Assembly (NCBI GenBank): GCA_903813345.2
Contig: CAIIXF020000006.1
Span: forward strand, 7,368,989 to 7,432,988
DNA length: 64,000 nt
Direction: 5' to 3'
Source of the DNA: Owenia fusiformis
Taxonomy: Eukaryota > Annelida > Polychaeta > Sabellida > Oweniidae
Shown piece after piece: positions 1-64,000 of this stretch; the first letter of the stretch is position 1; each line of letters begins with the position of its first letter. The translations under genes and the position numbers were made by a program. The notes beneath the pieces are model-generated. The model ran no database searches. It was not told the DNA's origin and worked only from the letters and a program-made list of their open reading frames with translations.

Positions 1-198
1 AATCCACTTGATTTCTTTTTGTGGGGCAATTTGAAAGACAATGTGTACCAAAACAATCCTGAGACAATTGCTGACCTAAAGGTGGCAATAAATGCTAAAT
101 GTAATGCCATAACAAGGTCGGAATATGTAAGGGTATTTGCCAAATGTATCCAGCTCTGCGTTGGTCTCAATTGCGCCTATTTGGAGCATGTTATGTAA
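1..198 (+). pseudogene. mariner/Tc1-like transposase, C-terminal end
   Basis: Frame 1 is open from the window edge to the TAA at 196-198, giving 65 residues. It starts NPLDFFLWGNLKDNVYQNN. In the IS630-Tc1/mariner superfamily the final catalytic acidic residue lies in a PLDFFLWG-type block, followed by a short helical tail ending in a stop, which fits here: the D of PLDFF is the likely last member of the catalytic triad. The rest of the transposase lies left of the window, so intactness cannot be judged. About 160 bases of 3' sequence follow, ending in a terminal inverted repeat at ~340-358 (reads GGTCACCCTG) and a TA at 359-360. The protein would cut and paste the element at TA sites. The superfamily call is confident; the subfamily is not. 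Confidence 0.8.
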
Positions 199-360
199 AT
201 GATCATAGCTCCTGAACCAGTTGACTGCTTGTATTGACACTCTCAGGAACAAATTTCCATAGGACTGTCCTGATGTATGCAAAATTTCATTGATGTCACT
301 AGTCTATTTTAGGAGATATTGCCTATTTCAATGGTCTCCTTTTTTTCCGGTCACCCTGTA
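1..360 (+). mobile_element. mariner-like element, right end, inserted at TA
   Basis: The element's right boundary can be placed at the TA at 359-360. The sequence starting at 361 (CATGCACAGAATTAG) is the interior of another repeat. An uninterrupted relative at 14421-14440 reads AATACATGCACAGAATTAG, so the mariner sits exactly at the TA of that site. The left end is outside the window. A second terminus of the same general type (TACAGGGTGTCCC) occurs at 47463. Confidence 0.7.
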
Positions 361-485
361 CATGCACAGAATTAGCCACGATAAAGTCCGATGAACGAGG
401 ACCAAAAAAGAGTTGAAGCGACGGTTATGTCAGCCATTTGTGCCAACGGTATCTGACTTTTCTGTTGTCAGGGTATTCCGGTGTG
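361..485 (+). repeat. fragment of the CACACCGGAATA-terminus MITE family
   Basis: Contains the family's block GAAGCGACGGTTATG, then the ATCTGAC segment and the end TATTCCGGTGTG at 485. It matches 14420-14555, and on the opposite strand 24852-25000 and 58549-58690. The left part was displaced by the mariner insertion and lies beyond the window. Confidence 0.7.
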
Positions 486-966
486 CATATAATTAAAATC
501 GAATTGGGACCGTTACGCAATTATGTCGTTATGAATGCACATGGTCCATTGAACAAAATGTGAAAAATTAGTGGGATTCTGATTATTGTTTCAAAATTTC
601 AACGAACCGTATAAAAGTGTTACGTCTCACAACGTTTTTGACGATGTCGGGGTATGTTCAACTTTAAAGATATGGTTGGTCACATCAAACTTTTCAAGAA
701 AAAATAGTATCACTGAAATGCGTATAAGAAAAACTTCAAAATGATGTATGAAACACATGGTTAGCTTTTTTAATAAGGCGGAGATTAAAGCTGGACTACG
801 CTCCGAAACGCAATCTTGGGTTGTTTCGGGGGTGAACTTTATCATTTTGAGCTTAATGAAAGATTATAGAATGATGAACAAATGGGGCAAATCTTGTGTA
901 GAAATACTTACGATAAATGTGTCATATCAAAGATTTTTCATTGAATTTGCTTCGATCGGTGCCGGC

Positions 967-1271
967 CAAGGAGGATTGGCTCCCAGGATCGAAACTCGAT
1001 ATTTTCCAACAATGAAAACGTCGAAATGTCGTTATTTTCTGAAATTAAAACCGACTATAAATTCAAAATAAACAGTTCAAAAGATTCGAACCAATATCTC
1101 GATCGTTTCTTGTGAGTTTTGGAATTTTTCGTTTGGAAATAAGACCAAAATTCACGATTTAAATGTTGAAGTGAACAAAATGGCGGCTGTTTGAATTCGA
1201 ATTTTGTATTACGACATACCCATATATGGGACAGAATATCGGTGGTGCACTCTGGGAGCCAATCCTCCTTG
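967..1271. mobile_element. 305-bp MITE with perfect 20-bp TIRs and 9-bp target duplication
   Basis: The left end CAAGGAGGATTGGCTCCC (967-986) and the right end (1252-1271) are exact reverse complements over 20 bp. The flanks repeat GGTGCCGGC at 958-966 and 1272-1280, a clean 9-bp target site duplication. Nine-base duplications are known for Mutator-like elements, and 8-9 bp for Merlin; no protein is present to decide. A related fragment starts at 8806. Long reading frames through this stretch are not gene-like. Confidence 0.85.
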
Positions 1272-1380
1272 GGTGCCGGCGATATGATTTTGGAAAGGTT
1301 TCTAAATGAAGAACGTGACGTCACTTCCGAATCATAGCATTCAAAATAAGTAGCGTTTAATTACTCCCTCCTTTCATAAT

Positions 1381-1452
1381 AATACGTTGGTGTAGCGGGT
1401 AGAATCCTCGCTGAGCACGCGGGAGGCCCGGGTTCGAATCCCGCACTAGCCT
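1381..1452 (+). repeat. tRNA-like Pol III sequence (SINE head or tRNA relic)
   Basis: The A-box-like TGGTGTAGCGGG and a perfect B box GGTTCGAATCC are spaced as in a tRNA. A 5-bp anticodon stem (CTCGC/GCGGG) encloses a 7-base loop whose middle triplet is AGC (Ala), but U33 is replaced by G. The T stem forms with one mismatch. The acceptor strands do not pair in the standard register, so this is unlikely to be a functional tRNA. A T-run (CTTTTTATTTTTTT) right after would terminate Pol III. A tRNA-derived SINE head is the best reading. Confidence 0.55.
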
Positions 1453-1600
1453 TTTTATTTTTTTAACTAAATGATTGTTCTTTGATATTACGCAGAAAAA
1501 AACAATTTTTATTTACAAAAACTTTATATTAGAGCTTGAAAATGTAAAAACAATATATGTCAACATATTGCGTTTCGGAGCGTAGTCCAGCTTTAACGGT

Positions 1601-3389
1601 TAAAGGTCACATTAGCCCATATTTGATATTTCTCAAATTGTCCCCAGGTCCGTGCAAGTCAAAAGATCGATCTAGCTAAGTGTCAGTCCTCGAAAAAATC
1701 GGGGATATGCTATTAATCTGGTTATGTTTTAAAACTTACGTTCACCTGCCCATTTACTTGGTTATTGACCAGTCCGCATTTCCTCCGATTCATCGGCTGG
1801 CGCCCAGCCGTTTGAGTATTTTGTGCAAAATTGAAGGTCAAATCTCAGATTTTAGGTCAGATGGGAACTCCTGAGAACTTGTCTATGATTTAAAAAAAAG
1901 TTTGGTCAATTTGAAGCAAGTTGAAATCAGTTTTGAAAAAAATGCTGCACAGGGTAGAATCACATGTTTGTCACCGAATGGACGGATTAAACAAGAAAAC
2001 AATAGAGTATAAAATATAAATAAATGACGTTTGAAAACACAGACACCAACTCGTATGACGCAATATTGCTAGGCGCGCCATTTGAGTACCGCACCCTGGT
2101 TTTTGGTCGCAAAGAAGAGATTAAAAAACATGCGCAATGGGCTACGATATACTACAGCTTAAATCAACATCGTCCGATAAATTATTCTTACACCATTCTA
2201 TGAATGGATTGTAGTGAAACGGTGGTAAGTTTGAATGAAATATAGAATGGCATGTTGTTCTCACCTTCAATGTAGTTGCACTAAATATCACGTTAACATT
2301 ACCCGCGGATTGCCATCGAAAAAAACAAGTTGTTATCGTCTGCTAGAAATATCGATCCGCAACTATGCTTCATAATGAGATTCGAGTTATATTACTCACG
2401 ATTGTATTGTATCCAATGCGGCAAAAGGGGGATACACAGGAAGTTTTCAGTATAAACCGGCTATAAAAACAACTGCGACCACGAACGTTCGAGAATAGTT
2501 AGGCGTATGTATTTTAGATACTAAATTGCTGTTGAACAACCCAGGGAACAGCCAATTGGAGTCATATCCCCTTTCATATTAAATGGATTCTAAAATCTAA
2601 ATGACCTTATAAGGTTATGAACCTAGAAGAGTGACAGTGATCTTAGTTGTCATACCTTGTTTAGGGTCGACTGGACCCTCCTCCTTTTCAGATATTGCTA
2701 AACTCTTCCTTCGTATACTAACATGAGGATGTTCTTGGTCTTTCTTCAGCCAAGCCGGGCTAAAATTCCATTCTTTTTGGAAAAAGTCCATGTACCCCAT
2801 TTTTACGGGATAGATTCGACGTCACGTACGACGATTCTTACAAGAGCTGGAAAATCCGGAATGTATAGGTCCTACCCTGGCTATGGGTACAACTAAACAA
2901 TCAATCTTATCCTTAGAAGATTATACACCTTGAGCTATCCTCTTCTAGCCATTTCCCGATCCAATAACAGGGTCAGATGCTGCAATCTTATTTTTGCGGT
3001 CATAAGGACGCGATAACTTGACTTTCATTTTCCCTCAAGGTCATTCGACACAGCTTCCGCCTGTTGCTATAGATACAGCAGACGCATATATATACCTACT
3101 GTCTAGGAATTAGTGCGCTGGAGCTTCCAATACTAGCATATGTATCTATCAACCGATGCGATTCTTCAACCTATATACTGTTTACTAGCTCACTTTAGTT
3201 ATTGCGAATAGCAGGTTAATGATCAGGCTTTCTTGGGTCACCGCTAACAAAAGATGTGTATAAACAACACGATTTTCGAATGTAAACAAGAGTATGTTCG
3301 CCTGTAAAATGTATTGTGAAATGATTTAGTGACATTTTTTTTAAATTAAAATTTGAAACGACATTCAAAAGAGTATTTGAAGCATATTA
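1601..3389. other. no recognisable feature
   Basis: No ORF with family character, no long inverted repeat and no tandem array was seen. Short ORFs of 60-64 codons here look like chance. Confidence 0.5.
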
Positions 3390-3894
3390 CTCTAGGGGCG
3401 AGGAGGGAAATTCTCAATAAATGGAGTATAGTTGGTTTGGCAGCATTTTCAGTTAGGGGAGAGTCTTGGATGAAATTTCCACCTAGGTGATAGCTTCACA
3501 GAGTGGTAGGAAGTTCTTTTTTTTGAAGAGTTAACCCCCTACCCCACAAAAACACCCCACCCCGGGGAAAAAAATTGTTCACACTAAATAACCTTAGATA
3601 TTTTGATGTTTGTAAGTGACATACATAGATATTATATATATGAATCATTTGCAGTATAATTGATGCTGATTACTCCTAAAAAAATTGAATATTAGTACAA
3701 AGTGTGTACCCCAGGGGGCAAATTCGTGACCCATTTCCTTACTATTTTGATCCTAACTTTTCAACTAGACACTGTAAGAGGTTGAAAAAATTCATGTGAA
3801 GTGCCCAATAGCAGGGTTAGTAACCCTGAAAGATGTAAAGCTATGGAAGAGGTAGGAGCTGAGAAAAAAATTGTTGATTTTTCGAAAAAGTTGA

Positions 3895-4570
3895 CATTTT
3901 TGACAGCTGGATTTTGTGTATGACTATAGCTGACCCCTATAGTTCCTGGATCCATCCCTCTATGATGATATATATGGTTTTATAGTGTGGAACTAAGATG
4001 TAAAACATAATTAAGATGGGTTTTAAGGAAATTTAAGGTTTTAAACAAGTCCAAAATTTGAAAAATTGTAAATATAAGGTTTCAAATTTACGAATTCCAG
4101 GTAGAGCCATGGCAGACCCCTATAGTTTCTAGATCCATCCCTCTATGGTGATACTTATGGTATTGCTGTATGGAACTAATATGTAAAACACAATTTAGAT
4201 GGGTTTTAAGGAAGTTTAAGGTTTTAAACAAGTCCAAAATTTGAAAAATTGTGAATATAAGGATTCAAATTTACGAATTTCAGGTATAGCCATGGCTGAC
4301 CCTTATGGTTGTTACATCCATACCTCTATGATTAAATATACAGTTTTAGAGTGTGGGACTAAGATTTAACATACCCAAAATGAATTTTAAGAAAGTTTAA
4401 GGTTTTAAACAAGTCAAAAATTTGAAGAATTGTAAATGTAAGTTTTCAAATTTATGAATTTCAGGTATAGCCAAAGATGACCCTTATGGTTTTTTACATC
4501 TATACCTCAGTGATGAGATATATATTTTTAGAGTATTTAACTAAAATGTAAAAGATGCATAAGATGAGTT
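3895..4570. repeat. ~182-bp tandem units in the left arm (about 4 copies)
   Basis: Each unit contains GCCATGGCWGACCCYTATRG, then a CATCCCTCTATG-like block and an ATGGGTTTTAAGG-like block. Anchors at 3932, 4115, 4298 and 4479 give periods of 183, 183 and 181 bp. Divergence rises toward the element's interior. Confidence 0.85.
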
Positions 4571-5403
4571 TGCAATATTCTGGATTTTGAAGAAATATGA
4601 ATGCATTCTCAATGAAAAATATTGATAAATATTAATAATATTTATACTGACCACCCAAAAAGCTTAATAGCATTCCAAAATCCAATTCAAAAGTTTTGAT
4701 ATCATAACAATTCAGTGTTAAACTGACAATATTTGAGCAATTTTGTAAGAAATATGTGATATTTGGTAAAAAAAAAAGTTCAAGTTTAACAGGTTGATTT
4801 TTCAAATATGAGTGTTCACTGTTCGAATTAAGAGGTGTTCAGATTTCAATTTTTAAACATAGGAGTCAATGGGAGGAAGGAAAAATTGAACTGGGGAAAA
4901 GTGTTCAGATTGGTTGGTTTTCAGATAAGTCAGGTGTTGGGATGATTGGTAGGTGTTCACAATAGTCAGATGTTGGGACATACAGGTTTCACTGCTGATA
5001 TCATTTATACAAGATGATGAACTAGAACTACTGTACTAGGTGCCTTTGATAATTTTTACCACAATGTTATACTATGTCAGGAAAAGAAAGCACCCATGAC
5101 ACTGTGCTTGGACAACTTGAAAATCAACAACACTTTAACATTTGATAAAGGTGTCTACCAAATGAGTAATCCACATAAATTCAAATACAAGCACTTGGCA
5201 TGCTATTCCCTATGATCATTAGTTTCATTAGTTTCTCTAGAATCTAAAATTGACCTTGGGTTTATGAGAGTAATAAATTGGAATGCAGTAATATGGAATA
5301 TTGAATTGGCTGGAATTGGACACACCTTGCCTAGAAATGTGTGAGTAAACTATGATCTTATATGGATACAAACAGTTCGTTTGACAATGATCATCTATCT
5401 TAT

Positions 5404-6010
5404 CCTGTAAAATCAGAACTTAAAAAGGGGTTTGAAATGGAGATCGATGAAACCATACCACAAATTGATAAAACTTTTGTGGTTGATGCAATGGCTATGA
5501 CAAAGGGAAAATGAAGATTAACTTATATGTTGAAATTTGGAGAGTTTTGGAAAGCTATATTTGACTACTCCATCAAATCTAGTAAAGGAGCCCAAAGAAT
5601 AGATTTCATATTAGACTCCTAGCTAGTTGTCTCCATCAGTAAAGGATTCTGAAAGAATGCGAAAAATGGATGCTTCCCCTGTTAAACTTTAATCCATAGA
5701 AGAAATTACACCATTACCTAAAAATATAAATACCTTTGTCCAAGTAATATAAGACAAATTTTCAAAGATTACAAAGAAATTCAATAAAGCAGCATTCTAA
5801 AAGTGTGCCAAATGTCAAGATTGTTTTAAGTGGAACTATTGGAGAGAACTCAAATATCTGTGATAATGATAACTGAAATCTCCTGTTAAATTCCACTCCT
5901 GAACTGGCTGATTTTAAAATTATTCACTCTGTTTTACATTCAGCAGAACATGTGGGACTGCAGTAATTTGCAACAAATGACACTGATATTATAATTTTAT
6001 GACTATCATT
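5404..6010 (+). pseudogene. decayed ORF inside the 5.3-kb element
   Basis: Several stretches read like a protein interrupted by stops. The first is HLSYPVKSELKKGFEMEID... running to KTFVVDAMAMTKGK and a stop at 5512-5514. The second (from ~5518) includes LKFGEFWKAIFDYSIKSSKG and RIDFILDS. A later one contains HSVLHSAEHVGL and NDTDIIIL. From memory, the order VVDAMA ... RIDFVxD ... (E)ADT ... DTDxxxL resembles a large group of uncharacterised proteins common in marine invertebrate genomes and thought to be transposon-borne. I cannot verify that. At least four in-frame stops make it non-functional. It would be the only coding remnant of this element. Confidence 0.45.
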
Positions 6011-6774
6011 TCAATAAATGAAAAAAAAATTCTTCAACTTTGCTAGAAAATGTCATCTGCAAAGCCAGTATGTAAACATTTTCTACAATGTCTGTTTGTT
6101 TGAAACATATTGATCATATCACCATATATACTTTTTTGATCTACATGAAGATTTTAATGTGACAAGACCCTTTTACCCTAGAGTTCCTTATATCATTGCA
6201 CTAACGGAAGTTTCTAGGCCGGGGGGGGGGGGGGGTATCCTTATAATCCTTATTTTCCCAAATAATTACTGTTGCCTGATGACAAATTGTTTTATTGGGA
6301 GTGTAGTGATTATAATTTGATAATTCATAATAATTTTGTATAAGGAGATGATCATTGCTTAATTACAGAAGGGGCATAACAAAATATAGAGAAAACATGT
6401 TTCTTTTAATTTAACCATGTCTTTATGTATTTTGATAATGCAGAACATTACATCGAACATGTTGATGTGAAAAAGTAAAAATGCTATATCACATAATAAA
6501 TATCATCAAATAATAATTAATTAGTTATAATCCATTTAATCAATCAATTACTACACTGTATACGATATCCCTAGGAGCAGTTACACTTACTGGGGGATTT
6601 ATTAACCTCTCACCCCCTTAGGAACTCAAGGGTTAAGTCCTCAACTCTAATGATTTTTCTTTTAACAATACATGTAACACGGATCAAACCTGACCACAAT
6701 ATTTTCAACATCTAATTTCTAAGCTAAGTCATACATTCAAAAAGAGGGACATCCAGGGCTATACATGAAATCGT

Positions 6775-7448
6775 AAAGGAGGACTGAAAGTATCGCAACA
6801 GATTTCAGCAATCATATGTTGGATTTTGGCTATTTTCTGAGGATTTGAGGAGGTGCATATGTTAGGCCAATGCATTTCCTCCAGGAAAAGCACCCATAGA
6901 GATGATAAAATAATTTCTATTTTGAGACAGGGAAGGTGCAACCCACAACCCACCAACATGCATAAATATATATATGTATATGTATAAATATATGTGTATA
7001 CAGTTAACCCCTTTAAATGAAAAATACATTCTATCTGGGATTTTAAAGATATCAAATATGGGTGACCAAAATTAAGCTGAAAGCAATGGATCACATGAGT
7101 TTTCCCTATGGGAAAATAACAGGAAAATATTGTTTTCCGCTTTATCTAAAAGGAATTTATCCTTTTAATGGTTAACTATGTCTCAAAACGCAACATATTG
7201 ATGCAACAAAAATTGAAAAACCAGGGGTAAACGGGGTTGAAAATCAGGACGACATTTCCCCAAAAACATGTGGGTGGATTGTTTTCACCTTCGCTGTCTC
7301 AAATTCCAAACTATTTTATCATCTCTAAGAGTTCTTTTCCCGTAGGTAATGCAATGGCCTATCATATGCACCTGCTTAAATCCTCAGAAAACAGACAAAA
7401 TCCAACATATGACTGTCTGAAATCTGTTGCGATACTTTCCGTGCTCCT
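6775..7448. repeat. internal inverted repeat
   Basis: The segment 6775-6955 (TCGCAACAGATTTCAG..., ...CAATGCATTTCC) is matched in reverse complement by 7265-7448 (...GCAATGGCC..., CTGAAATCTGTTGCGA). It sits directly beside the right arm of the 5.3-kb element and may be a separate insertion or part of it. A TA-rich microsatellite-like tract lies at 6964-7000. Confidence 0.7.
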
Positions 7449-7489
7449 TTGAGACCTGATATTTCTCAAATTTTCAAATATTGCACTTG

Positions 7490-8165
7490 TTAAAATACTT
7501 AAACGTCCTTAAAATTCATCTTAGGTATGTTTTACATCTTAGTTTCACACTCTAAAAGTATATGTTTCATCATAGAAGTATTGATGAAAAAGCCATAAGG
7601 GTCATCCATGGCTATACCTAAAATTCGTAAATTTGAAACCTTATATTTTCAATTTTTCAAATTTTGGACTTGTTTTAAATCATTAACTTCCTTAAAACCC
7701 ATCTAAATTATGTTTTACATCTTTAGTTCCATACTACAAAACCATAAATATCATCAAAGAGGGATGGATCTAGAAACTATAGGGGTCAGCCATGGCTATA
7801 GCTGGAATTCGTAAATTTGAAACCTTACATTTACAATTTTTCGAATTTTGGACTTGTTTAAAACCTATAACTTCCTTAAAACCCATCTAATTTATGTTTT
7901 ACATCTTAATTTCACACTATGAAAGCATAAATATCATCAAAGATGGATGGATCTAGAAACTATAGGGGTCAGCCATGGCTATACCTGAAATTCGTAAATT
8001 TGAAACCTTATATTTACAATTTTTCAAATTTTGGACTTGTTTAAAACCTTTAACTTCCTTAAAACCCATCTAAACTATGTTTTGCATCTTAGTTCCACAC
8101 TATAAAACCATAAATATCATCATAGAGGGATGGATCTAGAAACTATAGGGGTCAGCTATAGTCAT
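7490..8165. repeat. ~182-bp tandem units in the right arm (about 4 copies)
   Basis: Reverse complement of the left-arm array, with anchors near 7603, 7785, 7967 and 8150. Copy number and period match the left arm, so the array predates the element's spread or evolves together in both arms. Confidence 0.85.
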
Positions 8166-8805
8166 ACACAAAATCCAGTTGTCAAAAATGTCCAATTTTT
8201 CGAAAAATTAACAATTTTTTTTTCAGCTCCTACTTCTTCCATGGCTTTGCATCTTTCAGGGTTACTAACCCAGCTATTGGGCACTTCACATGAATTTTTT
8301 CAACCTCTTACAGTGTTGTATTGAAAAGTTAGAATCAAAACAGTAAGAAAATGAGTCACAAATTTGCCCCCTGGGGTACACACTTTGTACTGATATTCAA
8401 ATTCTTTAGGAGTAATCAGCATCAATTATACTGCAAATTATTCATAAATATAATATCTATGTATGTCACTTATAAACATCAAAATATCTAAGGTTATTTA
8501 GTGTGAACAATTTTTTCCCCAGGGTGGGGTGTTTTTGGGGGGTGGGGGACTAACTCCTCAAAAAAAAGAACTTCCTACCACTCTGCGAAGCTATCACCTA
8601 GGTGGAAATTTCATCCAAGACTCTCCCCTAACCGAAAATACTGCCAAACCAACTATACACCATTTATTGAGAATTTTCCTCCTCGCCCCTTGAGTATATA
8701 CAGGCCAACAACATTATGTATATAGCTCTGAGCCTATTTTACTGCAGATTATAATGTGCTGCGCAGTTTTTAATGCGTGTGGGTTATGCGCTAAGCCTAC
8801 ACCAA

Positions 8806-8950
8806 TAGGAGGATTGGCTCCCAGGGACACAACTCATATTTTCCAGCAATGAAAATGTCGAAATATCGGAACTGTCTAAATTAGGTAATTCAAAATTTGA
8901 AGTGAAAATCGCGACATTAAAGATCGGATTCATTTTTGGATCGAAAATAT
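8806..8950 (+). repeat. fragment of the GGAGGATTGGCTCCCAG MITE family
   Basis: AGGAGGATTGGCTCCCAGG is followed by TATTTTCCAGCAATGAAAA, nearly the left half of the 967-1271 MITE. No right terminus was seen, so it is truncated or diverged. Confidence 0.7.
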
Positions 8951-10350
8951 GGAGATTGCATTTTAATTAATTTGCAACTGCAAATTCTTTGCTGTCACTG
9001 AATCAATGAAGCATACACTAGCAGATTTTATAATCTGTTAGCCAGTATTTTTAAAACTGTTATCAACCTTCTAATAAAGGGAGTCAGTTGGATAAAATAT
9101 AGGGATAGCAAATATGTGGCGTTTTTGAAACAGCCATCCGTCTCTTGGTGAAACCGCCAAGTGCGACAGGGTCATTAGACAACTTATATCCCCGGTCTCT
9201 GTATCGTACAAAATCTGTCATTCCGATCACTACTGGAGCCTGTCGTTATACTTTTTTTTCCAGAATATATCGTGGGCAACTGCACATTTCTTTCAGAAAT
9301 GTCTCTAACTATAGGATGGGCCGAAAATGTTTCTTATATGGCGATAACGTTTTCAATAATCTTTTGAACATATTTTTACTGGAGATGCAAGAATCAATTT
9401 TGAAATTGTCTTTCAAATGGGATAGATGAATCTTCAGCTGTTTCTGATGGTTTAAATAAAAAATTTAGGACAACATTATGCACCCCATGCATAAGAAAAA
9501 CACAAAAATTCATTCTGTTTTGTAATTAACCATTATCACCCCATGCAGACATATCGCCTAAAACTACATTCGTGTGATGCGAGACTCGACATTCACCAGG
9601 AAAGTAGAAACAGTTTGTAACCAAAGAAGCAAATTAATTTTTAACTGCTTAAATGGTCAAGCAGTTACATTGAGTTCTGAGAATAGCATGGCGTCTTGAT
9701 GTTTCAAGGTAACTCGTTCGTGATTTTCGTGATTTCGGTGATTGAAATTTCGATGTAAAGATAAAACCGTAATGAAATATTTGTAGATTTCTTTGAATAA
9801 CTAAGAAATACACATCACATATCGGAATTTTTCAAAACAGAAAAAACATGTATAAACAGTAAAGTCTGCAGGTCTGATTCCCCCTGGTAGCATTAACATT
9901 GGTCACACAACATTTGAAAAACAACTATTATTCGAATTTATGATCGGACATAAGTAGTATGCTACTTCATTACCGTGGCCTTTCTATTTACACTATTTTC
10001 TGTAATGAAAAATTCAACATGCACGCCCTGTGATCGTACAAAATGGATGGAGGGGGGGGAGGAGTGGGCGATTTCTGCAAGAAAATTCAACAAATTTGGA
10101 AGATTTATCTTTTCAAGAGAAGATTTAAGATTGAATTGCCAAATGAATAGGCGCAGTGCATGGCAAAATATGTTAGGTCATCTAGTATTTTTTTTGAACT
10201 GATACCCTTCTAAGATATGAGATCTATTAAAAAAGGCGCATCATCACCAACGTGCAAAAATAAACGTGCTATAAATCGGCAAATGGGTATAAGGGACGTT
10301 ATTATCACAATACTAATGACATTGCTCACTTTTTAAAGTACGTTTCCATG
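8951..10350. other. no recognisable feature
   Basis: A 94-codon reading frame at 9145-9429 has no recognisable motif and no coding context. No repeats were recognised. Confidence 0.45.
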
Positions 10351-10356
10351 CGTTAT

Positions 10357-10645
10357 TCAAAAAATAATCGAAATAAATTAATATTGGATGGAGGGGGGAG
10401 TGGATGGAGGGGGTGGAATAACGTGTATATAAGACATGATAAGACATGCCACTTGAATTTATTTTTATGACTCTTTCCCATTTTTCATTCTCCAGAGATA
10501 TAATATCTAGTTTCTTACTGGGGTACTGAGTTTAGTTTTTTTCAAATACACGAGTTATTGTGAATTTGTTCCATCTTAAAGACATATAACTCCCCCCCCT
10601 CTATCCACCCCCCTCCATCCAATATTAATTCATTTCGATTATTTT
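10357..10645. repeat. inverted repeat with purine-rich GGATGGAGGGGGG arms
   Basis: Left arm ~10357-10420 (TCAAAAAATAATCGAAAT, then TTAATATTGGATGGAGGG) pairs with right arm ~10590-10645. The loop is about 170 bp. Likely a MITE. The arms carry strong purine/pyrimidine strand asymmetry. Confidence 0.75.
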
Positions 10646-10689
10646 TTGTTCACTCATGATTACAACTAAGATTTGGACACCTCTTTCAA

Positions 10690-10925
10690 ATTACTAATAT
10701 CATATGAGGTCATGGGGTCACCTGGGTGAATACAAGTTTAATCAACCATAAATGTTTTAACTTTTCATACCAATCAGTTTTATATGTAAAACTGATGTGG
10801 GAATGAGAACACATTAAACATTTTCACCAAAATGTTATCATTTTGTAGAAATTCCATCAAACAGTTCATATCTATAAAATATTCCACATTTATGAGCAAC
10901 AGTGTATTTGAATACGTAAGGGTTC
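10690..10925 (-). repeat. dispersed repeat, inverted relative of 19030-19260
   Basis: Blocks such as CATTTATGAGCAACAGTGTA, TGATGTGGGAATGAGAACA and TGAGGTCATGGGGTCAC recur in reverse complement at 19040-19256, with roughly 75 percent identity by eye. No termini were identified. Confidence 0.65.
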
Positions 10926-11243
10926 AGAAAATTAAATACTTTCCAACCATCTTGTATATCTCATTACATAAATATATGTGTACCTAGTGCTCTGCCACTT
11001 ATCTAGTATTTACTGGTAATGGCAAAATGATCTATTGCGCTTCTTTTTTTGTCGTCGTGATAGGACATCTGAGTTAGAATGTTACTTAATCAAAGTATAG
11101 TATTTCTTTTGATTACTTTTAATCAATTCTCCCTAGACAAGTATTGCACATTTAGCAGATACAACAAACCTTATGGGCTTACATGTAATGTTCAGTAGTT
11201 AGCAAATGTTTGATATCCCCACGTTCAATTTATATTTATTATT

Positions 11244-11273
11244 AGACTCCAGATGAAATCTGGAGTCTATTGT
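11244..11273. repeat. short palindromic repeat end
   Basis: AGACTCCAGATGAAATCTGG continues into AGTCT, a perfect stem with a short loop. It resembles the terminus of an interspersed repeat, but no partner was found in the window. Pyrimidine-rich sequence follows. Confidence 0.4.
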
Positions 11274-11734
11274 TTTTGCCATTATTCCTTGTTTCTTTCT
11301 TCTTCTTATTACTATAAGGTATCCAATCAAGACTATTATATGGTCAGTTAAGGTCCTATATCTAGTTGGTGGGAAATCGGGTCAAATGATATAGGTCCAA
11401 TCCAGTACTTTCACATTTTTTTCGATTTCCTCAGTCGTCCTTCAATATTTTCGCTCCGGGGTTTTTCATCATGGTCCTTGGAAAAATGCTAATTCCGAAA
11501 AGCAAATCGTTTTTTGATTACTCACCGTTTTTGAGATATTGCGTCCGAAAAGTAGCTCACAACAAAAAGTTCTCAGAATTCAACATATGAGTTATGGAAT
11601 AGGTGTAGAATTTTCCCAGGAATACGAATGTGCAAAATCAAATTTTGATCCGACGAAAGTTATGGCGTTTTGAAATTTTGAGAAAAATCGATCTGATGAT
11701 ATCCTGATAGAAAGTCAAGAGTAGTGAAAAAAAT

Positions 11735-12045
11735 ATTGAAAAATCCATCCATCCTTCCTATCCTATCTGATCCTATCCTATCATGTCCTTCCTATCTATC
11801 CTTCCTTCATATCTTTTCCTTCCTATCTTTCCTATCCTATCCTTTCTGCTATTCTATCCTATCGTTCCTTCCTATACTATCCTATCCTTCTTATCCTATC
11901 CTATCCTTCCTATCTAGCATATCCCATCTTATCCTATCCTTTCTATCTATCCTTCCTATCATTTCATTTCTATCCTATCCATCCTTGCTATTCTATCCTT
12001 CTTTCCCATTCTATCCTATCCTTCCTTCCTATTTCATCTATCCAT
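11735..12045 (+). repeat. degenerate CTATCCTATCCTTCC satellite
   Basis: About 310 bp of 5-base (TATCC) and 4-base (TTCC) pyrimidine units in alternating blocks. A 122-codon ORF (11724-12092) is an artefact of this simple repeat. Confidence 0.9.
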
Positions 12046-12059
12046 CCATCGTTTTCTGG

Positions 12060-12970
12060 ATGACTCAGCTTATTCTGGATGACTCGGCTTAAAGGGTTCC
12101 GATAAGCTTCCCGTATAAAAACAATATGGCGGCTCCTGGATCAGTCCATTTTTAAGAAATAAGGGGAGTTCTGTAAAATCCAGTTTAAATTGTCTTTGAG
12201 ATAAAGTAATCCGTTTATAATGATTTTGAAAACATTATCCATAGAGTGATTGCGTTCAAAGAATATGTACAACAGCCAATATAAATCCTTGTATTAGAAC
12301 TGCTTTGTTTCATTTGTAGGATATTTCATATGCCAAGCTGTGTGCTATTACGTTATGGGGAAATTTAGATGTAAATTTTTCCTTATTATACACAAACTAG
12401 AAGATCCTGGAACTTCACCCATAAATGTGGAATTGATTTGTCAAAATAAAAATCACACTTTTATAAATGTGTGACGATCTATAATATACTTATGCTATAT
12501 AACAGTTAGAGGTGTTGACACAACGACCTCGAGCCTGTGAACCCTTGAGTATTATTCCGGGATCGGGCCTTTTATACTAAACGGTGAGCAACACCAGAAA
12601 CGAGCGTTCGATTTGCTGAACGATATGCGTCACCCTTTAAAAAAGTCTAAATCTGGAGTCTGAAATTGAACTTGTTAAAGGATGAGTCTGGGAATGAGTC
12701 TGGGTATCGACTTAGAAAATATTGAAAATTGTAATGTCTGAAAAACCAACTCAATCACACATATTATTAAATTTCAATATCTTATCCTTCTTCTGAGATT
12801 ACAAAAATATCAATTTGTATCACAATTGATGAAGAATATTGGCATCAAAGACAGTGCATATCACTTTGTCAGAATTGAAAAAAAATCAATGGCAAATATT
12901 AAATGAATTATTTATGCAAAAACTTTGGAACATATCTTCCAAAACATTGGTTACTTTCTTTGAATAGACA
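12060..12970. other. no recognisable feature
   Basis: AT-rich unique-looking sequence with no supported ORF or repeat. Confidence 0.45.
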
Positions 12971-12975
12971 TTGAA

Positions 12976-13086
12976 CAAATATTTCACTCTATTGAGGTGA
13001 ATACCTGTACATCTTTCACAAGTGATATTCCACGAAGCCCGAAGGGCTTCAGGTATTCACCGAAAATAGAGTGAAATATTTGTTTT
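12976..13086. repeat. hairpin repeat
   Basis: GAACAAATATTTCACTCTAT...GGTGAATACCTG (12975-13007) pairs with CAGGTATTCACC...ATAGAGTGAAATATTTGTT (13051-13084). The loop includes the small stem GAAGCCCGAAGGGCTTC. GGTGAATACCTG-like words recur at 26144 and, as TTATTCACC, at 29286. Confidence 0.75.
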
Positions 13087-13204
13087 ATTATATCACTGTT
13101 TAGCTAAACATCCCTAATATTATTAAGTCATTAAGTCTTCAGATATTTTTACGAATCTACTCGGTTCGTCTGTCATTTTGACTTACACTGAACTAAATTA
13201 TTTA

Positions 13205-13375
13205 CACTGAACGAAAACAAATTCTTTGAAAATTCCCGGGAGCGTGGGATATCGCTAGATATCTCACGGTTGTCTTATCCAATTAGAATTGCCATTGAAT
13301 ATCGCCAGATATCCCACGACATGTGACCCGGTTTTGACCAATCATACTGTCGCTAGCTAGATAGTGATATAATAA
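13205..13375. repeat. repeat with GATATCGCYAGATATC motifs
   Basis: GGGATATCGCTAGATATC and GAATATCGCCAGATATCCC are two related quasi-palindromes 70 bp apart. The preceding TTTGAAAATTCCCGGG is repeated at 61422-61438. Confidence 0.5.
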
Positions 13376-14317
13376 TGAATGGTATTTCTGGATAAGTGAA
13401 TTGGTGTTTATCTGGGTAATCAAGGGATTATAGTCACTCAAAGTTACTGAGCATCCAGTTTTGAGACTTCAATTGTGTTGGTGATGTTACCCATATTTCA
13501 GTCAAATTCATGCTGAGCACAACATTTTGGTTTCAATTTTATAATCTCTATACATGACCCTGGTGATGAAGAGTCAGAATCAGTCAAAAAACCTAAACCG
13601 GAAAACTGTGCTCATTGTGAAAACTAAAAGTGAAGCAACTTTTTTCCTGATATTTCTTACAACAAATGGCAACCATTTTGTTTTTCCCCCTTCAAATTAA
13701 ACTGGCGGGAAATTCAAAAATTTAATCCTTAAATATATTTCAAAAATATGATTTTCTTTTTAATTCTTCATCGGTCTTAAGTTATTTCTTCTTTGTATGT
13801 CATACATGTTGCCATTGGTGTTTTTTTCTATGATAATGACTATTTTTGTTTGTTTGTCAAGATACTTATTCTGACTCTCAGCAGGGGGTTAATTATGCAT
13901 CAAAATTCGTGAAAAAGTAAATATACTTATTAAATATAACTAGGACAGTAATAAAAATCATATTTCACATACATTTGACTGAGGGACCAAAAGGGCATAT
14001 ACCCAGACACATCCTTTCCAAGGTCTAGTAACATTTCCCCTTTTGAGATCTAGGGTCTCAATCAATTAGTACAAGGAATAGAGCAAGCAAAATGAGCAAA
14101 ACATGGATAAGTTGCTCGCCTCAGTGTTATGTGTGTTCATTTTGAAAATAACATTTGTGAAAGATGCATAATTAAGGAGTTTAACTCATTGGTTCATCCA
14201 GTGCCAGTTGTCCGTCTGATTACAACACGTTTCACAAAGTTATCTATCTCAATGAATTCCTGGAGGCTTTAGCATTCATTTTAGCATGTATTAGATTTAT
14301 AAATTATTCAAAATTCA
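13376..14317. other. no recognisable feature
   Basis: Only a 30-odd-codon acidic ORF at ~13556-13630 (ends ENCAHCEN) stood out, and it lacks splice context. Confidence 0.4.
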
Positions 14318-14555
14318 GATTCCGTTGTCATTGACTATATGGAAGATGCTATATTGTGGCGATTCACGACGAAATTTGATCGAAATTGGGATTTCATATG
14401 ATACATTATCACAGGAGCTTAATACATGCACAGAATTAGCGACGATAAAGTCCCATGAAACGAGGACCAAGTGATTGAAGAATTGAAGCGACGGTCATGT
14501 CCGCCATTTGTGACAGCGGTATCTGACTTTATCGTTGTCAGGCTATTCCGGTGTG
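14318..14555 (+). repeat. fragment of the CACACCGGAATA-terminus MITE family
   Basis: Contains ATTCCGTTGTCATTGAC, GTGGCGATTCACGAC, TACATTATCACAGGAGC and the end GGCTATTCCGGTGTG, collinear (reverse strand) with 24852-25090. It preserves the empty site for the mariner at position 359. Confidence 0.75.
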
Positions 14556-14879
14556 ATTGTTATTGTTACGTGGTATGGTTATTGATTACTGGAGTTTCTC
14601 GCGAATAGGTATTTATTTGAAAATCCTCGAAATGAACACACACGGGGCTTTATAAAGAGGGAACATTTGTTTTAACATGGAGTTCCAACTCTTGAAAGCC
14701 CTTGGTTTCAACAAGAGGGGTTGACGTTTATTAAGAGCGAAAATCGCTTTTCCTACCCGATTGGCGTTCATTTCGAGGGATCGATCAAAACGCATGGCCA
14801 TCATACTTCGATACTCACGCTATCACGCCTAACAATCGACAACGTACAGTGACAAGTCTAGTGGTGTCAATTAACTGCT

Positions 14880-15815
14880 TGAGCATTAACCGGTTAACCG
14901 GGTGTTTTTACCGGTTAAAGTCGGTTAACCGGCGGAAAATTTGAACTGATTATTTAAAATGAAATCTTCATCTTCGATCTTGAAAGTTGAAAAAATTGGA
15001 AAAATAAAATATCGGCGTTTATTTTTTACGTTCGTCAAGCTTTACTCTATTCTATTCATACACTACCTGACTACCGGTACCTCTGAATTACTAATTACCA
15101 CACTGGTTTACCCTTGGATTCTCCACGAACGCACCATAACAACGAGAATTGCAGCCGATTAGTGTTTATTTTAATTTTAATTTTCTCACTACCGAGGCAT
15201 TGACCTTTGACATTTTGGCGACGTTGATAAACAACAATAATAACAAAACTGACGAATTACAAAATGCATCAACTTTATTTATGAAATTGTTTTGCAATAT
15301 GTAAAATTATTAAATAGAATAAATTTTAGGGATTATACATGTAGATGCTCATTGGATGTTTATATGTTTGTAAGGAATTATCTGGCCTATGAGTTGATTA
15401 CATATGGCTGACACTTGAAAAACAAACAGATTAACATGCAAAGTAAGCACGGGAAAGCAATGTGGTGGGATTAAAGTTGCTGATTGGATGTTTGTAAGGA
15501 GTTATCGGACCTATCACATGTATGAGTAGCTCACATGAAACTGACGCTTGAAAAACAAACAGATTAACATTCAAAATGAGCGCGAGAAAGCAATGTGGCA
15601 GGGATTAAAGTTGCTGATTGGATGTTTGTAAGGAGTTATCGGACTTGTGACATGTATGAGTAGCTTACGTGAAACTGACACTTTAAAACCAAACAGATTA
15701 GCATGCAATATAAGCGCGGGAAATAACTGTATTATACACGGTCAACTAACCACCCATAGAAACACAGACCGATCAAGGCATTATCGGCGGTTAACCGGTT
15801 AACCGGTTAATACTT
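14880..15815. mobile_element. element with TTAACCGG-rich inverted ends
   Basis: The left end GCATTAACCGGTTAACCG (14883) and the right end CGGTTAACCGGTTAATAC (15794) are inverted. Additional GGTTAACCGG copies lie just inside the left end. Termini dense in AACCGGTT resemble subterminal binding sites of a transposase. No target duplication was recognised. The interior holds a ~133-bp tandem repeat. Confidence 0.6.
15345..15725 (+). repeat. ~133-bp tandem repeat (about 2.9 copies)
   Basis: Anchors TTGGATGTTT at 15352, 15484 and 15618 give periods of 132 and 134 bp. Units share AAACAAACAGATTAACAT and TAAGGAGTTATCGGAC. Located within the TTAACCGG-ended element. Confidence 0.85.
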
Positions 15816-15829
15816 GACATAGTGACAAC

Positions 15830-16472
15830 ATATACCGTCGTACACTTAAGATATACGGTGTTACTTTTAACTGATCTGAAACAAAAAATATGATGTAGGT
15901 TTGATGTAGGTTTTAAAAAATTAATCTGAAGAATACATAAAGAATCCCATGTTTAATTTCGTGTTTATTCGCTTGGGAAGACTTTTATTTTTCTGATTAC
16001 GTTACAGGATCCACGAACAGTGCTAGATTTTTTTCACAGTGAATCTACCGAAAAAATTCCCTTCAATCATTTTCCCCTGTAACCTACCAAGAGTGTCGAT
16101 TATTTTTATAAGAATATGTTTCTCTAAATTACACAATTAAGGTCGGTTGAAGATCTAGTAAATATTAAGGCCTACGTTTTGGCTACAATTTAAAAAACTC
16201 ATAAGTGTACGTTGTCAACACGTTGTACGTTGTCTCATTGTACTTACACATCTCGATTTACAGTTAGTTTACAGTTAGTCCTTAAGCAGACAACGTATTT
16301 TTCATAACAATAACGGACAGGGGGTCAGATGCATTTAAAACTGAAACTGAACAATTACAGTTTTACTTCAACTTGATTGATCGAACTATTGAACCTCTGT
16401 TCTTTCCATAGATAGCATAAAAAGTCATCTTCGATTTCAAAACTTCTAAGGCCACAGGCCTCCTAGTTACAG
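15830..16472. other. no recognisable feature
   Basis: No coding or repeat signal beyond a duplicated GTACGTTGTC word near 16206-16236. Confidence 0.4.
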
Positions 16473-17447
16473 TTAATTTTTATACAATTTTAGACAGTGA
16501 TAAGCAAAACAACTTAAATTACAAATTAAGTTTTCATTTTCAGTTGACAATAACTGTATAAATTTTACCATATCTGGTCTATAACAATAATAATCTGGCA
16601 AATACATTTTTCTGAGAGATCTGAATTGCTCACATATCATAACCATGTGGTACTCATCTCCAATGATATTAACATTTGCTGCTAAACGTACAGAACTTAC
16701 AAAACCGTAGTTCCCTGGGCACATTATTTCTACGACCCATTTCAATTTCTAATGAATGATTACTACATCTCAATCGAGTTAGAGCAACTCTTTTATTTAT
16801 ATTTACACAGGAGAGATATTTTTCTTTCCATCACTGTTTTAATATTACAATATGTTACCATTTTTGGTAATTCTGATAGTCTAGCAGCCCACTCTTGACA
16901 GTAAATGTCTTTTAGCCTCTGCTTAAAACTTAAAATAAAAAGGTCCACATCACCTACTTCTTTGAAAGCCCAAACATCACCAAAGCCATTTGTATTCAAT
17001 AACTTTCTAACATGTGTTGCCCATGTAATATGGCCTGTTGAATCAAGGTTCTCTAACATAGAATAACATTGTTTATGGATTCTCCCATTTTCCATCTCCA
17101 TATTTAGTTTTAACCAATATTTTACACATTTTGACATATATATGGTACATAATGGGTATCGTCCACATTCCCCTAGAACTGCCTCATTTGTTGTTTGTGA
17201 TGCAACTTTAAGAAATGATTTACAAAATTTGGTCGTAAACTTTAAAACCCCATATTTCTGAGCCATTATAGGAAGCGTCAGAGAATCGAAAAGTCTGAAT
17301 CCCATTTCAAATGATAATGAGCCACCTAATTTTGAGATTTGGTTTCTGACATGTAGTGACTTTCCACCTTGATTGGCTAGTGTTTTGGTTGCGACTGACC
17401 AGAAGAAATCATTAAACCCAGAGATTTGTAATAAGAAACTATTTTTA
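16473..17447 (-). pseudogene. non-LTR retrotransposon ORF2, C-terminal end
   Basis: On the minus strand an open frame runs from ~17447 to 16793 (FLLQISGFNDFFWSVATKTL, ...GMGFRLFDSLTLPIM-type continuation, ...GECGRYPL..., ...KYWLKLNME). After a frame break it resumes at 16745-16473 with IIGDEYHMVMICEQF and a typical terminal YYCYRPDMVKF block. In CR1/Jockey-group elements the region after the reverse transcriptase has this same order: ATKTL, LFDSLxLPI, VxGELGRxPL, then an H-x4-C motif near the end. The retained H-x4-C (HMVMIC) is visible. The reverse transcriptase and endonuclease are missing, as in 5'-truncated copies. The gap at 16746-16792 and the split frame make it a pseudogene. Confidence 0.75.
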
Positions 17448-17449
17448 CA

Positions 17450-19029
17450 TTTTTACCCTTGTATAGCCATTTTTCATCAATACCAGCAATACGCCCATAC
17501 GACTATTCCCCAGAAACTCCAGCATTAGATTTTTGGGTAGCCTTCTTGAATTTAGCAGCCATCTTTGATATTTTTTCAAAGGTTTGTCCTACTTTCCAAT
17601 TAACGAAAACGCTGATTCGATTTAATCTATATATTCAAGCTCATAGATAGGATGATCAACTTTTGAAGCTGATTAATCTATGAATAGCCACCATGCGACC
17701 ATATTGTAGGTATGATTTCAGAAGAGCTTTTAGAAAGATTGTCGTCACATAAAACAACAGTTTTAATTAACTGATCAAGTTCTAGAGCTAATTATCTTTT
17801 TGTAAAGTCACAAGTTTCTATCATTATGATTTTAACGTTTATTCCTTCATATGTATATTAAATATTGAATATATATATGTGTACTTATTTCGAACGATAA
17901 TCAAATTGAAAAGTAAATATTGAAAGATGATAGAAACTGTGAAACATAATTAATGTACATCCTTGGGGCCCCATCCTTTCTTTGAGATATACGTATATAA
18001 AAGGTACTCTATCTCGATAAAGATGTAGGACATTACATTTACACGCATTGGTAGTCGTTCAATAACAAAATTAATTCAATGATGAGTAGCATTAATGCTT
18101 TAAATTGTGTTCGATTAAGTATTTTATTGTGGAAAGCCAAGATAAAGCATGCATTACGCCGTTGTTCATCTTAATGATTAGAAATAGAACTTCCTTAAAA
18201 GACATAAAGTTTTGATATAGCTTTTCTATGTAAATATGGAACCTTATAAATGCTTCTTTCAGCTCGGAAATCCTCTAATGCGTTAGTGTAGTCATTGTGT
18301 TATCAGTCAGTGATGATTATCAGTCTCTGTATATTACAACAATGGTCATTGCATGACAATAATGGCCACTACATTACAATGTGATGAGAGGTTCATTATA
18401 GGGATGTTTCCATGTTAAGTGTACGATGAGGTGACACAGTTGTTTACGATTTTTTCTCTTATTATCTCGTTGTTGTTTTATACAGAGACTGATAATCATT
18501 GAATTGTCGAGGAGAATTACACATGTTCGAAGAGTAATGTAAGACGATAGACGGATGGACGGAAAACAGACAGATAGACAAGTGTATAGGCTAATTACAA
18601 TTAGCTTACTCACACCATGTGAGCTAACAACTTCAGTATGTATATTTGACACCAACACTGAGAAGACCGATGTTATTAAAATGTAATGGCTATACTATAA
18701 TGTTCTCATATGGTAGATTATACTCTTTTACACAAAAATAGGTTAATAGAAAAGTATCTTATTTGACTTATATTGTCTGCAGTTTACTGAAAATTGTTCT
18801 CATTAGCAATATTAAATGGCCCATTTTACGAAACTTTCTCAGCTCCTAGATACCAATGCAAAAATTATCAATCTTTGATGAATTTTTCTTAATCCATACC
18901 GAGACTTTTTTGTAATACCCATATCAAGCCTAATTATTATTTAATGCATATTTAATCGTCGATGGAAATAGTTTCCTTTACACCTGTTCATCTTGATAGC
19001 ATTTGAAACAATTACAGTCATAAAAGTAT
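17450..19029. other. mostly featureless, one hairpin at 18311-18500
   Basis: GATTATCAGTCTCTGTATA (18314-18332) and TATACAGAGACTGATAATC (18479-18498) are inverted, a 19-bp stem with a ~146-bp loop. CACCATGTGAGCT at 18614 resembles, in reverse, the repeat start at 45757. Nothing else recognised. Confidence 0.5.
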
Positions 19030-19260
19030 CTACCTAAATATTAGAAGTACACTGTTGCTCATAAATATAGAATATTTTAAAGATATGAATTGTTTGACAG
19101 AATTTTTCAAAATGATTGATAAAATGACATTTTGTTGAAAAAGTTTAATGTGTCCTGATTCCCTTCTAAGTTTTGCATATAAAATTGATTGGTATGGAAA
19201 ATTAAAACATTTATGATTGATTAAACTTGCACTCATTCAAGTGACCCTATGACCTCTTGA
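19030..19260 (+). repeat. dispersed repeat, inverted relative of 10690-10925
   Basis: Starts GTACACTGTTGCTCATAAAT and ends GTGACCCTATGACCTC. See the entry at 10690. Confidence 0.65.
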
Positions 19261-19389
19261 TATTGGTAATTTGAAAGCGGCATCTAAGTATTACTGGGTA
19301 GTTGTTATCATTGTGCACATTCTATAAAAATCTAATATTGGGTTGGAAGAGTTTTTAGAAGGCATACCCCATAGAATAAGTGTAAAAGA

Positions 19390-20310
19390 GCATGGTAGGT
19401 CATAGGGACGGCGCTCTCTGGAATGAAACAAACTGCCACTGTCAGGATCCTAAGGATCTGCAGTGGTACCAATGGCACAGGAATGTGACTCCAGGCCACA
19501 GCAATAGTAGCTTAAGAGAGAAAAATGCAACAAAAGACCACGACCTGCTGCAATCATGTCATCAAAATCGCTTTAAGTCATCCAGTTGTCTACGGGATGA
19601 ATGGCTGCCTCACCTGAGCAGAACCCGTGTTTCAGAGCTAAATACAACCGGTGATTTCTTTATAACGGGTGCAAGGCCATAATTAAGACCTTAAAGAGAC
19701 CAAAGCTGAAGCTGACTGATCATAACAAAGAAAGGTACCTACAATTGGCAAGAAAGCACCAAAACTTTGGACTTAATCTTTGATGTCATATGGCATCATG
19801 TGAAGAAAGAAGATGTGTCCTCCACAAATGTGATAATTGTGTTCGTTTCTGTCATAGACCAGGGGGAAGAGACAATAAGGACACTTACTGATGTAATAGT
19901 CCACGAAAGCCCTATTTATGTTTTGAGCAGTATTACAGAGGTTGTTTTGGGCAGTACTACAGAGGTTGCACCCCCTTGGTGATTCCCAAGCATAATTTCA
20001 GAGTAATTTGACCTTCTGGACCAATATCAAGTACGACATGCAAAAATGATCATGATGTTGGGCATAGCTAGTGGCATTGTGTTGGATAACCTCAGGGCAA
20101 GTAATGTGGACCAGCTACCATGGGCACAAAAGTCACTCCATCAGGCTCATGCAGGGCACATTTGGTAAGACCTTGATAGGGATATTCGTGACTTGTTTAG
20201 ACACGTAAAGCACTGCCCAGATTGAGGAACGGGGCCTTATTTAACTTAAAAAGGTCAGATGCTTCATTCAAAGGTCATATGTTTCATTCATAGCTGGTCC
20301 CGTGGGTTGA
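19390..20310 (+). other. unidentified decayed coding-like segment
   Basis: Base composition is more balanced than the flanks. Several short frames read protein-like but are broken by stops: a 96-codon frame at 19392-19682, a Cys/His-rich stretch near 19800-19870 (CEERRCVLHKCDNCVRFCH), and LDNLRASNVDQLPWAQKSL near 20080. Two tandem 21-bp units (GCAGTATTACAGAGGTTGTT and GCAGTACTACAGAGGTTGCA) lie at 19925-19966. I do not recognise the family; it could be a dead mobile-element ORF or a host pseudogene. Confidence 0.3.
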
Positions 20311-22595
20311 TGCTCCGATTGCAGCACAAGGAGTACATAACGCATATTAGTGCTATCATTAGATAGAGGACACTCCCATCTTCATGACCAGATGTTTTTC
20401 TTGTTTGATCTCAGTGTTTTACATGACGATTTTGGATATTCTTAGAATTCGTAGCGTACCCCTCAGTTTTCTAAACTTAAATGTAAATATTTTTCCTCTA
20501 AAAAAATGTTGATTTGTAAATAGATGTTCTCTTACTCCAAAACTTGAACTCTGATCTGACAAATCTAATATTCCATATTTATGTAAAAAACAACAACAAC
20601 CTCGTCACACTGACAATGTAGTGAAACTTTAAATTAAGTTTCATGTTAAGATATTTTATATGATTGCATTTTTAGTGAAGGTAGGGAGTCAATGCCCTGG
20701 GCTTTGTGTAGATGAATAAACGAGTGTCAAAAGAATAACGAAATTTCCTCAACGATTGAATACATCGTAAAGGAAAAAATGTCCGGAATATGGAATAGTT
20801 ACAGCGTTGACTTAATAGTACGTTACCTTCGTGAGTAGGAGGCAATTTCACACTACCCTACCACGTGACCACATTTAAAAATGATACAGGGTACGGTTAA
20901 GTTGCAAATGGAGCGGGTATTCTCTATCTTTGTCCATTGGGCTTTTCTGGTTATAATACGTTGCAAACTGCTCGATGAATCTATACAATGTATAGTAGAA
21001 CACTTAGAATATGTGTAAAATCTAGTATACGTTCAGAACTATGGAAATAAACAAACGTCCTCCATTTGCAACTTCGCTGTAGCCTGCACTTCTTTTAAAG
21101 GAATACAGGATACAGTATGGGGGTATAGTAGTGTGAATTTTGATATGGCGTTTTGCTCCTGGTATTTTAAGATCTTTCTACTCAGCTTATGGCTGTATTT
21201 TTGAATGACTGCGGTGCTAGTGAATTGCGTAATGTTTTAATGAGTTTTCTCCCCAGGTAGCACTAAAAAGAACAATAAGCCCTGCAGAGCAAATTACAAG
21301 CCCATGTGTTTTCAACAAAAATAGCTCATCCAAGCGCACTTACACTCACATAATTCTTTTGAAAGGCATCAGGTCTATTGCAAGCGAACTCCTGTTTCTG
21401 TACTAGCAACGAGGCGACGCAGTTGACACACGTGGTTAGTCGAGAAGTTTGACACATCATAATTAGCGGTGTCAGTGGGCTTAGATCATCTGTTTTTGTT
21501 GGAAACGAGCGACCATGAAATTGGCACCCCGGGGGCTTATTGTTCTTTTTCATGACACCTAGGGGAAAACTTATCAAATATTATGCAGTTGACTTGCACC
21601 GCGGGTAGCTAAAAAACGCAGTCATCTAATTAAGCATGATTAAACTTTTGGAGTTTTTATCCCATCTGACTGTGTTGACATCAAATGGCCGTGACGATAG
21701 AGTATGTGCCCAACTACTATGTAATGCATGGATAATACCTGGCAATAATTACATGGCATCTATCACACCTAATGACAGTTGCAACTCTTCCCTTAATATG
21801 AGGTGATATTGAAGAAAATGTGAGAGCATGTTTAAAATGAAATAGAAGGATGTGATAAAGATCAGAATTCTTATTTAACCATGATGTGTCATGGCTTATG
21901 ATTAGTCAGAGTAATCAATCCATGCTATTTATTACATTTTACACATAGGCTACATGCACTGTGAAAAATTCAAAGGAAACGTTCTAATACTCTTATCAAC
22001 CTGGAATTTAAGATCAAGTTGGAGAAAAAAAGTTGGGAGATTTTGTAAAATAGCGCAAGATTTGAGAGAGAGAGTCGTTCAAAACAAACTACAGTATATT
22101 TTAGCCTCAGGTTAAGTATGTGATCGAATATGGATGTTATTTACAAGCCGACTGCTTTGTCTTGACATGGACATGGTTGAATAATAAATGATCTATTGAG
22201 GGCGCAAAGGAAAGATACATGCACTGGGAAATTGATAATCTAAAATGGAATGTTCTAAGATAATTAGTTTTTGCGATGATTTCAGGCCAGCAATGAGCTT
22301 GAGTGAATTTTCATTCGAGACCGTCATAAGGGCGGTTTCACATTAAGCTATCTGATTGACTCAAAGACTTTTGGTGGAGTCCAACCATGTGGAAATCCTC
22401 GAGGATTTCAAACGCTACTTCGTAAAGGAGCACGTAGGTTATAGCAAACAATTTCAGAAGGTTATCTTGGACTATGACTATTTTCTAACAATAAAGACAA
22501 TAAAGGTTTATCTTTTAGATCAATTCGTCATCTCAAAGAAAATTATATACAGTAAAAATAAAGTCAAACAAACTCGGAGATATTTAACTAGCAAT
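20311..22595. other. no recognisable feature
   Basis: Frames at 21326-21577 (-) and 22356-22628 (+) have no family signature. A weak inverted pair GTTGCAAATGGAG / CTCCATTTGCAAC lies at 20901 and 21059. Confidence 0.4.
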
Positions 22596-22597
22596 CA

Positions 22598-22957
22598 ACC
22601 CATCAACACACTTTTTCAAAGATGTTGACCCCATTTTCACCAAAAATGCAATCATTTTTTACTAAGTTTAATACATTGCTATTCTTTATTTTGATGTATC
22701 AAATAGTTCTTGAAAGAAAAACTTAATTGCTTTAAGATAAGTGTTCCCCATGTTATTTCTCCATTGAAAAATCTTATGCTATCCATTGGTTTCAGTTCAT
22801 TTGGTCATCCAAATTCAGTATCTTTAAAGTCCCTGGAGCAATCAACTTTTCCTTTTAGGAAATCGAACATGTCTCAAAGCACATTCTAATTATGCATTCA
22901 ACAATATTGCATTTTTGGTGAAAATTAGGTAAACATTTTTGAAAAAGTATGTTGATT
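22598..22957. repeat. ~360-bp MITE-like inverted repeat
   Basis: ATCAACACACTTTTTCAAAG...CACCAAAAATGCAAT (22598-22651) pairs with ATATTGCATTTTTGGTG...TTGAAAAAGTATGTTGAT (22905-22957). No target duplication fixed. Confidence 0.75.
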
Positions 22958-24123
22958 GGTCCATTGCCCCTTCAATATCATTTAGGTCTGATTAACTAAA
23001 TTATCATTTTATATACTTTTCTTGAAGATAAAGAATGGATCTAAAAGATACACCCATGTTCATGATCCGAAAATATTCATAATTCAAGATAGAATCGTTT
23101 GAAATTGTTTGCGCTAACCTACATGTACGTGCTCCGCAATTTTGATTTTTCGCTAGAAATGTCAACTTCGGATAAAGAAAAGTCCGGATCGACACAGAAG
23201 CAGCTGATAACTTACAGCCTTTCGTAAATGGAGTATGGAGATGAAGAGAATGTTCAAGACAAGAAGACATTTCAATGTTGTGATTTTTTTATATGTATGA
23301 TTTATTTCATAGTAAAATATAATTATTACATACACATGTTGCGGCTTTGCAATGGAGCATTATAAGACACAATTGAGTAATAACAAGATTTTGTGATTTT
23401 ATAACATTTGGTCTTTCGGGCATCACTCCAAATATGATATCACTTTGTCTAAATTTTGAATATGTAATGACGTAAACCAAGATTTTTTTACTTGCATCTA
23501 CATGTAGTCTATCATGATTTGTCCTTCCTCGTCATTAGCCACAAATTGACTCCAGGCGTCTACGCGCTTGACGCAAGCCTCATCACCATTTATCACGATT
23601 GATGAGTGAAAATCGTTCATTCTATTAAACTGTCGTTGTTCAGGCATTATCGTTACCACGGTGGTTACATTATCAAAGATAACGCAAAAAGGTCATATTT
23701 AAGGCAAGTTATATGCATCTTTATAAGATTGAATGTAGCAGCAAATAATTGCTTGTTCTTGTTTTAAGAGCTCCCAAAGGAATACATTTGAAGCATTGCT
23801 CAAGTAATGAACTTTTAATGGATTAATATTGCTACTGCAAAAATTAATACTGCAAAAACACGCATTTCAAAAACAGGGTCGTTGAACTATGGTTTTTATT
23901 GCTAGATATGAATTGCTCTGTACATGTTTTGGAGATAATATCATATATCCTCTTAATTCCATATTCTCTTATACCCAACTACATGTTGTTAAAACATACA
24001 TGTAATTAAACATAATTATGTAACTTTTAAAATATATAAACTATATATAGCAAATTAATCTTCGAGCCCAGGGGTTATGATTATTACCACCTTGCCGGGC
24101 CAGTTCTAGGGGTTTTAGTGCTA
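22958..24123. other. mostly featureless; repeat fragment at 23430-23530
   Basis: The words AATGACGTAAACCAAGATT and CTTGCATCTACATG at 23465-23510 recur at 43090-43135 (AATGACGTAAATCAAGATT...CTCGCATCTAGG), so part of this stretch is an old dispersed repeat. Confidence 0.5.
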
Positions 24124-24128
24124 GTTTA

Positions 24129-24742
24129 CACCCTTGATATACGCAGCTAACGAAAATTGACCGGTACGGGTCAAAAAGCTGGACCGGTACGGGTTAACGG
24201 TTTTATTTGAATTTAAAACGGCCATAACTTGCTCAATATTGACTTCCTCGTGTCTAATTTGAAATATATGATACCTCCCAATGGTTTTAAGTACCCCAAT
24301 TTTTTACAGATTTTTAAACGGACCAAAACTCTCGCATTTATGCTCTTTTCTCTCGAGAACGACTGTCTCATTTTCACGATAACTTTTATTTAGTACTTGT
24401 AACATATAAGATCTATTTTTCCCCATCAAGGTATGATGTAAATGACATGCTATTTACATCTTGTGAGTTTCAATGACGCTCGTTTGATTTTATAAAAAAT
24501 GCCAAACATTGTGACAAAGAATTTCCTCCTGCTTGCAGCGAGAAGACGGACCGGTTCGGGGCAATAACACACATGTATAAAGATTCCTAAATTATGTTCA
24601 TGCTATTGCCCCGAACCGGTCCGAGGAAGTCAATATTGAGCAAGTTATGGCTGTTTTAAATTCAAATGAAACCGTTAACCCGTACCGGTCCAGCTTTTGA
24701 TCCGTACCGGTCAATTTTCGTTAGCTGCGTATACCAAGGGTG
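24129..24742. mobile_element. 614-bp element, CACCCTTG ends, 5-bp duplication GTTTA
   Basis: The ends CACCCTTGATATACGCAGC (24129) and GCTGCGTATACCAAGGGTG (to 24742) are inverted for about 120 bp with few mismatches. GTTTA is duplicated exactly at 24124-24128 and 24743-24747. Six copies of the word GACCGGTWCGGG or its complement occur inside (near 24160, 24182, 24549, 24612, 24680, 24703), with an inner inverted pair CGGACCGGTTCGGGGCAATA / TATTGCCCCGAACCGGTCCG. No ORF. CAC/GTG ends plus a 5-bp duplication point to a Transib-type transposase acting in trans. Confidence 0.85.
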
Positions 24743-24851
24743 GTTTAGAAGGCGTTCATTTTACTATATCGACCTGAGCAATATGTGACGTAATAGTGGC
24801 GGTCAATAATGCATTTAATGTCCGGCAATTTTCTCCGGGAAATAAGATATC

Positions 24852-25325
24852 CACACCGGAATAGCCTGACTACGGTAAAGTCAGATACCGTTGTCACAAA
24901 TGGCGGAAATAACCGTCGCTTCAACTGTTAAATCACTTAATCCTCATTTCATGGGGTTTAATCGTCGCTAATTCTGTGCATGCATTAAGCTCTTGTGATA
25001 ATGTATCATATGATCCCATTTTCGATCAAATTGGGTCGTGAATCGCCACAATATAGCGTCTTCGCTATCGTCAATGACAACGGAATTTGAATTTGAGTAA
25101 TTTAGAAAGACAACGGCATGGTAACAGTTCCGCTGTCCCGTATCTCATTTTGATCGGTTAAATTAAAGACTTTACTCCGATGGTAGGACATTATTAACTG
25201 TTCAATGAGTATTAAGACACTTTGATTGATTGTTGTTCCAAAGGAATTTAGTCATGAAAATCTAATTGAAGCGACGGTTATGTCCGCCATTTGTGACTTC
25301 ACCGTTGTCAGGCTATTCCGGGGTG
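24852..25325. mobile_element. 474-bp MITE, CACACCGGAATA ends, 5-bp duplication ATATC
   Basis: The ends CACACCGGAATAGCCTGAC (24852) and GTCAGGCTATTCCGGGGTG (to 25325) are inverted. Similarity continues about 70 bp (GTCGCTTCAA / TTGAAGCGAC). ATATC is duplicated exactly at 24847-24851 and 25326-25330. This is the intact reference copy for the family seen at 361-485, 14318-14555 and 58549-59477. Same CAC...GTG plus 5-bp architecture as 24129-24742, only 109 bp away. Confidence 0.88.
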
Positions 25326-25330
25326 ATATC

Positions 25331-26330
25331 GTTCAATGCGTAAGATTTTCTTGCTGTTTCAGTCCTGGTCATTAACGGTGGTAATAATACTAATACCGTC
25401 ATTTCGAAGGGCAATATAGTGAAATATTGGACCGAGGGCTAATAATTGAATCGAAGACTCGCTATTAAGATTGAGAGACAGACTGCAGTAGTAGTTTTGG
25501 TAAAGCTAGTACATTACTTTACATGACAAAAAGGTAACAGTATTTCTTAATTCACGAAATATACAATTAGATTAATGTGAGACTTGAGAAGATCGATTTC
25601 CATTTCTATTTTGAGAACCTAATGATTGTGTTCCTAAAAGAGTAACATTTAAAGATGTTGTATCATTGTGTGTCGAATTGAGATCTCGCCTCATCAGAAA
25701 AAATCAAAATCATTGGAAATACCATACAAGAAAAAGTACATTTAAAAGCCCTCTTGTAAAAAAACGTACAGGAATTCGAATACAGGTATGCTATCAAACG
25801 ATTAAACATTATGATAAACAATATGACATTTCATTTCTCAGGCTAGATCTCGTATTAGACACAATGTGATACACTTGTAATATTGTGGGTTAAATTCTGA
25901 GATCCAAGAGAAACCAGATTTTGGATTTTTGCCATGACCAGTCTAACATTAACAGAGACAAGCTTCTGCCATCCAACCAACCGAACACGCCTTGTTTTGC
26001 TATTATATCGGGAGAGGGATCGCTGATATCAATTTGTCTTATTCTGCTTAGCAATGTGGAGGAAGTCATGAAGCTAATTACGAAAACGGATCCGTGATCA
26101 TGTGAATTCCGTTGAATATTATACAAATATTTAATTATATGAGATGAATACCTGTGCATCTTTCACAAAGGCCAAAGCCCTAGGGGCTTGTAGAACATTA
26201 TCTTGTGAAAATGGCTGCCATTTTTTGTAAAAATTGAAATATGAGTAGACGGATTTGGTTTAAATTTCACATGCTAATGGTTTAGGGACATAGGACTCTG
26301 TTTTTCAAGATAACTGCTTAATTAAAAACA
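25331..26330. other. mostly featureless
   Basis: A GGTGAATACCTG-like word (GATGAATACCTGTGCATC, 26143) and the small stem AAGCCCTAGGGGCTT (26175) resemble the hairpin repeat at 12976. No genes seen. Confidence 0.4.
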
Positions 26331-26675
26331 TTTGCACTTTTTGTAGCAAATCCTGAAACGATTTGCCATCTTCTGTATGAATGTACTATTGTAAGTGCCG
26401 TATTAAATGACATTAAACAATGGCTCCCTTTAGAGCTCACATTGCTATGCACTAAACAAAATGTATTGATAGGACCTGAGAGTATAAATGAGAAGACAAT
26501 CATCCTAAATAATATGTTATGTATTTTTAAAAGGTATGTTTATTTGTGCAAATATTCTATGCTAAAACCAACACTTAAAGGTTTTATAAGTAATGTGAAG
26601 GAATATTTTATTATGGACAAACGGGTTGGCAGAGGCGATAAGTGGAAAATCATGGAAACAAAATTAAACAAATGA
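26331..26675 (+). pseudogene. non-LTR retrotransposon ORF2, C-terminal tail with CCHC motif
   Basis: CTFCS (26333-26347) is followed, after a one-base frameshift at 26348, by NPETICHLLYECTI and about 95 more residues ending KWKIMETKLNK at the stop 26673-26675. C-x2-C ... H-x4-C just after the reverse-transcriptase domain, followed by W-containing helices, is the usual C-terminus of many LINE ORF2 proteins. The 5' part, including endonuclease and reverse transcriptase, is absent, so it is a 5'-truncated copy. Sequence differs clearly from the LINE tail at 16473-17447, so two families are present. An A-rich 3' tail is seen at ~26840-26862. Confidence 0.75.
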
Positions 26676-27111
26676 AACTGATGATTTTTTCCTTCAAATA
26701 AAAAAAATGCCAATGGTATTACGTCTCTTAAAGACTAAATATTTAACCAATACTGTATTGTAAAATTGTTAAATGTAGGTTTACCATGTAACTGTACTGT
26801 AATTGTATTTTGCAATTGCTTTAACATGCTTATTCTTTGAAATAAAAAAAATTATAAAAAAATGGCATTGTTCATTGTTCAGGAAAATGTAATTTTTACA
26901 AGTTATAAGATTTGTTATAAGATATGTGGTAATGATTTATTGTCATGAGACCTCTGCTCAAGAAAGTATTTACTAATGGCATCGCATCCGCTGCGGTTGG
27001 ATTGGCTCTCCGTGCAGTTGCTATTTTCCTAGTTTAACATTAAGAGGCAGGGAAGGTCAAAGTTGAACATAACAATATTTGCACTTTTGTGTTGCAAACT
27101 TTATTCGACAA

Positions 27112-27556
27112 GAGCGCCAAAAAAAATCAAATCTGTTTAAAAAATTTGGGCGCTCTGTTACGAATTGATTAAAGCGCCGAGAGCGTATCAAAGCTTAACA
27201 AACCGTAACAAAGCTCAGAAAAGCTTGATCCAAAGCGTAGGAAAGCTTAACATAGCTCTGATAGGTTCCTCACGCTTTGATCCCGCTTTGACCAGGCTTT
27301 GTAAGGCTTGAAATCACGCTTTGATAAGCTTTGATAAGCATTATTACGCTTTGATGCGATGATGACGCTTTAAATCAGGCTCTGATACGATTGCCAAGCT
27401 CTGTTGTGCATTGTTACGCTCTGTTAAGCTCTGTCAAGCATTGGAAAATGTCGAGCTTTTCTACTACCTATTACGACCCCGACGCTTTCATCAAGCTTTG
27501 TAACGCTTTGGTGCCGCTTTACAAGCCACTTTAAAGCGCCATCAAAGCGCCATTGG
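27112..27556. repeat. dense array of AGCTTTG / CGCTTTGATAAG-like motifs
   Basis: About 30 degenerate copies of RAAGCKY / RGCTTTGR occur in 445 bp, spaced about 10-14 bases. Left of ~27260 they run mainly as CAAAGCTTAAC / AAAGCG. To the right they run as CGCTTTGAT / AGCTCTGTT, so orientation flips around a centre. GGCGCT words bound both sides (GGGCGCTC 27150, AAAGCGCCAT 27533 and 27545). No ORF. Confidence 0.75.
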
Positions 27557-28855
27557 TGTGAATGTAGCTTAACATAACATTTTCATCGTTTTTGTAATTG
27601 CTGCACTTTTTAGCCCATTCATTTACGTAACTTAAGTGAGGAAGTATATTGATGATTTTGCAGTCTTACAAGGAAAAACGTTCGCAAAAGCTTTGATTTT
27701 CTGAAACATAGCACTCTGACAAACGTTTGTGCAAAAAAGATAGTGGTGGTTTTGTTTATATCTCGTGAAATCATGGAAAAACAAACACGTATCGAAATCG
27801 TTTGCGCCATTTTGTTACGAAAACGGATCTGCTTACGTAACTCGCTTAAAAGAATTATAATACAAGGTAATATGGGCTTGTCCAAACCAGCAGCAAGTTG
27901 GCTATGGATTTTCAAGATCTTTCTTCTCAGTTTATATTTTATCATCTAAATTGGGGTCTTAAAACTGTTAGATATTATATCACCTATTACCCGTGTTAAT
28001 ATCTGATGGCAATTTTGTAATGTTTTGACATTGAGGGCAATGATTCCATTATCCATTACGCATAATGGCAGCTGTAACTCTCCCCATTAGGTTAACATTA
28101 AAGAATATGTCGCATAATATCAGAGCATGACGTGCATGTGTTTGTGAAACAGAATAATGATGCTACATGTATGCGTATCAGAATGACGATTAATTCTCTA
28201 AAACCAACTTTGTATTAGATTCATATATTAGGCTATAGGAGACAGCTATACATGTTGTGATGTTGCATCTAGCTTCAAGAATGTCACACTATAAATTGTT
28301 TTTTTAGATTAAATTACGTTGACATTGATCAAGTAATGTTCTATTACCAGGAATTCAATTATCACCTTTAACATCCCAATTCTCAGAAGGATAATTGTAA
28401 ATAGATGTAATTGTTATTTTACAAGTAACGTCCGTGACCTCATTTCGATAACATACCACACTGGCAAAACAGCCCTAATTCACGTCCTGACTTTTTATCT
28501 CGAGTTATGGATTTATGTGGCCTCATTGGCCTATCTGAAGTTCTAAAGCTATATCTAAGCTACATTTTGACACTAAACTCAATAGGGGCCAAACATCTAC
28601 TTTTTGAAATAATTGGTCAATTGTGACACTACCCCCTCTCTCTGCCGACAGAAATTGAAATTCACAAAAATGAAGGCAAAATTAATACGCCACTTAACTC
28701 GATATTTCCTTTCAGGTAACCCAAATAAACGCATTTTCAGAAGAAATGGCATGTTGTCATTGCAAAAAGATGACAACTGTACATACAGCTTACTGACTCG
28801 TCATGATCACAATTGTGTTGGGACTACATTCATTTTTCAAAACTACTTTTTTTCT
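27557..28855. other. no strong feature
   Basis: Overlapping opposite-strand frames at 27619-27949 show no family motif. ATTTTGTTACGAAAACGGATC at 27811 is echoed at 53889 and 56872, a minor dispersed repeat. Confidence 0.4.
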
Positions 28856-28860
28856 ATTCA

Positions 28861-28940
28861 GCGGAAGTGACGTATTAGGGCAGTTTCGCCACTGGTACGT
28901 CAGCGTAACAAGATGAAAGAACTTCCGGGCTTCGTTTTCG
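28861..28940 (+). promoter_or_regulatory. possible promoter and first exon (ETS/CRE composite, ATG, donor)
   Basis: GCGGAAGTGACGTA at 28861-28874 matches the form of an adjoining ETS site and CRE, common in animal core promoters. ATG at 28913 opens MKELPGFVF and reaches a good splice donor G|GTAAGA at 28940/28941. The same GGAAGTGACGT word occurs at 49188 and, reversed, at 1313 and 42591, so it may instead belong to a repeat. No downstream exon was identified. Confidence 0.25.
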
Positions 28941-29285
28941 GTAAGATATTTTTATTTCTCGATTCTTCACCACTTATAAGTCAAGTTATGGACAATAATT
29001 TGGCTCAAAATGAAGGAGGATAGTCTAGTTTGAGAATATGCAGGAGGTTCTATGTTTGGTATATTAACAAAGACGCAATTCACATATTTAGTCCCTCGAT
29101 TTTGTTACGTTGACGATCTTCATGGATATTGCCAATGTGACAATATTCATGAAAATATTACGAAATTTCGCGAGAACCCGCCCCCTTAAACTTTTTTTAA
29201 AAACACAACTTATCAAACAAAGTACTTGTTCAGCCTCACGCCTCTTTGTCAAATATTGATTAGTTTGCTTTCAATATAAAGAAGT

Positions 29286-29422
29286 TATTCACCAGGAGGA
29301 ATCTGATATGGGGAATATCACGAGGATGATATCAATATTTCCCGAGGGGATGCAGTGACCAAGGAAAATATTGATATCATCTGAGGGATATTCCAGATAT
29401 CATCCCGACAGGTGAATAACGA
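29286..29422. repeat. hairpin repeat with GATATCATCC motifs
   Basis: GTTATTCACC...GATGATATCAATATTT (29285-29342) pairs with AAATATTGATATCATC...GGTGAATAAC (29365-29422). Direct runs of TGATATCATCCCT continue at 29545-29615. Confidence 0.75.
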
Positions 29423-29639
29423 CATATTATACAATGGTCAAATTTTGGGGGAAAAAATGAAAAAATTTGGAAAAATGAATTTTTCTAAAAAAATAATTTT
29501 CTTTTGAAAAAATGAACTTTTTGAAAAAATGTTGAATTTACCCAGGATGATATCAATATCATCCCTGATATCATCCCTCTAATCCTGGTATCAACCCTGA
29601 TATCATCCCTGTCCCAAATATGTGATTTATCACTTGCTA

Positions 29640-30008
29640 TTATATATCTGATATTGCTCTGACCATGATATAAGTTCGTTTATATCACACATGCAGTGTG
29701 ATTTTATCAATATCTTCACATGTAAAAAGTAATGGGCATTTTGTAAACTATCTGCTGCTAGCTGTCATTGTGACGAAAAATCGCATTAATGATAGCATGT
29801 AACAATTGTTATATTATATGTTTGATTATCCCATTCGCGTCGAGTGCATGAAGGCCTGAAGGGGTATGAAGAAGCCATTAGTCCATTCGTGCTGTCTGTC
29901 CGTCCGTGGATCGGTTCGGTCGTTTTTCGGATGTTAGTCCGACTGGACGGATACTCAAATGCAAGGAATTGAAACTTTAAAACAGCTGGTCGCGTTTAAT
30001 AATCTGTC
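29640..30008. other. no recognisable feature
   Basis: Contains CTGTCTGTCCGTCCGTGGATC at 29900, a short relative of the TCTG/TCCG tract at 45786. Otherwise nothing. Confidence 0.4.
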
Positions 30009-30013
30009 ATATT

Positions 30014-32886
30014 CACTGGGGGGTATCGTGATGCAACAACACCGTGTTGTTGCATCAAGATGGCCAGACTTCCGGTGATAGATTTTCGTACGATGTTTTG
30101 TTTTCCCAATTTACACCCATTTCTAGGACGAGTTGCTCAATAATCATACACATGCAGTTAGCGCATGATCTATATTTTAAAAAACTGTCATTTGTATACA
30201 CGTAGCATCATCAAGAAGCGATAAATTCGTGGTTTTAATTCCTCACTATTGATGCAACAACACCACTCTGTTTCTTATCGATGATGCAACAACACCAATG
30301 TGCTGATGCAAAAACGCCAATATAATGTATCATTGAACAACAAGAGAAACTGTTTTATGTTCTGTTTACTGGTGTAGGTCGGGACATGAACAAAACGCGT
30401 GGGTCAGTGGTCCATGAACGAAACGTATTTTGTTTGGTTTCTTTGTCTATATCAAAGTTAAAAGGATATACAAGGCAAACTAAATAAAGTACAAAATCCC
30501 CGGGAGGCAATCTCATTGATATTGTATCTGAAAAATAAAGATTATACATTTTCTAAATTAAATGCCCTTGATTTACCGTATGGAAATTGCTTACAAATAA
30601 CTAATATAATTTTGGAAAGACAACAGATATCAGTCATTTTGTGTTGTTAGTACCACAATTGAAATACTCAATTCTGATTGGTTGATGAGCGGGCAACAAA
30701 ATGTATTGTTAGTACCTGAACTTAAATACTCAATTCTGATTGGGTGAGCGGAGCGGTCAAAATTATGTACTGTTGCCCGCTACTAGGTACTGTTGACCGC
30801 TACTTCTGAAAAAAAAGTTTCATGACGTCACAAAAAAAACATGGAAGACGGGCATTTTGTAAACGTTGATGAAAATGACTTTACTAGGCGACAAGTATAG
30901 CAAAAATACAAATAGAAACTTAAAATTAACATTAATTCACTAACGAGTACGCCGTGATGTGCCAAATACAGAGTTAAGCTACTTGCACTGTCTCCATATT
31001 TTCTATGCTATTGCTAACGTGGTTCGGAGAAAAGGTTGTGAAATGAAGCCATGCCGATTGATGATTTTCGTATTTTTGTGTATTATTACTATATTAGTTT
31101 ACTCGGACTAACAAAACAATTGTAGACCTCTCCATTCGATCAACCGTCAAAATCATATACCTACCTATATAACTACTGTTGACCTCGACTTTCGGTCTCT
31201 GTCAACAGTAGTTTTTCGGTTTGCAGTCTCGGTATACAATTTTGCCGGTTGACCTCTGGGGAGGTCAACAATTGTAAACTGTTGACCGCTACTAGGTACT
31301 GTTGACCCCTATTTTTTAAAAATTGTTTTTAATGTTGAAATTTTTTTAATTTTGAAAAAATAAGTTGTGTAAAAAATTACAAGCATTCGACGGTTTGGGG
31401 ATTTTTCGCTAAAATATGATACCTTTACTTATCAAATATGTTCACGTGATATTCGATTATATATTCGTCCAATTATTATATTATTTGGACTAACAGAAAA
31501 ATTGTTAACCTCTCTTTTCGGTCAACTGGCAAAAGTGCCCTCGACCTCTGGTCTTGATCAACAGTACTTTCAAGGTTTACAGTATCGGTATACAATTTTG
31601 CCAGTCGACCTTAAGAGAGGTCTACAATTGTATTATATCCTTCAAATTATTATATTCTTCGGACTAACAAACAATTGTTAACCAATTCGGTCAACTGGCC
31701 AAAGTGTATACCTCAACAGTAAACCCTGAAAGAACTGTTGACCTCGACCTCCGAACTTTCAAGGTTTACAATATCGGTATACAATTTTGCCAGTTGACCT
31801 CAAGAGAGGTCTACAATTGTATATTGTATATCCTTTGTTATCCCACCCAAAGTATGATGTCATATATCAAGTTGAAGAGTTGTATACGCTGCTCAGGAGT
31901 TTACGCTATCCAGGAGTTGTACATCGTTCTCAAGAGTTGTATAGGATGAGTGTTGGTTTAATGATATTGCAGTTATACAATGCTATTATATAAAGGTTAT
32001 TTACTGAGAGAGATTCAATATTGGTTTTATTCCGAGAGACAATATGATATTTCCCGAGGGCCCGGGATATCTGGGATAACTGTACCCCTATAAATTTACC
32101 TTTTTAGGCCCTAAATCTTATCACTTTTGTTTACCTTTTTACTCAGTCGGAGAGAAGGAATCCAAAGAGAGCAATAACGCTACAGGTAGTTTATCACTGT
32201 TCCACATGATGATAGATAATTTCCAATAGCTCATCATGTTTACCGAGAACGAAAGATGTTTGTCCACCATTTTGAATGATACTGACTGGAGTCAGGGTCA
32301 TCAAGCCATGGAACACAGTGGTTTATGAAAATAGATTGGGTTACTAAAGCTTGCCATGTTAAAGGCGATTGAACTATGTTATAGAACAATGTCCAGTACA
32401 TTATAATATTTAAAAGTATAAATTTGTGAAAATACATATAAAGGATCTTCGCCCGCAGACGTGTATTTTGAATGCCTTGAGAAGAACGCAAATATGGGTA
32501 ATGGGTAACGGTGTTGCAATAGTAGCATTTAAAAATCTGTTCCTCTCGAGATTTATGGTCTTCTGAAATGATACTATTAATTGGTGTTGCTGCATCATTG
32601 CTCAAATCTAGAGGAGTGTTGTTGCATCTTCGGTCTGGTGTTGTTGCATCAATAGTGAGGAACTAAAACCGTGAACTAATTGCTTCTTGGTGATGGTACA
32701 TGTATACTAATGACAGTTTCTTTAAATATAGATCGTGCGCTAACTGCACGTGTATTGTTATTGAGCAACTCGTCCTAGAAAGGGGTTTAATTGGGGAAAC
32801 AAAATATCGTACGAAAATCTATCACCGGAAGTCTGGCCATCTTGATGCAACAACACGGTGTTGTTGCATCACGATACTCCCCAGTG
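30014..32886. mobile_element. 2.87-kb element, CACTGGGG ends, ~300-bp TIRs, 5-bp duplication ATATT
   Basis: The ends CACTGGGGGGTATCGTGATG (30014) and CATCACGATACTCCCCAGTG (to 32886) are inverted, and homology extends about 300 bp on each side (30014-30330, 32590-32886). ATATT is duplicated at 30009-30013 and 32887-32891. Each arm contains the perfect palindrome GATGCAACAACACCG joined to its complement, plus further GATGCAACAACACC copies (30249, 30280). The interior lacks a transposase and carries three diverged repeats (31090-31830). CAC/GTG ends with 5-bp duplications suggest a Transib-type enzyme in trans. Confidence 0.85.
30655..31830. repeat. diverged internal repeats with TTGACCTC/GAGGTCAA words
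   Basis: Three copies of about 170-190 bp (near 31100-31280, 31485-31635 and 31660-31820) share GGACTAACA...AATTGT, ACTGTTGACC, TCGGTATACAATTTTGCC and a closing GAGGTCWACAATTGTA. Each copy is partly self-complementary. Two AAATACTCAATTCTGATTGG units sit at 30663 and 30723. Located inside the 2.87-kb element. Confidence 0.75.
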
Positions 32887-32891
32887 ATATT

Positions 32892-33460
32892 TAGCCATTA
32901 TTTAAATACTTGATATAAAATTGTTTTGACGGGAAATTTTTTGGGGAATTTGCTACTTCGTTGAGTTGCTAATGATTTTTTATAGATGGTCAATAAAATC
33001 GAACAGTTGAACTTGAATTACATTTACAACATTTGATTGCTTATATATCAGTAATTGTATAAGTAGCTAAAAGGTCGAGGCTATTTAGTTTTAGTATTTA
33101 CAGGTTTCTTCAAGCAGAACGCAGTTCATTTACGACAGAATACTATTCTGTGGCTATAATTCTCAATATACTTGCAGCAAAACATACAATACCAAGCCAT
33201 TAATATAGCATAGTGATAGTACGAACATCTGGATATTAGCTTGGAACGAGAGCTTTAAAGTCAATTCCTTCTGTTAAGGTAGTTGTGTGGTATCGCTAAA
33301 ACTTTTTTCTACGACAAAAATATATTGCTTTCACTAGGAAACTTCAAGTTCTAAAAAACTGCACAACGCAAATTTTCTTTAAAATATAATTATTCAATGG
33401 GAATACAAAAGTATTCATGGTAATATCCATGAGAATTCACAGCCCGGATTTTAAAAAAGA
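32892..33460. other. no recognisable feature
   Basis: AT-rich sequence without ORF or repeat signals. Confidence 0.4.
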
Positions 33461-33469
33461 ATGAATTTT

Positions 33470-33730
33470 ATGAATCGGTGGGAAAATATTATCATTCCAT
33501 TATATAATTTATGATTCAACTTGCCAAATAAGGGTCTTGATAAAACAGCGTGTGTCATATAAAAAGAGATAAAAAATGTATTGTGGGAACGTAGTTCAAA
33601 AAGGCAGAAACAAAAATAACTGGGATTCGAATACGACACCTCCCAATGACGAATCACGATCGCCACTAGACCAGATTGTGTTGTCCATCGTGATGAGAAA
33701 TCATTGCAATCACTGAACTGAACTGAACTG
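33470..33730 (-). repeat. tRNA-derived SINE candidate
   Basis: On the minus strand, TGGTCTAGTGGCGA (A-box-like, ~33670-33657) and TATTCGAATCCCAG (B-box-like, ~33631-33618) are spaced as in a tRNA. AT-rich sequence follows, with no acceptor-stem pairing seen. A short (GAACT)n run lies at 33714-33732. Head assignment is reasonable; the 3' limit is a guess. Confidence 0.5.
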
Positions 33731-33738
33731 AACCACGA

Positions 33739-34587
33739 CACCCTATGCAGACAGAGCCTGTGGGAAATATTGGGTGCGGAGCAAATGAGCGGATGGTGCG
33801 GAGCTAACGGTTATTTTTGAATTTAAATTTGGGATATTTCTGAAACTAAGCCGTTTTGGGACTTCAAATATACCAAGGTATGTGTATTTGACACCAAATA
33901 TCAATACAATTGCGAAAATAGTAGCGCAATTCATTCTATAGCGACGCAGTGTGTCTTAAACCTTTCCCAGACCTATATATTTTGAAATTATCCTTTTAAT
34001 ACTGAGTCCCCAGCATTCATAAAAAATGGTGTTCAAGGTGCACTATCTATACAAATTATTTTTGCATCTTGGAAGCCAGGCAGTATCTGTGTGATTTTAT
34101 AAAAATTCGGAAATGTTTTCAGATATGAGCCCCCTCTAAATATTGGGTGCGGAGCAGCTCCATAAACGTAGCTCCGCACCCAATATTTAGAGGGGCTCAT
34201 ATCTGAAGAACATTTCCGAATTTTTATAAAATCACACAGATACTGCCTGGCTTCCAAGATGCAAAAATAATTTGCATGGGTAGTGTATCTTGAACACCAT
34301 TTTTTATGAATGCTGGGGACGCAGTATTAAAAGGATAGTCTCAAAATATATAGGTCTGGGAAATGTTTAAGGCATACTGCGTCGCTATAAAATGAATTGC
34401 ACTACTATTTTCACAATTTTATTGATACTTGGTGTCAAATACACATATCTTGGTATATTTGAAGTCCCAAAACGGCTTAGTTTCAGAAATATCCCAATTT
34501 TAAATTCAAAAATGACCGTTAGCTCCGCACCCTCCGCTCATTTGCGCCGCACCCAATATTTCCCACAGGCTCTGTCTGCATAGGGTG
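33739..34587. mobile_element. 849-bp near-perfect palindrome, CACCCTATG ends, 5-bp duplication CACGA
   Basis: Arms ~33739-34155 and ~34170-34587 are inverted copies over about 415 bp with a loop of roughly 15 bases. The ends CACCCTATGCAGACAGAG and CTCTGTCTGCATAGGGTG are exact, and CACGA is duplicated at 33734-33738 and 34588-34592. The word AATATTGGGTGCGGAG occurs near both ends and again at the centre. The 60-70 codon frames seen here are symmetric artefacts of the palindrome. A transcript would fold into a long hairpin. Confidence 0.88.
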
Positions 34588-34592
34588 CACGA

Positions 34593-36115
34593 GAACTTAC
34601 GCAATAATGAGATTTGAGATGTGCAGACTGATTGCGTAATCGATTCTGGCTTTCATGTGCAGCCAACATCCGATGGCAGCGTCACTGCGGTCTAACAGGG
34701 TATTAATGAAAAAGAAATGACGCAATATGTTCAAAGGTTCCAATATACCATTTGACAAATTAGAATCAGAGTGTCAGCTTTGAAGGCCACGCCTTCTTAG
34801 TCTTTCTTACCATTTCATAACCATGAATTTATTGAATTACAATTTTATTTTAACATGAAAACCCTATTTTTAAGAATAACAAAAAGGCGTAATTTCAAAC
34901 TTTATGAAAGGTGGGGTGACAATTTTAAACAAATTGTTGTATTTTCAGTATTTTTCACAGTAACATTCCCTCACTATTTTTATGCTGGAATGTAATTCAG
35001 TGATGTATGTGAAGAAGTTGGAATGGCAGTAAAGGTCAAATGTCAAAATCGGTATTTTTGTCATTAATTTAGTAGCCAATTTGAATTGATTTATTAACAA
35101 TTTAACAATTGCACACTCAAATGAATTGACAACCCCCTGTTCGTGAAAGTACTATTTAATCAACTTAGTAACTACCTGACGGAGTTTCGTTGTTATCATA
35201 TCCTTACAATAAGCCAATACGCGATGGATTTTTAGTTCAGTTCAGTTTAGTTACCTCACGTTTGAAGAGTTCTCATGAGAGGTACAACTTCGTCTACATC
35301 CGGGTTCTTTCCCATTGGATTACACAGGAGTGCGATTTTCAATGCCGCACTACGGCTTTATTAAACATTTATGTAGTGTTGCATTTGCACAAATAATAGA
35401 TATGTATGATATTTAGATATACATCAAGGCTTTTTGAACTATAATCCCCTAATCCAAAGAAATCTTTAGTTGGTCTTTAAATCTCCGATTATCTTTCTGA
35501 TTATTGAATAGAATGGATAATGTAACTATGCTCGAGCGCTGGTGGAATATCGGAGGCTGAGAAACTGTCATTTTTGTCAAGATTCAGGCTAGTTTTATCA
35601 GAATTTGTTGAAATTTTGTTCGAGCAATCTTCCGCCAATATGATGCTATACATATGCTATGATGTAATCCTCGACCAACGAAATTAGCAGACCTTTGACT
35701 TTGCAGTCTCCGGACGTTTTGTTAGAGTAATCGACTCGTTCGGCGAGCCAATGAAAATTTGTCCCTTCCAAAGCGATGCATCATGGGGGATATTTATGTA
35801 AATTACCATCTGAACTCTTATCGCGAATATGTCTATTACTTCGTACATTATGCTTTTCCCTTTCTAATGGTATATTCAAACCCTTCCAAATGAAATTGCA
35901 GCATTTGACCATTATTTGCTAAACTACATGTTAGCAGCTGCTCATTGCGTTGAAATGATACAGAAACTAATTAAAGTATATAGGAGTGTCAATGTCACAA
36001 TCAGCTATTGTAATATATAGTTGATGCAAGACTCTATAGCTCATAGGAGTCATTACTACTGATGTCATAAGGAATGCAAACGGCGACTTGTCGGTTAATT
36101 CCAACTTAGCAGGCA
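34593..36115. other. upstream region of the GPCR gene, no clear element
   Basis: No repeat or ORF of note. The last bases before the GPCR start (TTCCAACTTAG|CAGGCAATGG) could be a 3' splice site, so a 5'-UTR intron may lie here. No convincing TATA box was identified. Confidence 0.45.
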
Positions 36116-37369
36116 ATGGAGGAAGACACTAATTGGCGGCCGTTGAATCCAAGAATCAATATATCAACAGAAGTAAACGATTACTTTAATCATACATATG
36201 GAAATAACGTAATTGTAAAAAACGAAACGAACGATGAGTTTCCGAATGGCACCTATGAGATGTCCATACTGTACGGCAGTCCGGACTTACAGGAAATTTT
36301 GAAAATGTCAGAAATGATCGGTAAAAAAATCATGCCTGCAATACTAACGTTAATCATCATATTCGGAGTATTAGGGAATCTACTCGTGATTTGCGTTATA
36401 CTTAGGGATAAATTTATGAGGAATGGATCTTACCTGATGTTCCTAAATTTAGCAATGGCAGACATGCTGTACCTTGCTATTTGCCTCCCTGCTTCTATCT
36501 CTGAATCTGTGCGGAGTCGTTGGATCCTAGGGGAAACCATGTGTAAAATTGTACATTTTACAGTTGATGTCTCTGTGTACGTGAGTATTTACACCTTGGT
36601 GCTGATTTGCCTTGCGAGGTTCCTTGCGGTTGCGTTTCCGGTACAATTTTCCAGTTCACAGACCCTGTCCTGCTCAATCACCGCATGTGCAGTAGTTTGG
36701 ATAGTTATGTTGGCTGCAAACATTCAAGTTCTCATCCGAGCTAAACTGCAACCCATTCGACCTGACCTACCAAACAGCGACGAGGTGCATTGTTTCAAAA
36801 CAAATAGTGATGATGAAACGAAAAAAGTAGTTCTACATTTTTTCATATTTGCTTACGCCTTGCCACTGGTCTTCATCACTGTTTTAAACGGTATCATCTT
36901 TCTTCACCTCCAGAGTGCCGCCACAGGTGATTACTTGAGCCTGGCCACAAGGAAGCGTAGAAAAAGATTTCGACAGCTTGTCATACTCGTTATTATTGGC
37001 TTTGCGGTCTGCTGGGGTCCTATCAATATAATGGGAATGATCCAAACACATGGCTCTGTTCATATGTCTCGTGTTTGGACGATTCTTAACACGGTATCTA
37101 ATTGTATGGCCTACGCTAACTCTATGATCAACCCCATATTCTATAACATTGGGTCGTCGGATTTTAGACGGGCCTTCAAAGACCTGGTACAAAAATGTCG
37201 CTCGTGCGGATGTGAGAGCTCTACTGAAAGTAACGTCCTGGTTGTTGTTGCGACTGTAAATAAAGACAAAGCGCGAAGTAGTTCCGACAATCCAAGTGAT
37301 CTAGGAATGGCGTCCAGCTCAGTGCCTAGCAGGGTCTCAATGCCTACGCTTTCCAGTACATCAGTTTAA
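36116..37369 (+). CDS. class A (rhodopsin-like) neuropeptide-type GPCR, galanin/allatostatin-like
   Basis: The 417-codon single frame has seven hydrophobic segments, placing it in the plasma membrane as a G-protein-coupled receptor, probably for a peptide. The N-terminus (~70 aa) has four N-glycosylation sequons (N15, N25, N36, N44) and no signal peptide. TM1 carries GNLLV (N88), TM2 LAMAD (D116), and TM3 starts at C143, which can bridge to C226 in the second extracellular loop. TM4 has W195, TM5 P250, TM6 CWGP (W300, P302) and TM7 NPIFY (339-343). Helix 8 reads FRRAFKDL, followed by palmitoylation-type cysteines C361, C364, C366. The third intracellular loop is basic (RKRRKRFRQ). Unusually, the TM3 DRY box reads ARF (167-169). 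The start is supported by an in-frame TAG at 36107-36109 and good context GCAATGG. A TTTCAG-poor acceptor-like TTAG just upstream leaves a UTR intron possible. The ligand and subfamily are uncertain. Confidence 0.93.
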   Translation: MEEDTNWRPLNPRINISTEVNDYFNHTYGNNVIVKNETNDEFPNGTYEMSILYGSPDLQEILKMSEMIGKKIMPAILTLIIIFGVLGNLLVICVILRDKFMRNGSYLMFLNLAMADMLYLAICLPASISESVRSRWILGETMCKIVHFTVDVSVYVSIYTLVLICLARFLAVAFPVQFSSSQTLSCSITACAVVWIVMLAANIQVLIRAKLQPIRPDLPNSDEVHCFKTNSDDETKKVVLHFFIFAYALPLVFITVLNGIIFLHLQSAATGDYLSLATRKRRKRFRQLVILVIIGFAVCWGPINIMGMIQTHGSVHMSRVWTILNTVSNCMAYANSMINPIFYNIGSSDFRRAFKDLVQKCRSCGCESSTESNVLVVVATVNKDKARSSSDNPSDLGMASSSVPSRVSMPTLSSTSV

Positions 37370-37393
37370 TATGAAGACTGAATATACCATATT

Positions 37394-38683
37394 CACGGTG
37401 TATAACCCAAACGCTCCTACATGCACGACGGAGCGTTTCATTACTGAAATTAAACAAAGAAACGCTCCGAAGTAGGAAAACTGGCTGGCGGGAATGATGA
37501 GCCGTCTGACGATTTCCCCAATAATGGGAATAAGAGGTATGAGTTACATATTTCGAGTATACCATTCGATGGGTGTGATATTCATGTTGTACTTGGCTGG
37601 CTGTTGACGTTTGAAGCAATTAGGAAGAGCTGTACGAAGCAGTATAGTTATCAAAATCCAAAAACGTATTTGTCATTCTACCGGTCAAAACCCCTTTTGT
37701 CGATATATGTGATTAGTTGAGCCAAGATTAGAGCACCAACGTTTATTTTAGTCAAATTCCAATGCTTCAACGCACCATACATTATCGTAATAGTGATTTG
37801 ATGACCGAAAATCCAGTCTTAAAAATGATGACATTCTCATATTCAAGAAACGCTCCGATCTGGTTAACACAGTGAACTGGAAACGCTCCGGTAGTCTAGA
37901 TCTGTTTAGGAAATATATAGCTTGCCTTTCCTTTTCAGGAAGAGAAAGAAAAGATCTATTATACCCCTTGGCATCAAAAGAAGAAAGATTAATTCACATA
38001 TAAATTTTCTTTTTTTTATAGTTTTATGATTTAGCACACATGTAGGCATGACATCATCTAATGTAGGCTTAAATCAGCTAGTTGCACGTTTAGCACCACC
38101 AGGTTCAGATGTTTCAATTTGCCTAACAAGTACAACACGAATTTGAGAGAAAGATTCGATTCGGAACTCTTCTCTAATAATCTGAAAATGATATCAAAAC
38201 AAAATGGTAAGAGCGTTTCTATAATTGTGCTCTAAATCGACGGAGCGTTTCGAGGAAAACAAGCGATTTCTTGAGAACAAGTAATGCATTTGGACTGGGA
38301 TTTTAGGAAATGAGAATATACGAGTTTGTGATCTACTACTTTAACAGAAAGATTAACGTTTTCATAGAAATACTAGTTTAATTCGTAATTTGTGGTCAAA
38401 TCGTCATCTTCAGATTCGTTCGATCTACACTACGGAGCTTTGATCAAGCAAATAACAGTTTACCACCAGAAGTTGAATAAATAAGATCTTTGGTCACGGT
38501 ATTGTTCATCGAATGGTACATAATATTTCACCATAACATATGATATGTAAGAGAAACGAGAGAAACAATACTGACGGTCATAGTGAAATCTTCATTAGCC
38601 GCCATTTTATTTCGCTCTGGAGCGTTTCCGCGTAAATGAAACGCTCCGTCGTGCATGTAGGAGCGTTTGGGTTATACACCGTG
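37394..38683. mobile_element. 1290-bp element, CACGGTG ends, 49-bp perfect TIRs, 5-bp duplication ATATT
   Basis: The ends CACGGTGTATAACCCAAACG (37394) and its exact complement (to 38683) form perfect 49-bp inverted repeats. ATATT is duplicated at 37389-37393 and 38684-38688. About ten copies of AAACGCTCC or its complement are scattered through both halves (e.g. 37411, 37431, 37459, 37850, 37878, 38212, 38248, 38623, 38639, 38660), like subterminal transposase-binding sites. No ORF. CACGGTG is one base from the RAG recombination heptamer CACAGTG. It starts 25 bp after the GPCR stop codon and so would supply the gene's 3' UTR unless polyadenylation is immediate. A CACTA-type origin is the main alternative. 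Confidence 0.88.
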
Positions 38684-38689
38684 ATATTC

Positions 38690-39050
38690 ATGCTTAGATA
38701 ATACATCAGTGTAATTCCATGCATATGCTTATGCAGTACATTAGTGTAGTTTTATATACAAGCTTGGGTGGTACATTAGTGTAGTTTCATACACATGCTA
38801 AGGCGGTACATTATAGGCCTAGTGTATTTTCATATACATGCTTATGCAGTACATAAGTGTAGTTTTATATACAAGCTTGGGTGGTTCATTCGTGTAGTTT
38901 CATATACATGCTAAGGCGCTACGTATACATTATACTAGTGTATTTTCATATAAATGCTTAGGCAGTACATTAGTGCAGTTTCATACACAAACTTGGACAG
39001 TGCATTGGCGTAGTGTTATAAACATGCTTAGACAATGCTTAAGGGTATTA
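38690..39050 (+). repeat. ~42-bp tandem repeat in a ~125-bp higher-order pattern
   Basis: Units of the form ATGCTTAGGCAGTACATTAG followed by TGTAGTTTCATATAC repeat about eight times. Every third unit is more alike (AAGCTTGGGTGG at ~38760 and ~38873). Confidence 0.85.
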
Positions 39051-39092
39051 TACACATAGTTGGAAAAAGAAAGATGTATATTTTTTATTTAA

Positions 39093-39848
39093 GGTGCTAT
39101 GGAAGTTAACAGGAAATGACAAAACAGGAAGTGACAATTTTTTTTGCATTTTTAGATATTTTTTGAATAAAGGTAACAGAGTTCAGGTTTGACCTCCAGT
39201 CAATTTAACTATTTCCACATATCATTTACATGACCAGGATCACAATGTGTATGGACAGAATGACCCTAAACATGATGAAATAACCTTTTTAGCCCTTTGA
39301 AAGTGTGACTGAAAAAAGCTAAGAGTAGGAGCGTAGGGATACTCACTGAACAGAATCTTTTGAATTTTGCAGAAAATGTGCCCAATATAATGCTTTAACT
39401 GATACAATCTTTGAAATTTTAGAAAATTGTCGGAAACAAAAATGGCGGTCATAAAAAGGAAAATAGATCGCTTTTCAAATCAGTTTTTTCCTTTTTTTTC
39501 TTTTTCTATGAATGATATCAAATTTTCAAAGATTGTATCGTTTGGAGCAATATATTGGGCACATTTTCTGAAAAATTCAAAAGATTCTGTCCAGTGACCT
39601 TCCCTACGCTCCTACTTTTAGCTTTTTTTCAGTCACACTTTCAAAGGGCTAAAAAGGTTATTTCATCATGTTTAGGGTCATTCTGACCATGCTCATTGTG
39701 ATCCTGGTCATGTAAATGACATGTGGAAATAGTTAAATTGACTGGAGGTCAAACCAGAACTCTGTTATCTTTGTTCAAAAAATGTCAAAAAATGCAAAAA
39801 AAATTGTCACTTCCTGTTTCGTCATTTCCAGTTAACTTCCATGGCACC
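39093..39848. mobile_element. 756-bp palindromic element flanked by TTAA
   Basis: Arms ~39093-39435 and ~39505-39848 are inverted over about 340 bp, beginning GGTGCTATGGAAGTTAAC and ending GTTAACTTCCATGGCACC. TTAA flanks both ends (39089-39092, 39849-39852), as in piggyBac/Kolobok-type insertions. The spacer has ATGGCGG and a T-rich tract. No coding content. A transcript would form a long hairpin. Confidence 0.85.
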
Positions 39849-40667
39849 TTAAGACAAATTGTATCAAGTAGCAGGTTTGCCTGTTGAGGCAAAATATTCG
39901 ATGGGGTAATCATTGGATGTTTCTTTGGGGAAAGAAAGTGAGAATAAGGGCCAATACGGAAAAGCTCGAATAAGACTGCCAATGATAATAGTGTAGAGAG
40001 GTATTGCATGATGTTTTTTGTAGAACCTATCCATATCCTCATCTCGGTGGGTGTTAAAGTAAACTTTTTCGGCATATTTTCGATCTGCCATCTAAATGCC
40101 TACTCTGATTTTAATACTACTACTAATTCTACAGTTTACAGTTGATACTACTTATACTACAGTTTCCTATAATTTGATTGCCTCGATTTATGTCAAGCAT
40201 TAAAGCAATTCATTTGCTATATTAAGTTATAGTGTATAACACCAAGTGCCTGCAAACATACTGATGATTTTATGTACAATTTGAATTATCAGATTGATTT
40301 GTTTTTGCGGTAATCTCGAATACTGTAATTTTACAATTTTTGCAAAAGACGGTAATTTTATGGTAGCTTTTAAAAATGGTGGACGAAAATGCACGTAGCA
40401 TGGTTGTAAAATTGCTCTGACATATTTTAAAAATAGGCTGTATTTATTTTTATCTGTATTGTATTCAGTCCAGAACGCAGTTACCCTCTGCGCCAGGGAT
40501 CGGAAAACACGGTTGGAACGCGATGATCTGTCTGGGAACGAGTAAGAATTGGTTCGATTAAATGTTTCACGTATTGGGAACGAGGTAGAACTAGTTAAAA
40601 ACGGGCTTAAACTGTTTTGAAACCCCGGGTCAGAAACGCTGTTCAAATAACAATTTAGGCTAACCTT

Positions 40668-42224
40668 ACCCCCTATCACTCCAAACCTTCTCAACCATTC
40701 TTTCAAGTATTACCCTACTATCACACCGAACTAGTTCTCACTACGTTCTCGAAAACGGGCTTCAACTGTGTACGAACGGACAGGACGTACTCGGAACCGT
40801 TTGGGGTCTAGTTACAAACTTCATCGAACGTACTTGAACGGGTAGGTCCTCTAGAACTAAGAACATCCTAAAAATGCTCTCGTGGTCGTCACGTTCTACA
40901 ATTAGAACGAGTGACAACGTACTAACGACGAGCTGGACGTACTACGAACGGAACCGTCGTACTTCAATCCTACTAGGGACGTTTTAACAACGAGTTGAAC
41001 TGTCTGAGGACGTATTGAGAACGAGGTAGAACTAATTGCAAACGGGTTCAAACTGATTAACAACGTATTAAAGACTACTTATGACCGAGTTAGCAAAAAT
41101 ATAGCTATCACACCAAACAAGTTGCCACTGCGTTCTTCAAAACTGGTTTTAAACTGTCTAAGGACTATTTACCCTACTATCACACCAAACTAGTTCTCAC
41201 TACGTTCTCGAAAACGGGCTTCAACTGTGTACGAACGGACTGGACGTACTAAGAACCGTTTGGGATCTATTTACAAACTTCATCGAACGTACTCGAACGG
41301 GTAGGTCCTCTAGGACTTAGACAATGCTCAAAATGTTTTCGTGGTCGTCACGTTCTACAATTAGAACGAGTGACAACGTACTAACGACGAGCTAGACGTA
41401 CTACGAACGGAACCGTCGTACTTCAATCCTACTAGGGACGTTTTAACAACGAGTGGAACTGTCTGAGGACGTGTTGAGAACGAGGTAGAACTCATTGCAA
41501 ACGGGTTTAAACTGATTAAGAACGTATTTAACACTGCTTATGAACGAGTTGGCAAAAATATAGCTATCACACCAAACAAGTTGCCACTGCGTTCTTCAAA
41601 ACTGGTTCTAAACTGTGTGCGAACGGAATGAACGTAACTGCAACTTTCTAAGGTCTATTTACGAACTTTATGAACGTTCTCAGACGGGAATGTGATTTTA
41701 GAATTTTGAATCGATTCAAAATTCGATTCCGACCATACCGTTCTGTTATCAGGTCATGATGACCTTCTAGACTAAGGGACGCGTTCTACGGCGTTGCACA
41801 CCGAGGTGGTGCGACCTGAACGAACTGCGAACGAGATGGACGTATTGAAGACTGTTTAAGAACGAAGAAGCTAATTATTTCAGACATATTTCCCGACCAC
41901 AGCCAGTTTGAGCCCGTTTTACGACGTTTTCGTAGGACTGGCAAGAACGGGTAAGAACGAGTTTGGTGTGATAGGGGGGTAACGAACTTCATGAACGTTC
42001 TCAGACGGAAAGATGATTTAAAATTTTGAAATAATTCAAAATTCGATGACTGGCAAGAACGGCTAAGAACTAGTTTGGTGTGATAGGGGGGTTACAAAAG
42101 ATTCGTAAAACTTGCTAAATCTCTAAATCTGGCTATGGTCGAGTATTATGTTTAGAGTTTTACGACTTTTTGTGGGACTGGAAAGAACGGTTGAGAACTA
42201 GTTTGGTGTGTGTGGGGGGGGGGG
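40668..42224. mobile_element. ~1.56-kb element with CCCCCTATCACWCC ends
   Basis: The left end CCCCCTATCACTCCAAACC...CTCAACCATTCTTTC (40670-40705) is inverted relative to GAAAGAACGGTTGAGAACTAG...TTTGGTGTG with a G-run (42181-42221). The interior is crowded with GAACG/CGTTC words and further CTATCACACCAAAC copies (40713, 41107, 41173, 41566; reversed at ~41970 and ~42074). No credible ORF. Confidence 0.65.
40709..41625 (+). repeat. ~458-bp tandem duplication
   Basis: The block beginning ACCCTACTATCACACC at 40710 is repeated from 41169 and shares the inner landmarks AACGTACTAACGACGAGCT and ATAGCTATCACACCAAACA. Identity is above 90 percent by eye, so it is much younger than most repeats here. 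Confidence 0.85.
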
Positions 42225-43560
42225 TAAAAAGTATATCTCATTTGCACAATTCACACGTGCATCGATTTTTACCGGAAATGGTGTATGAGTAAACTAAATG
42301 TGAATTAGAGGATTTTGAATGTTATAGGTCAAACAAGCAAGCAAGCAGGGACGATACCGATAACATTTTAAATTTTGGATGTGTATCTATGGGCCCCTTC
42401 TTCAAATGAATCGAACTCCGTGGCAGTGCTAGTCTTCTATTCCGACACACTGCATGGGAGTTTGCAAATGAAGTAGGGGCACATTTGGAATGAACCCATT
42501 TTTGCACATTGTATACAGATAATACTTCTAATATTGTATCAAGATAAATGAATGAATAAATATATGTAAGTCTTGTAAGCCTCCTTATTTTGACGTCACT
42601 TCCAAACATTCGTAGTGAAGGATCATTTTTCCAAGCTTTGTCGACTAACATTAATCACGTGATTTTTTTATTTCATTGTTACATGATCGAACACACTTAT
42701 ACTCAGATGCGAGTAGGTAGTTACTAGTTTCGCCACCAGGTGGCTGATTCGGGGGAAATAACATGGCAGGGTATTACAAAATTCCCTTAAACTTGAATAT
42801 ACATCAGTTTTAGTGGTTCACTTTTCAAATTACCCTTATAGTGTATGTGATAGTTATACAAATTAAAATATGTCCAGTAAAAGGAAATATTATCTGCCCA
42901 ACACAAGAAAAGTTATTTCACTTTTTGTAGTTTTACAGCATGGGGTCTATGGGGAATCTCCCCGACCTAGAAGTCACATTTTCAAAGAAAATTAAATTTT
43001 CAAAGTTGATAAACTCTCAAAACAACAGTTTTAGATGTAATTGTATATGTAGATTCCAAATATGACACCAGTTTGACTAAATTGTGAATTTTTAATGACG
43101 TAAATCAAGATTATTTCTACTCGCATCTAGGATATTGAGACATGTGTTTTGCGTCTATGCGCACGCGCCATATGTGCTTCCGCTATTTACAATTCCGAAC
43201 ACCTCGATAGTCGATGTTAGTTACTGCTTAATCACGGTGTTATAGCATTACGGTTACGTCAAGGCGATTTGCAAAATTTTGCGGTAACGATAACAAAAAA
43301 TGGCGGATGGGAAAGACAGCATGTCCTCTTTCTCGCCTGTAGGCAAGATTCACAGATAATATTTCCATTTCAACTAGTTCCATTCGGTGATGTTTATATG
43401 GATGGTTATAAAGACTGGGTCAGACCTGCCAGGTGGTTTACTAGAAGCAGAATATAAGCTGTAGACTTAGCGACTGAGATATCAAAGTTCATAATTTTTA
43501 GTCCATTCTCGTGTTTTCTCAGTATATGTGCCTCAGAGCCACTCAAACTATTAACTGTTA
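42225..43560. other. repeat fragments; possible short exon at 43300
   Basis: GGGGTCTATGGGGAATCTCC...GACCTAGAAGTCACATTTTC at 42943-42980 recurs at 57949-57980. 43080-43135 matches 23455-23510. A CpG-containing stretch at 43150-43360 has ATGGCGGATGG at 43300 opening MADGKDSMSSFSPVGKIHR before a stop. Nothing further supports a gene. Confidence 0.4.
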
Positions 43561-43842
43561 CCCCCCTATCACACCAAACTAGTTCTTACCCGTTCTTGCC
43601 AGTCCTACGAAAACGTCGTAAAACGGGCTCAATCTGGCTGTGGTCGGGAAATATGTCTAAAATAATAAGCTACTTTGTTCATAAACAGTCTTCAATACGT
43701 CCATCTCACTCGCAGTTCGTTCAGGTCGCACCACGTCGGTGTGCAACGTCGTATTCTAAGTACGTCCAGTCCGTCCGTACACAGTTGAAGCCCGTTTTCG
43801 AGAACGTAGTGAGAACTAGTTTGGTGTGATAGTAGGATTAGT
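43561..43842. mobile_element. ~280-bp MITE with CTATCACACCAAACTAG ends
   Basis: CTATCACACCAAACTAGTTCT (43567) is inverted relative to GAACTAGTTTGGTGTGATAG (to ~43841). Its left 200 bp is the reverse complement of ~41785-41985 (GTCGTAAAACGGGCTCAA and GTTCAGGTCGCACCAC blocks). This is a short relative of the 40668-42224 element. Confidence 0.75.
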
Positions 43843-44117
43843 AAACTATGTATGAACAAGCCATAAAATGACAAATCCAGAACAGGAACGTGGTTTATAT
43901 TGTAAATAATAAGGTTTCAAACGCAATGTCGTTAGACGACTACGTATGGATTCTATTGACGGTAACGTATTGTATTAGTTGTACATTAGATATTTAGCGG
44001 ACGGTTACGTGCATGTACACCTTTCAAATCAAGGTTGCTAGTTCTTATGGCCTCTTTCCATGTCATCGTTAAAATGGGTAAGAAATGGAATATTGAATTG
44101 CTTATATTTGTTTTCAG

Positions 44118-44297
44118 GACTCGCAAGAGACGCTCTTGTTTGAGCCTCTATAGGGCAAGAAAAAAATTGTGTCTTGCTTCATTTATGAAACCAATGAAAG
44201 TCAAAAAGATAGCAATGAAGAGGCAAAAGAGGAATTAGCATCAAGTACTGATGAATATGACAAAATTAATAACAATGAATCGGGGATACACATTTGA
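44118..44297 (+). other. possible terminal exon (single in-frame stop)
   Basis: A strong acceptor TTTGTTTTCAG ends at 44117. From 44118 one frame gives DSQETLLFEPL, then TAG (44151-44153), then GKKKIVSCFIYETNESQKDS, an acidic stretch and a TGA at 44295-44297. The composition (Asp/Glu/Asn/Ser-rich) reads like a real C-terminal tail. The TAG means either a short true C-terminus, a pseudogene or chance. No upstream exon was linked; a weak donor exists at 44074 after MSSLKW in matching phase. Confidence 0.25.
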
Positions 44298-45756
44298 ACG
44301 AGGTTCGCGTAACCGTCCATCAATTTTTTGCGTAACCGCAAATTCAAAATACATATTTATGGCTTGAGTAGAACATATTAGGTGGTTTCCAATGCTCAAT
44401 TGGCTTTTTATGATCGTATGTAGGTTACATCTATATACCCCGAGGTCGTAAGGCAATGTAGACCATGTCATAACGACAAAAATTAACAAACTACTAAATT
44501 GTGTGTAGTTTTGAATTTCAAACTCAACAGTTTTTCGCTTATTTCATGTTATCCCCGGGCATCAATTTGCAAAGACTACGTTCAAAATATACATTATCAC
44601 CGAATGCGATGCTTACATAAATCGTTCATCCTTTCATTGATACATAGTAGTACATAATTTTGGAATTGAGATTCATCTTTTTGCTGTTTATACACTGTAC
44701 AATGTATATAGGAGTTAAGTTACAGGTCCCTATTGTTTTAGTTGGTTAATTACTATGTACCACATCCATGGTGGGGAACAATAATACACCTGTAGTCTCA
44801 CTCATTGTAAGCTCCAGTGAGTTATGATTGGTCACTGTGTATATTTGTGTTCCTTTACGTAACATCATCTTATATAATAATTTTATTCTCAAACATTGTT
44901 AAAGTTAGCTGAAGTATGATTATTCATACAACTTGGGAATTTTCAAATATTGCATTGGTTAGAGACTACGCAGTGCAGAAAAGATAGTTATATATTCATA
45001 CTTGAGTTTCTTGAAAAATGAATCCTAATTACAGATATCAAAATCTAGATGAGTAAGTGTGACCATGAACTGTCAGATTAAATACCTCTGTGGGTTGAAT
45101 GGAGGAAGATATTGTAAATTGAATCATATTTTCCAAATTGTTATTGCCCTCTTGACCTAGATACAAAAATTATCTACTCTCATGTAGTAAATTTTAGTAA
45201 TCAATATCAAAATTACTGAATTGCAGTTTTCCCCGAGAAATCTAGATTTATTTGAGGATTTACATGTACAAGAGCATGGCTTTTAGAGGTGTACTTTAGC
45301 AATTGTGTCAAAGTTGTCAATCAAAGCACACTTCACTAGTTATTTTTGCAGTGTTGTTATAGAAAATAATGCACCAACCTTAGTTTTCTGTTCGCGGCCA
45401 TTTTATTGGATAAATCAGTGAACGTAGCCGTCCAACCTCGTTTTCAGAGATGGCGTAACCGTCATGCTATAGCAGGGTGTCAATAGCCAGATTAAATTGT
45501 TATTTTGGTCAGCTAATGGCTTCTGAGGCGAGAGCTGGCAACTAACGGGACACACGGCAGGTACTATTCGTATTTAAACGAGTTTGCCACCGAATTGCAA
45601 TCAACCCGGTAGCCGATAGCCGCTCTATGCATTCGCGAATACAAGCTAGTATAGGATTTCAACATAAATTAAATTTTCTAATGCGTTCTACTTTCTGATT
45701 ACGCACGTTAATAAGGCTGCAACGTTGACAAGTTAACGAGGCGTATAGCCTTTTTA

Positions 45757-45793
45757 GCTCACATGGTGAGCTTTTGCAATCGCTCACTTGTCC

Positions 45794-45872
<79 letters not shown>

Positions 45873-46060
45873 CGTCCGTCCGTCCGTCCGGAAGATAACT
45901 CAAATATTAGTTGACGGATTTTCTTCAAGATGGCCGCCGCTTTAAAAATGACGGGACTTTTTCGCAAAAATCATAAATTTATTATTCTAAACCAAAGTAA
46001 TTAATAATATTGTTTGAAATTTTGGTAGTATATTCGCAACATCTATCTATATCAAATATA
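45757..46060 (+). repeat. dispersed repeat head with (TCTG)n/(TCCG)n microsatellite
   Basis: AGCTCACATGGTGAGCTTTT is followed at 45786-45866 by about 20 copies of TGTC and then TCCG units to 45890. A GGATTTTCTTCAAGATGGCC-type block follows. The arrangement is that of a common invertebrate interspersed repeat whose microsatellite expands. Reading frames through it (QTDR or SVCL repeats) are artefacts. Confidence 0.8.
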
Positions 46061-46900
46061 TTCCGTGTTTTTCATCCTGACCTCCAGGGGCCGTGTATGG
46101 GGGGTCAGGAAAACAGAAATTTTCGCTAATTTTTAGATCTTTCTGAAGTATAGCTTTATTATACTCAAATGAAAGGCAATTAAAAGTAGATTGCAAATAT
46201 TGTATCTTTTTTCTGATTCGAGCCTCGTAAAATTCAAAATGGCCGTCTAATGTACGATTTCGCAATAATTTTTCGATCCCTTCAAAGTATGGCTATATTA
46301 TACTCAAATTGAAGGAATTTTGGAGTAGATCACAATTATGGTATTATTTTTCAGATTTGTACCTCAGGAAATTCAAAATGGCTGCTTTGCAAGAATTTGC
46401 AATTCTAAAATCTAAATTTTTCAATTTTAACCAAAGTAATGAGTATAATTGATTGGAATTCGGTAATTTATATTTTGTTCGTTGGGATTTGCTACTCCGC
46501 GGAGTTGCCGTTATCTAGTTGAAAATGCAACATTCAGACAGCATAAAACTCGAGATATGAGGAACTATATATTACTGCTGAAAGCGAAAATGGTAAAAAA
46601 ATGCCAAGTTTTGTCCTTAAATGTCTCATTTCTAGCCACTTGTATACCGATATAGGTTCTGAAATATCTTAAAAACATTAAATAACACCTAATATTGACA
46701 TAGAATAGCTACAACTTTGTTAAAGTTTATAATTTCAAGTTATTTTATTTTTTCATATTTTTCGGTAATTTTCCATAATAAATGGGGTAGGGGAGATCTG
46801 AAAGCTCTAATACCACCCCGGGTGATCAATATCCTGTGTTCCGAATTTCGCTCCAGCAAGTCAGTGACCCGAGTTGTGTTTTTACTGAATCCCGATAAAT

Positions 46901-46968
46901 ATGGCGTCTCGTTCGCCACTGGACGAGCCAGGTGACGAAAATGTGTCAAACAAATCAGATAGCATAAG
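46901..46968 (+). CDS. candidate first coding exon of an unidentified gene
   Basis: ATG at 46901 opens MASRSPLDEPGDENVSNKSD, then SI, and reaches the consensus splice donor AAG|GTAAGA at 46968/46969 in phase 2. An in-frame TGA at 46886-46888 supports the start. The preceding 60 bases are richer in CpG than the surroundings. A second strong donor (CT|GTAAGT) at 47142 follows AATTCGAAAAGCTCGCAG, hinting at another small exon there. No protein family is recognised. With only 22 codons the evidence is suggestive. Confidence 0.35.
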
Positions 46969-47462
46969 GTAAGAATGAATATAGAGTAATGCATTCGGTG
47001 CTGGAATATGTTTTCAACATGTTCCTAAACGATTATCCATATGTGTAGGCTATTAATGCAAATCGAAGCATGAAACCAACATGACCCAATTCGAAAAGCT
47101 CGCAGAAAACGATATCAGCGAGTCGTTCTTTGCCTTCTGTAAGTAATGATGGATTCTCTGAGCATTGTATAACTGTAAAGTATACCTTATTAGTATGTCT
47201 CAACTTGTGCTATGTTTGAATCCAAGCTATTATCTTTCATAAACGTCATAGAAGTCGTTGAAAGATATATTCCATTCTACCGAATAGGAATAGTCATTGT
47301 CCCGAAGCTACAGAATACGATTATATATATTTTGTATACTTTTGAGAATCCATTCATGAATACATCAAGCTAATTTGGTGCTACCTTTCTTGTTATTATT
47401 TTACAAATTTAAGATCGAATTTCCCTGTATATTGATTTCCACATTGGCATTGAACTGCAAAT

Positions 47463-47510
47463 ACAGGGTGTCCCAAAAAGTGTACCCACTTTATAGAAGG
47501 AATATAACTA
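47463..47510 (+). repeat. mariner-type terminal inverted repeat, solo
   Basis: TACAGGGTGTCCCAAAAAGT is the classic end of a mariner/Tc1-like element. No partner end or transposase was seen nearby. Confidence 0.55.
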
Positions 47511-47556
47511 TTCAAAAAACATTGCATTGCTGTCTGGTAAAACCACGATGACCATT

Positions 47557-47862
47557 TACAGGCCCGTATCCAGGATTCACCATTGGGGAGCGGTTTTACC
47601 AAGGGTGGAGTTTTTGCCAAGGGGGGGGGGGGGGCTTTTTGACAGTTTTCATAGCACGATCGTATGTATAGTATCAGTATCTCAATGATAATACCTCAAT
47701 TTGAGGTTTATTTGAGCCTAGCCTTCTACTATAAGTATGATCTGGCTGGCATCTGTTGTTTTGGCAAAACATCATGTGAAAAGTGCTCAGAATGGTGAAA
47801 AACTGCAAGTTTTTGAGAGAATTTCTGACCAGGCCCCCCCCCCTCCTATCTGCGGGCCTGAT
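47557..47862. repeat. ~305-bp repeat with CAGGCCCG ends and G-run
   Basis: CAGGCCCGTATCCAGG (47560) and GCGGGCCTG (47861) are inverted ends. Inside lie CCAAGGG with a 15-base G-run (47618-47633), GTGCTCAGAATGGTGAAAAACTG and a C-run. The same GTGCTCAGAATGGTG word occurs in both arms of the 50067-54968 inverted repeat. Confidence 0.6.
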
Positions 47863-47884
47863 TTAATAAATTGTGCATGGATCC

Positions 47885-47945
47885 TGCCATTATAGTCCAT
47901 GGTATGAAATCTCTAGGACGTCTAATAAAGGAGCTGGTAGCACAC
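47885..47945 (+). repeat. inverted relative of 53115-53180
   Basis: AGTCCATGGTATGAAATCTC, then TAGGACGTCTAAT and GGAGCTGGTAGCACAC, recur in reverse complement at 53120-53178. Confidence 0.8.
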
Positions 47946-47949
47946 TATA

Positions 47950-48955
47950 GCGCAGGCATATTTGACCTAACATTAGCTTACCTACATATGTCCCCTAATA
48001 ATTTTTATTATAACCGTTTAATATACTTCCGGGTTAAAGGCTAAATTATGCCTGCCATTAACAGAGGTCAAAGAATTTCCAAAAAATAAACTTCCAAACT
48101 TTTACAATTTGGAGTACACAATGCAATAGCAAATAATAAAATATGATTTTAAGTATATGATTTAGGTTTCTAAGCTAAAAGTTTGAGGTTATTTTTCTAT
48201 TCAATACCAAAAGATTATGTCATCAGTGTATCGACATTTTGTATTGTTTCTCGGGTATTAATAAGATAAATGCTACAAATGAATCACTTTTCTATTAGAA
48301 TGACAAATGCTTAAATTATGCTAGTTTTTCGCAAAATGGGTCTCAATACGTTTTAAGATATGAACTTTTATTCAGCGGTGAACATTATCAATAAAGGTGG
48401 GCCTATTGCTCTTCCTTGACTAATTGCGACTACAGCTAAAATTCTATTTCTCGTAGTTAGATATAGCTCAGTTACTTATGAAACAACCATCAAGACTTGG
48501 TCGAATTCATGAATAATTGAGAAAAATCGTTATCATTATCTTCCTAAAATTTGATTACATCCTTCGGTAAGGTCAAAGAAGAAACAACCATCAGAAAACT
48601 TGATGATAGCCACAACTAACGTCGAGGAAGAATTGTAAGGCGTTCGACTGCATATGACTCTAATTGATTATTAGACATGCCCTTGGAATATATGAACATG
48701 CAAATACCTCTGTAACATCGAATTAGATATGAATCTTACCTATTTGTTATTGTATTATGTTTTATAAAACATCAACAATAATTTGTTGTTAGACCCTTGG
48801 CGATTATATGGAAAAATTCTGGTAATAAAATGTTTTAACTGGTAAGAAAACTACCCGGAAAACTAATACGTTCCCAATCAAAAAAAATTACCTAAATATT
48901 CCATACAATTTTCCACCCCGAGTATAGGGCGTTCTGTGAATGACATGGGCCAACT
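47950..48955. other. no recognisable feature
   Basis: AT-rich, without ORF or repeat signals. Confidence 0.4.
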
Positions 48956-50066
48956 GGACAATCACTGGAAAACAATATGAGCAACCTGGGAATCACTTGG
49001 ATCTACTAGGAAACTTTTCATGCCAGCTGGTAATCACAAGAGGCACCTACAGAACCGTGTCATGCTACAAGGAAATTATTAGGTGTAGCTAGAGAATCTA
49101 CTAGATGTACTAGGATCATTTTGGTAAATTTTGTGATATGCTGGATTCAATGAGGGATCCTATATGACCTTACTCAGAGAGGAAGTGACGTAAATGACCT
49201 TAGGCATCTTAGTGAAAAACTAAGGATAACTAGTGAAACACTTGGGGCCATTAGCAAATAAATAGACTCAACAAGAGAATCGCCAGAAAACATCTCTAGG
49301 GAACCAACCAACCCTACTTGTAAACTACTAAGTGCTATTGCTAAACCACTGTGTGCAACTAGGGAACTATACTAGTGATCCATCCACTAGGGAACCCCTA
49401 ACGCACCAGTAGAACCTATAATGAAACCACTTCTAGGGAACAACTAGATACTAGGGAACTACTTTGGGCTAAAATATAACCACTTGGGGCAACTAGGGTA
49501 CCACTAGGGCTACTTTGGAAACATTGGCCTATAAGTGATCCATTAAGACCTACTAGGGAGCCATTAAGCGTATAAGTTAACTTCTAAGGGTACCTTGGGA
49601 ACCACTAAAACAGTAGAACCTGTTAGGAAACCACTAATGCCTACTTAAGACCCATAAGGGGCTATTAGGGAAAAACTAAGGGCTATTAGCAAACAACTAG
49701 GGAACTATTTGGAACAACTAGAGAACCATTAGGGTCTATTAGAACACCGCTTTGGTCCTCTAGGGAACAAAAAAGCCTACAGTGAATCAATGGGGGCTAC
49801 TAATTAACTATTTTGGGCTAAAAGAGAACCACTTTGGGCAAGTAGAGTTATAGTAATATAAGGGCTATTGGAAAACCACTTGGGGAAACTAGGGTACCAC
49901 TAGGGGCTACTTTAAAATCATTGGCCTACTAGTGATTCAATAATAACTACTAATGAACCATTAAGGGCTATTAGTTAACTACTAAGGGTAACTAGGGAAC
50001 CATAAACACACCAGTAGAACCTATTGTGAAACAACTAAGGCCCACTAAGGACTACTAGGGAAAAAC
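48956..50066 (+). repeat. 1.1-kb degenerate satellite of CTAGGGAACCA-type units
   Basis: Units of about 10-11 bases (ACTAGGGAACC, ACTAAGGGCTA, ATTAGGGAACC) repeat roughly 100 times, drifting from a poorly matching left edge (CAACTGGACAATCACTGG) to clearer copies after 49230. The array ends exactly where the 4.9-kb inverted repeat starts. Confidence 0.85.
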
Positions 50067-51168
50067 TAGTGTTTAATAAGTTATACCACCCAATGTGAGT
50101 GTGAAGTCCATTTTGATCTTATTGTTCAGTTGAAATTGTAAAAAATGTTCTCGATGTCAAAGAGTTTATGATTCTTTTACTTATTTACTATCTATTAAAA
50201 AGAAATTTTCAAATACAAAAATCATTTAAAAAATGACCCCTGCGTAATCCCAAATAAATGATAAACGGTAATGTTGTGTGATGCTCAAAAAGAGATACTA
50301 ATGTATGTCCAGGAATATCAAATCTACCGATACAATCGCTTTAAAACAGTGCTGCTTTAACAGGAGGAAGTTATTAAAATTTTGTCAATTCCTTTAATAC
50401 TATGAAATCGAAGTTTTATCGATCTCGAATGAATTTTGTCAAACACCTTGGATGATACTAACTATTGTACTCCAGTTGGTACCATTCCGATGTGGACCAG
50501 TGCTAAGAAATATATGTTTATGTTTGTATCATCAGTTGTGGTTAATTGTTGATATTCATAACAATCGAGCAAGGATTTGCCAAGGGGTTCACATATTGAA
50601 AAATTCCATGGGGAACAAAATCATACGACAAGTGCTCAGAATGGTGAAAAACTGCATAAAAATCCCCCCCTGGCTACGGTCCTTATCTAGAAACTACATG
50701 TAGCAACATCTGCCATTCATTTTACGTTTGTGGAAATATGTTGCACAAACGGTAGTATTGTGTCAAATATCGCCATTAGATGAGGATGCTAATGTATTGT
50801 TTCAGAGGACCGACCGTTTAACAATTAATGAACTTCACGAGATATCTAGTTTTTAATATACACATAACTATAGACATGATACAGCACATTCCGGCCAAAC
50901 TCAACAATCGCCATTTATGGCATAATTTTCCTTTAGTCCACATTAATTAGACTAACAGAAATAGATCAATCGCACATTATGTCTTTAGGATTTTTTCTCC
51001 CATCATTATATAACATACATATTTTCTAGAAAGTTCAACTCTGACTTTTTTCAAAATCACTTGTACTGCACCCTTCAAAATATTTACCGACGAAATGGAT
51101 CCGTTTCGGTAACAAAACAGTGCCCTCCCAAGGAGCGACATATCACTCATAAGTTGAATACAATCAAT

Positions 51169-51837
51169 TGCTGGAATTACACATGGCGTTTTACAAAAGC
51201 TTCTTCGGTTTTAACCAGGTTTAAGAATTAGGTGTAATCACGATTGCGGTTTTACAAAAGCGCTTTTCTAAAACTCCAAGAACCCTTGTCACTAGTAAAC
51301 GGCATAAGTCGTTAGGCGCTTTAAGTGTGCAGTGTAATACCGATCGGTTTTTGTAAGACGCCTTACCCGGGTTTTTACTAGTTTTTATCATTTGCCCTAA
51401 ACGAAATAAGACCGCTATCTGGCTATATCTAAATTGAAAAATGGATGATGGTCGCCAGGTCACATCAAAATCAAGTGTTATCTCCAGAGAATATGTACAT
51501 ATTTTTCTTTTACCTTTTTATTATGTTTTCTCATAATTAATAAAAGATAAATAAAAATTGTGCAATGTCATGCATTTTTAATCACATTATGGAAGATCAG
51601 TTTTGTCTTAGATGCAAAAAGAATACATTTACAGGAGATGTACACATACATGTATGCTGGATATTATCCATAACTACATCGTTAAAAGTGCACGAAAGGC
51701 GTTTTAGAAAAAACAGGTGTAATTCCAAAATATAATTCCTGAAGACGCTTTAGAAATGTTGGTGTAATCAGAATGGCGATTTTGTAAAGCGCCTTCCACT
51801 TAAACGTTTTAGCGGATTTTGTGGTGTAATTCCAGCA
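51169..51837. mobile_element. 669-bp MITE, TGCTGGAATTACAC ends, 3-bp duplication AAT
   Basis: The ends TGCTGGAATTACAC and GTGTAATTCCAGCA are exact inverted repeats. AAT flanks both sides (51166-51168, 51838-51840). The mirrored arm at 53441-53460 retains the empty site with a single ATT, proving the boundaries and duplication. Inside, GGTGTAATYNCGATTGCGG-like words and GTAAGACGCC/GTAAAGCGCC words recur at 51230, 51338, 51715, 51763 and 51785. Confidence 0.92.
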
Positions 51838-52594
51838 AATGTCAACTAGAGTATAATATAATTCTCGATAATACCAAAAATACCCATCATTGGTATTGTT
51901 ATCACTGAAATAAATGAACTAATGTCAATGAAATGCAAAGATCATCGAGACTATTTTTTCAAAATTCAAACGTGATATAACATCAGTATCTATTTGGCAT
52001 GTAGCATTCTCGCACAATTGAATTATCTTCTGCTGCTAAAGAACATGTTCTTAGTTGTCAGATGTGAGAGAAGGATACTATATATTAGCTAATGATCATG
52101 CCTTCTGCAGTAACATCATATTGGATCAAAAAAGGTCGGCGACGAATTTCTTGCAGGAGCTCGAGTTACATTGTCATTGTTTGTGCTGGTTCATTTAATC
52201 TGCTTTTCAGTTTAGTAATAAATTGTGTGGTAACATTAAAACTTGTAAAAACGACCTGGTATACCCCATTGTTCAAAATGGCCGATGACAGCCTATGATG
52301 ATGATTCTGAAAAATATGTTTCCATATAACATTGTATGTATCAATGTCAATTTTATAGTGTTATTTAGTAAACTGATCATTGTATTTGCAAAGATTGTTA
52401 ATATGTTACAGTCTGCATTTTTGGTATGAGGTTCTTTACTTTTATGAAATGTGATATATTGTAATATATCTGGAGGAATATGACAGAACGTATAGTACGG
52501 AGTAAAATTGAATTAGAATATATTGTTTCTTGGTGAAATGCTAATTCGAGTAGTAAACCTAAATATTGTCTCTATTTATAGTAATGCAAAAAAT

Positions 52595-53125
52595 AGTAAA
52601 TTGACTTTATTCCACTATACATATTATGACAACCAGATTGTATTTACTAATTTACTAAAAAGAAATTAATTTTTTTCTGCACATTGTTACCCCAAAACAC
52701 ATTTTGACACCTATTTTTTCTTGTTAAATCTCAGTATCAATTAAGAAACCATTTACCTTTCAATTAGTTAACATGACTTGCCCGCTCGTCAAAAAGAGCA
52801 AAAAGAGGTCATTATGTTTTCAATGCACTGATTCTAGTCTACATTCATTTCACTATATGTCCAACCACAAGAGAAATCTCTAAAACCTTTTAAAAACTGG
52901 TTTATTTTCACTTTTTCATAGTCAACCAGACTGTATTTACTAAAATGTTTTTTTTCTGCAGAAAACACACTTTATACCCAAAAACACATTTTGACACCGA
53001 TTCCGTCTTGTTAAATCTCAGTATCAATTAAGGAACCCTTTTCCTTTCAATTAGTAAACGTAACTGGCCTGCTCGTCAAAATATAAGATGTCATTATATT
53101 TTCAGCCCCCTAATTCTAGTCTAAT
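52595..53125 (+). repeat. tandem duplication, ~305-bp offset
   Basis: The pair CACATTTTGACACC...TTGTTAAATCTCAGTATCAA...CTTTCAATTAGT...GCTCGTCAAAA (52698-52790) is repeated at 52985-53078. Flanking CAGANTGTATTTACTAA and AATTCTAGTCTA words extend the unit. It lies in the spacer of the 4.9-kb inverted repeat. Confidence 0.8.
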
Positions 53126-54968
53126 CGTGTGCTACCAGCTCCTTAATTAGACGTCCTAGAGATTTCATACCATGGACTACAAGTTGTAATTTACGATATC
53201 GTGTCTGGTGTACATGTGTGGACTTGAGTAATCATTTTTCTTCCAAGAAAGATTAATAAAATGATACAAGTGTACATTCACATCGATAGAATGAAATCCA
53301 ATCGCTCGCCTCTGCATGGCCACATGGTACAGATAACAATCATGACCTCTTAGAGTCAAATAATGTGGAACCTCGTGGGAGAAATATTCAATCATAACGA
53401 AAAATATCTGGATGCTAAGAGAGGAGTATATTATATGGTTGACATTGATTGTATTCAATTTATGAGTGATATGTCGCTCCTTGGTATGCGGGAGGGCATA
53501 TGATAGATATAGATATAATATGTATCCCCTTGAAAAACCACTAAATTAAATAGACTAAATTAAAAAATGTCTGATATCCCATAATTGCCAAAATAAGTAA
53601 AAGACAAATACAATTATAACGTTTGCGAACAAATACACTTTTGTTACGTAAACGGAACTTCAAAAAATGTTTAAGATCTGCACTTTTAACCCGTTCCGTT
53701 TGATAATAATAGTGAGGTATTATAGCGATGATTCTGACGTCTTCTGAACTATTTGTTCGCGAACGTGTAGATTTTCTTACACATGCATATGAAACTGACA
53801 AACGTCTGTGATAAAAATGTCGTAGAGATTCTGCCTACAACTCGTGAAATGAGGAAAAAGAAAAATCGTACCTCAAGGTTCCGACATTTTGTTACCGAAA
53901 CGGATCCGTTTCGTCGGTAACTATTTTAAAGGGTGCAGTACCAGTGATTTTGAAATAAGAGTTTAACTTTTAGAGAATATGTATGTTATATAATGATGGG
54001 AGAAAAAATCCTAATACACAATGTCGGGCGATTGATCTATTTCTGTTAGTCTAATTAATGTGGACTAAAGGAAAATTATGCCATAAATGGCGATTGTTGA
54101 GGTTGGCCAGAATGTGCTGTATCATGTCTATAGTTATGTGTATATTAAAAATTAGATATCTCGTGATGTTCATTAATTAAACGGTCGGTCCTCTGAAACA
54201 ATGCATTAGCATCCTCATCTAATGGCGATATTTGACTAAGTAATACGTTTTTGCAACACATTTACACAAACGTAAATGAATGGCAGATGTTGCTACATGT
54301 ATTCTCTAGATCAGGACCGTAGCCGGAGGGGGGGGGGGGGGTTAATGCAGTTTTTCACCATTCTGAGCACTTGTCGTGTGATTTTGGTCATTTTTGGGCC
54401 AAAGTTATCACCCCCTGGAATTTTCAAAATGTGAACCCCCTTGGCAAATCCTGGCTGGATTTTTATGAATATCAACAATAAACCACAACTGATGATATAA
54501 ACATGAACATACATATATTTCTTAGCACTGGTCCACATCGGGATGGTACCAACTGGAGTACAATAGTTAGTATCATCCAAGGTGTTTGACAAAATTCATT
54601 CGAGATCGATAAAACTTCGATTTCATAGTATTAAAGGAATTGACAAAATTTTAATAACTTCCTCCTGTTAAAGCAGCAATGTTTGAATTCGAAAGAGATT
54701 GTATTGGTAGATTTAATATTCCTGGACATACATTAGTATCTCTTGTTGAGCATCACACAACATTACCGTTTATCTTTTATTTGGGATTACACAATGTCAT
54801 TTTTAAATGATTTTTTTTGGTATTTGGAATTTCTTTTTAATAGATAGTAAATAATTAAAAGTATTATAAACTCTTTGACTTCGAGAACATTTTTTACAAT
54901 TTCAACTGAACAATAAGATCAAAATGGACTTCACACTCACAGTGGGTGGTATAACTTATTAAACACTG

Positions 54969-55918
54969 TTTAATTTTTTAAAATTTATTGTTCCAGGCTA
55001 ACGATTAACATTAGTCTATATTAGTGATAATTACAGCATTGACTATTTCTAAATTTGTTGAGTAACATACAACATAACAGATTTTTTATTAATTTGAGAT
55101 TTCAGCAGGGGTTTAATTTACAAAATCATCAATGATTACAAAATGTGATAATATGATAGATAATGTAGAGAACATTGTTAAGAAAACCCTTGACCTGACC
55201 TTGGAAAGTAGGTGAAGCTTTGCAAAGTTCGCATCTTTTATTTTTATTTTTTCTTCGGCTTCATTGACTCAACAAGGGCATATCATCATGTATCAATATA
55301 TGATGATATCCCTATGTTAAGTCTATGATTTCAAAAATTCGAAATATTGTGAATTTATACCAAATTTATGATAACACGTGACAGATCCCTTTATCAATGC
55401 TTTAAGTGTTAAAGACAATAGAATAAAACTCAGAATTGTTACTTTTCAATTGTTTGGGGAGGGGTACTCTTGCCAATTATACCATGACTCAAAAAATCAC
55501 AAGATAATTAATCAGAATAGGCGTGGCAAAAATGTGGAACACCAATGATAAAGGTAAAATTAAAAAACATGAATTTCACATTAAATAAATACTAAATATA
55601 GTATTCTCTTACTTTTCAAATCCTGAAGAACAACATAGATATGCAATGAATGTGAAATAAATGTGTTAATTATTTAAAAAAAATTGAAACAAAAAATATA
55701 GACGGACAGGGGGTATCATTTTCAATTTAACAAATAAAATAATATATCATGTTAATGACCTTTCAAACAAACATTAGTAGATCAGTTGTAAACTTCAAAA
55801 AATATTAAGATTTAATATTTTTAATCTTTATGAGCCCTTGCTAGAGCTTTCATTAATAAGTAGGGAAGTCGACACGTGCTCAACAGGTGAAAACGTATGT
55901 AGGAATATGTGTTTAAAC
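54969..55918. other. no recognisable feature
   Basis: Very AT-rich; no ORF or repeat signal. Confidence 0.4.
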
Positions 55919-55929
55919 GGTAACTGGAC

Positions 55930-56395
55930 AATTCGGACCCAGGACAACTCGGACCCAAGACATCTCGGACCCAAGACAATTCGGACCACTTTTTAAAATT
56001 ATGATTTTTATCATTATGTGTGGCTTTATTTTTTCATTGATGAAAATTAATACATATATTATATATTGTGACTTCATATTTTGTATTGATTTGATGAAAA
56101 TGTTTTAATTTGACTTATTTGATGAAAATTAAGTAGAAGATATTGAAACTAAAAACCCAAGACAACTCGGACATCTTTCTGAACTTATACTTTTGGTTGT
56201 CGTAATTGGGGATTATTTGTTTAATGTTTGGCATGACATATTGTGAGTTTATATATTGTTTTTATTTGATGAAGATCTTTCAATTGGTAACCTTTCAATT
56301 AACTTATTTGATGAATGTTATGAAGTATGACCAGTAAGAGAATATTGGAGCTGAAGACCCAAGACAACTCGGGCCACTTTTTGAAATTATAGTTA
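55930..56395 (+). repeat. CCCAAGACAACTCGGAC repeats, short and ~200-bp periods
   Basis: Four adjoining units of the form GGACCCAAGACAATTC (55937-55990) are followed by two longer units of about 195 bp, each opening CCCAAGACAACTCGG (56156, 56361) with shared TTATTTGATGAA words between. Confidence 0.8.
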
Positions 56396-57970
56396 ATTTG
56401 ATTTAAAACAATTTCATCGAATTAACACAATATATGAATTCAAAAAATATAATATATGTCATAAAAAACATTAAACAAAAAAATTTGAACCCTATACAAT
56501 GATAAAAAACATCATTTCAAAATACATACTACGCGATTTCGGTCTTTTAACAATAAACAGAATCAAACTTTCGGCCATATACCTATTGCGCCATAAATCA
56601 TAGAATCTCGGTCTTTATTCCTTAAATAAACATAATTTTTTGAATACCTTTTGTTAAATCAACCAACTTTCCCTTTGTATAACTATAATATTGAGAGGTC
56701 TAAGAAAGTGTTTTTTGCTCTTTTGTTCCAGCAAGGTTCGGAAATATATTTTATTTCATTCTCAAAAATTGGTAGAAAGGAAAAAAACAATTGCACTAGA
56801 ATAAAAAACAATAATGGAAATTCTTGAAATTCTCATCCAACTTCACATCCAGATCCAGACTGTTGCCGCCATTTTGTTACGGACACTGATATCACGATAT
56901 GGGTTCTCCACCGAGATTGGTATTATCAGAATGACGTTACTTGGGTTTTACCTATTGCAAGGTTGGCTATATAACAACGTTTAAAGCTCATATGACACCC
57001 CTTTCATCACGTCCACACCTTTCATTATATCACCGCATACACCTAATGATTAACACCTGAGGCAAGAGAGACGAACGTGGAAAGTGTCACTTTCAATATT
57101 CTTATATCACAGAGTCAATCTCCAGGTGAACTTAAGGTAAGATTAGTTAACCACTCATTTTTTTAAAATTAAACCTCTTAAATATAATAAGTCATTATAT
57201 ATAATCTATAAATTATCAGTTTTTCCCTCATCCTAGAAAATAATATACATTGGAGACACACATAGTGGGAAATGATATTAACAAGCGCTCCTATTACTTT
57301 ATTTCCTATGCTTCATCTTTCTCTTTGCCTAGACTGTTATTTACCACCCCCTCCTCGCGTTCTATAATGTGGCTAGAACTGTGTTCTATGGTGTCGCTTT
57401 GGCTGAATAGTATATGTAATTCAGGCAAAGTTTAATCTAAATGGCATATGTTTGTTACATGTCATGAAAGCATCGAGCGTTCTCTGAACGCTGTCTGCTA
57501 GCAGGGTGTTCAAACACTATTAAGTTTCACCGCAATTCTTGAAGTATGCTCCAGAGGCAACAGATTCTATATAACGTTTTTATCGTGTGATCCTCTGTAT
57601 TGGTAGTGAGAATGTCCCCTCCATATCAATATTTTCTGTATTGCGACGTAGATGATCAATGGGGACAATCTCAGTAGCAATACAGATTGGTACAGCACAA
57701 GAACTGACCAATCAAAAGGCTTCATTTTACAGATCATACGATAAAAAGCAATAGATACTATAATTAGCTAAATATATAAAGGCGATACAATTTTTTTGCC
57801 CACTACTACAAGGACTAACTATCATACAATTCATGAGATCTGGTCACATGATCAGGGAATGGTCTGAAATAAGTAAATTAATCACTGTGGACTAGAAATT
57901 CTTATATGTTTGAACTGAACTTGTCATTTAAAACTGGTTGGGGTCTATGGGGAATCTAAGCAACCTAGAA
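56396..57970. other. mostly featureless; repeat copy at 56650-56770
   Basis: TATAACTATAATATTGAGAGGTC...TTTTGTTCCAGCAAGGTTCGG (56678-56742) matches 58177-58245 in direct orientation. The rest shows no feature. Confidence 0.5.
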
Positions 57971-57977
57971 GTCACAT

Positions 57978-58312
57978 TTTAAAAGAAAATTAAATTGTTT
58001 GAGAAAACACATCAGACACTTCTTTTGTTCTTGGTATCAAATGTTCGGAATGAAATAAAGCATCTATCATGTCTATCCGAACCCCATTGGAACAAAAAAC
58101 AAAATAGATAAAAAATTAAAGTAAACCAATTATTTCAAGAACAATATTTTTTTAAATGAACCAAACATTCCTTTGTACAATTACAATATTGAGAGACCTA
58201 AACACGTTGTGTATGTCATTTTGTTCCAATGAAGTTCGGTTAGATGTTTCATTTCATTTCGAACAAATGATAACGAGAACAAAAGAAGTGGTCTGGTGTG
58301 TTTTCTAAAATA
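57978..58312. repeat. hairpin element
   Basis: GAAAACACATCAGACACTTC...TTTTGTTCT (57981-58030) pairs with AACAAAAGAAGTGGTCTGGT...GTGTTTTC (58280-58308). Inner words GTTCGGAATGAAAT / ATTTCATTTCGAAC and CATTGGAACAAAA / TTTTGTTCCAATG also pair, so it is an almost full-length stem. Confidence 0.75.
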
Positions 58313-58548
58313 ATATAGAGAAAAGTATAAGGGTATATGTATTTTTTCAAATTAAATTGTTACCATTCAAAACATAATCATTAAATTGACGATCAATGTG
58401 TAAAATTTTCAGACGTTTTTGATGACTGGTTTGAGAGAAACATTGCGATTCTGTTCGCCATATCGATACCACTTCGTTTTATACTCTACATTTTGTATAC
58501 ACCATCCACTGATGCATGGCCTCTTGAAAATTTTCTTATTTTTAATGT

Positions 58549-59477
58549 CACATCGGAACACCCCGACAACGTTAAAGTCAGATGCCGTTGTCACAAATTG
58601 CGAACGTAGTGTCGCTTCAACTATTAAATCACTTGGTTCTCATTCCATCGGACCTTGTAGTCGCTAATTTTTTGGATGTATTAAGCTCTTGTAATGGTAT
58701 ATATTTTAACCCAATTTGGTTCATATATGTTGCCGTGAATCGCCACAACGGGAACTAGACGCATTACCGTTGTCTTTCAAGATACGGGAGAGGTTAAGCT
58801 AACGATGTTTTTCACAACGTAACCGTGAACGCAAAGTACAAAAATTAACAAAGGAATGTATCGAGCGCTCATAGTTTTATGCGCGCTTAGTCTACTTCAG
58901 ATACTCTTTCAGCTTCAGAGTTTCGGGTTTAGAACGGGAGATTTTGAAATTTGACGTTGGGTCAACGGGAACCATTTTACTATGGATACTATAGAATCAT
59001 TACACGCTATGGTGTAGTCTAAACAAACACTGGATTTGAACGGCTATTTATATGAGAAGGCTACATGAATTTGTATATGGTCGAGTGATACGTACAGGTT
59101 CAGTTTCGATTATATATGCAAAGCTTAACCTCTCAACTGTTAACGTTGTCATCCCGATTTTACAGCACATCCGACCCACATTTAGCACTAGTAATTTATA
59201 CAGTATCCGTTGTCCAATCGTGTGTTATTCTAATCGGTGAAATTAAAGGCTTTTATTTCGAAGGGAGAACGTGTTTAATTATACGATGAGTAGAAGACAC
59301 TTTGATTGATTGCTGTACCTAAGGAATTTAATCTAGGTGCTCTATTAAACGTGCACTTCATGAAAATTGTATAGGAACTTGTGGAACAAATAGTGACAAC
59401 GGTATCTAACTTTACCGTTGTCAGGGTGTTCCGATGAACAGTATCTAACCTTACCGTTGTCAGGGTGTTCCGGTGTG
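58549..59477. mobile_element. CACACCGGAATA-family MITE, diverged copy with nested insertion
   Basis: The left end CACATCGGAACACCC (58549) and right end GGGTGTTCCGGTGTG (to 59477) are inverted. Interior landmarks (CAGATGCCGTTGTCACAAAT, GACACTTTGATTGATTG) match 24852-25325. The right end carries a ~38-bp duplication of its terminal segment (59400-59437 and 59444-59477). A GAGAGGTTAAGC element (58787-59134) is inserted inside. No exact 5-bp duplication remains. Confidence 0.75.
58787..59134. mobile_element. ~348-bp MITE with GAGAGGTTAAGC ends (copy 1)
   Basis: GAGAGGTTAAGCTAACG and GCTTAACCTCTC are inverted ends. The interior (AACGCAAAGTACA, AGAACGGGAGATTTT, GCTATGGTGTAGTCTAAAC) matches copy 2 at 60173-60652. 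It interrupts the 58549-59477 MITE, so it is the younger insertion. Confidence 0.8.
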
Positions 59478-59683
59478 AACATGGGAAATCCTCACTTCAG
59501 CAAATCCACGACTCGTTTACTTAAAGTGTCTCACATATTCGATCAAAATTTGCCATGCAAACATGTTAGTCTACTTTACTGGCCCCCCTTGCTGTAACAA
59601 GGAACCCAAAACACATTAAAACGTAAACATAAACCAATTAGTCACTTCACTATGAAAGTGGGGGTGTTAGCAAATGTATATTA

Positions 59684-60113
59684 GGCCATAAGAAGTAGAT
59701 TCTTTGTTTTGCGTCCTGGCAAAATCCAAATCATGCAAGGGTACAAGGAAAACAAACACAAACTCAAGAAAAAAAAAAAATTTGTTTGCTGAGAAATATA
59801 TACATTTTAGGGGCATAAAAAAGGATGGCATCCCAATTTGCAGTGATTACAAACACATATCTATACATATGATACAATATATAAAAATATAGCTATTATT
59901 CAAGGGTAAAAAATAAGAAAAAACACAATGTATGTCAAATAATTATAACACTGTCAATTTTGACGCACATCAAATTATCCGCCATTTCATCTGATTCTGA
60001 AATGCGATGGTACTTTCAGACCCTTGTGATTGCTATTTGGATGTGTTTTTTCTGATTTACTCAAAATCGTGCAAGCAAGGGGACGCAAAACAGAGGATCT
60101 ACTTCTTATGGCC
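59684..60113. mobile_element. 430-bp MITE with GGCCATAAGAAGTAGAT ends and TTA duplication
   Basis: The inverted ends GGCCATAAGAAGTAGATTCT (59684) and GATCTACTTCTTATGGCC (to 60113) are each flanked by TTA (59681-59683, 60114-60116). Inner words TTTTGCGTCC / GGACGCAAAA extend the arms. A TTA duplication and ends starting GG match the PIF/Harbinger superfamily. No ORF. Confidence 0.82.
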
Positions 60114-60172
60114 TTAGCAGAATACGCTGTGTGCATGGACTAACACAATATCAGTGGTCATTGGAGAGGTTA

Positions 60173-60652
60173 AGCAAATACGGTTTTTCAAAACGTATAC
60201 GTAAACGCAAAGTACATTGAATCAACATAGGATTGTATCGCTTTAGTCTACTTCAGATACCCGTTCAACTTCAAAGTTGCGTGTTTAGAACGGGAGATTT
60301 TAAATTTTCACGTTGCTATCAACGGGAATCATTATACTCATGTCTGTTGAATACTATCCTTGGAATTTTGATTTCGATGCAAAGTATAATTCTTTCTGAA
60401 GAAGATGATGTATGTAACGCATGATTTAACTCCAATAATCTTACGAAACGAGCTCGTTTAAAATATGTATTAGAAAACCAGCTATTGAACTTCATCAATG
60501 GCATACTATGTAATCATTACAAGCTATGGTGTAGTCTAAACAAACACTAGAGCTGAACGGCTATTTATGTGTGAACTCAACATGTATTTGTATAGGGCCG
60601 ATTGATACGTTTAAGTTGCGTCTTGGATTTTATACGGTAGCTTAACCTCTCC
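60173..60652. mobile_element. MITE with GAGAGGTTAAGC ends (copy 2, ~160 bp longer)
   Basis: Ends GGAGAGGTTAAGC and CTTAACCTCTCC. Relative to copy 1 it contains about 160 extra bases at ~60341-60500, either an insertion here or a deletion in copy 1. A 60-codon frame across the extra segment is unremarkable. Confidence 0.8.
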
Positions 60653-62450
60653 ACTTACTGTGTCAACTTAGTAACCCTTGCATATCGTGCTCACTCAAGT
60701 ATTGAATAATTTTTTTATGATCTAAATGTTTTTGGTTTATAAAAAAAGTGATATATTTTAGTTAGAAATACATTAATTAATATATTCATTCAAACAGCAC
60801 TAGAATGCGGGAAGAAAGAGCAATGGTGACAAAATGTAGACAGAATTTTCCGTAAGGGTTTCAAACATTTCTGGACACAATCATACATGTATATAGTGTT
60901 ACTGTTATTTTTAGTGCTGTATTTATAGATATAATTTCACGTATTAAAATCATATTTTCCAGCAATGACTTCAAATCCGGAATCACACCCATATCACATT
61001 TTCTTCAATAACTCCAAACATGTGTAAACATTGACCATGTGCGTATAAATTCAGATTTCACGAGCTCTTTCATATTCGAGTACCTCATACACCCCTGCAT
61101 GGATTTGAGTTGGATTCGCCTTTTATACGTGAGCCGACACACTCGCAAACGCTGATTGGATAAAGATTGCGAGAATCTTTAAATGATCCAAACTGTAGTA
61201 AAAAAAAAAAGTTTTCTTATACTTTTCTAAATATAGGTATGATAAATGGATATTATAAACAAATATGTACTTTCGAGGAATGGTTTTAGAGGTATTTACA
61301 CCCATCCTTCACGATCGCGCTTCGCTACGACCGCAGTTGGAAAGATGTAAAATACAGTTGGACAAAAAAGGATATGGTTTAGCCCCCATAATAAACTTGA
61401 TCTACATTGAACGAAATCTTTTTTGAAAATTCCCGGGGGTAACTGTTTCACTGATTCCAGACAACTCGTTTCCAAGTCAACTGTTTTTCGGTTTTGAGCC
61501 GTCTGAGAACCCTACATTTAGATGCGCTAAATCAGATATGGGCTATATATAGGCTCTTCGTTAACAATATTAACGCCATTTACGGGAAGAGCAAGTTCAC
61601 GTTACATTTTGTCCTTAGTCTATACAAGGTCCCTGTCACGACGAAAACAACGTGATTATATATTAATGTTATAACAGTCAATAAGTCATCAGAAATATAA
61701 CAACAAGGATAAGATGTCACATCCAGTTCCTCTTTCCACAACTACCAAAACGCAATTCTTTATTTCATTTCAAACAATCCATCAAACCTTTCTGTCAATT
61801 TCATGAAAATCGCGCTGTTTCGTTTGAAAATAATTTAAATCAAGCTATTCTTTCCATTGAGCGCCATTACAAAAGTCCACTTACCAAAAATTCATAATGG
61901 TGTTAAAATTTCCTAACAAAAAACTAAGAAAAATTGACACGGAGGTTGTAGCTAAGCATCTCTATATATGTTCATGTCAAGAGGGGATTGATCCCTAAAA
62001 CATAGCCTTGTAAAAAACAAAGATTGCCTTCCAGTAAATATTGTCAAACTGCAATGATACTCACAAACGAGGAGTAATAGCGGTCAGTCTAGTTCACAAT
62101 GTAAAAGAAACTGGACAATGAAGCTTGCAATAACAGAATAATCCGTATAACAATTCAAGTGTAATTAGGTTGGTGCAAGATGAGGATTACTAGTGCACCT
62201 GGGGCAAAACAAAGGATCCGTTACCTAATGTACCTGAAGGTGCCCCCAAAGGTTTCATTGAAAATAATATGAAAATAGTTACTTCTATCAATTATGAACA
62301 CATCGAAAATGAAATTATGTCATTTGGAATAAAACTAAGGCCATTCAGTGCATTTAAGTTTGACTACGCAAATCATTCTAAATATCATTTTAAGGGTATG
62401 TTAGTCTTCATTCATGATCATTTTAAGTATCTTGACCATTCCTCAATCGA
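60653..62450. other. no recognisable feature
   Basis: TTTGAAAATTCCCGGGGG at 61422 repeats a word at 13228. A small inverted pair AAGATTGCGAGAATCTT lies at 61164. Otherwise nothing. Confidence 0.4.
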
Positions 62451-62459
62451 TATATCAGA

Positions 62460-62850
62460 ACATCGTTAAGGTAGAACACAAAGAGCAACATATTTAAAAC
62501 ACATATCATAAAAAACTTTGAAAAAATGAACCTTAATAAATATGTTCTCAACAATAGTACCATGATCACCTCAGTTGTTAACAGTAGGCATTCAACCTAG
62601 AGGGTATATTAATATATCATTAAGGTGGGACACAGAGGGCAACATACTGAAATACACAAATTATAAAATAACCCCTAAAAATAATATATCATATGATAAA
62701 ATGAACCTTGTTAAAAGTGTTCTGAACAATAGTACCATGATCACCCTTATTGTATATACTGTAGCTTTAACCTTGGTATTTAACCTAGATACTATGTCGA
62801 AACATCATTAAAGATAAGGTAGAACACAAAGAGCAACAGTTGAAAATACA
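62460..62850 (+). repeat. ~155-190-bp tandem repeat
   Basis: AAGGTAGAACACAAAGAGCAA at 62468, AGGTGGGACACAGAGGGCAAC at 62624 and AGGTAGAACACAAAGAGCAA at 62818 open successive units. They share AATGAACCTT, AACAATAGTACCATGATCAC and CCTAGA. A 78-codon frame through it is not gene-like. Confidence 0.8.
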
Positions 62851-64000
62851 AAACCTAAATCTAGTTGCGACTTTGCATTGCATTATATTTTCATTGTCAA
62901 AGAAATTGAAACAATGATGACATAATAGTATTAGTTTATTTCATATGACCACTTAACAAGCAATATTCATTCGAACTAATGACTAGCTGAAATATATTTT
63001 TTCGATTATCAGGCTCATTGCTTACATATCACATGTTCTAATAGTATACCCCATGAACAGATTTTTGAAAAACATTATTTTAAGTTACCTTTGTTTAATT
63101 GCTTTATTGCAAATGACACGTTTTCTTTGATCTTGTTATCATTGAAAATTGAATACATATCTGTTTAGAGGTTTGAACACGGTGCTCAGAATTATCTATG
63201 GGAACCCGGGTTGGATGTCTCTGTGGCATGATACATTGACACAATAGTTTATTGAATATGATAGAGTTTGTTGGAAGGTTCAGTCCAGAATATCTTTCAA
63301 GTAAGATTTTTCATTTTTATAGAAGACAATGTTCAAGGCAGAATGGGTTCTTGACTATATTGGCAATTTCAATATGGCCTCCCTTTTGAAACTAAAATTT
63401 TTGCTATACTTTCATATTGTGTATTTTCCACACTTAGGACCCTCTCTTATTTCATGTTCGAATTATAAAATAGTGTCAATACTAAACAATAAAGGTAAAT
63501 TCAGAGGGGGTCTGGTTTGTGGAAGTATCTGTCAATGAATGTAGAAGGTTATTCACTGTTTACAACAAAAACACAATAGGGTGTCTTTCAATACAATAGG
63601 ATTACTAACTATTTATGCATGAATGGTACATGAAATGAAGCTTAGTAGATTAGGACACATTTAATTCTTATATTGAAAAGTGAAATTAAGTCTATCTACA
63701 TAACTAAGATTTAATCAAGGTTCTGTGTGAAAATATGTCAAAATTACTCATTTGAAGAGTCAACATGATATGTGTTAAGAATCACTGTAAAAACACCCTT
63801 TTACCATTTTTTCCACACTATTTTGGTGATTTGTTGAAAATATACTAAATAAAGATTCAAATTGCATAAAAATAATTCTGGAATTCCATTTCACCATTTT
63901 CAATAATTTTCTAAGTTCTTATAGGTACACTAATAGGTACGGATCCTTTGTTGCTTTTATCACATAGTACTGGCTTTTAATGATCGTCTCAATGACCAGA
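62851..64000. other. no recognisable feature
   Basis: AT-rich sequence to the window edge, without supported ORFs or repeats. Confidence 0.4.

Follow-up and report, generated by a model that had tools for sequence, protein, structure and literature searches.

CAC-ended MITE and foldback families of Owenia fusiformis, very likely moved by one enzyme type, with a hAT5/hAT6-type transposase as a candidate

Transposons of the EnSpm/CACTA, Mirage and Chapaev lineages generate 2-4 bp target duplications and can contain subterminal repeats, and subterminal repeats or binding sites of this sort are also known in hAT elements. The Transib heptamer is CACWRTG. In the accessible part of one source, the EnSpm-Mirage-Chapaev-Transib group is described as having CA..TG tips in most lineages and duplications of 2-5 bp, Transib included (PMC12730594), and the hAT5 and hAT6 groups as having 5- and 6-bp duplications, and as sharing a lineage with animal hATs (Kapitonov and Jurka 2007, cited in PMC12730594). 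According to the accessible portions of further articles, 532 of 533 Drosophila hopper insertions carry a 5-bp duplication and the target motif of Drosophila Transib is CCANTGG (PMC3276498), a GC bias marks the targets of ProtoRAG, Transib and RAG (PMC8289069), and protostome RAG-like (RAGL) transposons combine a CAC tip with a 5-bp duplication (PMC7204232). A mollusc survey, in the portion available, places hAT second richest of these superfamilies and counts a single Transib among 14,275 elements (PMC10294476).

Five elements, named E1-E5, were analyzed in the window, which is the whole 64,000-nucleotide stretch of O. fusiformis DNA. A preliminary description had assigned CAC...GTG ends and exact 5-bp flanks to all five, and both were borne out to the base at the following coordinates.

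24129-24742, no strand assigned: E1, a 614-bp foldback without a recognised gene; ends CACCCTTG(A/G)TATACGCAGC
24124-24128 (left) and 24743-24747 (right), forward strand: GTTTA target duplication of E1
24852-25325, no strand assigned: E2, 474 bp without a recognised gene; ends CAC(A/C)CCGGAATAGCCTGAC
24847-24851 (left) and 25326-25330 (right), forward strand: ATATC target duplication of E2
30014-32886, no strand assigned: E3, 2873 bp without a recognised gene; ends CACTGGGG(G/A)GTATCGTGATGCAACA
30009-30013 (left) and 32887-32891 (right), forward strand: ATATT target duplication of E3
33739-34587, no strand assigned: E4, 849 bp, an almost complete palindrome with 379-bp arms; ends CACCCTATGCAGACAGAGC
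33734-33738 (left) and 34588-34592 (right), forward strand: CACGA target duplication of E4
37394-38683, no strand assigned: E5, 1290 bp without a recognised gene; perfect 49-bp inverted ends CACGGTGTATAACCCAAACGCTCC...
37389-37393 (left) and 38684-38688 (right), forward strand: ATATT target duplication of E5

The terminal inverted repeats are perfect over 49 bp in E5, and the 379-bp arms of E4 pair at 94%; those of E1 (~120 bp), E3 (~320 bp) and E2 (~73 bp) pair at 96%, 84% and 77%, respectively. Subterminal repeats were found in E1 (GACCGGTACGG) and E3 (GATGCAACAACACC), and E5 contains nine AAACGCTCC repeats, counting both strands. Repeated 9-mers exceeded the shuffle level in E1, E3, E4 and E5, and not clearly in E2. 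Given the base composition, the chance of an exact 5-bp flank match for one element is 0.0015. When the window was scanned for inverted ends lying between identical flanks, 53 matches had 5-bp flanks, and the 14 matches with at least 15 of 16 paired end bases comprised E1-E5 and nine positions within other large inverted repeats. The arms of E4 itself are among the large inverted repeats that hold these nine positions. Rfam and tRNA searches of the window found none.

Each of the five elements represents a family dispersed in the 498-Mb genome, with 743-1425 first-look candidates per family. The other listed copies of E2 are 84-89% identical, 28 of the 30 fetched E4 copies (the best matches) diverge on average by 0.28% from their majority, E5 has 425 exact tips genome-wide, and the interior of E3 differs from copy to copy. 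The CAC tips are kept in the genome copies, with the exception of the E4 copy L026 (GAC). Where both ends of a copy were read, those in the window counted too, the target duplication is 5 bp in 58 of 64 and truly 6 bp in 6 of 64; this count leaves out L026, which has the altered tip and no duplication, and eight of the ten fetched E3 copies, the right end of which was absent from the fetched piece. The length of 5 bp anticipated in the preliminary description held in most copies and gave way to 6 bp, a length that it had not named as refuting, in the remainder, so that its own refuting outcome, another duplication length in other copies, came about in part. The empty-site check suggested there also succeeded, as the joined flanks of the E4 copy L011 matched three paralogous empty sites carrying ATTAT once. 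With inverted ends, target duplications, many similar copies and no recognised transposase (Pfam on the longer frames only), the families have the characters of MITE or foldback elements.

The families prefer a common palindromic target, C[AWWWT]G. C before or G after the duplication occupies 7 of 18 flank bases in E1, 8 of 20 in E2, 30 of 56 in E4 and 10 of 20 in E5, an enrichment present in each family separately, and the pooled value with L140 (a coding element described below) is 56 of 118 (p = 7e-14). The central 3 bp of the target are A/T in 152 of 177 positions. In 30 left flanks of E3, C peaks at -6 and at -7, as expected of a mixture of 5- and 6-bp duplications. Because of this shared palindromic preference, one enzyme type very likely moved all five families, as had been proposed. 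The same end type, main duplication length and target motif, tested singly in E1, E2, E4 and E5, support this conclusion, as does the compatible left-flank profile of the E3 copies. Additionally, bases 23-89 of E1 and 25-89 of E4 form a co-linear shared stretch, with a score reached by none of 300 shuffles. Judged by this stretch, E1 and E4 are related and the five families are not all independent, so that the earlier view of internally different families has to be corrected for this pair.

We propose that E1-E5 would be non-autonomous cut-and-paste transposons of the MITE or foldback type, on which a single kind of DDE/D transposase acts in trans. The enzyme would cut at the CAC tips and open palindromic, A/T-rich C[AWWWT]G sites for insertion by staggered cuts, of 5 bp as a rule and 6 bp occasionally, and it would most likely be a hAT5/hAT6-type hAT. 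We infer both the excision chemistry and a single enzyme lineage serving all families, and we consider the proposal as a whole about evenly balanced between right and wrong.

A hAT5/hAT6-type hAT is the best known fit for the enzyme, although unproven. The subterminal repeats are of a kind found in hATs, and hAT (Dimer_Tnp_hAT) domains are plentiful in this genome (137 matches). This type is favored because 5- and 6-bp duplications, the two lengths observed here, are published for that animal lineage within one superfamily, as far as the accessible text goes (PMC12730594). In contrast, the five hAT elements with resolved ends in this genome (L109, L110, L113, L139 and one nested in L140) all have TAG tips and 8-bp duplications. 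Among the hAT loci L109-L114, three were resolved, all with 8 bp, the family of L111 was resolved through its second copy L139, likewise with 8 bp, and the ends of L112 and L114 were not found. Neither a hAT5 nor a hAT domain bounded by E-type tips was seen among these five resolved hATs. Subterminal repeats occur in the EnSpm-Mirage-Chapaev-Transib group too, whereas the 2-4 bp duplications of EnSpm/CACTA, Mirage and Chapaev differ from the 5-6 bp of E1-E5. In the accessible part of the source, CA..TG tips belong to most lineages of this group, and CAC tips are at least equally typical of it (PMC12730594).

No transposase was recognised inside E1-E5, no parent element was found, and no transposase bounded by their ends was found, which speaks against a hAT5/hAT6-type enzyme. 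Against Pfam, three frames from the window copies of E3 and E4 gave nothing over the cut-off; no frame in the interiors of 30 E3 copies exceeded 159 codons, and two of these frames likewise lacked a Pfam match over the cut-off. Tip-to-tip spans of E5 were drawn from 100 listed of the 425 tips. Two candidate E5 parents, L115 (2791 bp) and L116 (2078 bp), were rejected as E5 carrying other inserted DNA, with a longest frame of 111 codons.

The best lead for the enzyme is L140, a coding element of 4099 bp (~4.1 kb) with perfect 14-bp CACTGTGGCTAGTC ends and the 5-bp duplication CACAA, the duplication of this family being known from a single member. One open exon runs for 177 codons and has a GTAAGT donor after it, and on the reverse strand a frame of 62 codons matches C2H2 weakly (E 0.0014, short of the cut-off). 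The exon matched in all 150 of the genome candidates scored (150 of 711), and 331 exact tips occur in the genome; in IMG/VR the exon had no match. These features leave a tentative place, behind the hAT5/hAT6-type enzyme, for an undescribed or uncatalogued lineage whose tips are CAC..GTG and whose duplications mix 5 and 6 bp; the L140 family may be its closest carrier, and the lineage may itself belong to the EnSpm-Mirage-Chapaev-Transib group as a branch. In its favor, L140 is coding and multi-copy, has CAC tips and a 5-bp duplication, and matched no transposase in Pfam (both frames), PDB or NCBIfam (exon only). Moreover, 100 listed tips gave 38 tip-to-tip spans of less than 20 kb free of the 137 hAT matches. 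Against it, no catalytic domain was seen in L140, the ends of L140 have no sequence similarity to those of E1-E5, and the three members read wholly or partly carry a nested hAT (L140), unrelated DNA (L142, three frames of which had no Pfam match over the cut-off) or a deletion (L143), L142 and L143 being incomplete. We hold as rather doubtful the fuller claim that a transposase lineage outside the named superfamilies (CAC..GTG, 5/6 bp, C[AWWWT]G) recently multiplied several MITE families, to copy numbers in the hundreds or above, and that the L140 family, which has a zinc-finger-like first exon and a convergent frame resembling C2H2, is a coding relative.

The Transib or RAG-like transposase put forward in the preliminary description is an unlikely mover of E1-E5. 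It draws on the CAC tips, the mostly 5-bp duplications and a few tip resemblances: the E5 tip CACGGTG agrees with the RSS heptamer at three of four places after CAC (random CAC 4.7%), the best score among E1-E5, and the L140 tip CACTGTG alone fits the Transib heptamer, CACWRTG, at four of four (random 1.8%), both values uncorrected for the number of tips tried. Beyond CAC, the tips of E1-E5 hit the protostome RAGL consensus CACTWMCAAACKTYKBB at only 2-6 of 14 places, equalled by random CAC in 60-99.7% of draws, although CAC tip and 5-bp duplication are common to both in the accessible text (PMC7204232). The target, a palindrome with C and G outermost, resembles CCANTGG of Drosophila Transib (hopper, transib2), an element type that also has the CAC tip and 5-bp duplication, but its core is AT-rich here, in contrast to the GC bias of ProtoRAG, Transib and RAG, and 6-bp duplications (6/64) are too frequent against hopper (Fisher p = 8e-6), as far as the accessible portions show (PMC3276498; PMC8289069). 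The genome searches, run without a positive control, yielded no RAG1 match (PF12940, three candidates scored) and no RAG2 candidate (PF03089), and the suggested RAG1-like frame did not appear. On these four grounds (tips, targets, 6-bp duplications, RAG1/RAG2), the label is unsupported and a Transib-related enzyme becomes less probable. Chance matches or assembly artefacts have practically no probability as an explanation, being ruled out by genome copies, which in every family repeat the tips and have duplications of 5 or 6 bp, and by the paralogous empty sites of an E4 copy.

Taken together, tips and duplication length may mislead, as 5 bp is common to Transib/RAG and hAT5 and CAC tips to several groups; here, the case against RAG comes only from the target motif, the 6-bp minority and the inner bases of the tips. 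A RAG-type enzyme, if true, would have consequences for how V(D)J recombination arose, and the evidence points against it. A target motif common to families without shared sequence offers a cheap route for linking orphan MITEs to one enzyme.

The five CAC...GTG elements of the preliminary description are present within 15 kb, and all of their flanking repeats are exact.

24129-24742: E1, 5-bp duplication GTTTA
24852-25325: E2, 5-bp duplication ATATC
30014-32886: E3, 5-bp duplication ATATT
33739-34587: E4, 5-bp duplication CACGA
37394-38683: E5, 5-bp duplication ATATT

Searching the window for inverted ends bounded by identical, non-palindromic flanks gave 53 matches with 5-bp flanks. Fourteen paired at least 15 of 16 end bases, comprising E1-E5 and nine positions within further large inverted repeats, namely the pair at 3.6-8.5 kb and the arms of E4 itself. 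The longest stop-to-stop frame among the elements has 140 codons and lies in E3. Pfam runs with this frame, two others from E3 and E4, and a pair from E5 gave no match over the cut-off. Additionally, a weak CAC..GTG pair (20849-21135, 13/16) with 5-bp AATTT flanks is possibly a decayed sixth member or a chance match. An intact single-exon frame for a rhodopsin-family receptor was found at 36116-37369 on the forward strand (417 aa, Pfam 7tm_1, 1.3e-43), with galanin receptors as its best solved relatives. Because the left duplication of E5 starts 20 bp beyond the stop codon of this frame, E5 may be part of its 3' untranslated region.

The window, C6:7368989-7432988 of the source genome (498 Mb, 525 contigs), also contains a 305-bp element (967-1271) whose ends, CAAGGAGGATTGGCTCCCAG, match and whose duplication, GGTGCCGGC, is 9 bp long, a length that makes it Mutator-like; the element sits within an 804-bp TTAA-flanked inverted repeat (789-1592). 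Further structures are a large inverted repeat at 3577-8508 with 183-bp tandem arrays in its arms (3932-4553, 7448-8156), a tandem duplication of 459 bp (40710-41616) that has inverted partners as far as 43815, and an inverted pair at 50077-54958 with arms of about 1 kb (~50077-51103, 53901-54958) and many exact shared stretches.

First-look genome candidates numbered 743 for E1, 1425 for E2, 744 for E3 (query, first 340 bp), 994 for E4, and 866 for E5 (query, first 307 bp). Among the best 40 candidates scored per family, a choice that skews identities upwards, E3 and E4 matches were 99-100% identical, E5 matches 98-100%, and E2 matches 84-89% (window copy aside), and E1 copies varied in structure. 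Twenty-eight E4 copies diverged on average by 0.28% from their own majority, and the exact E5 tip (outermost bases) occurred 425 times, against none for its reversed control. E1-E5 are genuine non-autonomous families, of which at least E3, E4, and E5 were recently active. A longer E2 relative (58549-59477) has a doubled right terminus (39-bp tandem tip copy, 59398-59472) and no clean duplication (AATGT / AACAT), and truncated E2 relatives lie at 14296-14555 and 361-485.

The expectation that other copies would also carry 5-bp duplications held in 58 of 64 copies, the remaining six having 6 bp. Of the 64, 62 were both-ended copies, window copies counted in (E1 11, E2 11, E3 1, E4 29, E5 10; 58 with 5 bp, four with 6 bp: AATACT and GTAATG in E1, ACGTCT in E2, CTCAAA in E4), and two were additional E3 copies (AAGTTT, AGTACG). 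The 6-bp duplications are true ones, since the five bases that end the left flank differ from the five that open the right. Excluded were an E4 copy with an altered tip and no duplication (L026) and eight of ten fetched E3 copies, whose right end lay outside the fetched piece. When 40 joined insertion sites were compared, three paralogous empty sites carried the 5 bp of one E4 copy (L011) once (L062, 85% over 194 columns; L038, 90% over 60; L004, 75% over 104), and for one E5 copy (L008) a single, weaker match spanned the site (L058, 76%). One more match, the fifth, was discarded as a copy aligning to its own flank, and the remaining 37 sites, including all five in the window, had no spanning match in the DNA compared.

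The 59 sites with 5-bp duplications (the 58 and L140, a coding element described below) shared a target. C preceded the left duplication in 29 and G succeeded the right one in 27 (56/118 together, background ~0.17, p = 7e-14), and the central three duplication bases were A/T in 152/177, giving the symmetrised motif C[AWWWT]G. By family, the C/G excess was 30/56 in E4 (p 1e-9), 10/20 in E5 (p 0.0009), and weak when taken alone in E1 (7/18, p 0.03) and E2 (8/20, p 0.015). Among 30 left flanks of E3, position -1 was T in 25 and position -5 was A in 21, and C stood at both -6 (14 flanks) and -7 (16 flanks), the pattern that would arise were roughly half of the E3 duplications 6 bp long. The passengers had been described as unrelated, but E1 bases 23-89 align with E4 25-89 (score 43, top of 300 shuffles 30), and these two share descent. 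Among the 15 pairs, the next best, E3-E5 and E1-E3, were unconvincing, being equalled by 9 and 13 of 300 shuffles.

Among known enzymes, a hAT5/hAT6-type hAT is the best candidate for the mover. This reading draws on the published pairing of hAT5 (5-bp) and hAT6 (6-bp) duplications, grouped in a lineage with animal hATs (PMC12730594), on hAT abundance, and on subterminal repeats, rather than on a gene. Six hAT loci (L109-L114), a further one (L139), and a hAT nested in L140 were read in search of CAC tips. Both ends were seen in three of the six, all with TAG tips and 8-bp duplications; the L111 family, settled via its second copy L139, and the nested hAT also had 8-bp duplications, and the ends of L112 and L114 were not found. 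No hAT5 parent was seen among these five resolved hATs, in a genome with 137 hAT matches. Two of the 8-bp hAT families are young: L110, with TAGAGCTCTGATC ends, whose domain scores are equal at two places, and L139, with TAGGGCCGTGCC ends, which has three places of this kind and two copies that agree at 99.95% over 4067 bp.

A new transposase lineage is also possible. One coding CAC/5-bp element was located in the genome:

C10:22586200-22590800: locus L140, holding a 4099-bp element with perfect 14-bp ends CACTGTGGCTAGTC and duplication CACAA

Its 177-codon open exon ends at a GTAAGT donor and has a CxxC..HxxxxH pattern; a convergent 62-codon reverse-strand frame weakly resembles C2H2 (E 0.0014, short of the cut-off). 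Pfam gave no transposase for either frame (exon best E 0.012, below cut-off), and the exon matched nothing in PDB below E 0.26 and nothing in NCBIfam. In the genome, all 150 exon candidates scored, of 711, were matches, the second frame had 44 matches from 50 candidates, and the tip occurred 331 times. Among 100 listed tips, 38 adjacent pairs span less than 20 kb, ten spans measuring 4.8-14.6 kb, and no hAT match among the 137 falls inside these 38 spans. Sequence comparison found no similarity between L140 and E1-E5 ends. Two further members are interrupted (L142) and deleted (L143), as read in part, and long tip-to-tip members occur at C1:8132382-8140816, C3:8970024-8978144, and C3:34394714-34403506.

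The Transib/RAG-type enzyme originally proposed as mover is not shown, and several features of that group fail here: the inner tip bases, 5-bp duplications almost without exception, and GC-biased targets. Protostome RAG-like elements (PMC7204232) have tips CACTWMCAAACKTYKBB and 5-bp duplications; beyond CAC, E1-E5 agree at 2-6 of 14 places, and 60-99.7% of random CAC sequences of the same composition match equally well. In favour of Transib, the E5 tip CACGGTG is near the RSS heptamer (3/4 places, random 4.7%). GC-biased duplications are described for ProtoRAG, Transib, and vertebrate RAG (PMC8289069). Drosophila hopper, a Transib, has 5 bp in 532/533 insertions and a GC-rich target motif, CCANTGG (PMC3276498); the outer C and G of that motif also occur in the target here, a further point for Transib. 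Against that hopper figure, the 6-bp share of 6/64 differs (Fisher p 8e-6; 4/62 and p 5e-4 without the two extra E3 copies). RAG1 (PF12940) and RAG2 (PF03089) had no match in the genome, with control genomes silent as well; the same search route gave 137 hAT domains, hAT control genomes also being silent. In a molluscan genome survey, Transib made up 1 of 14,275 elements, and hAT ranked second after TcMar (PMC10294476).

The proposal that one enzyme type mobilised several passengers finds its best evidence in the motif C[AWWWT]G common to the families: E1-E5 were very likely moved by a single type of enzyme, or by closely related ones, giving 5- and sometimes 6-bp duplications.
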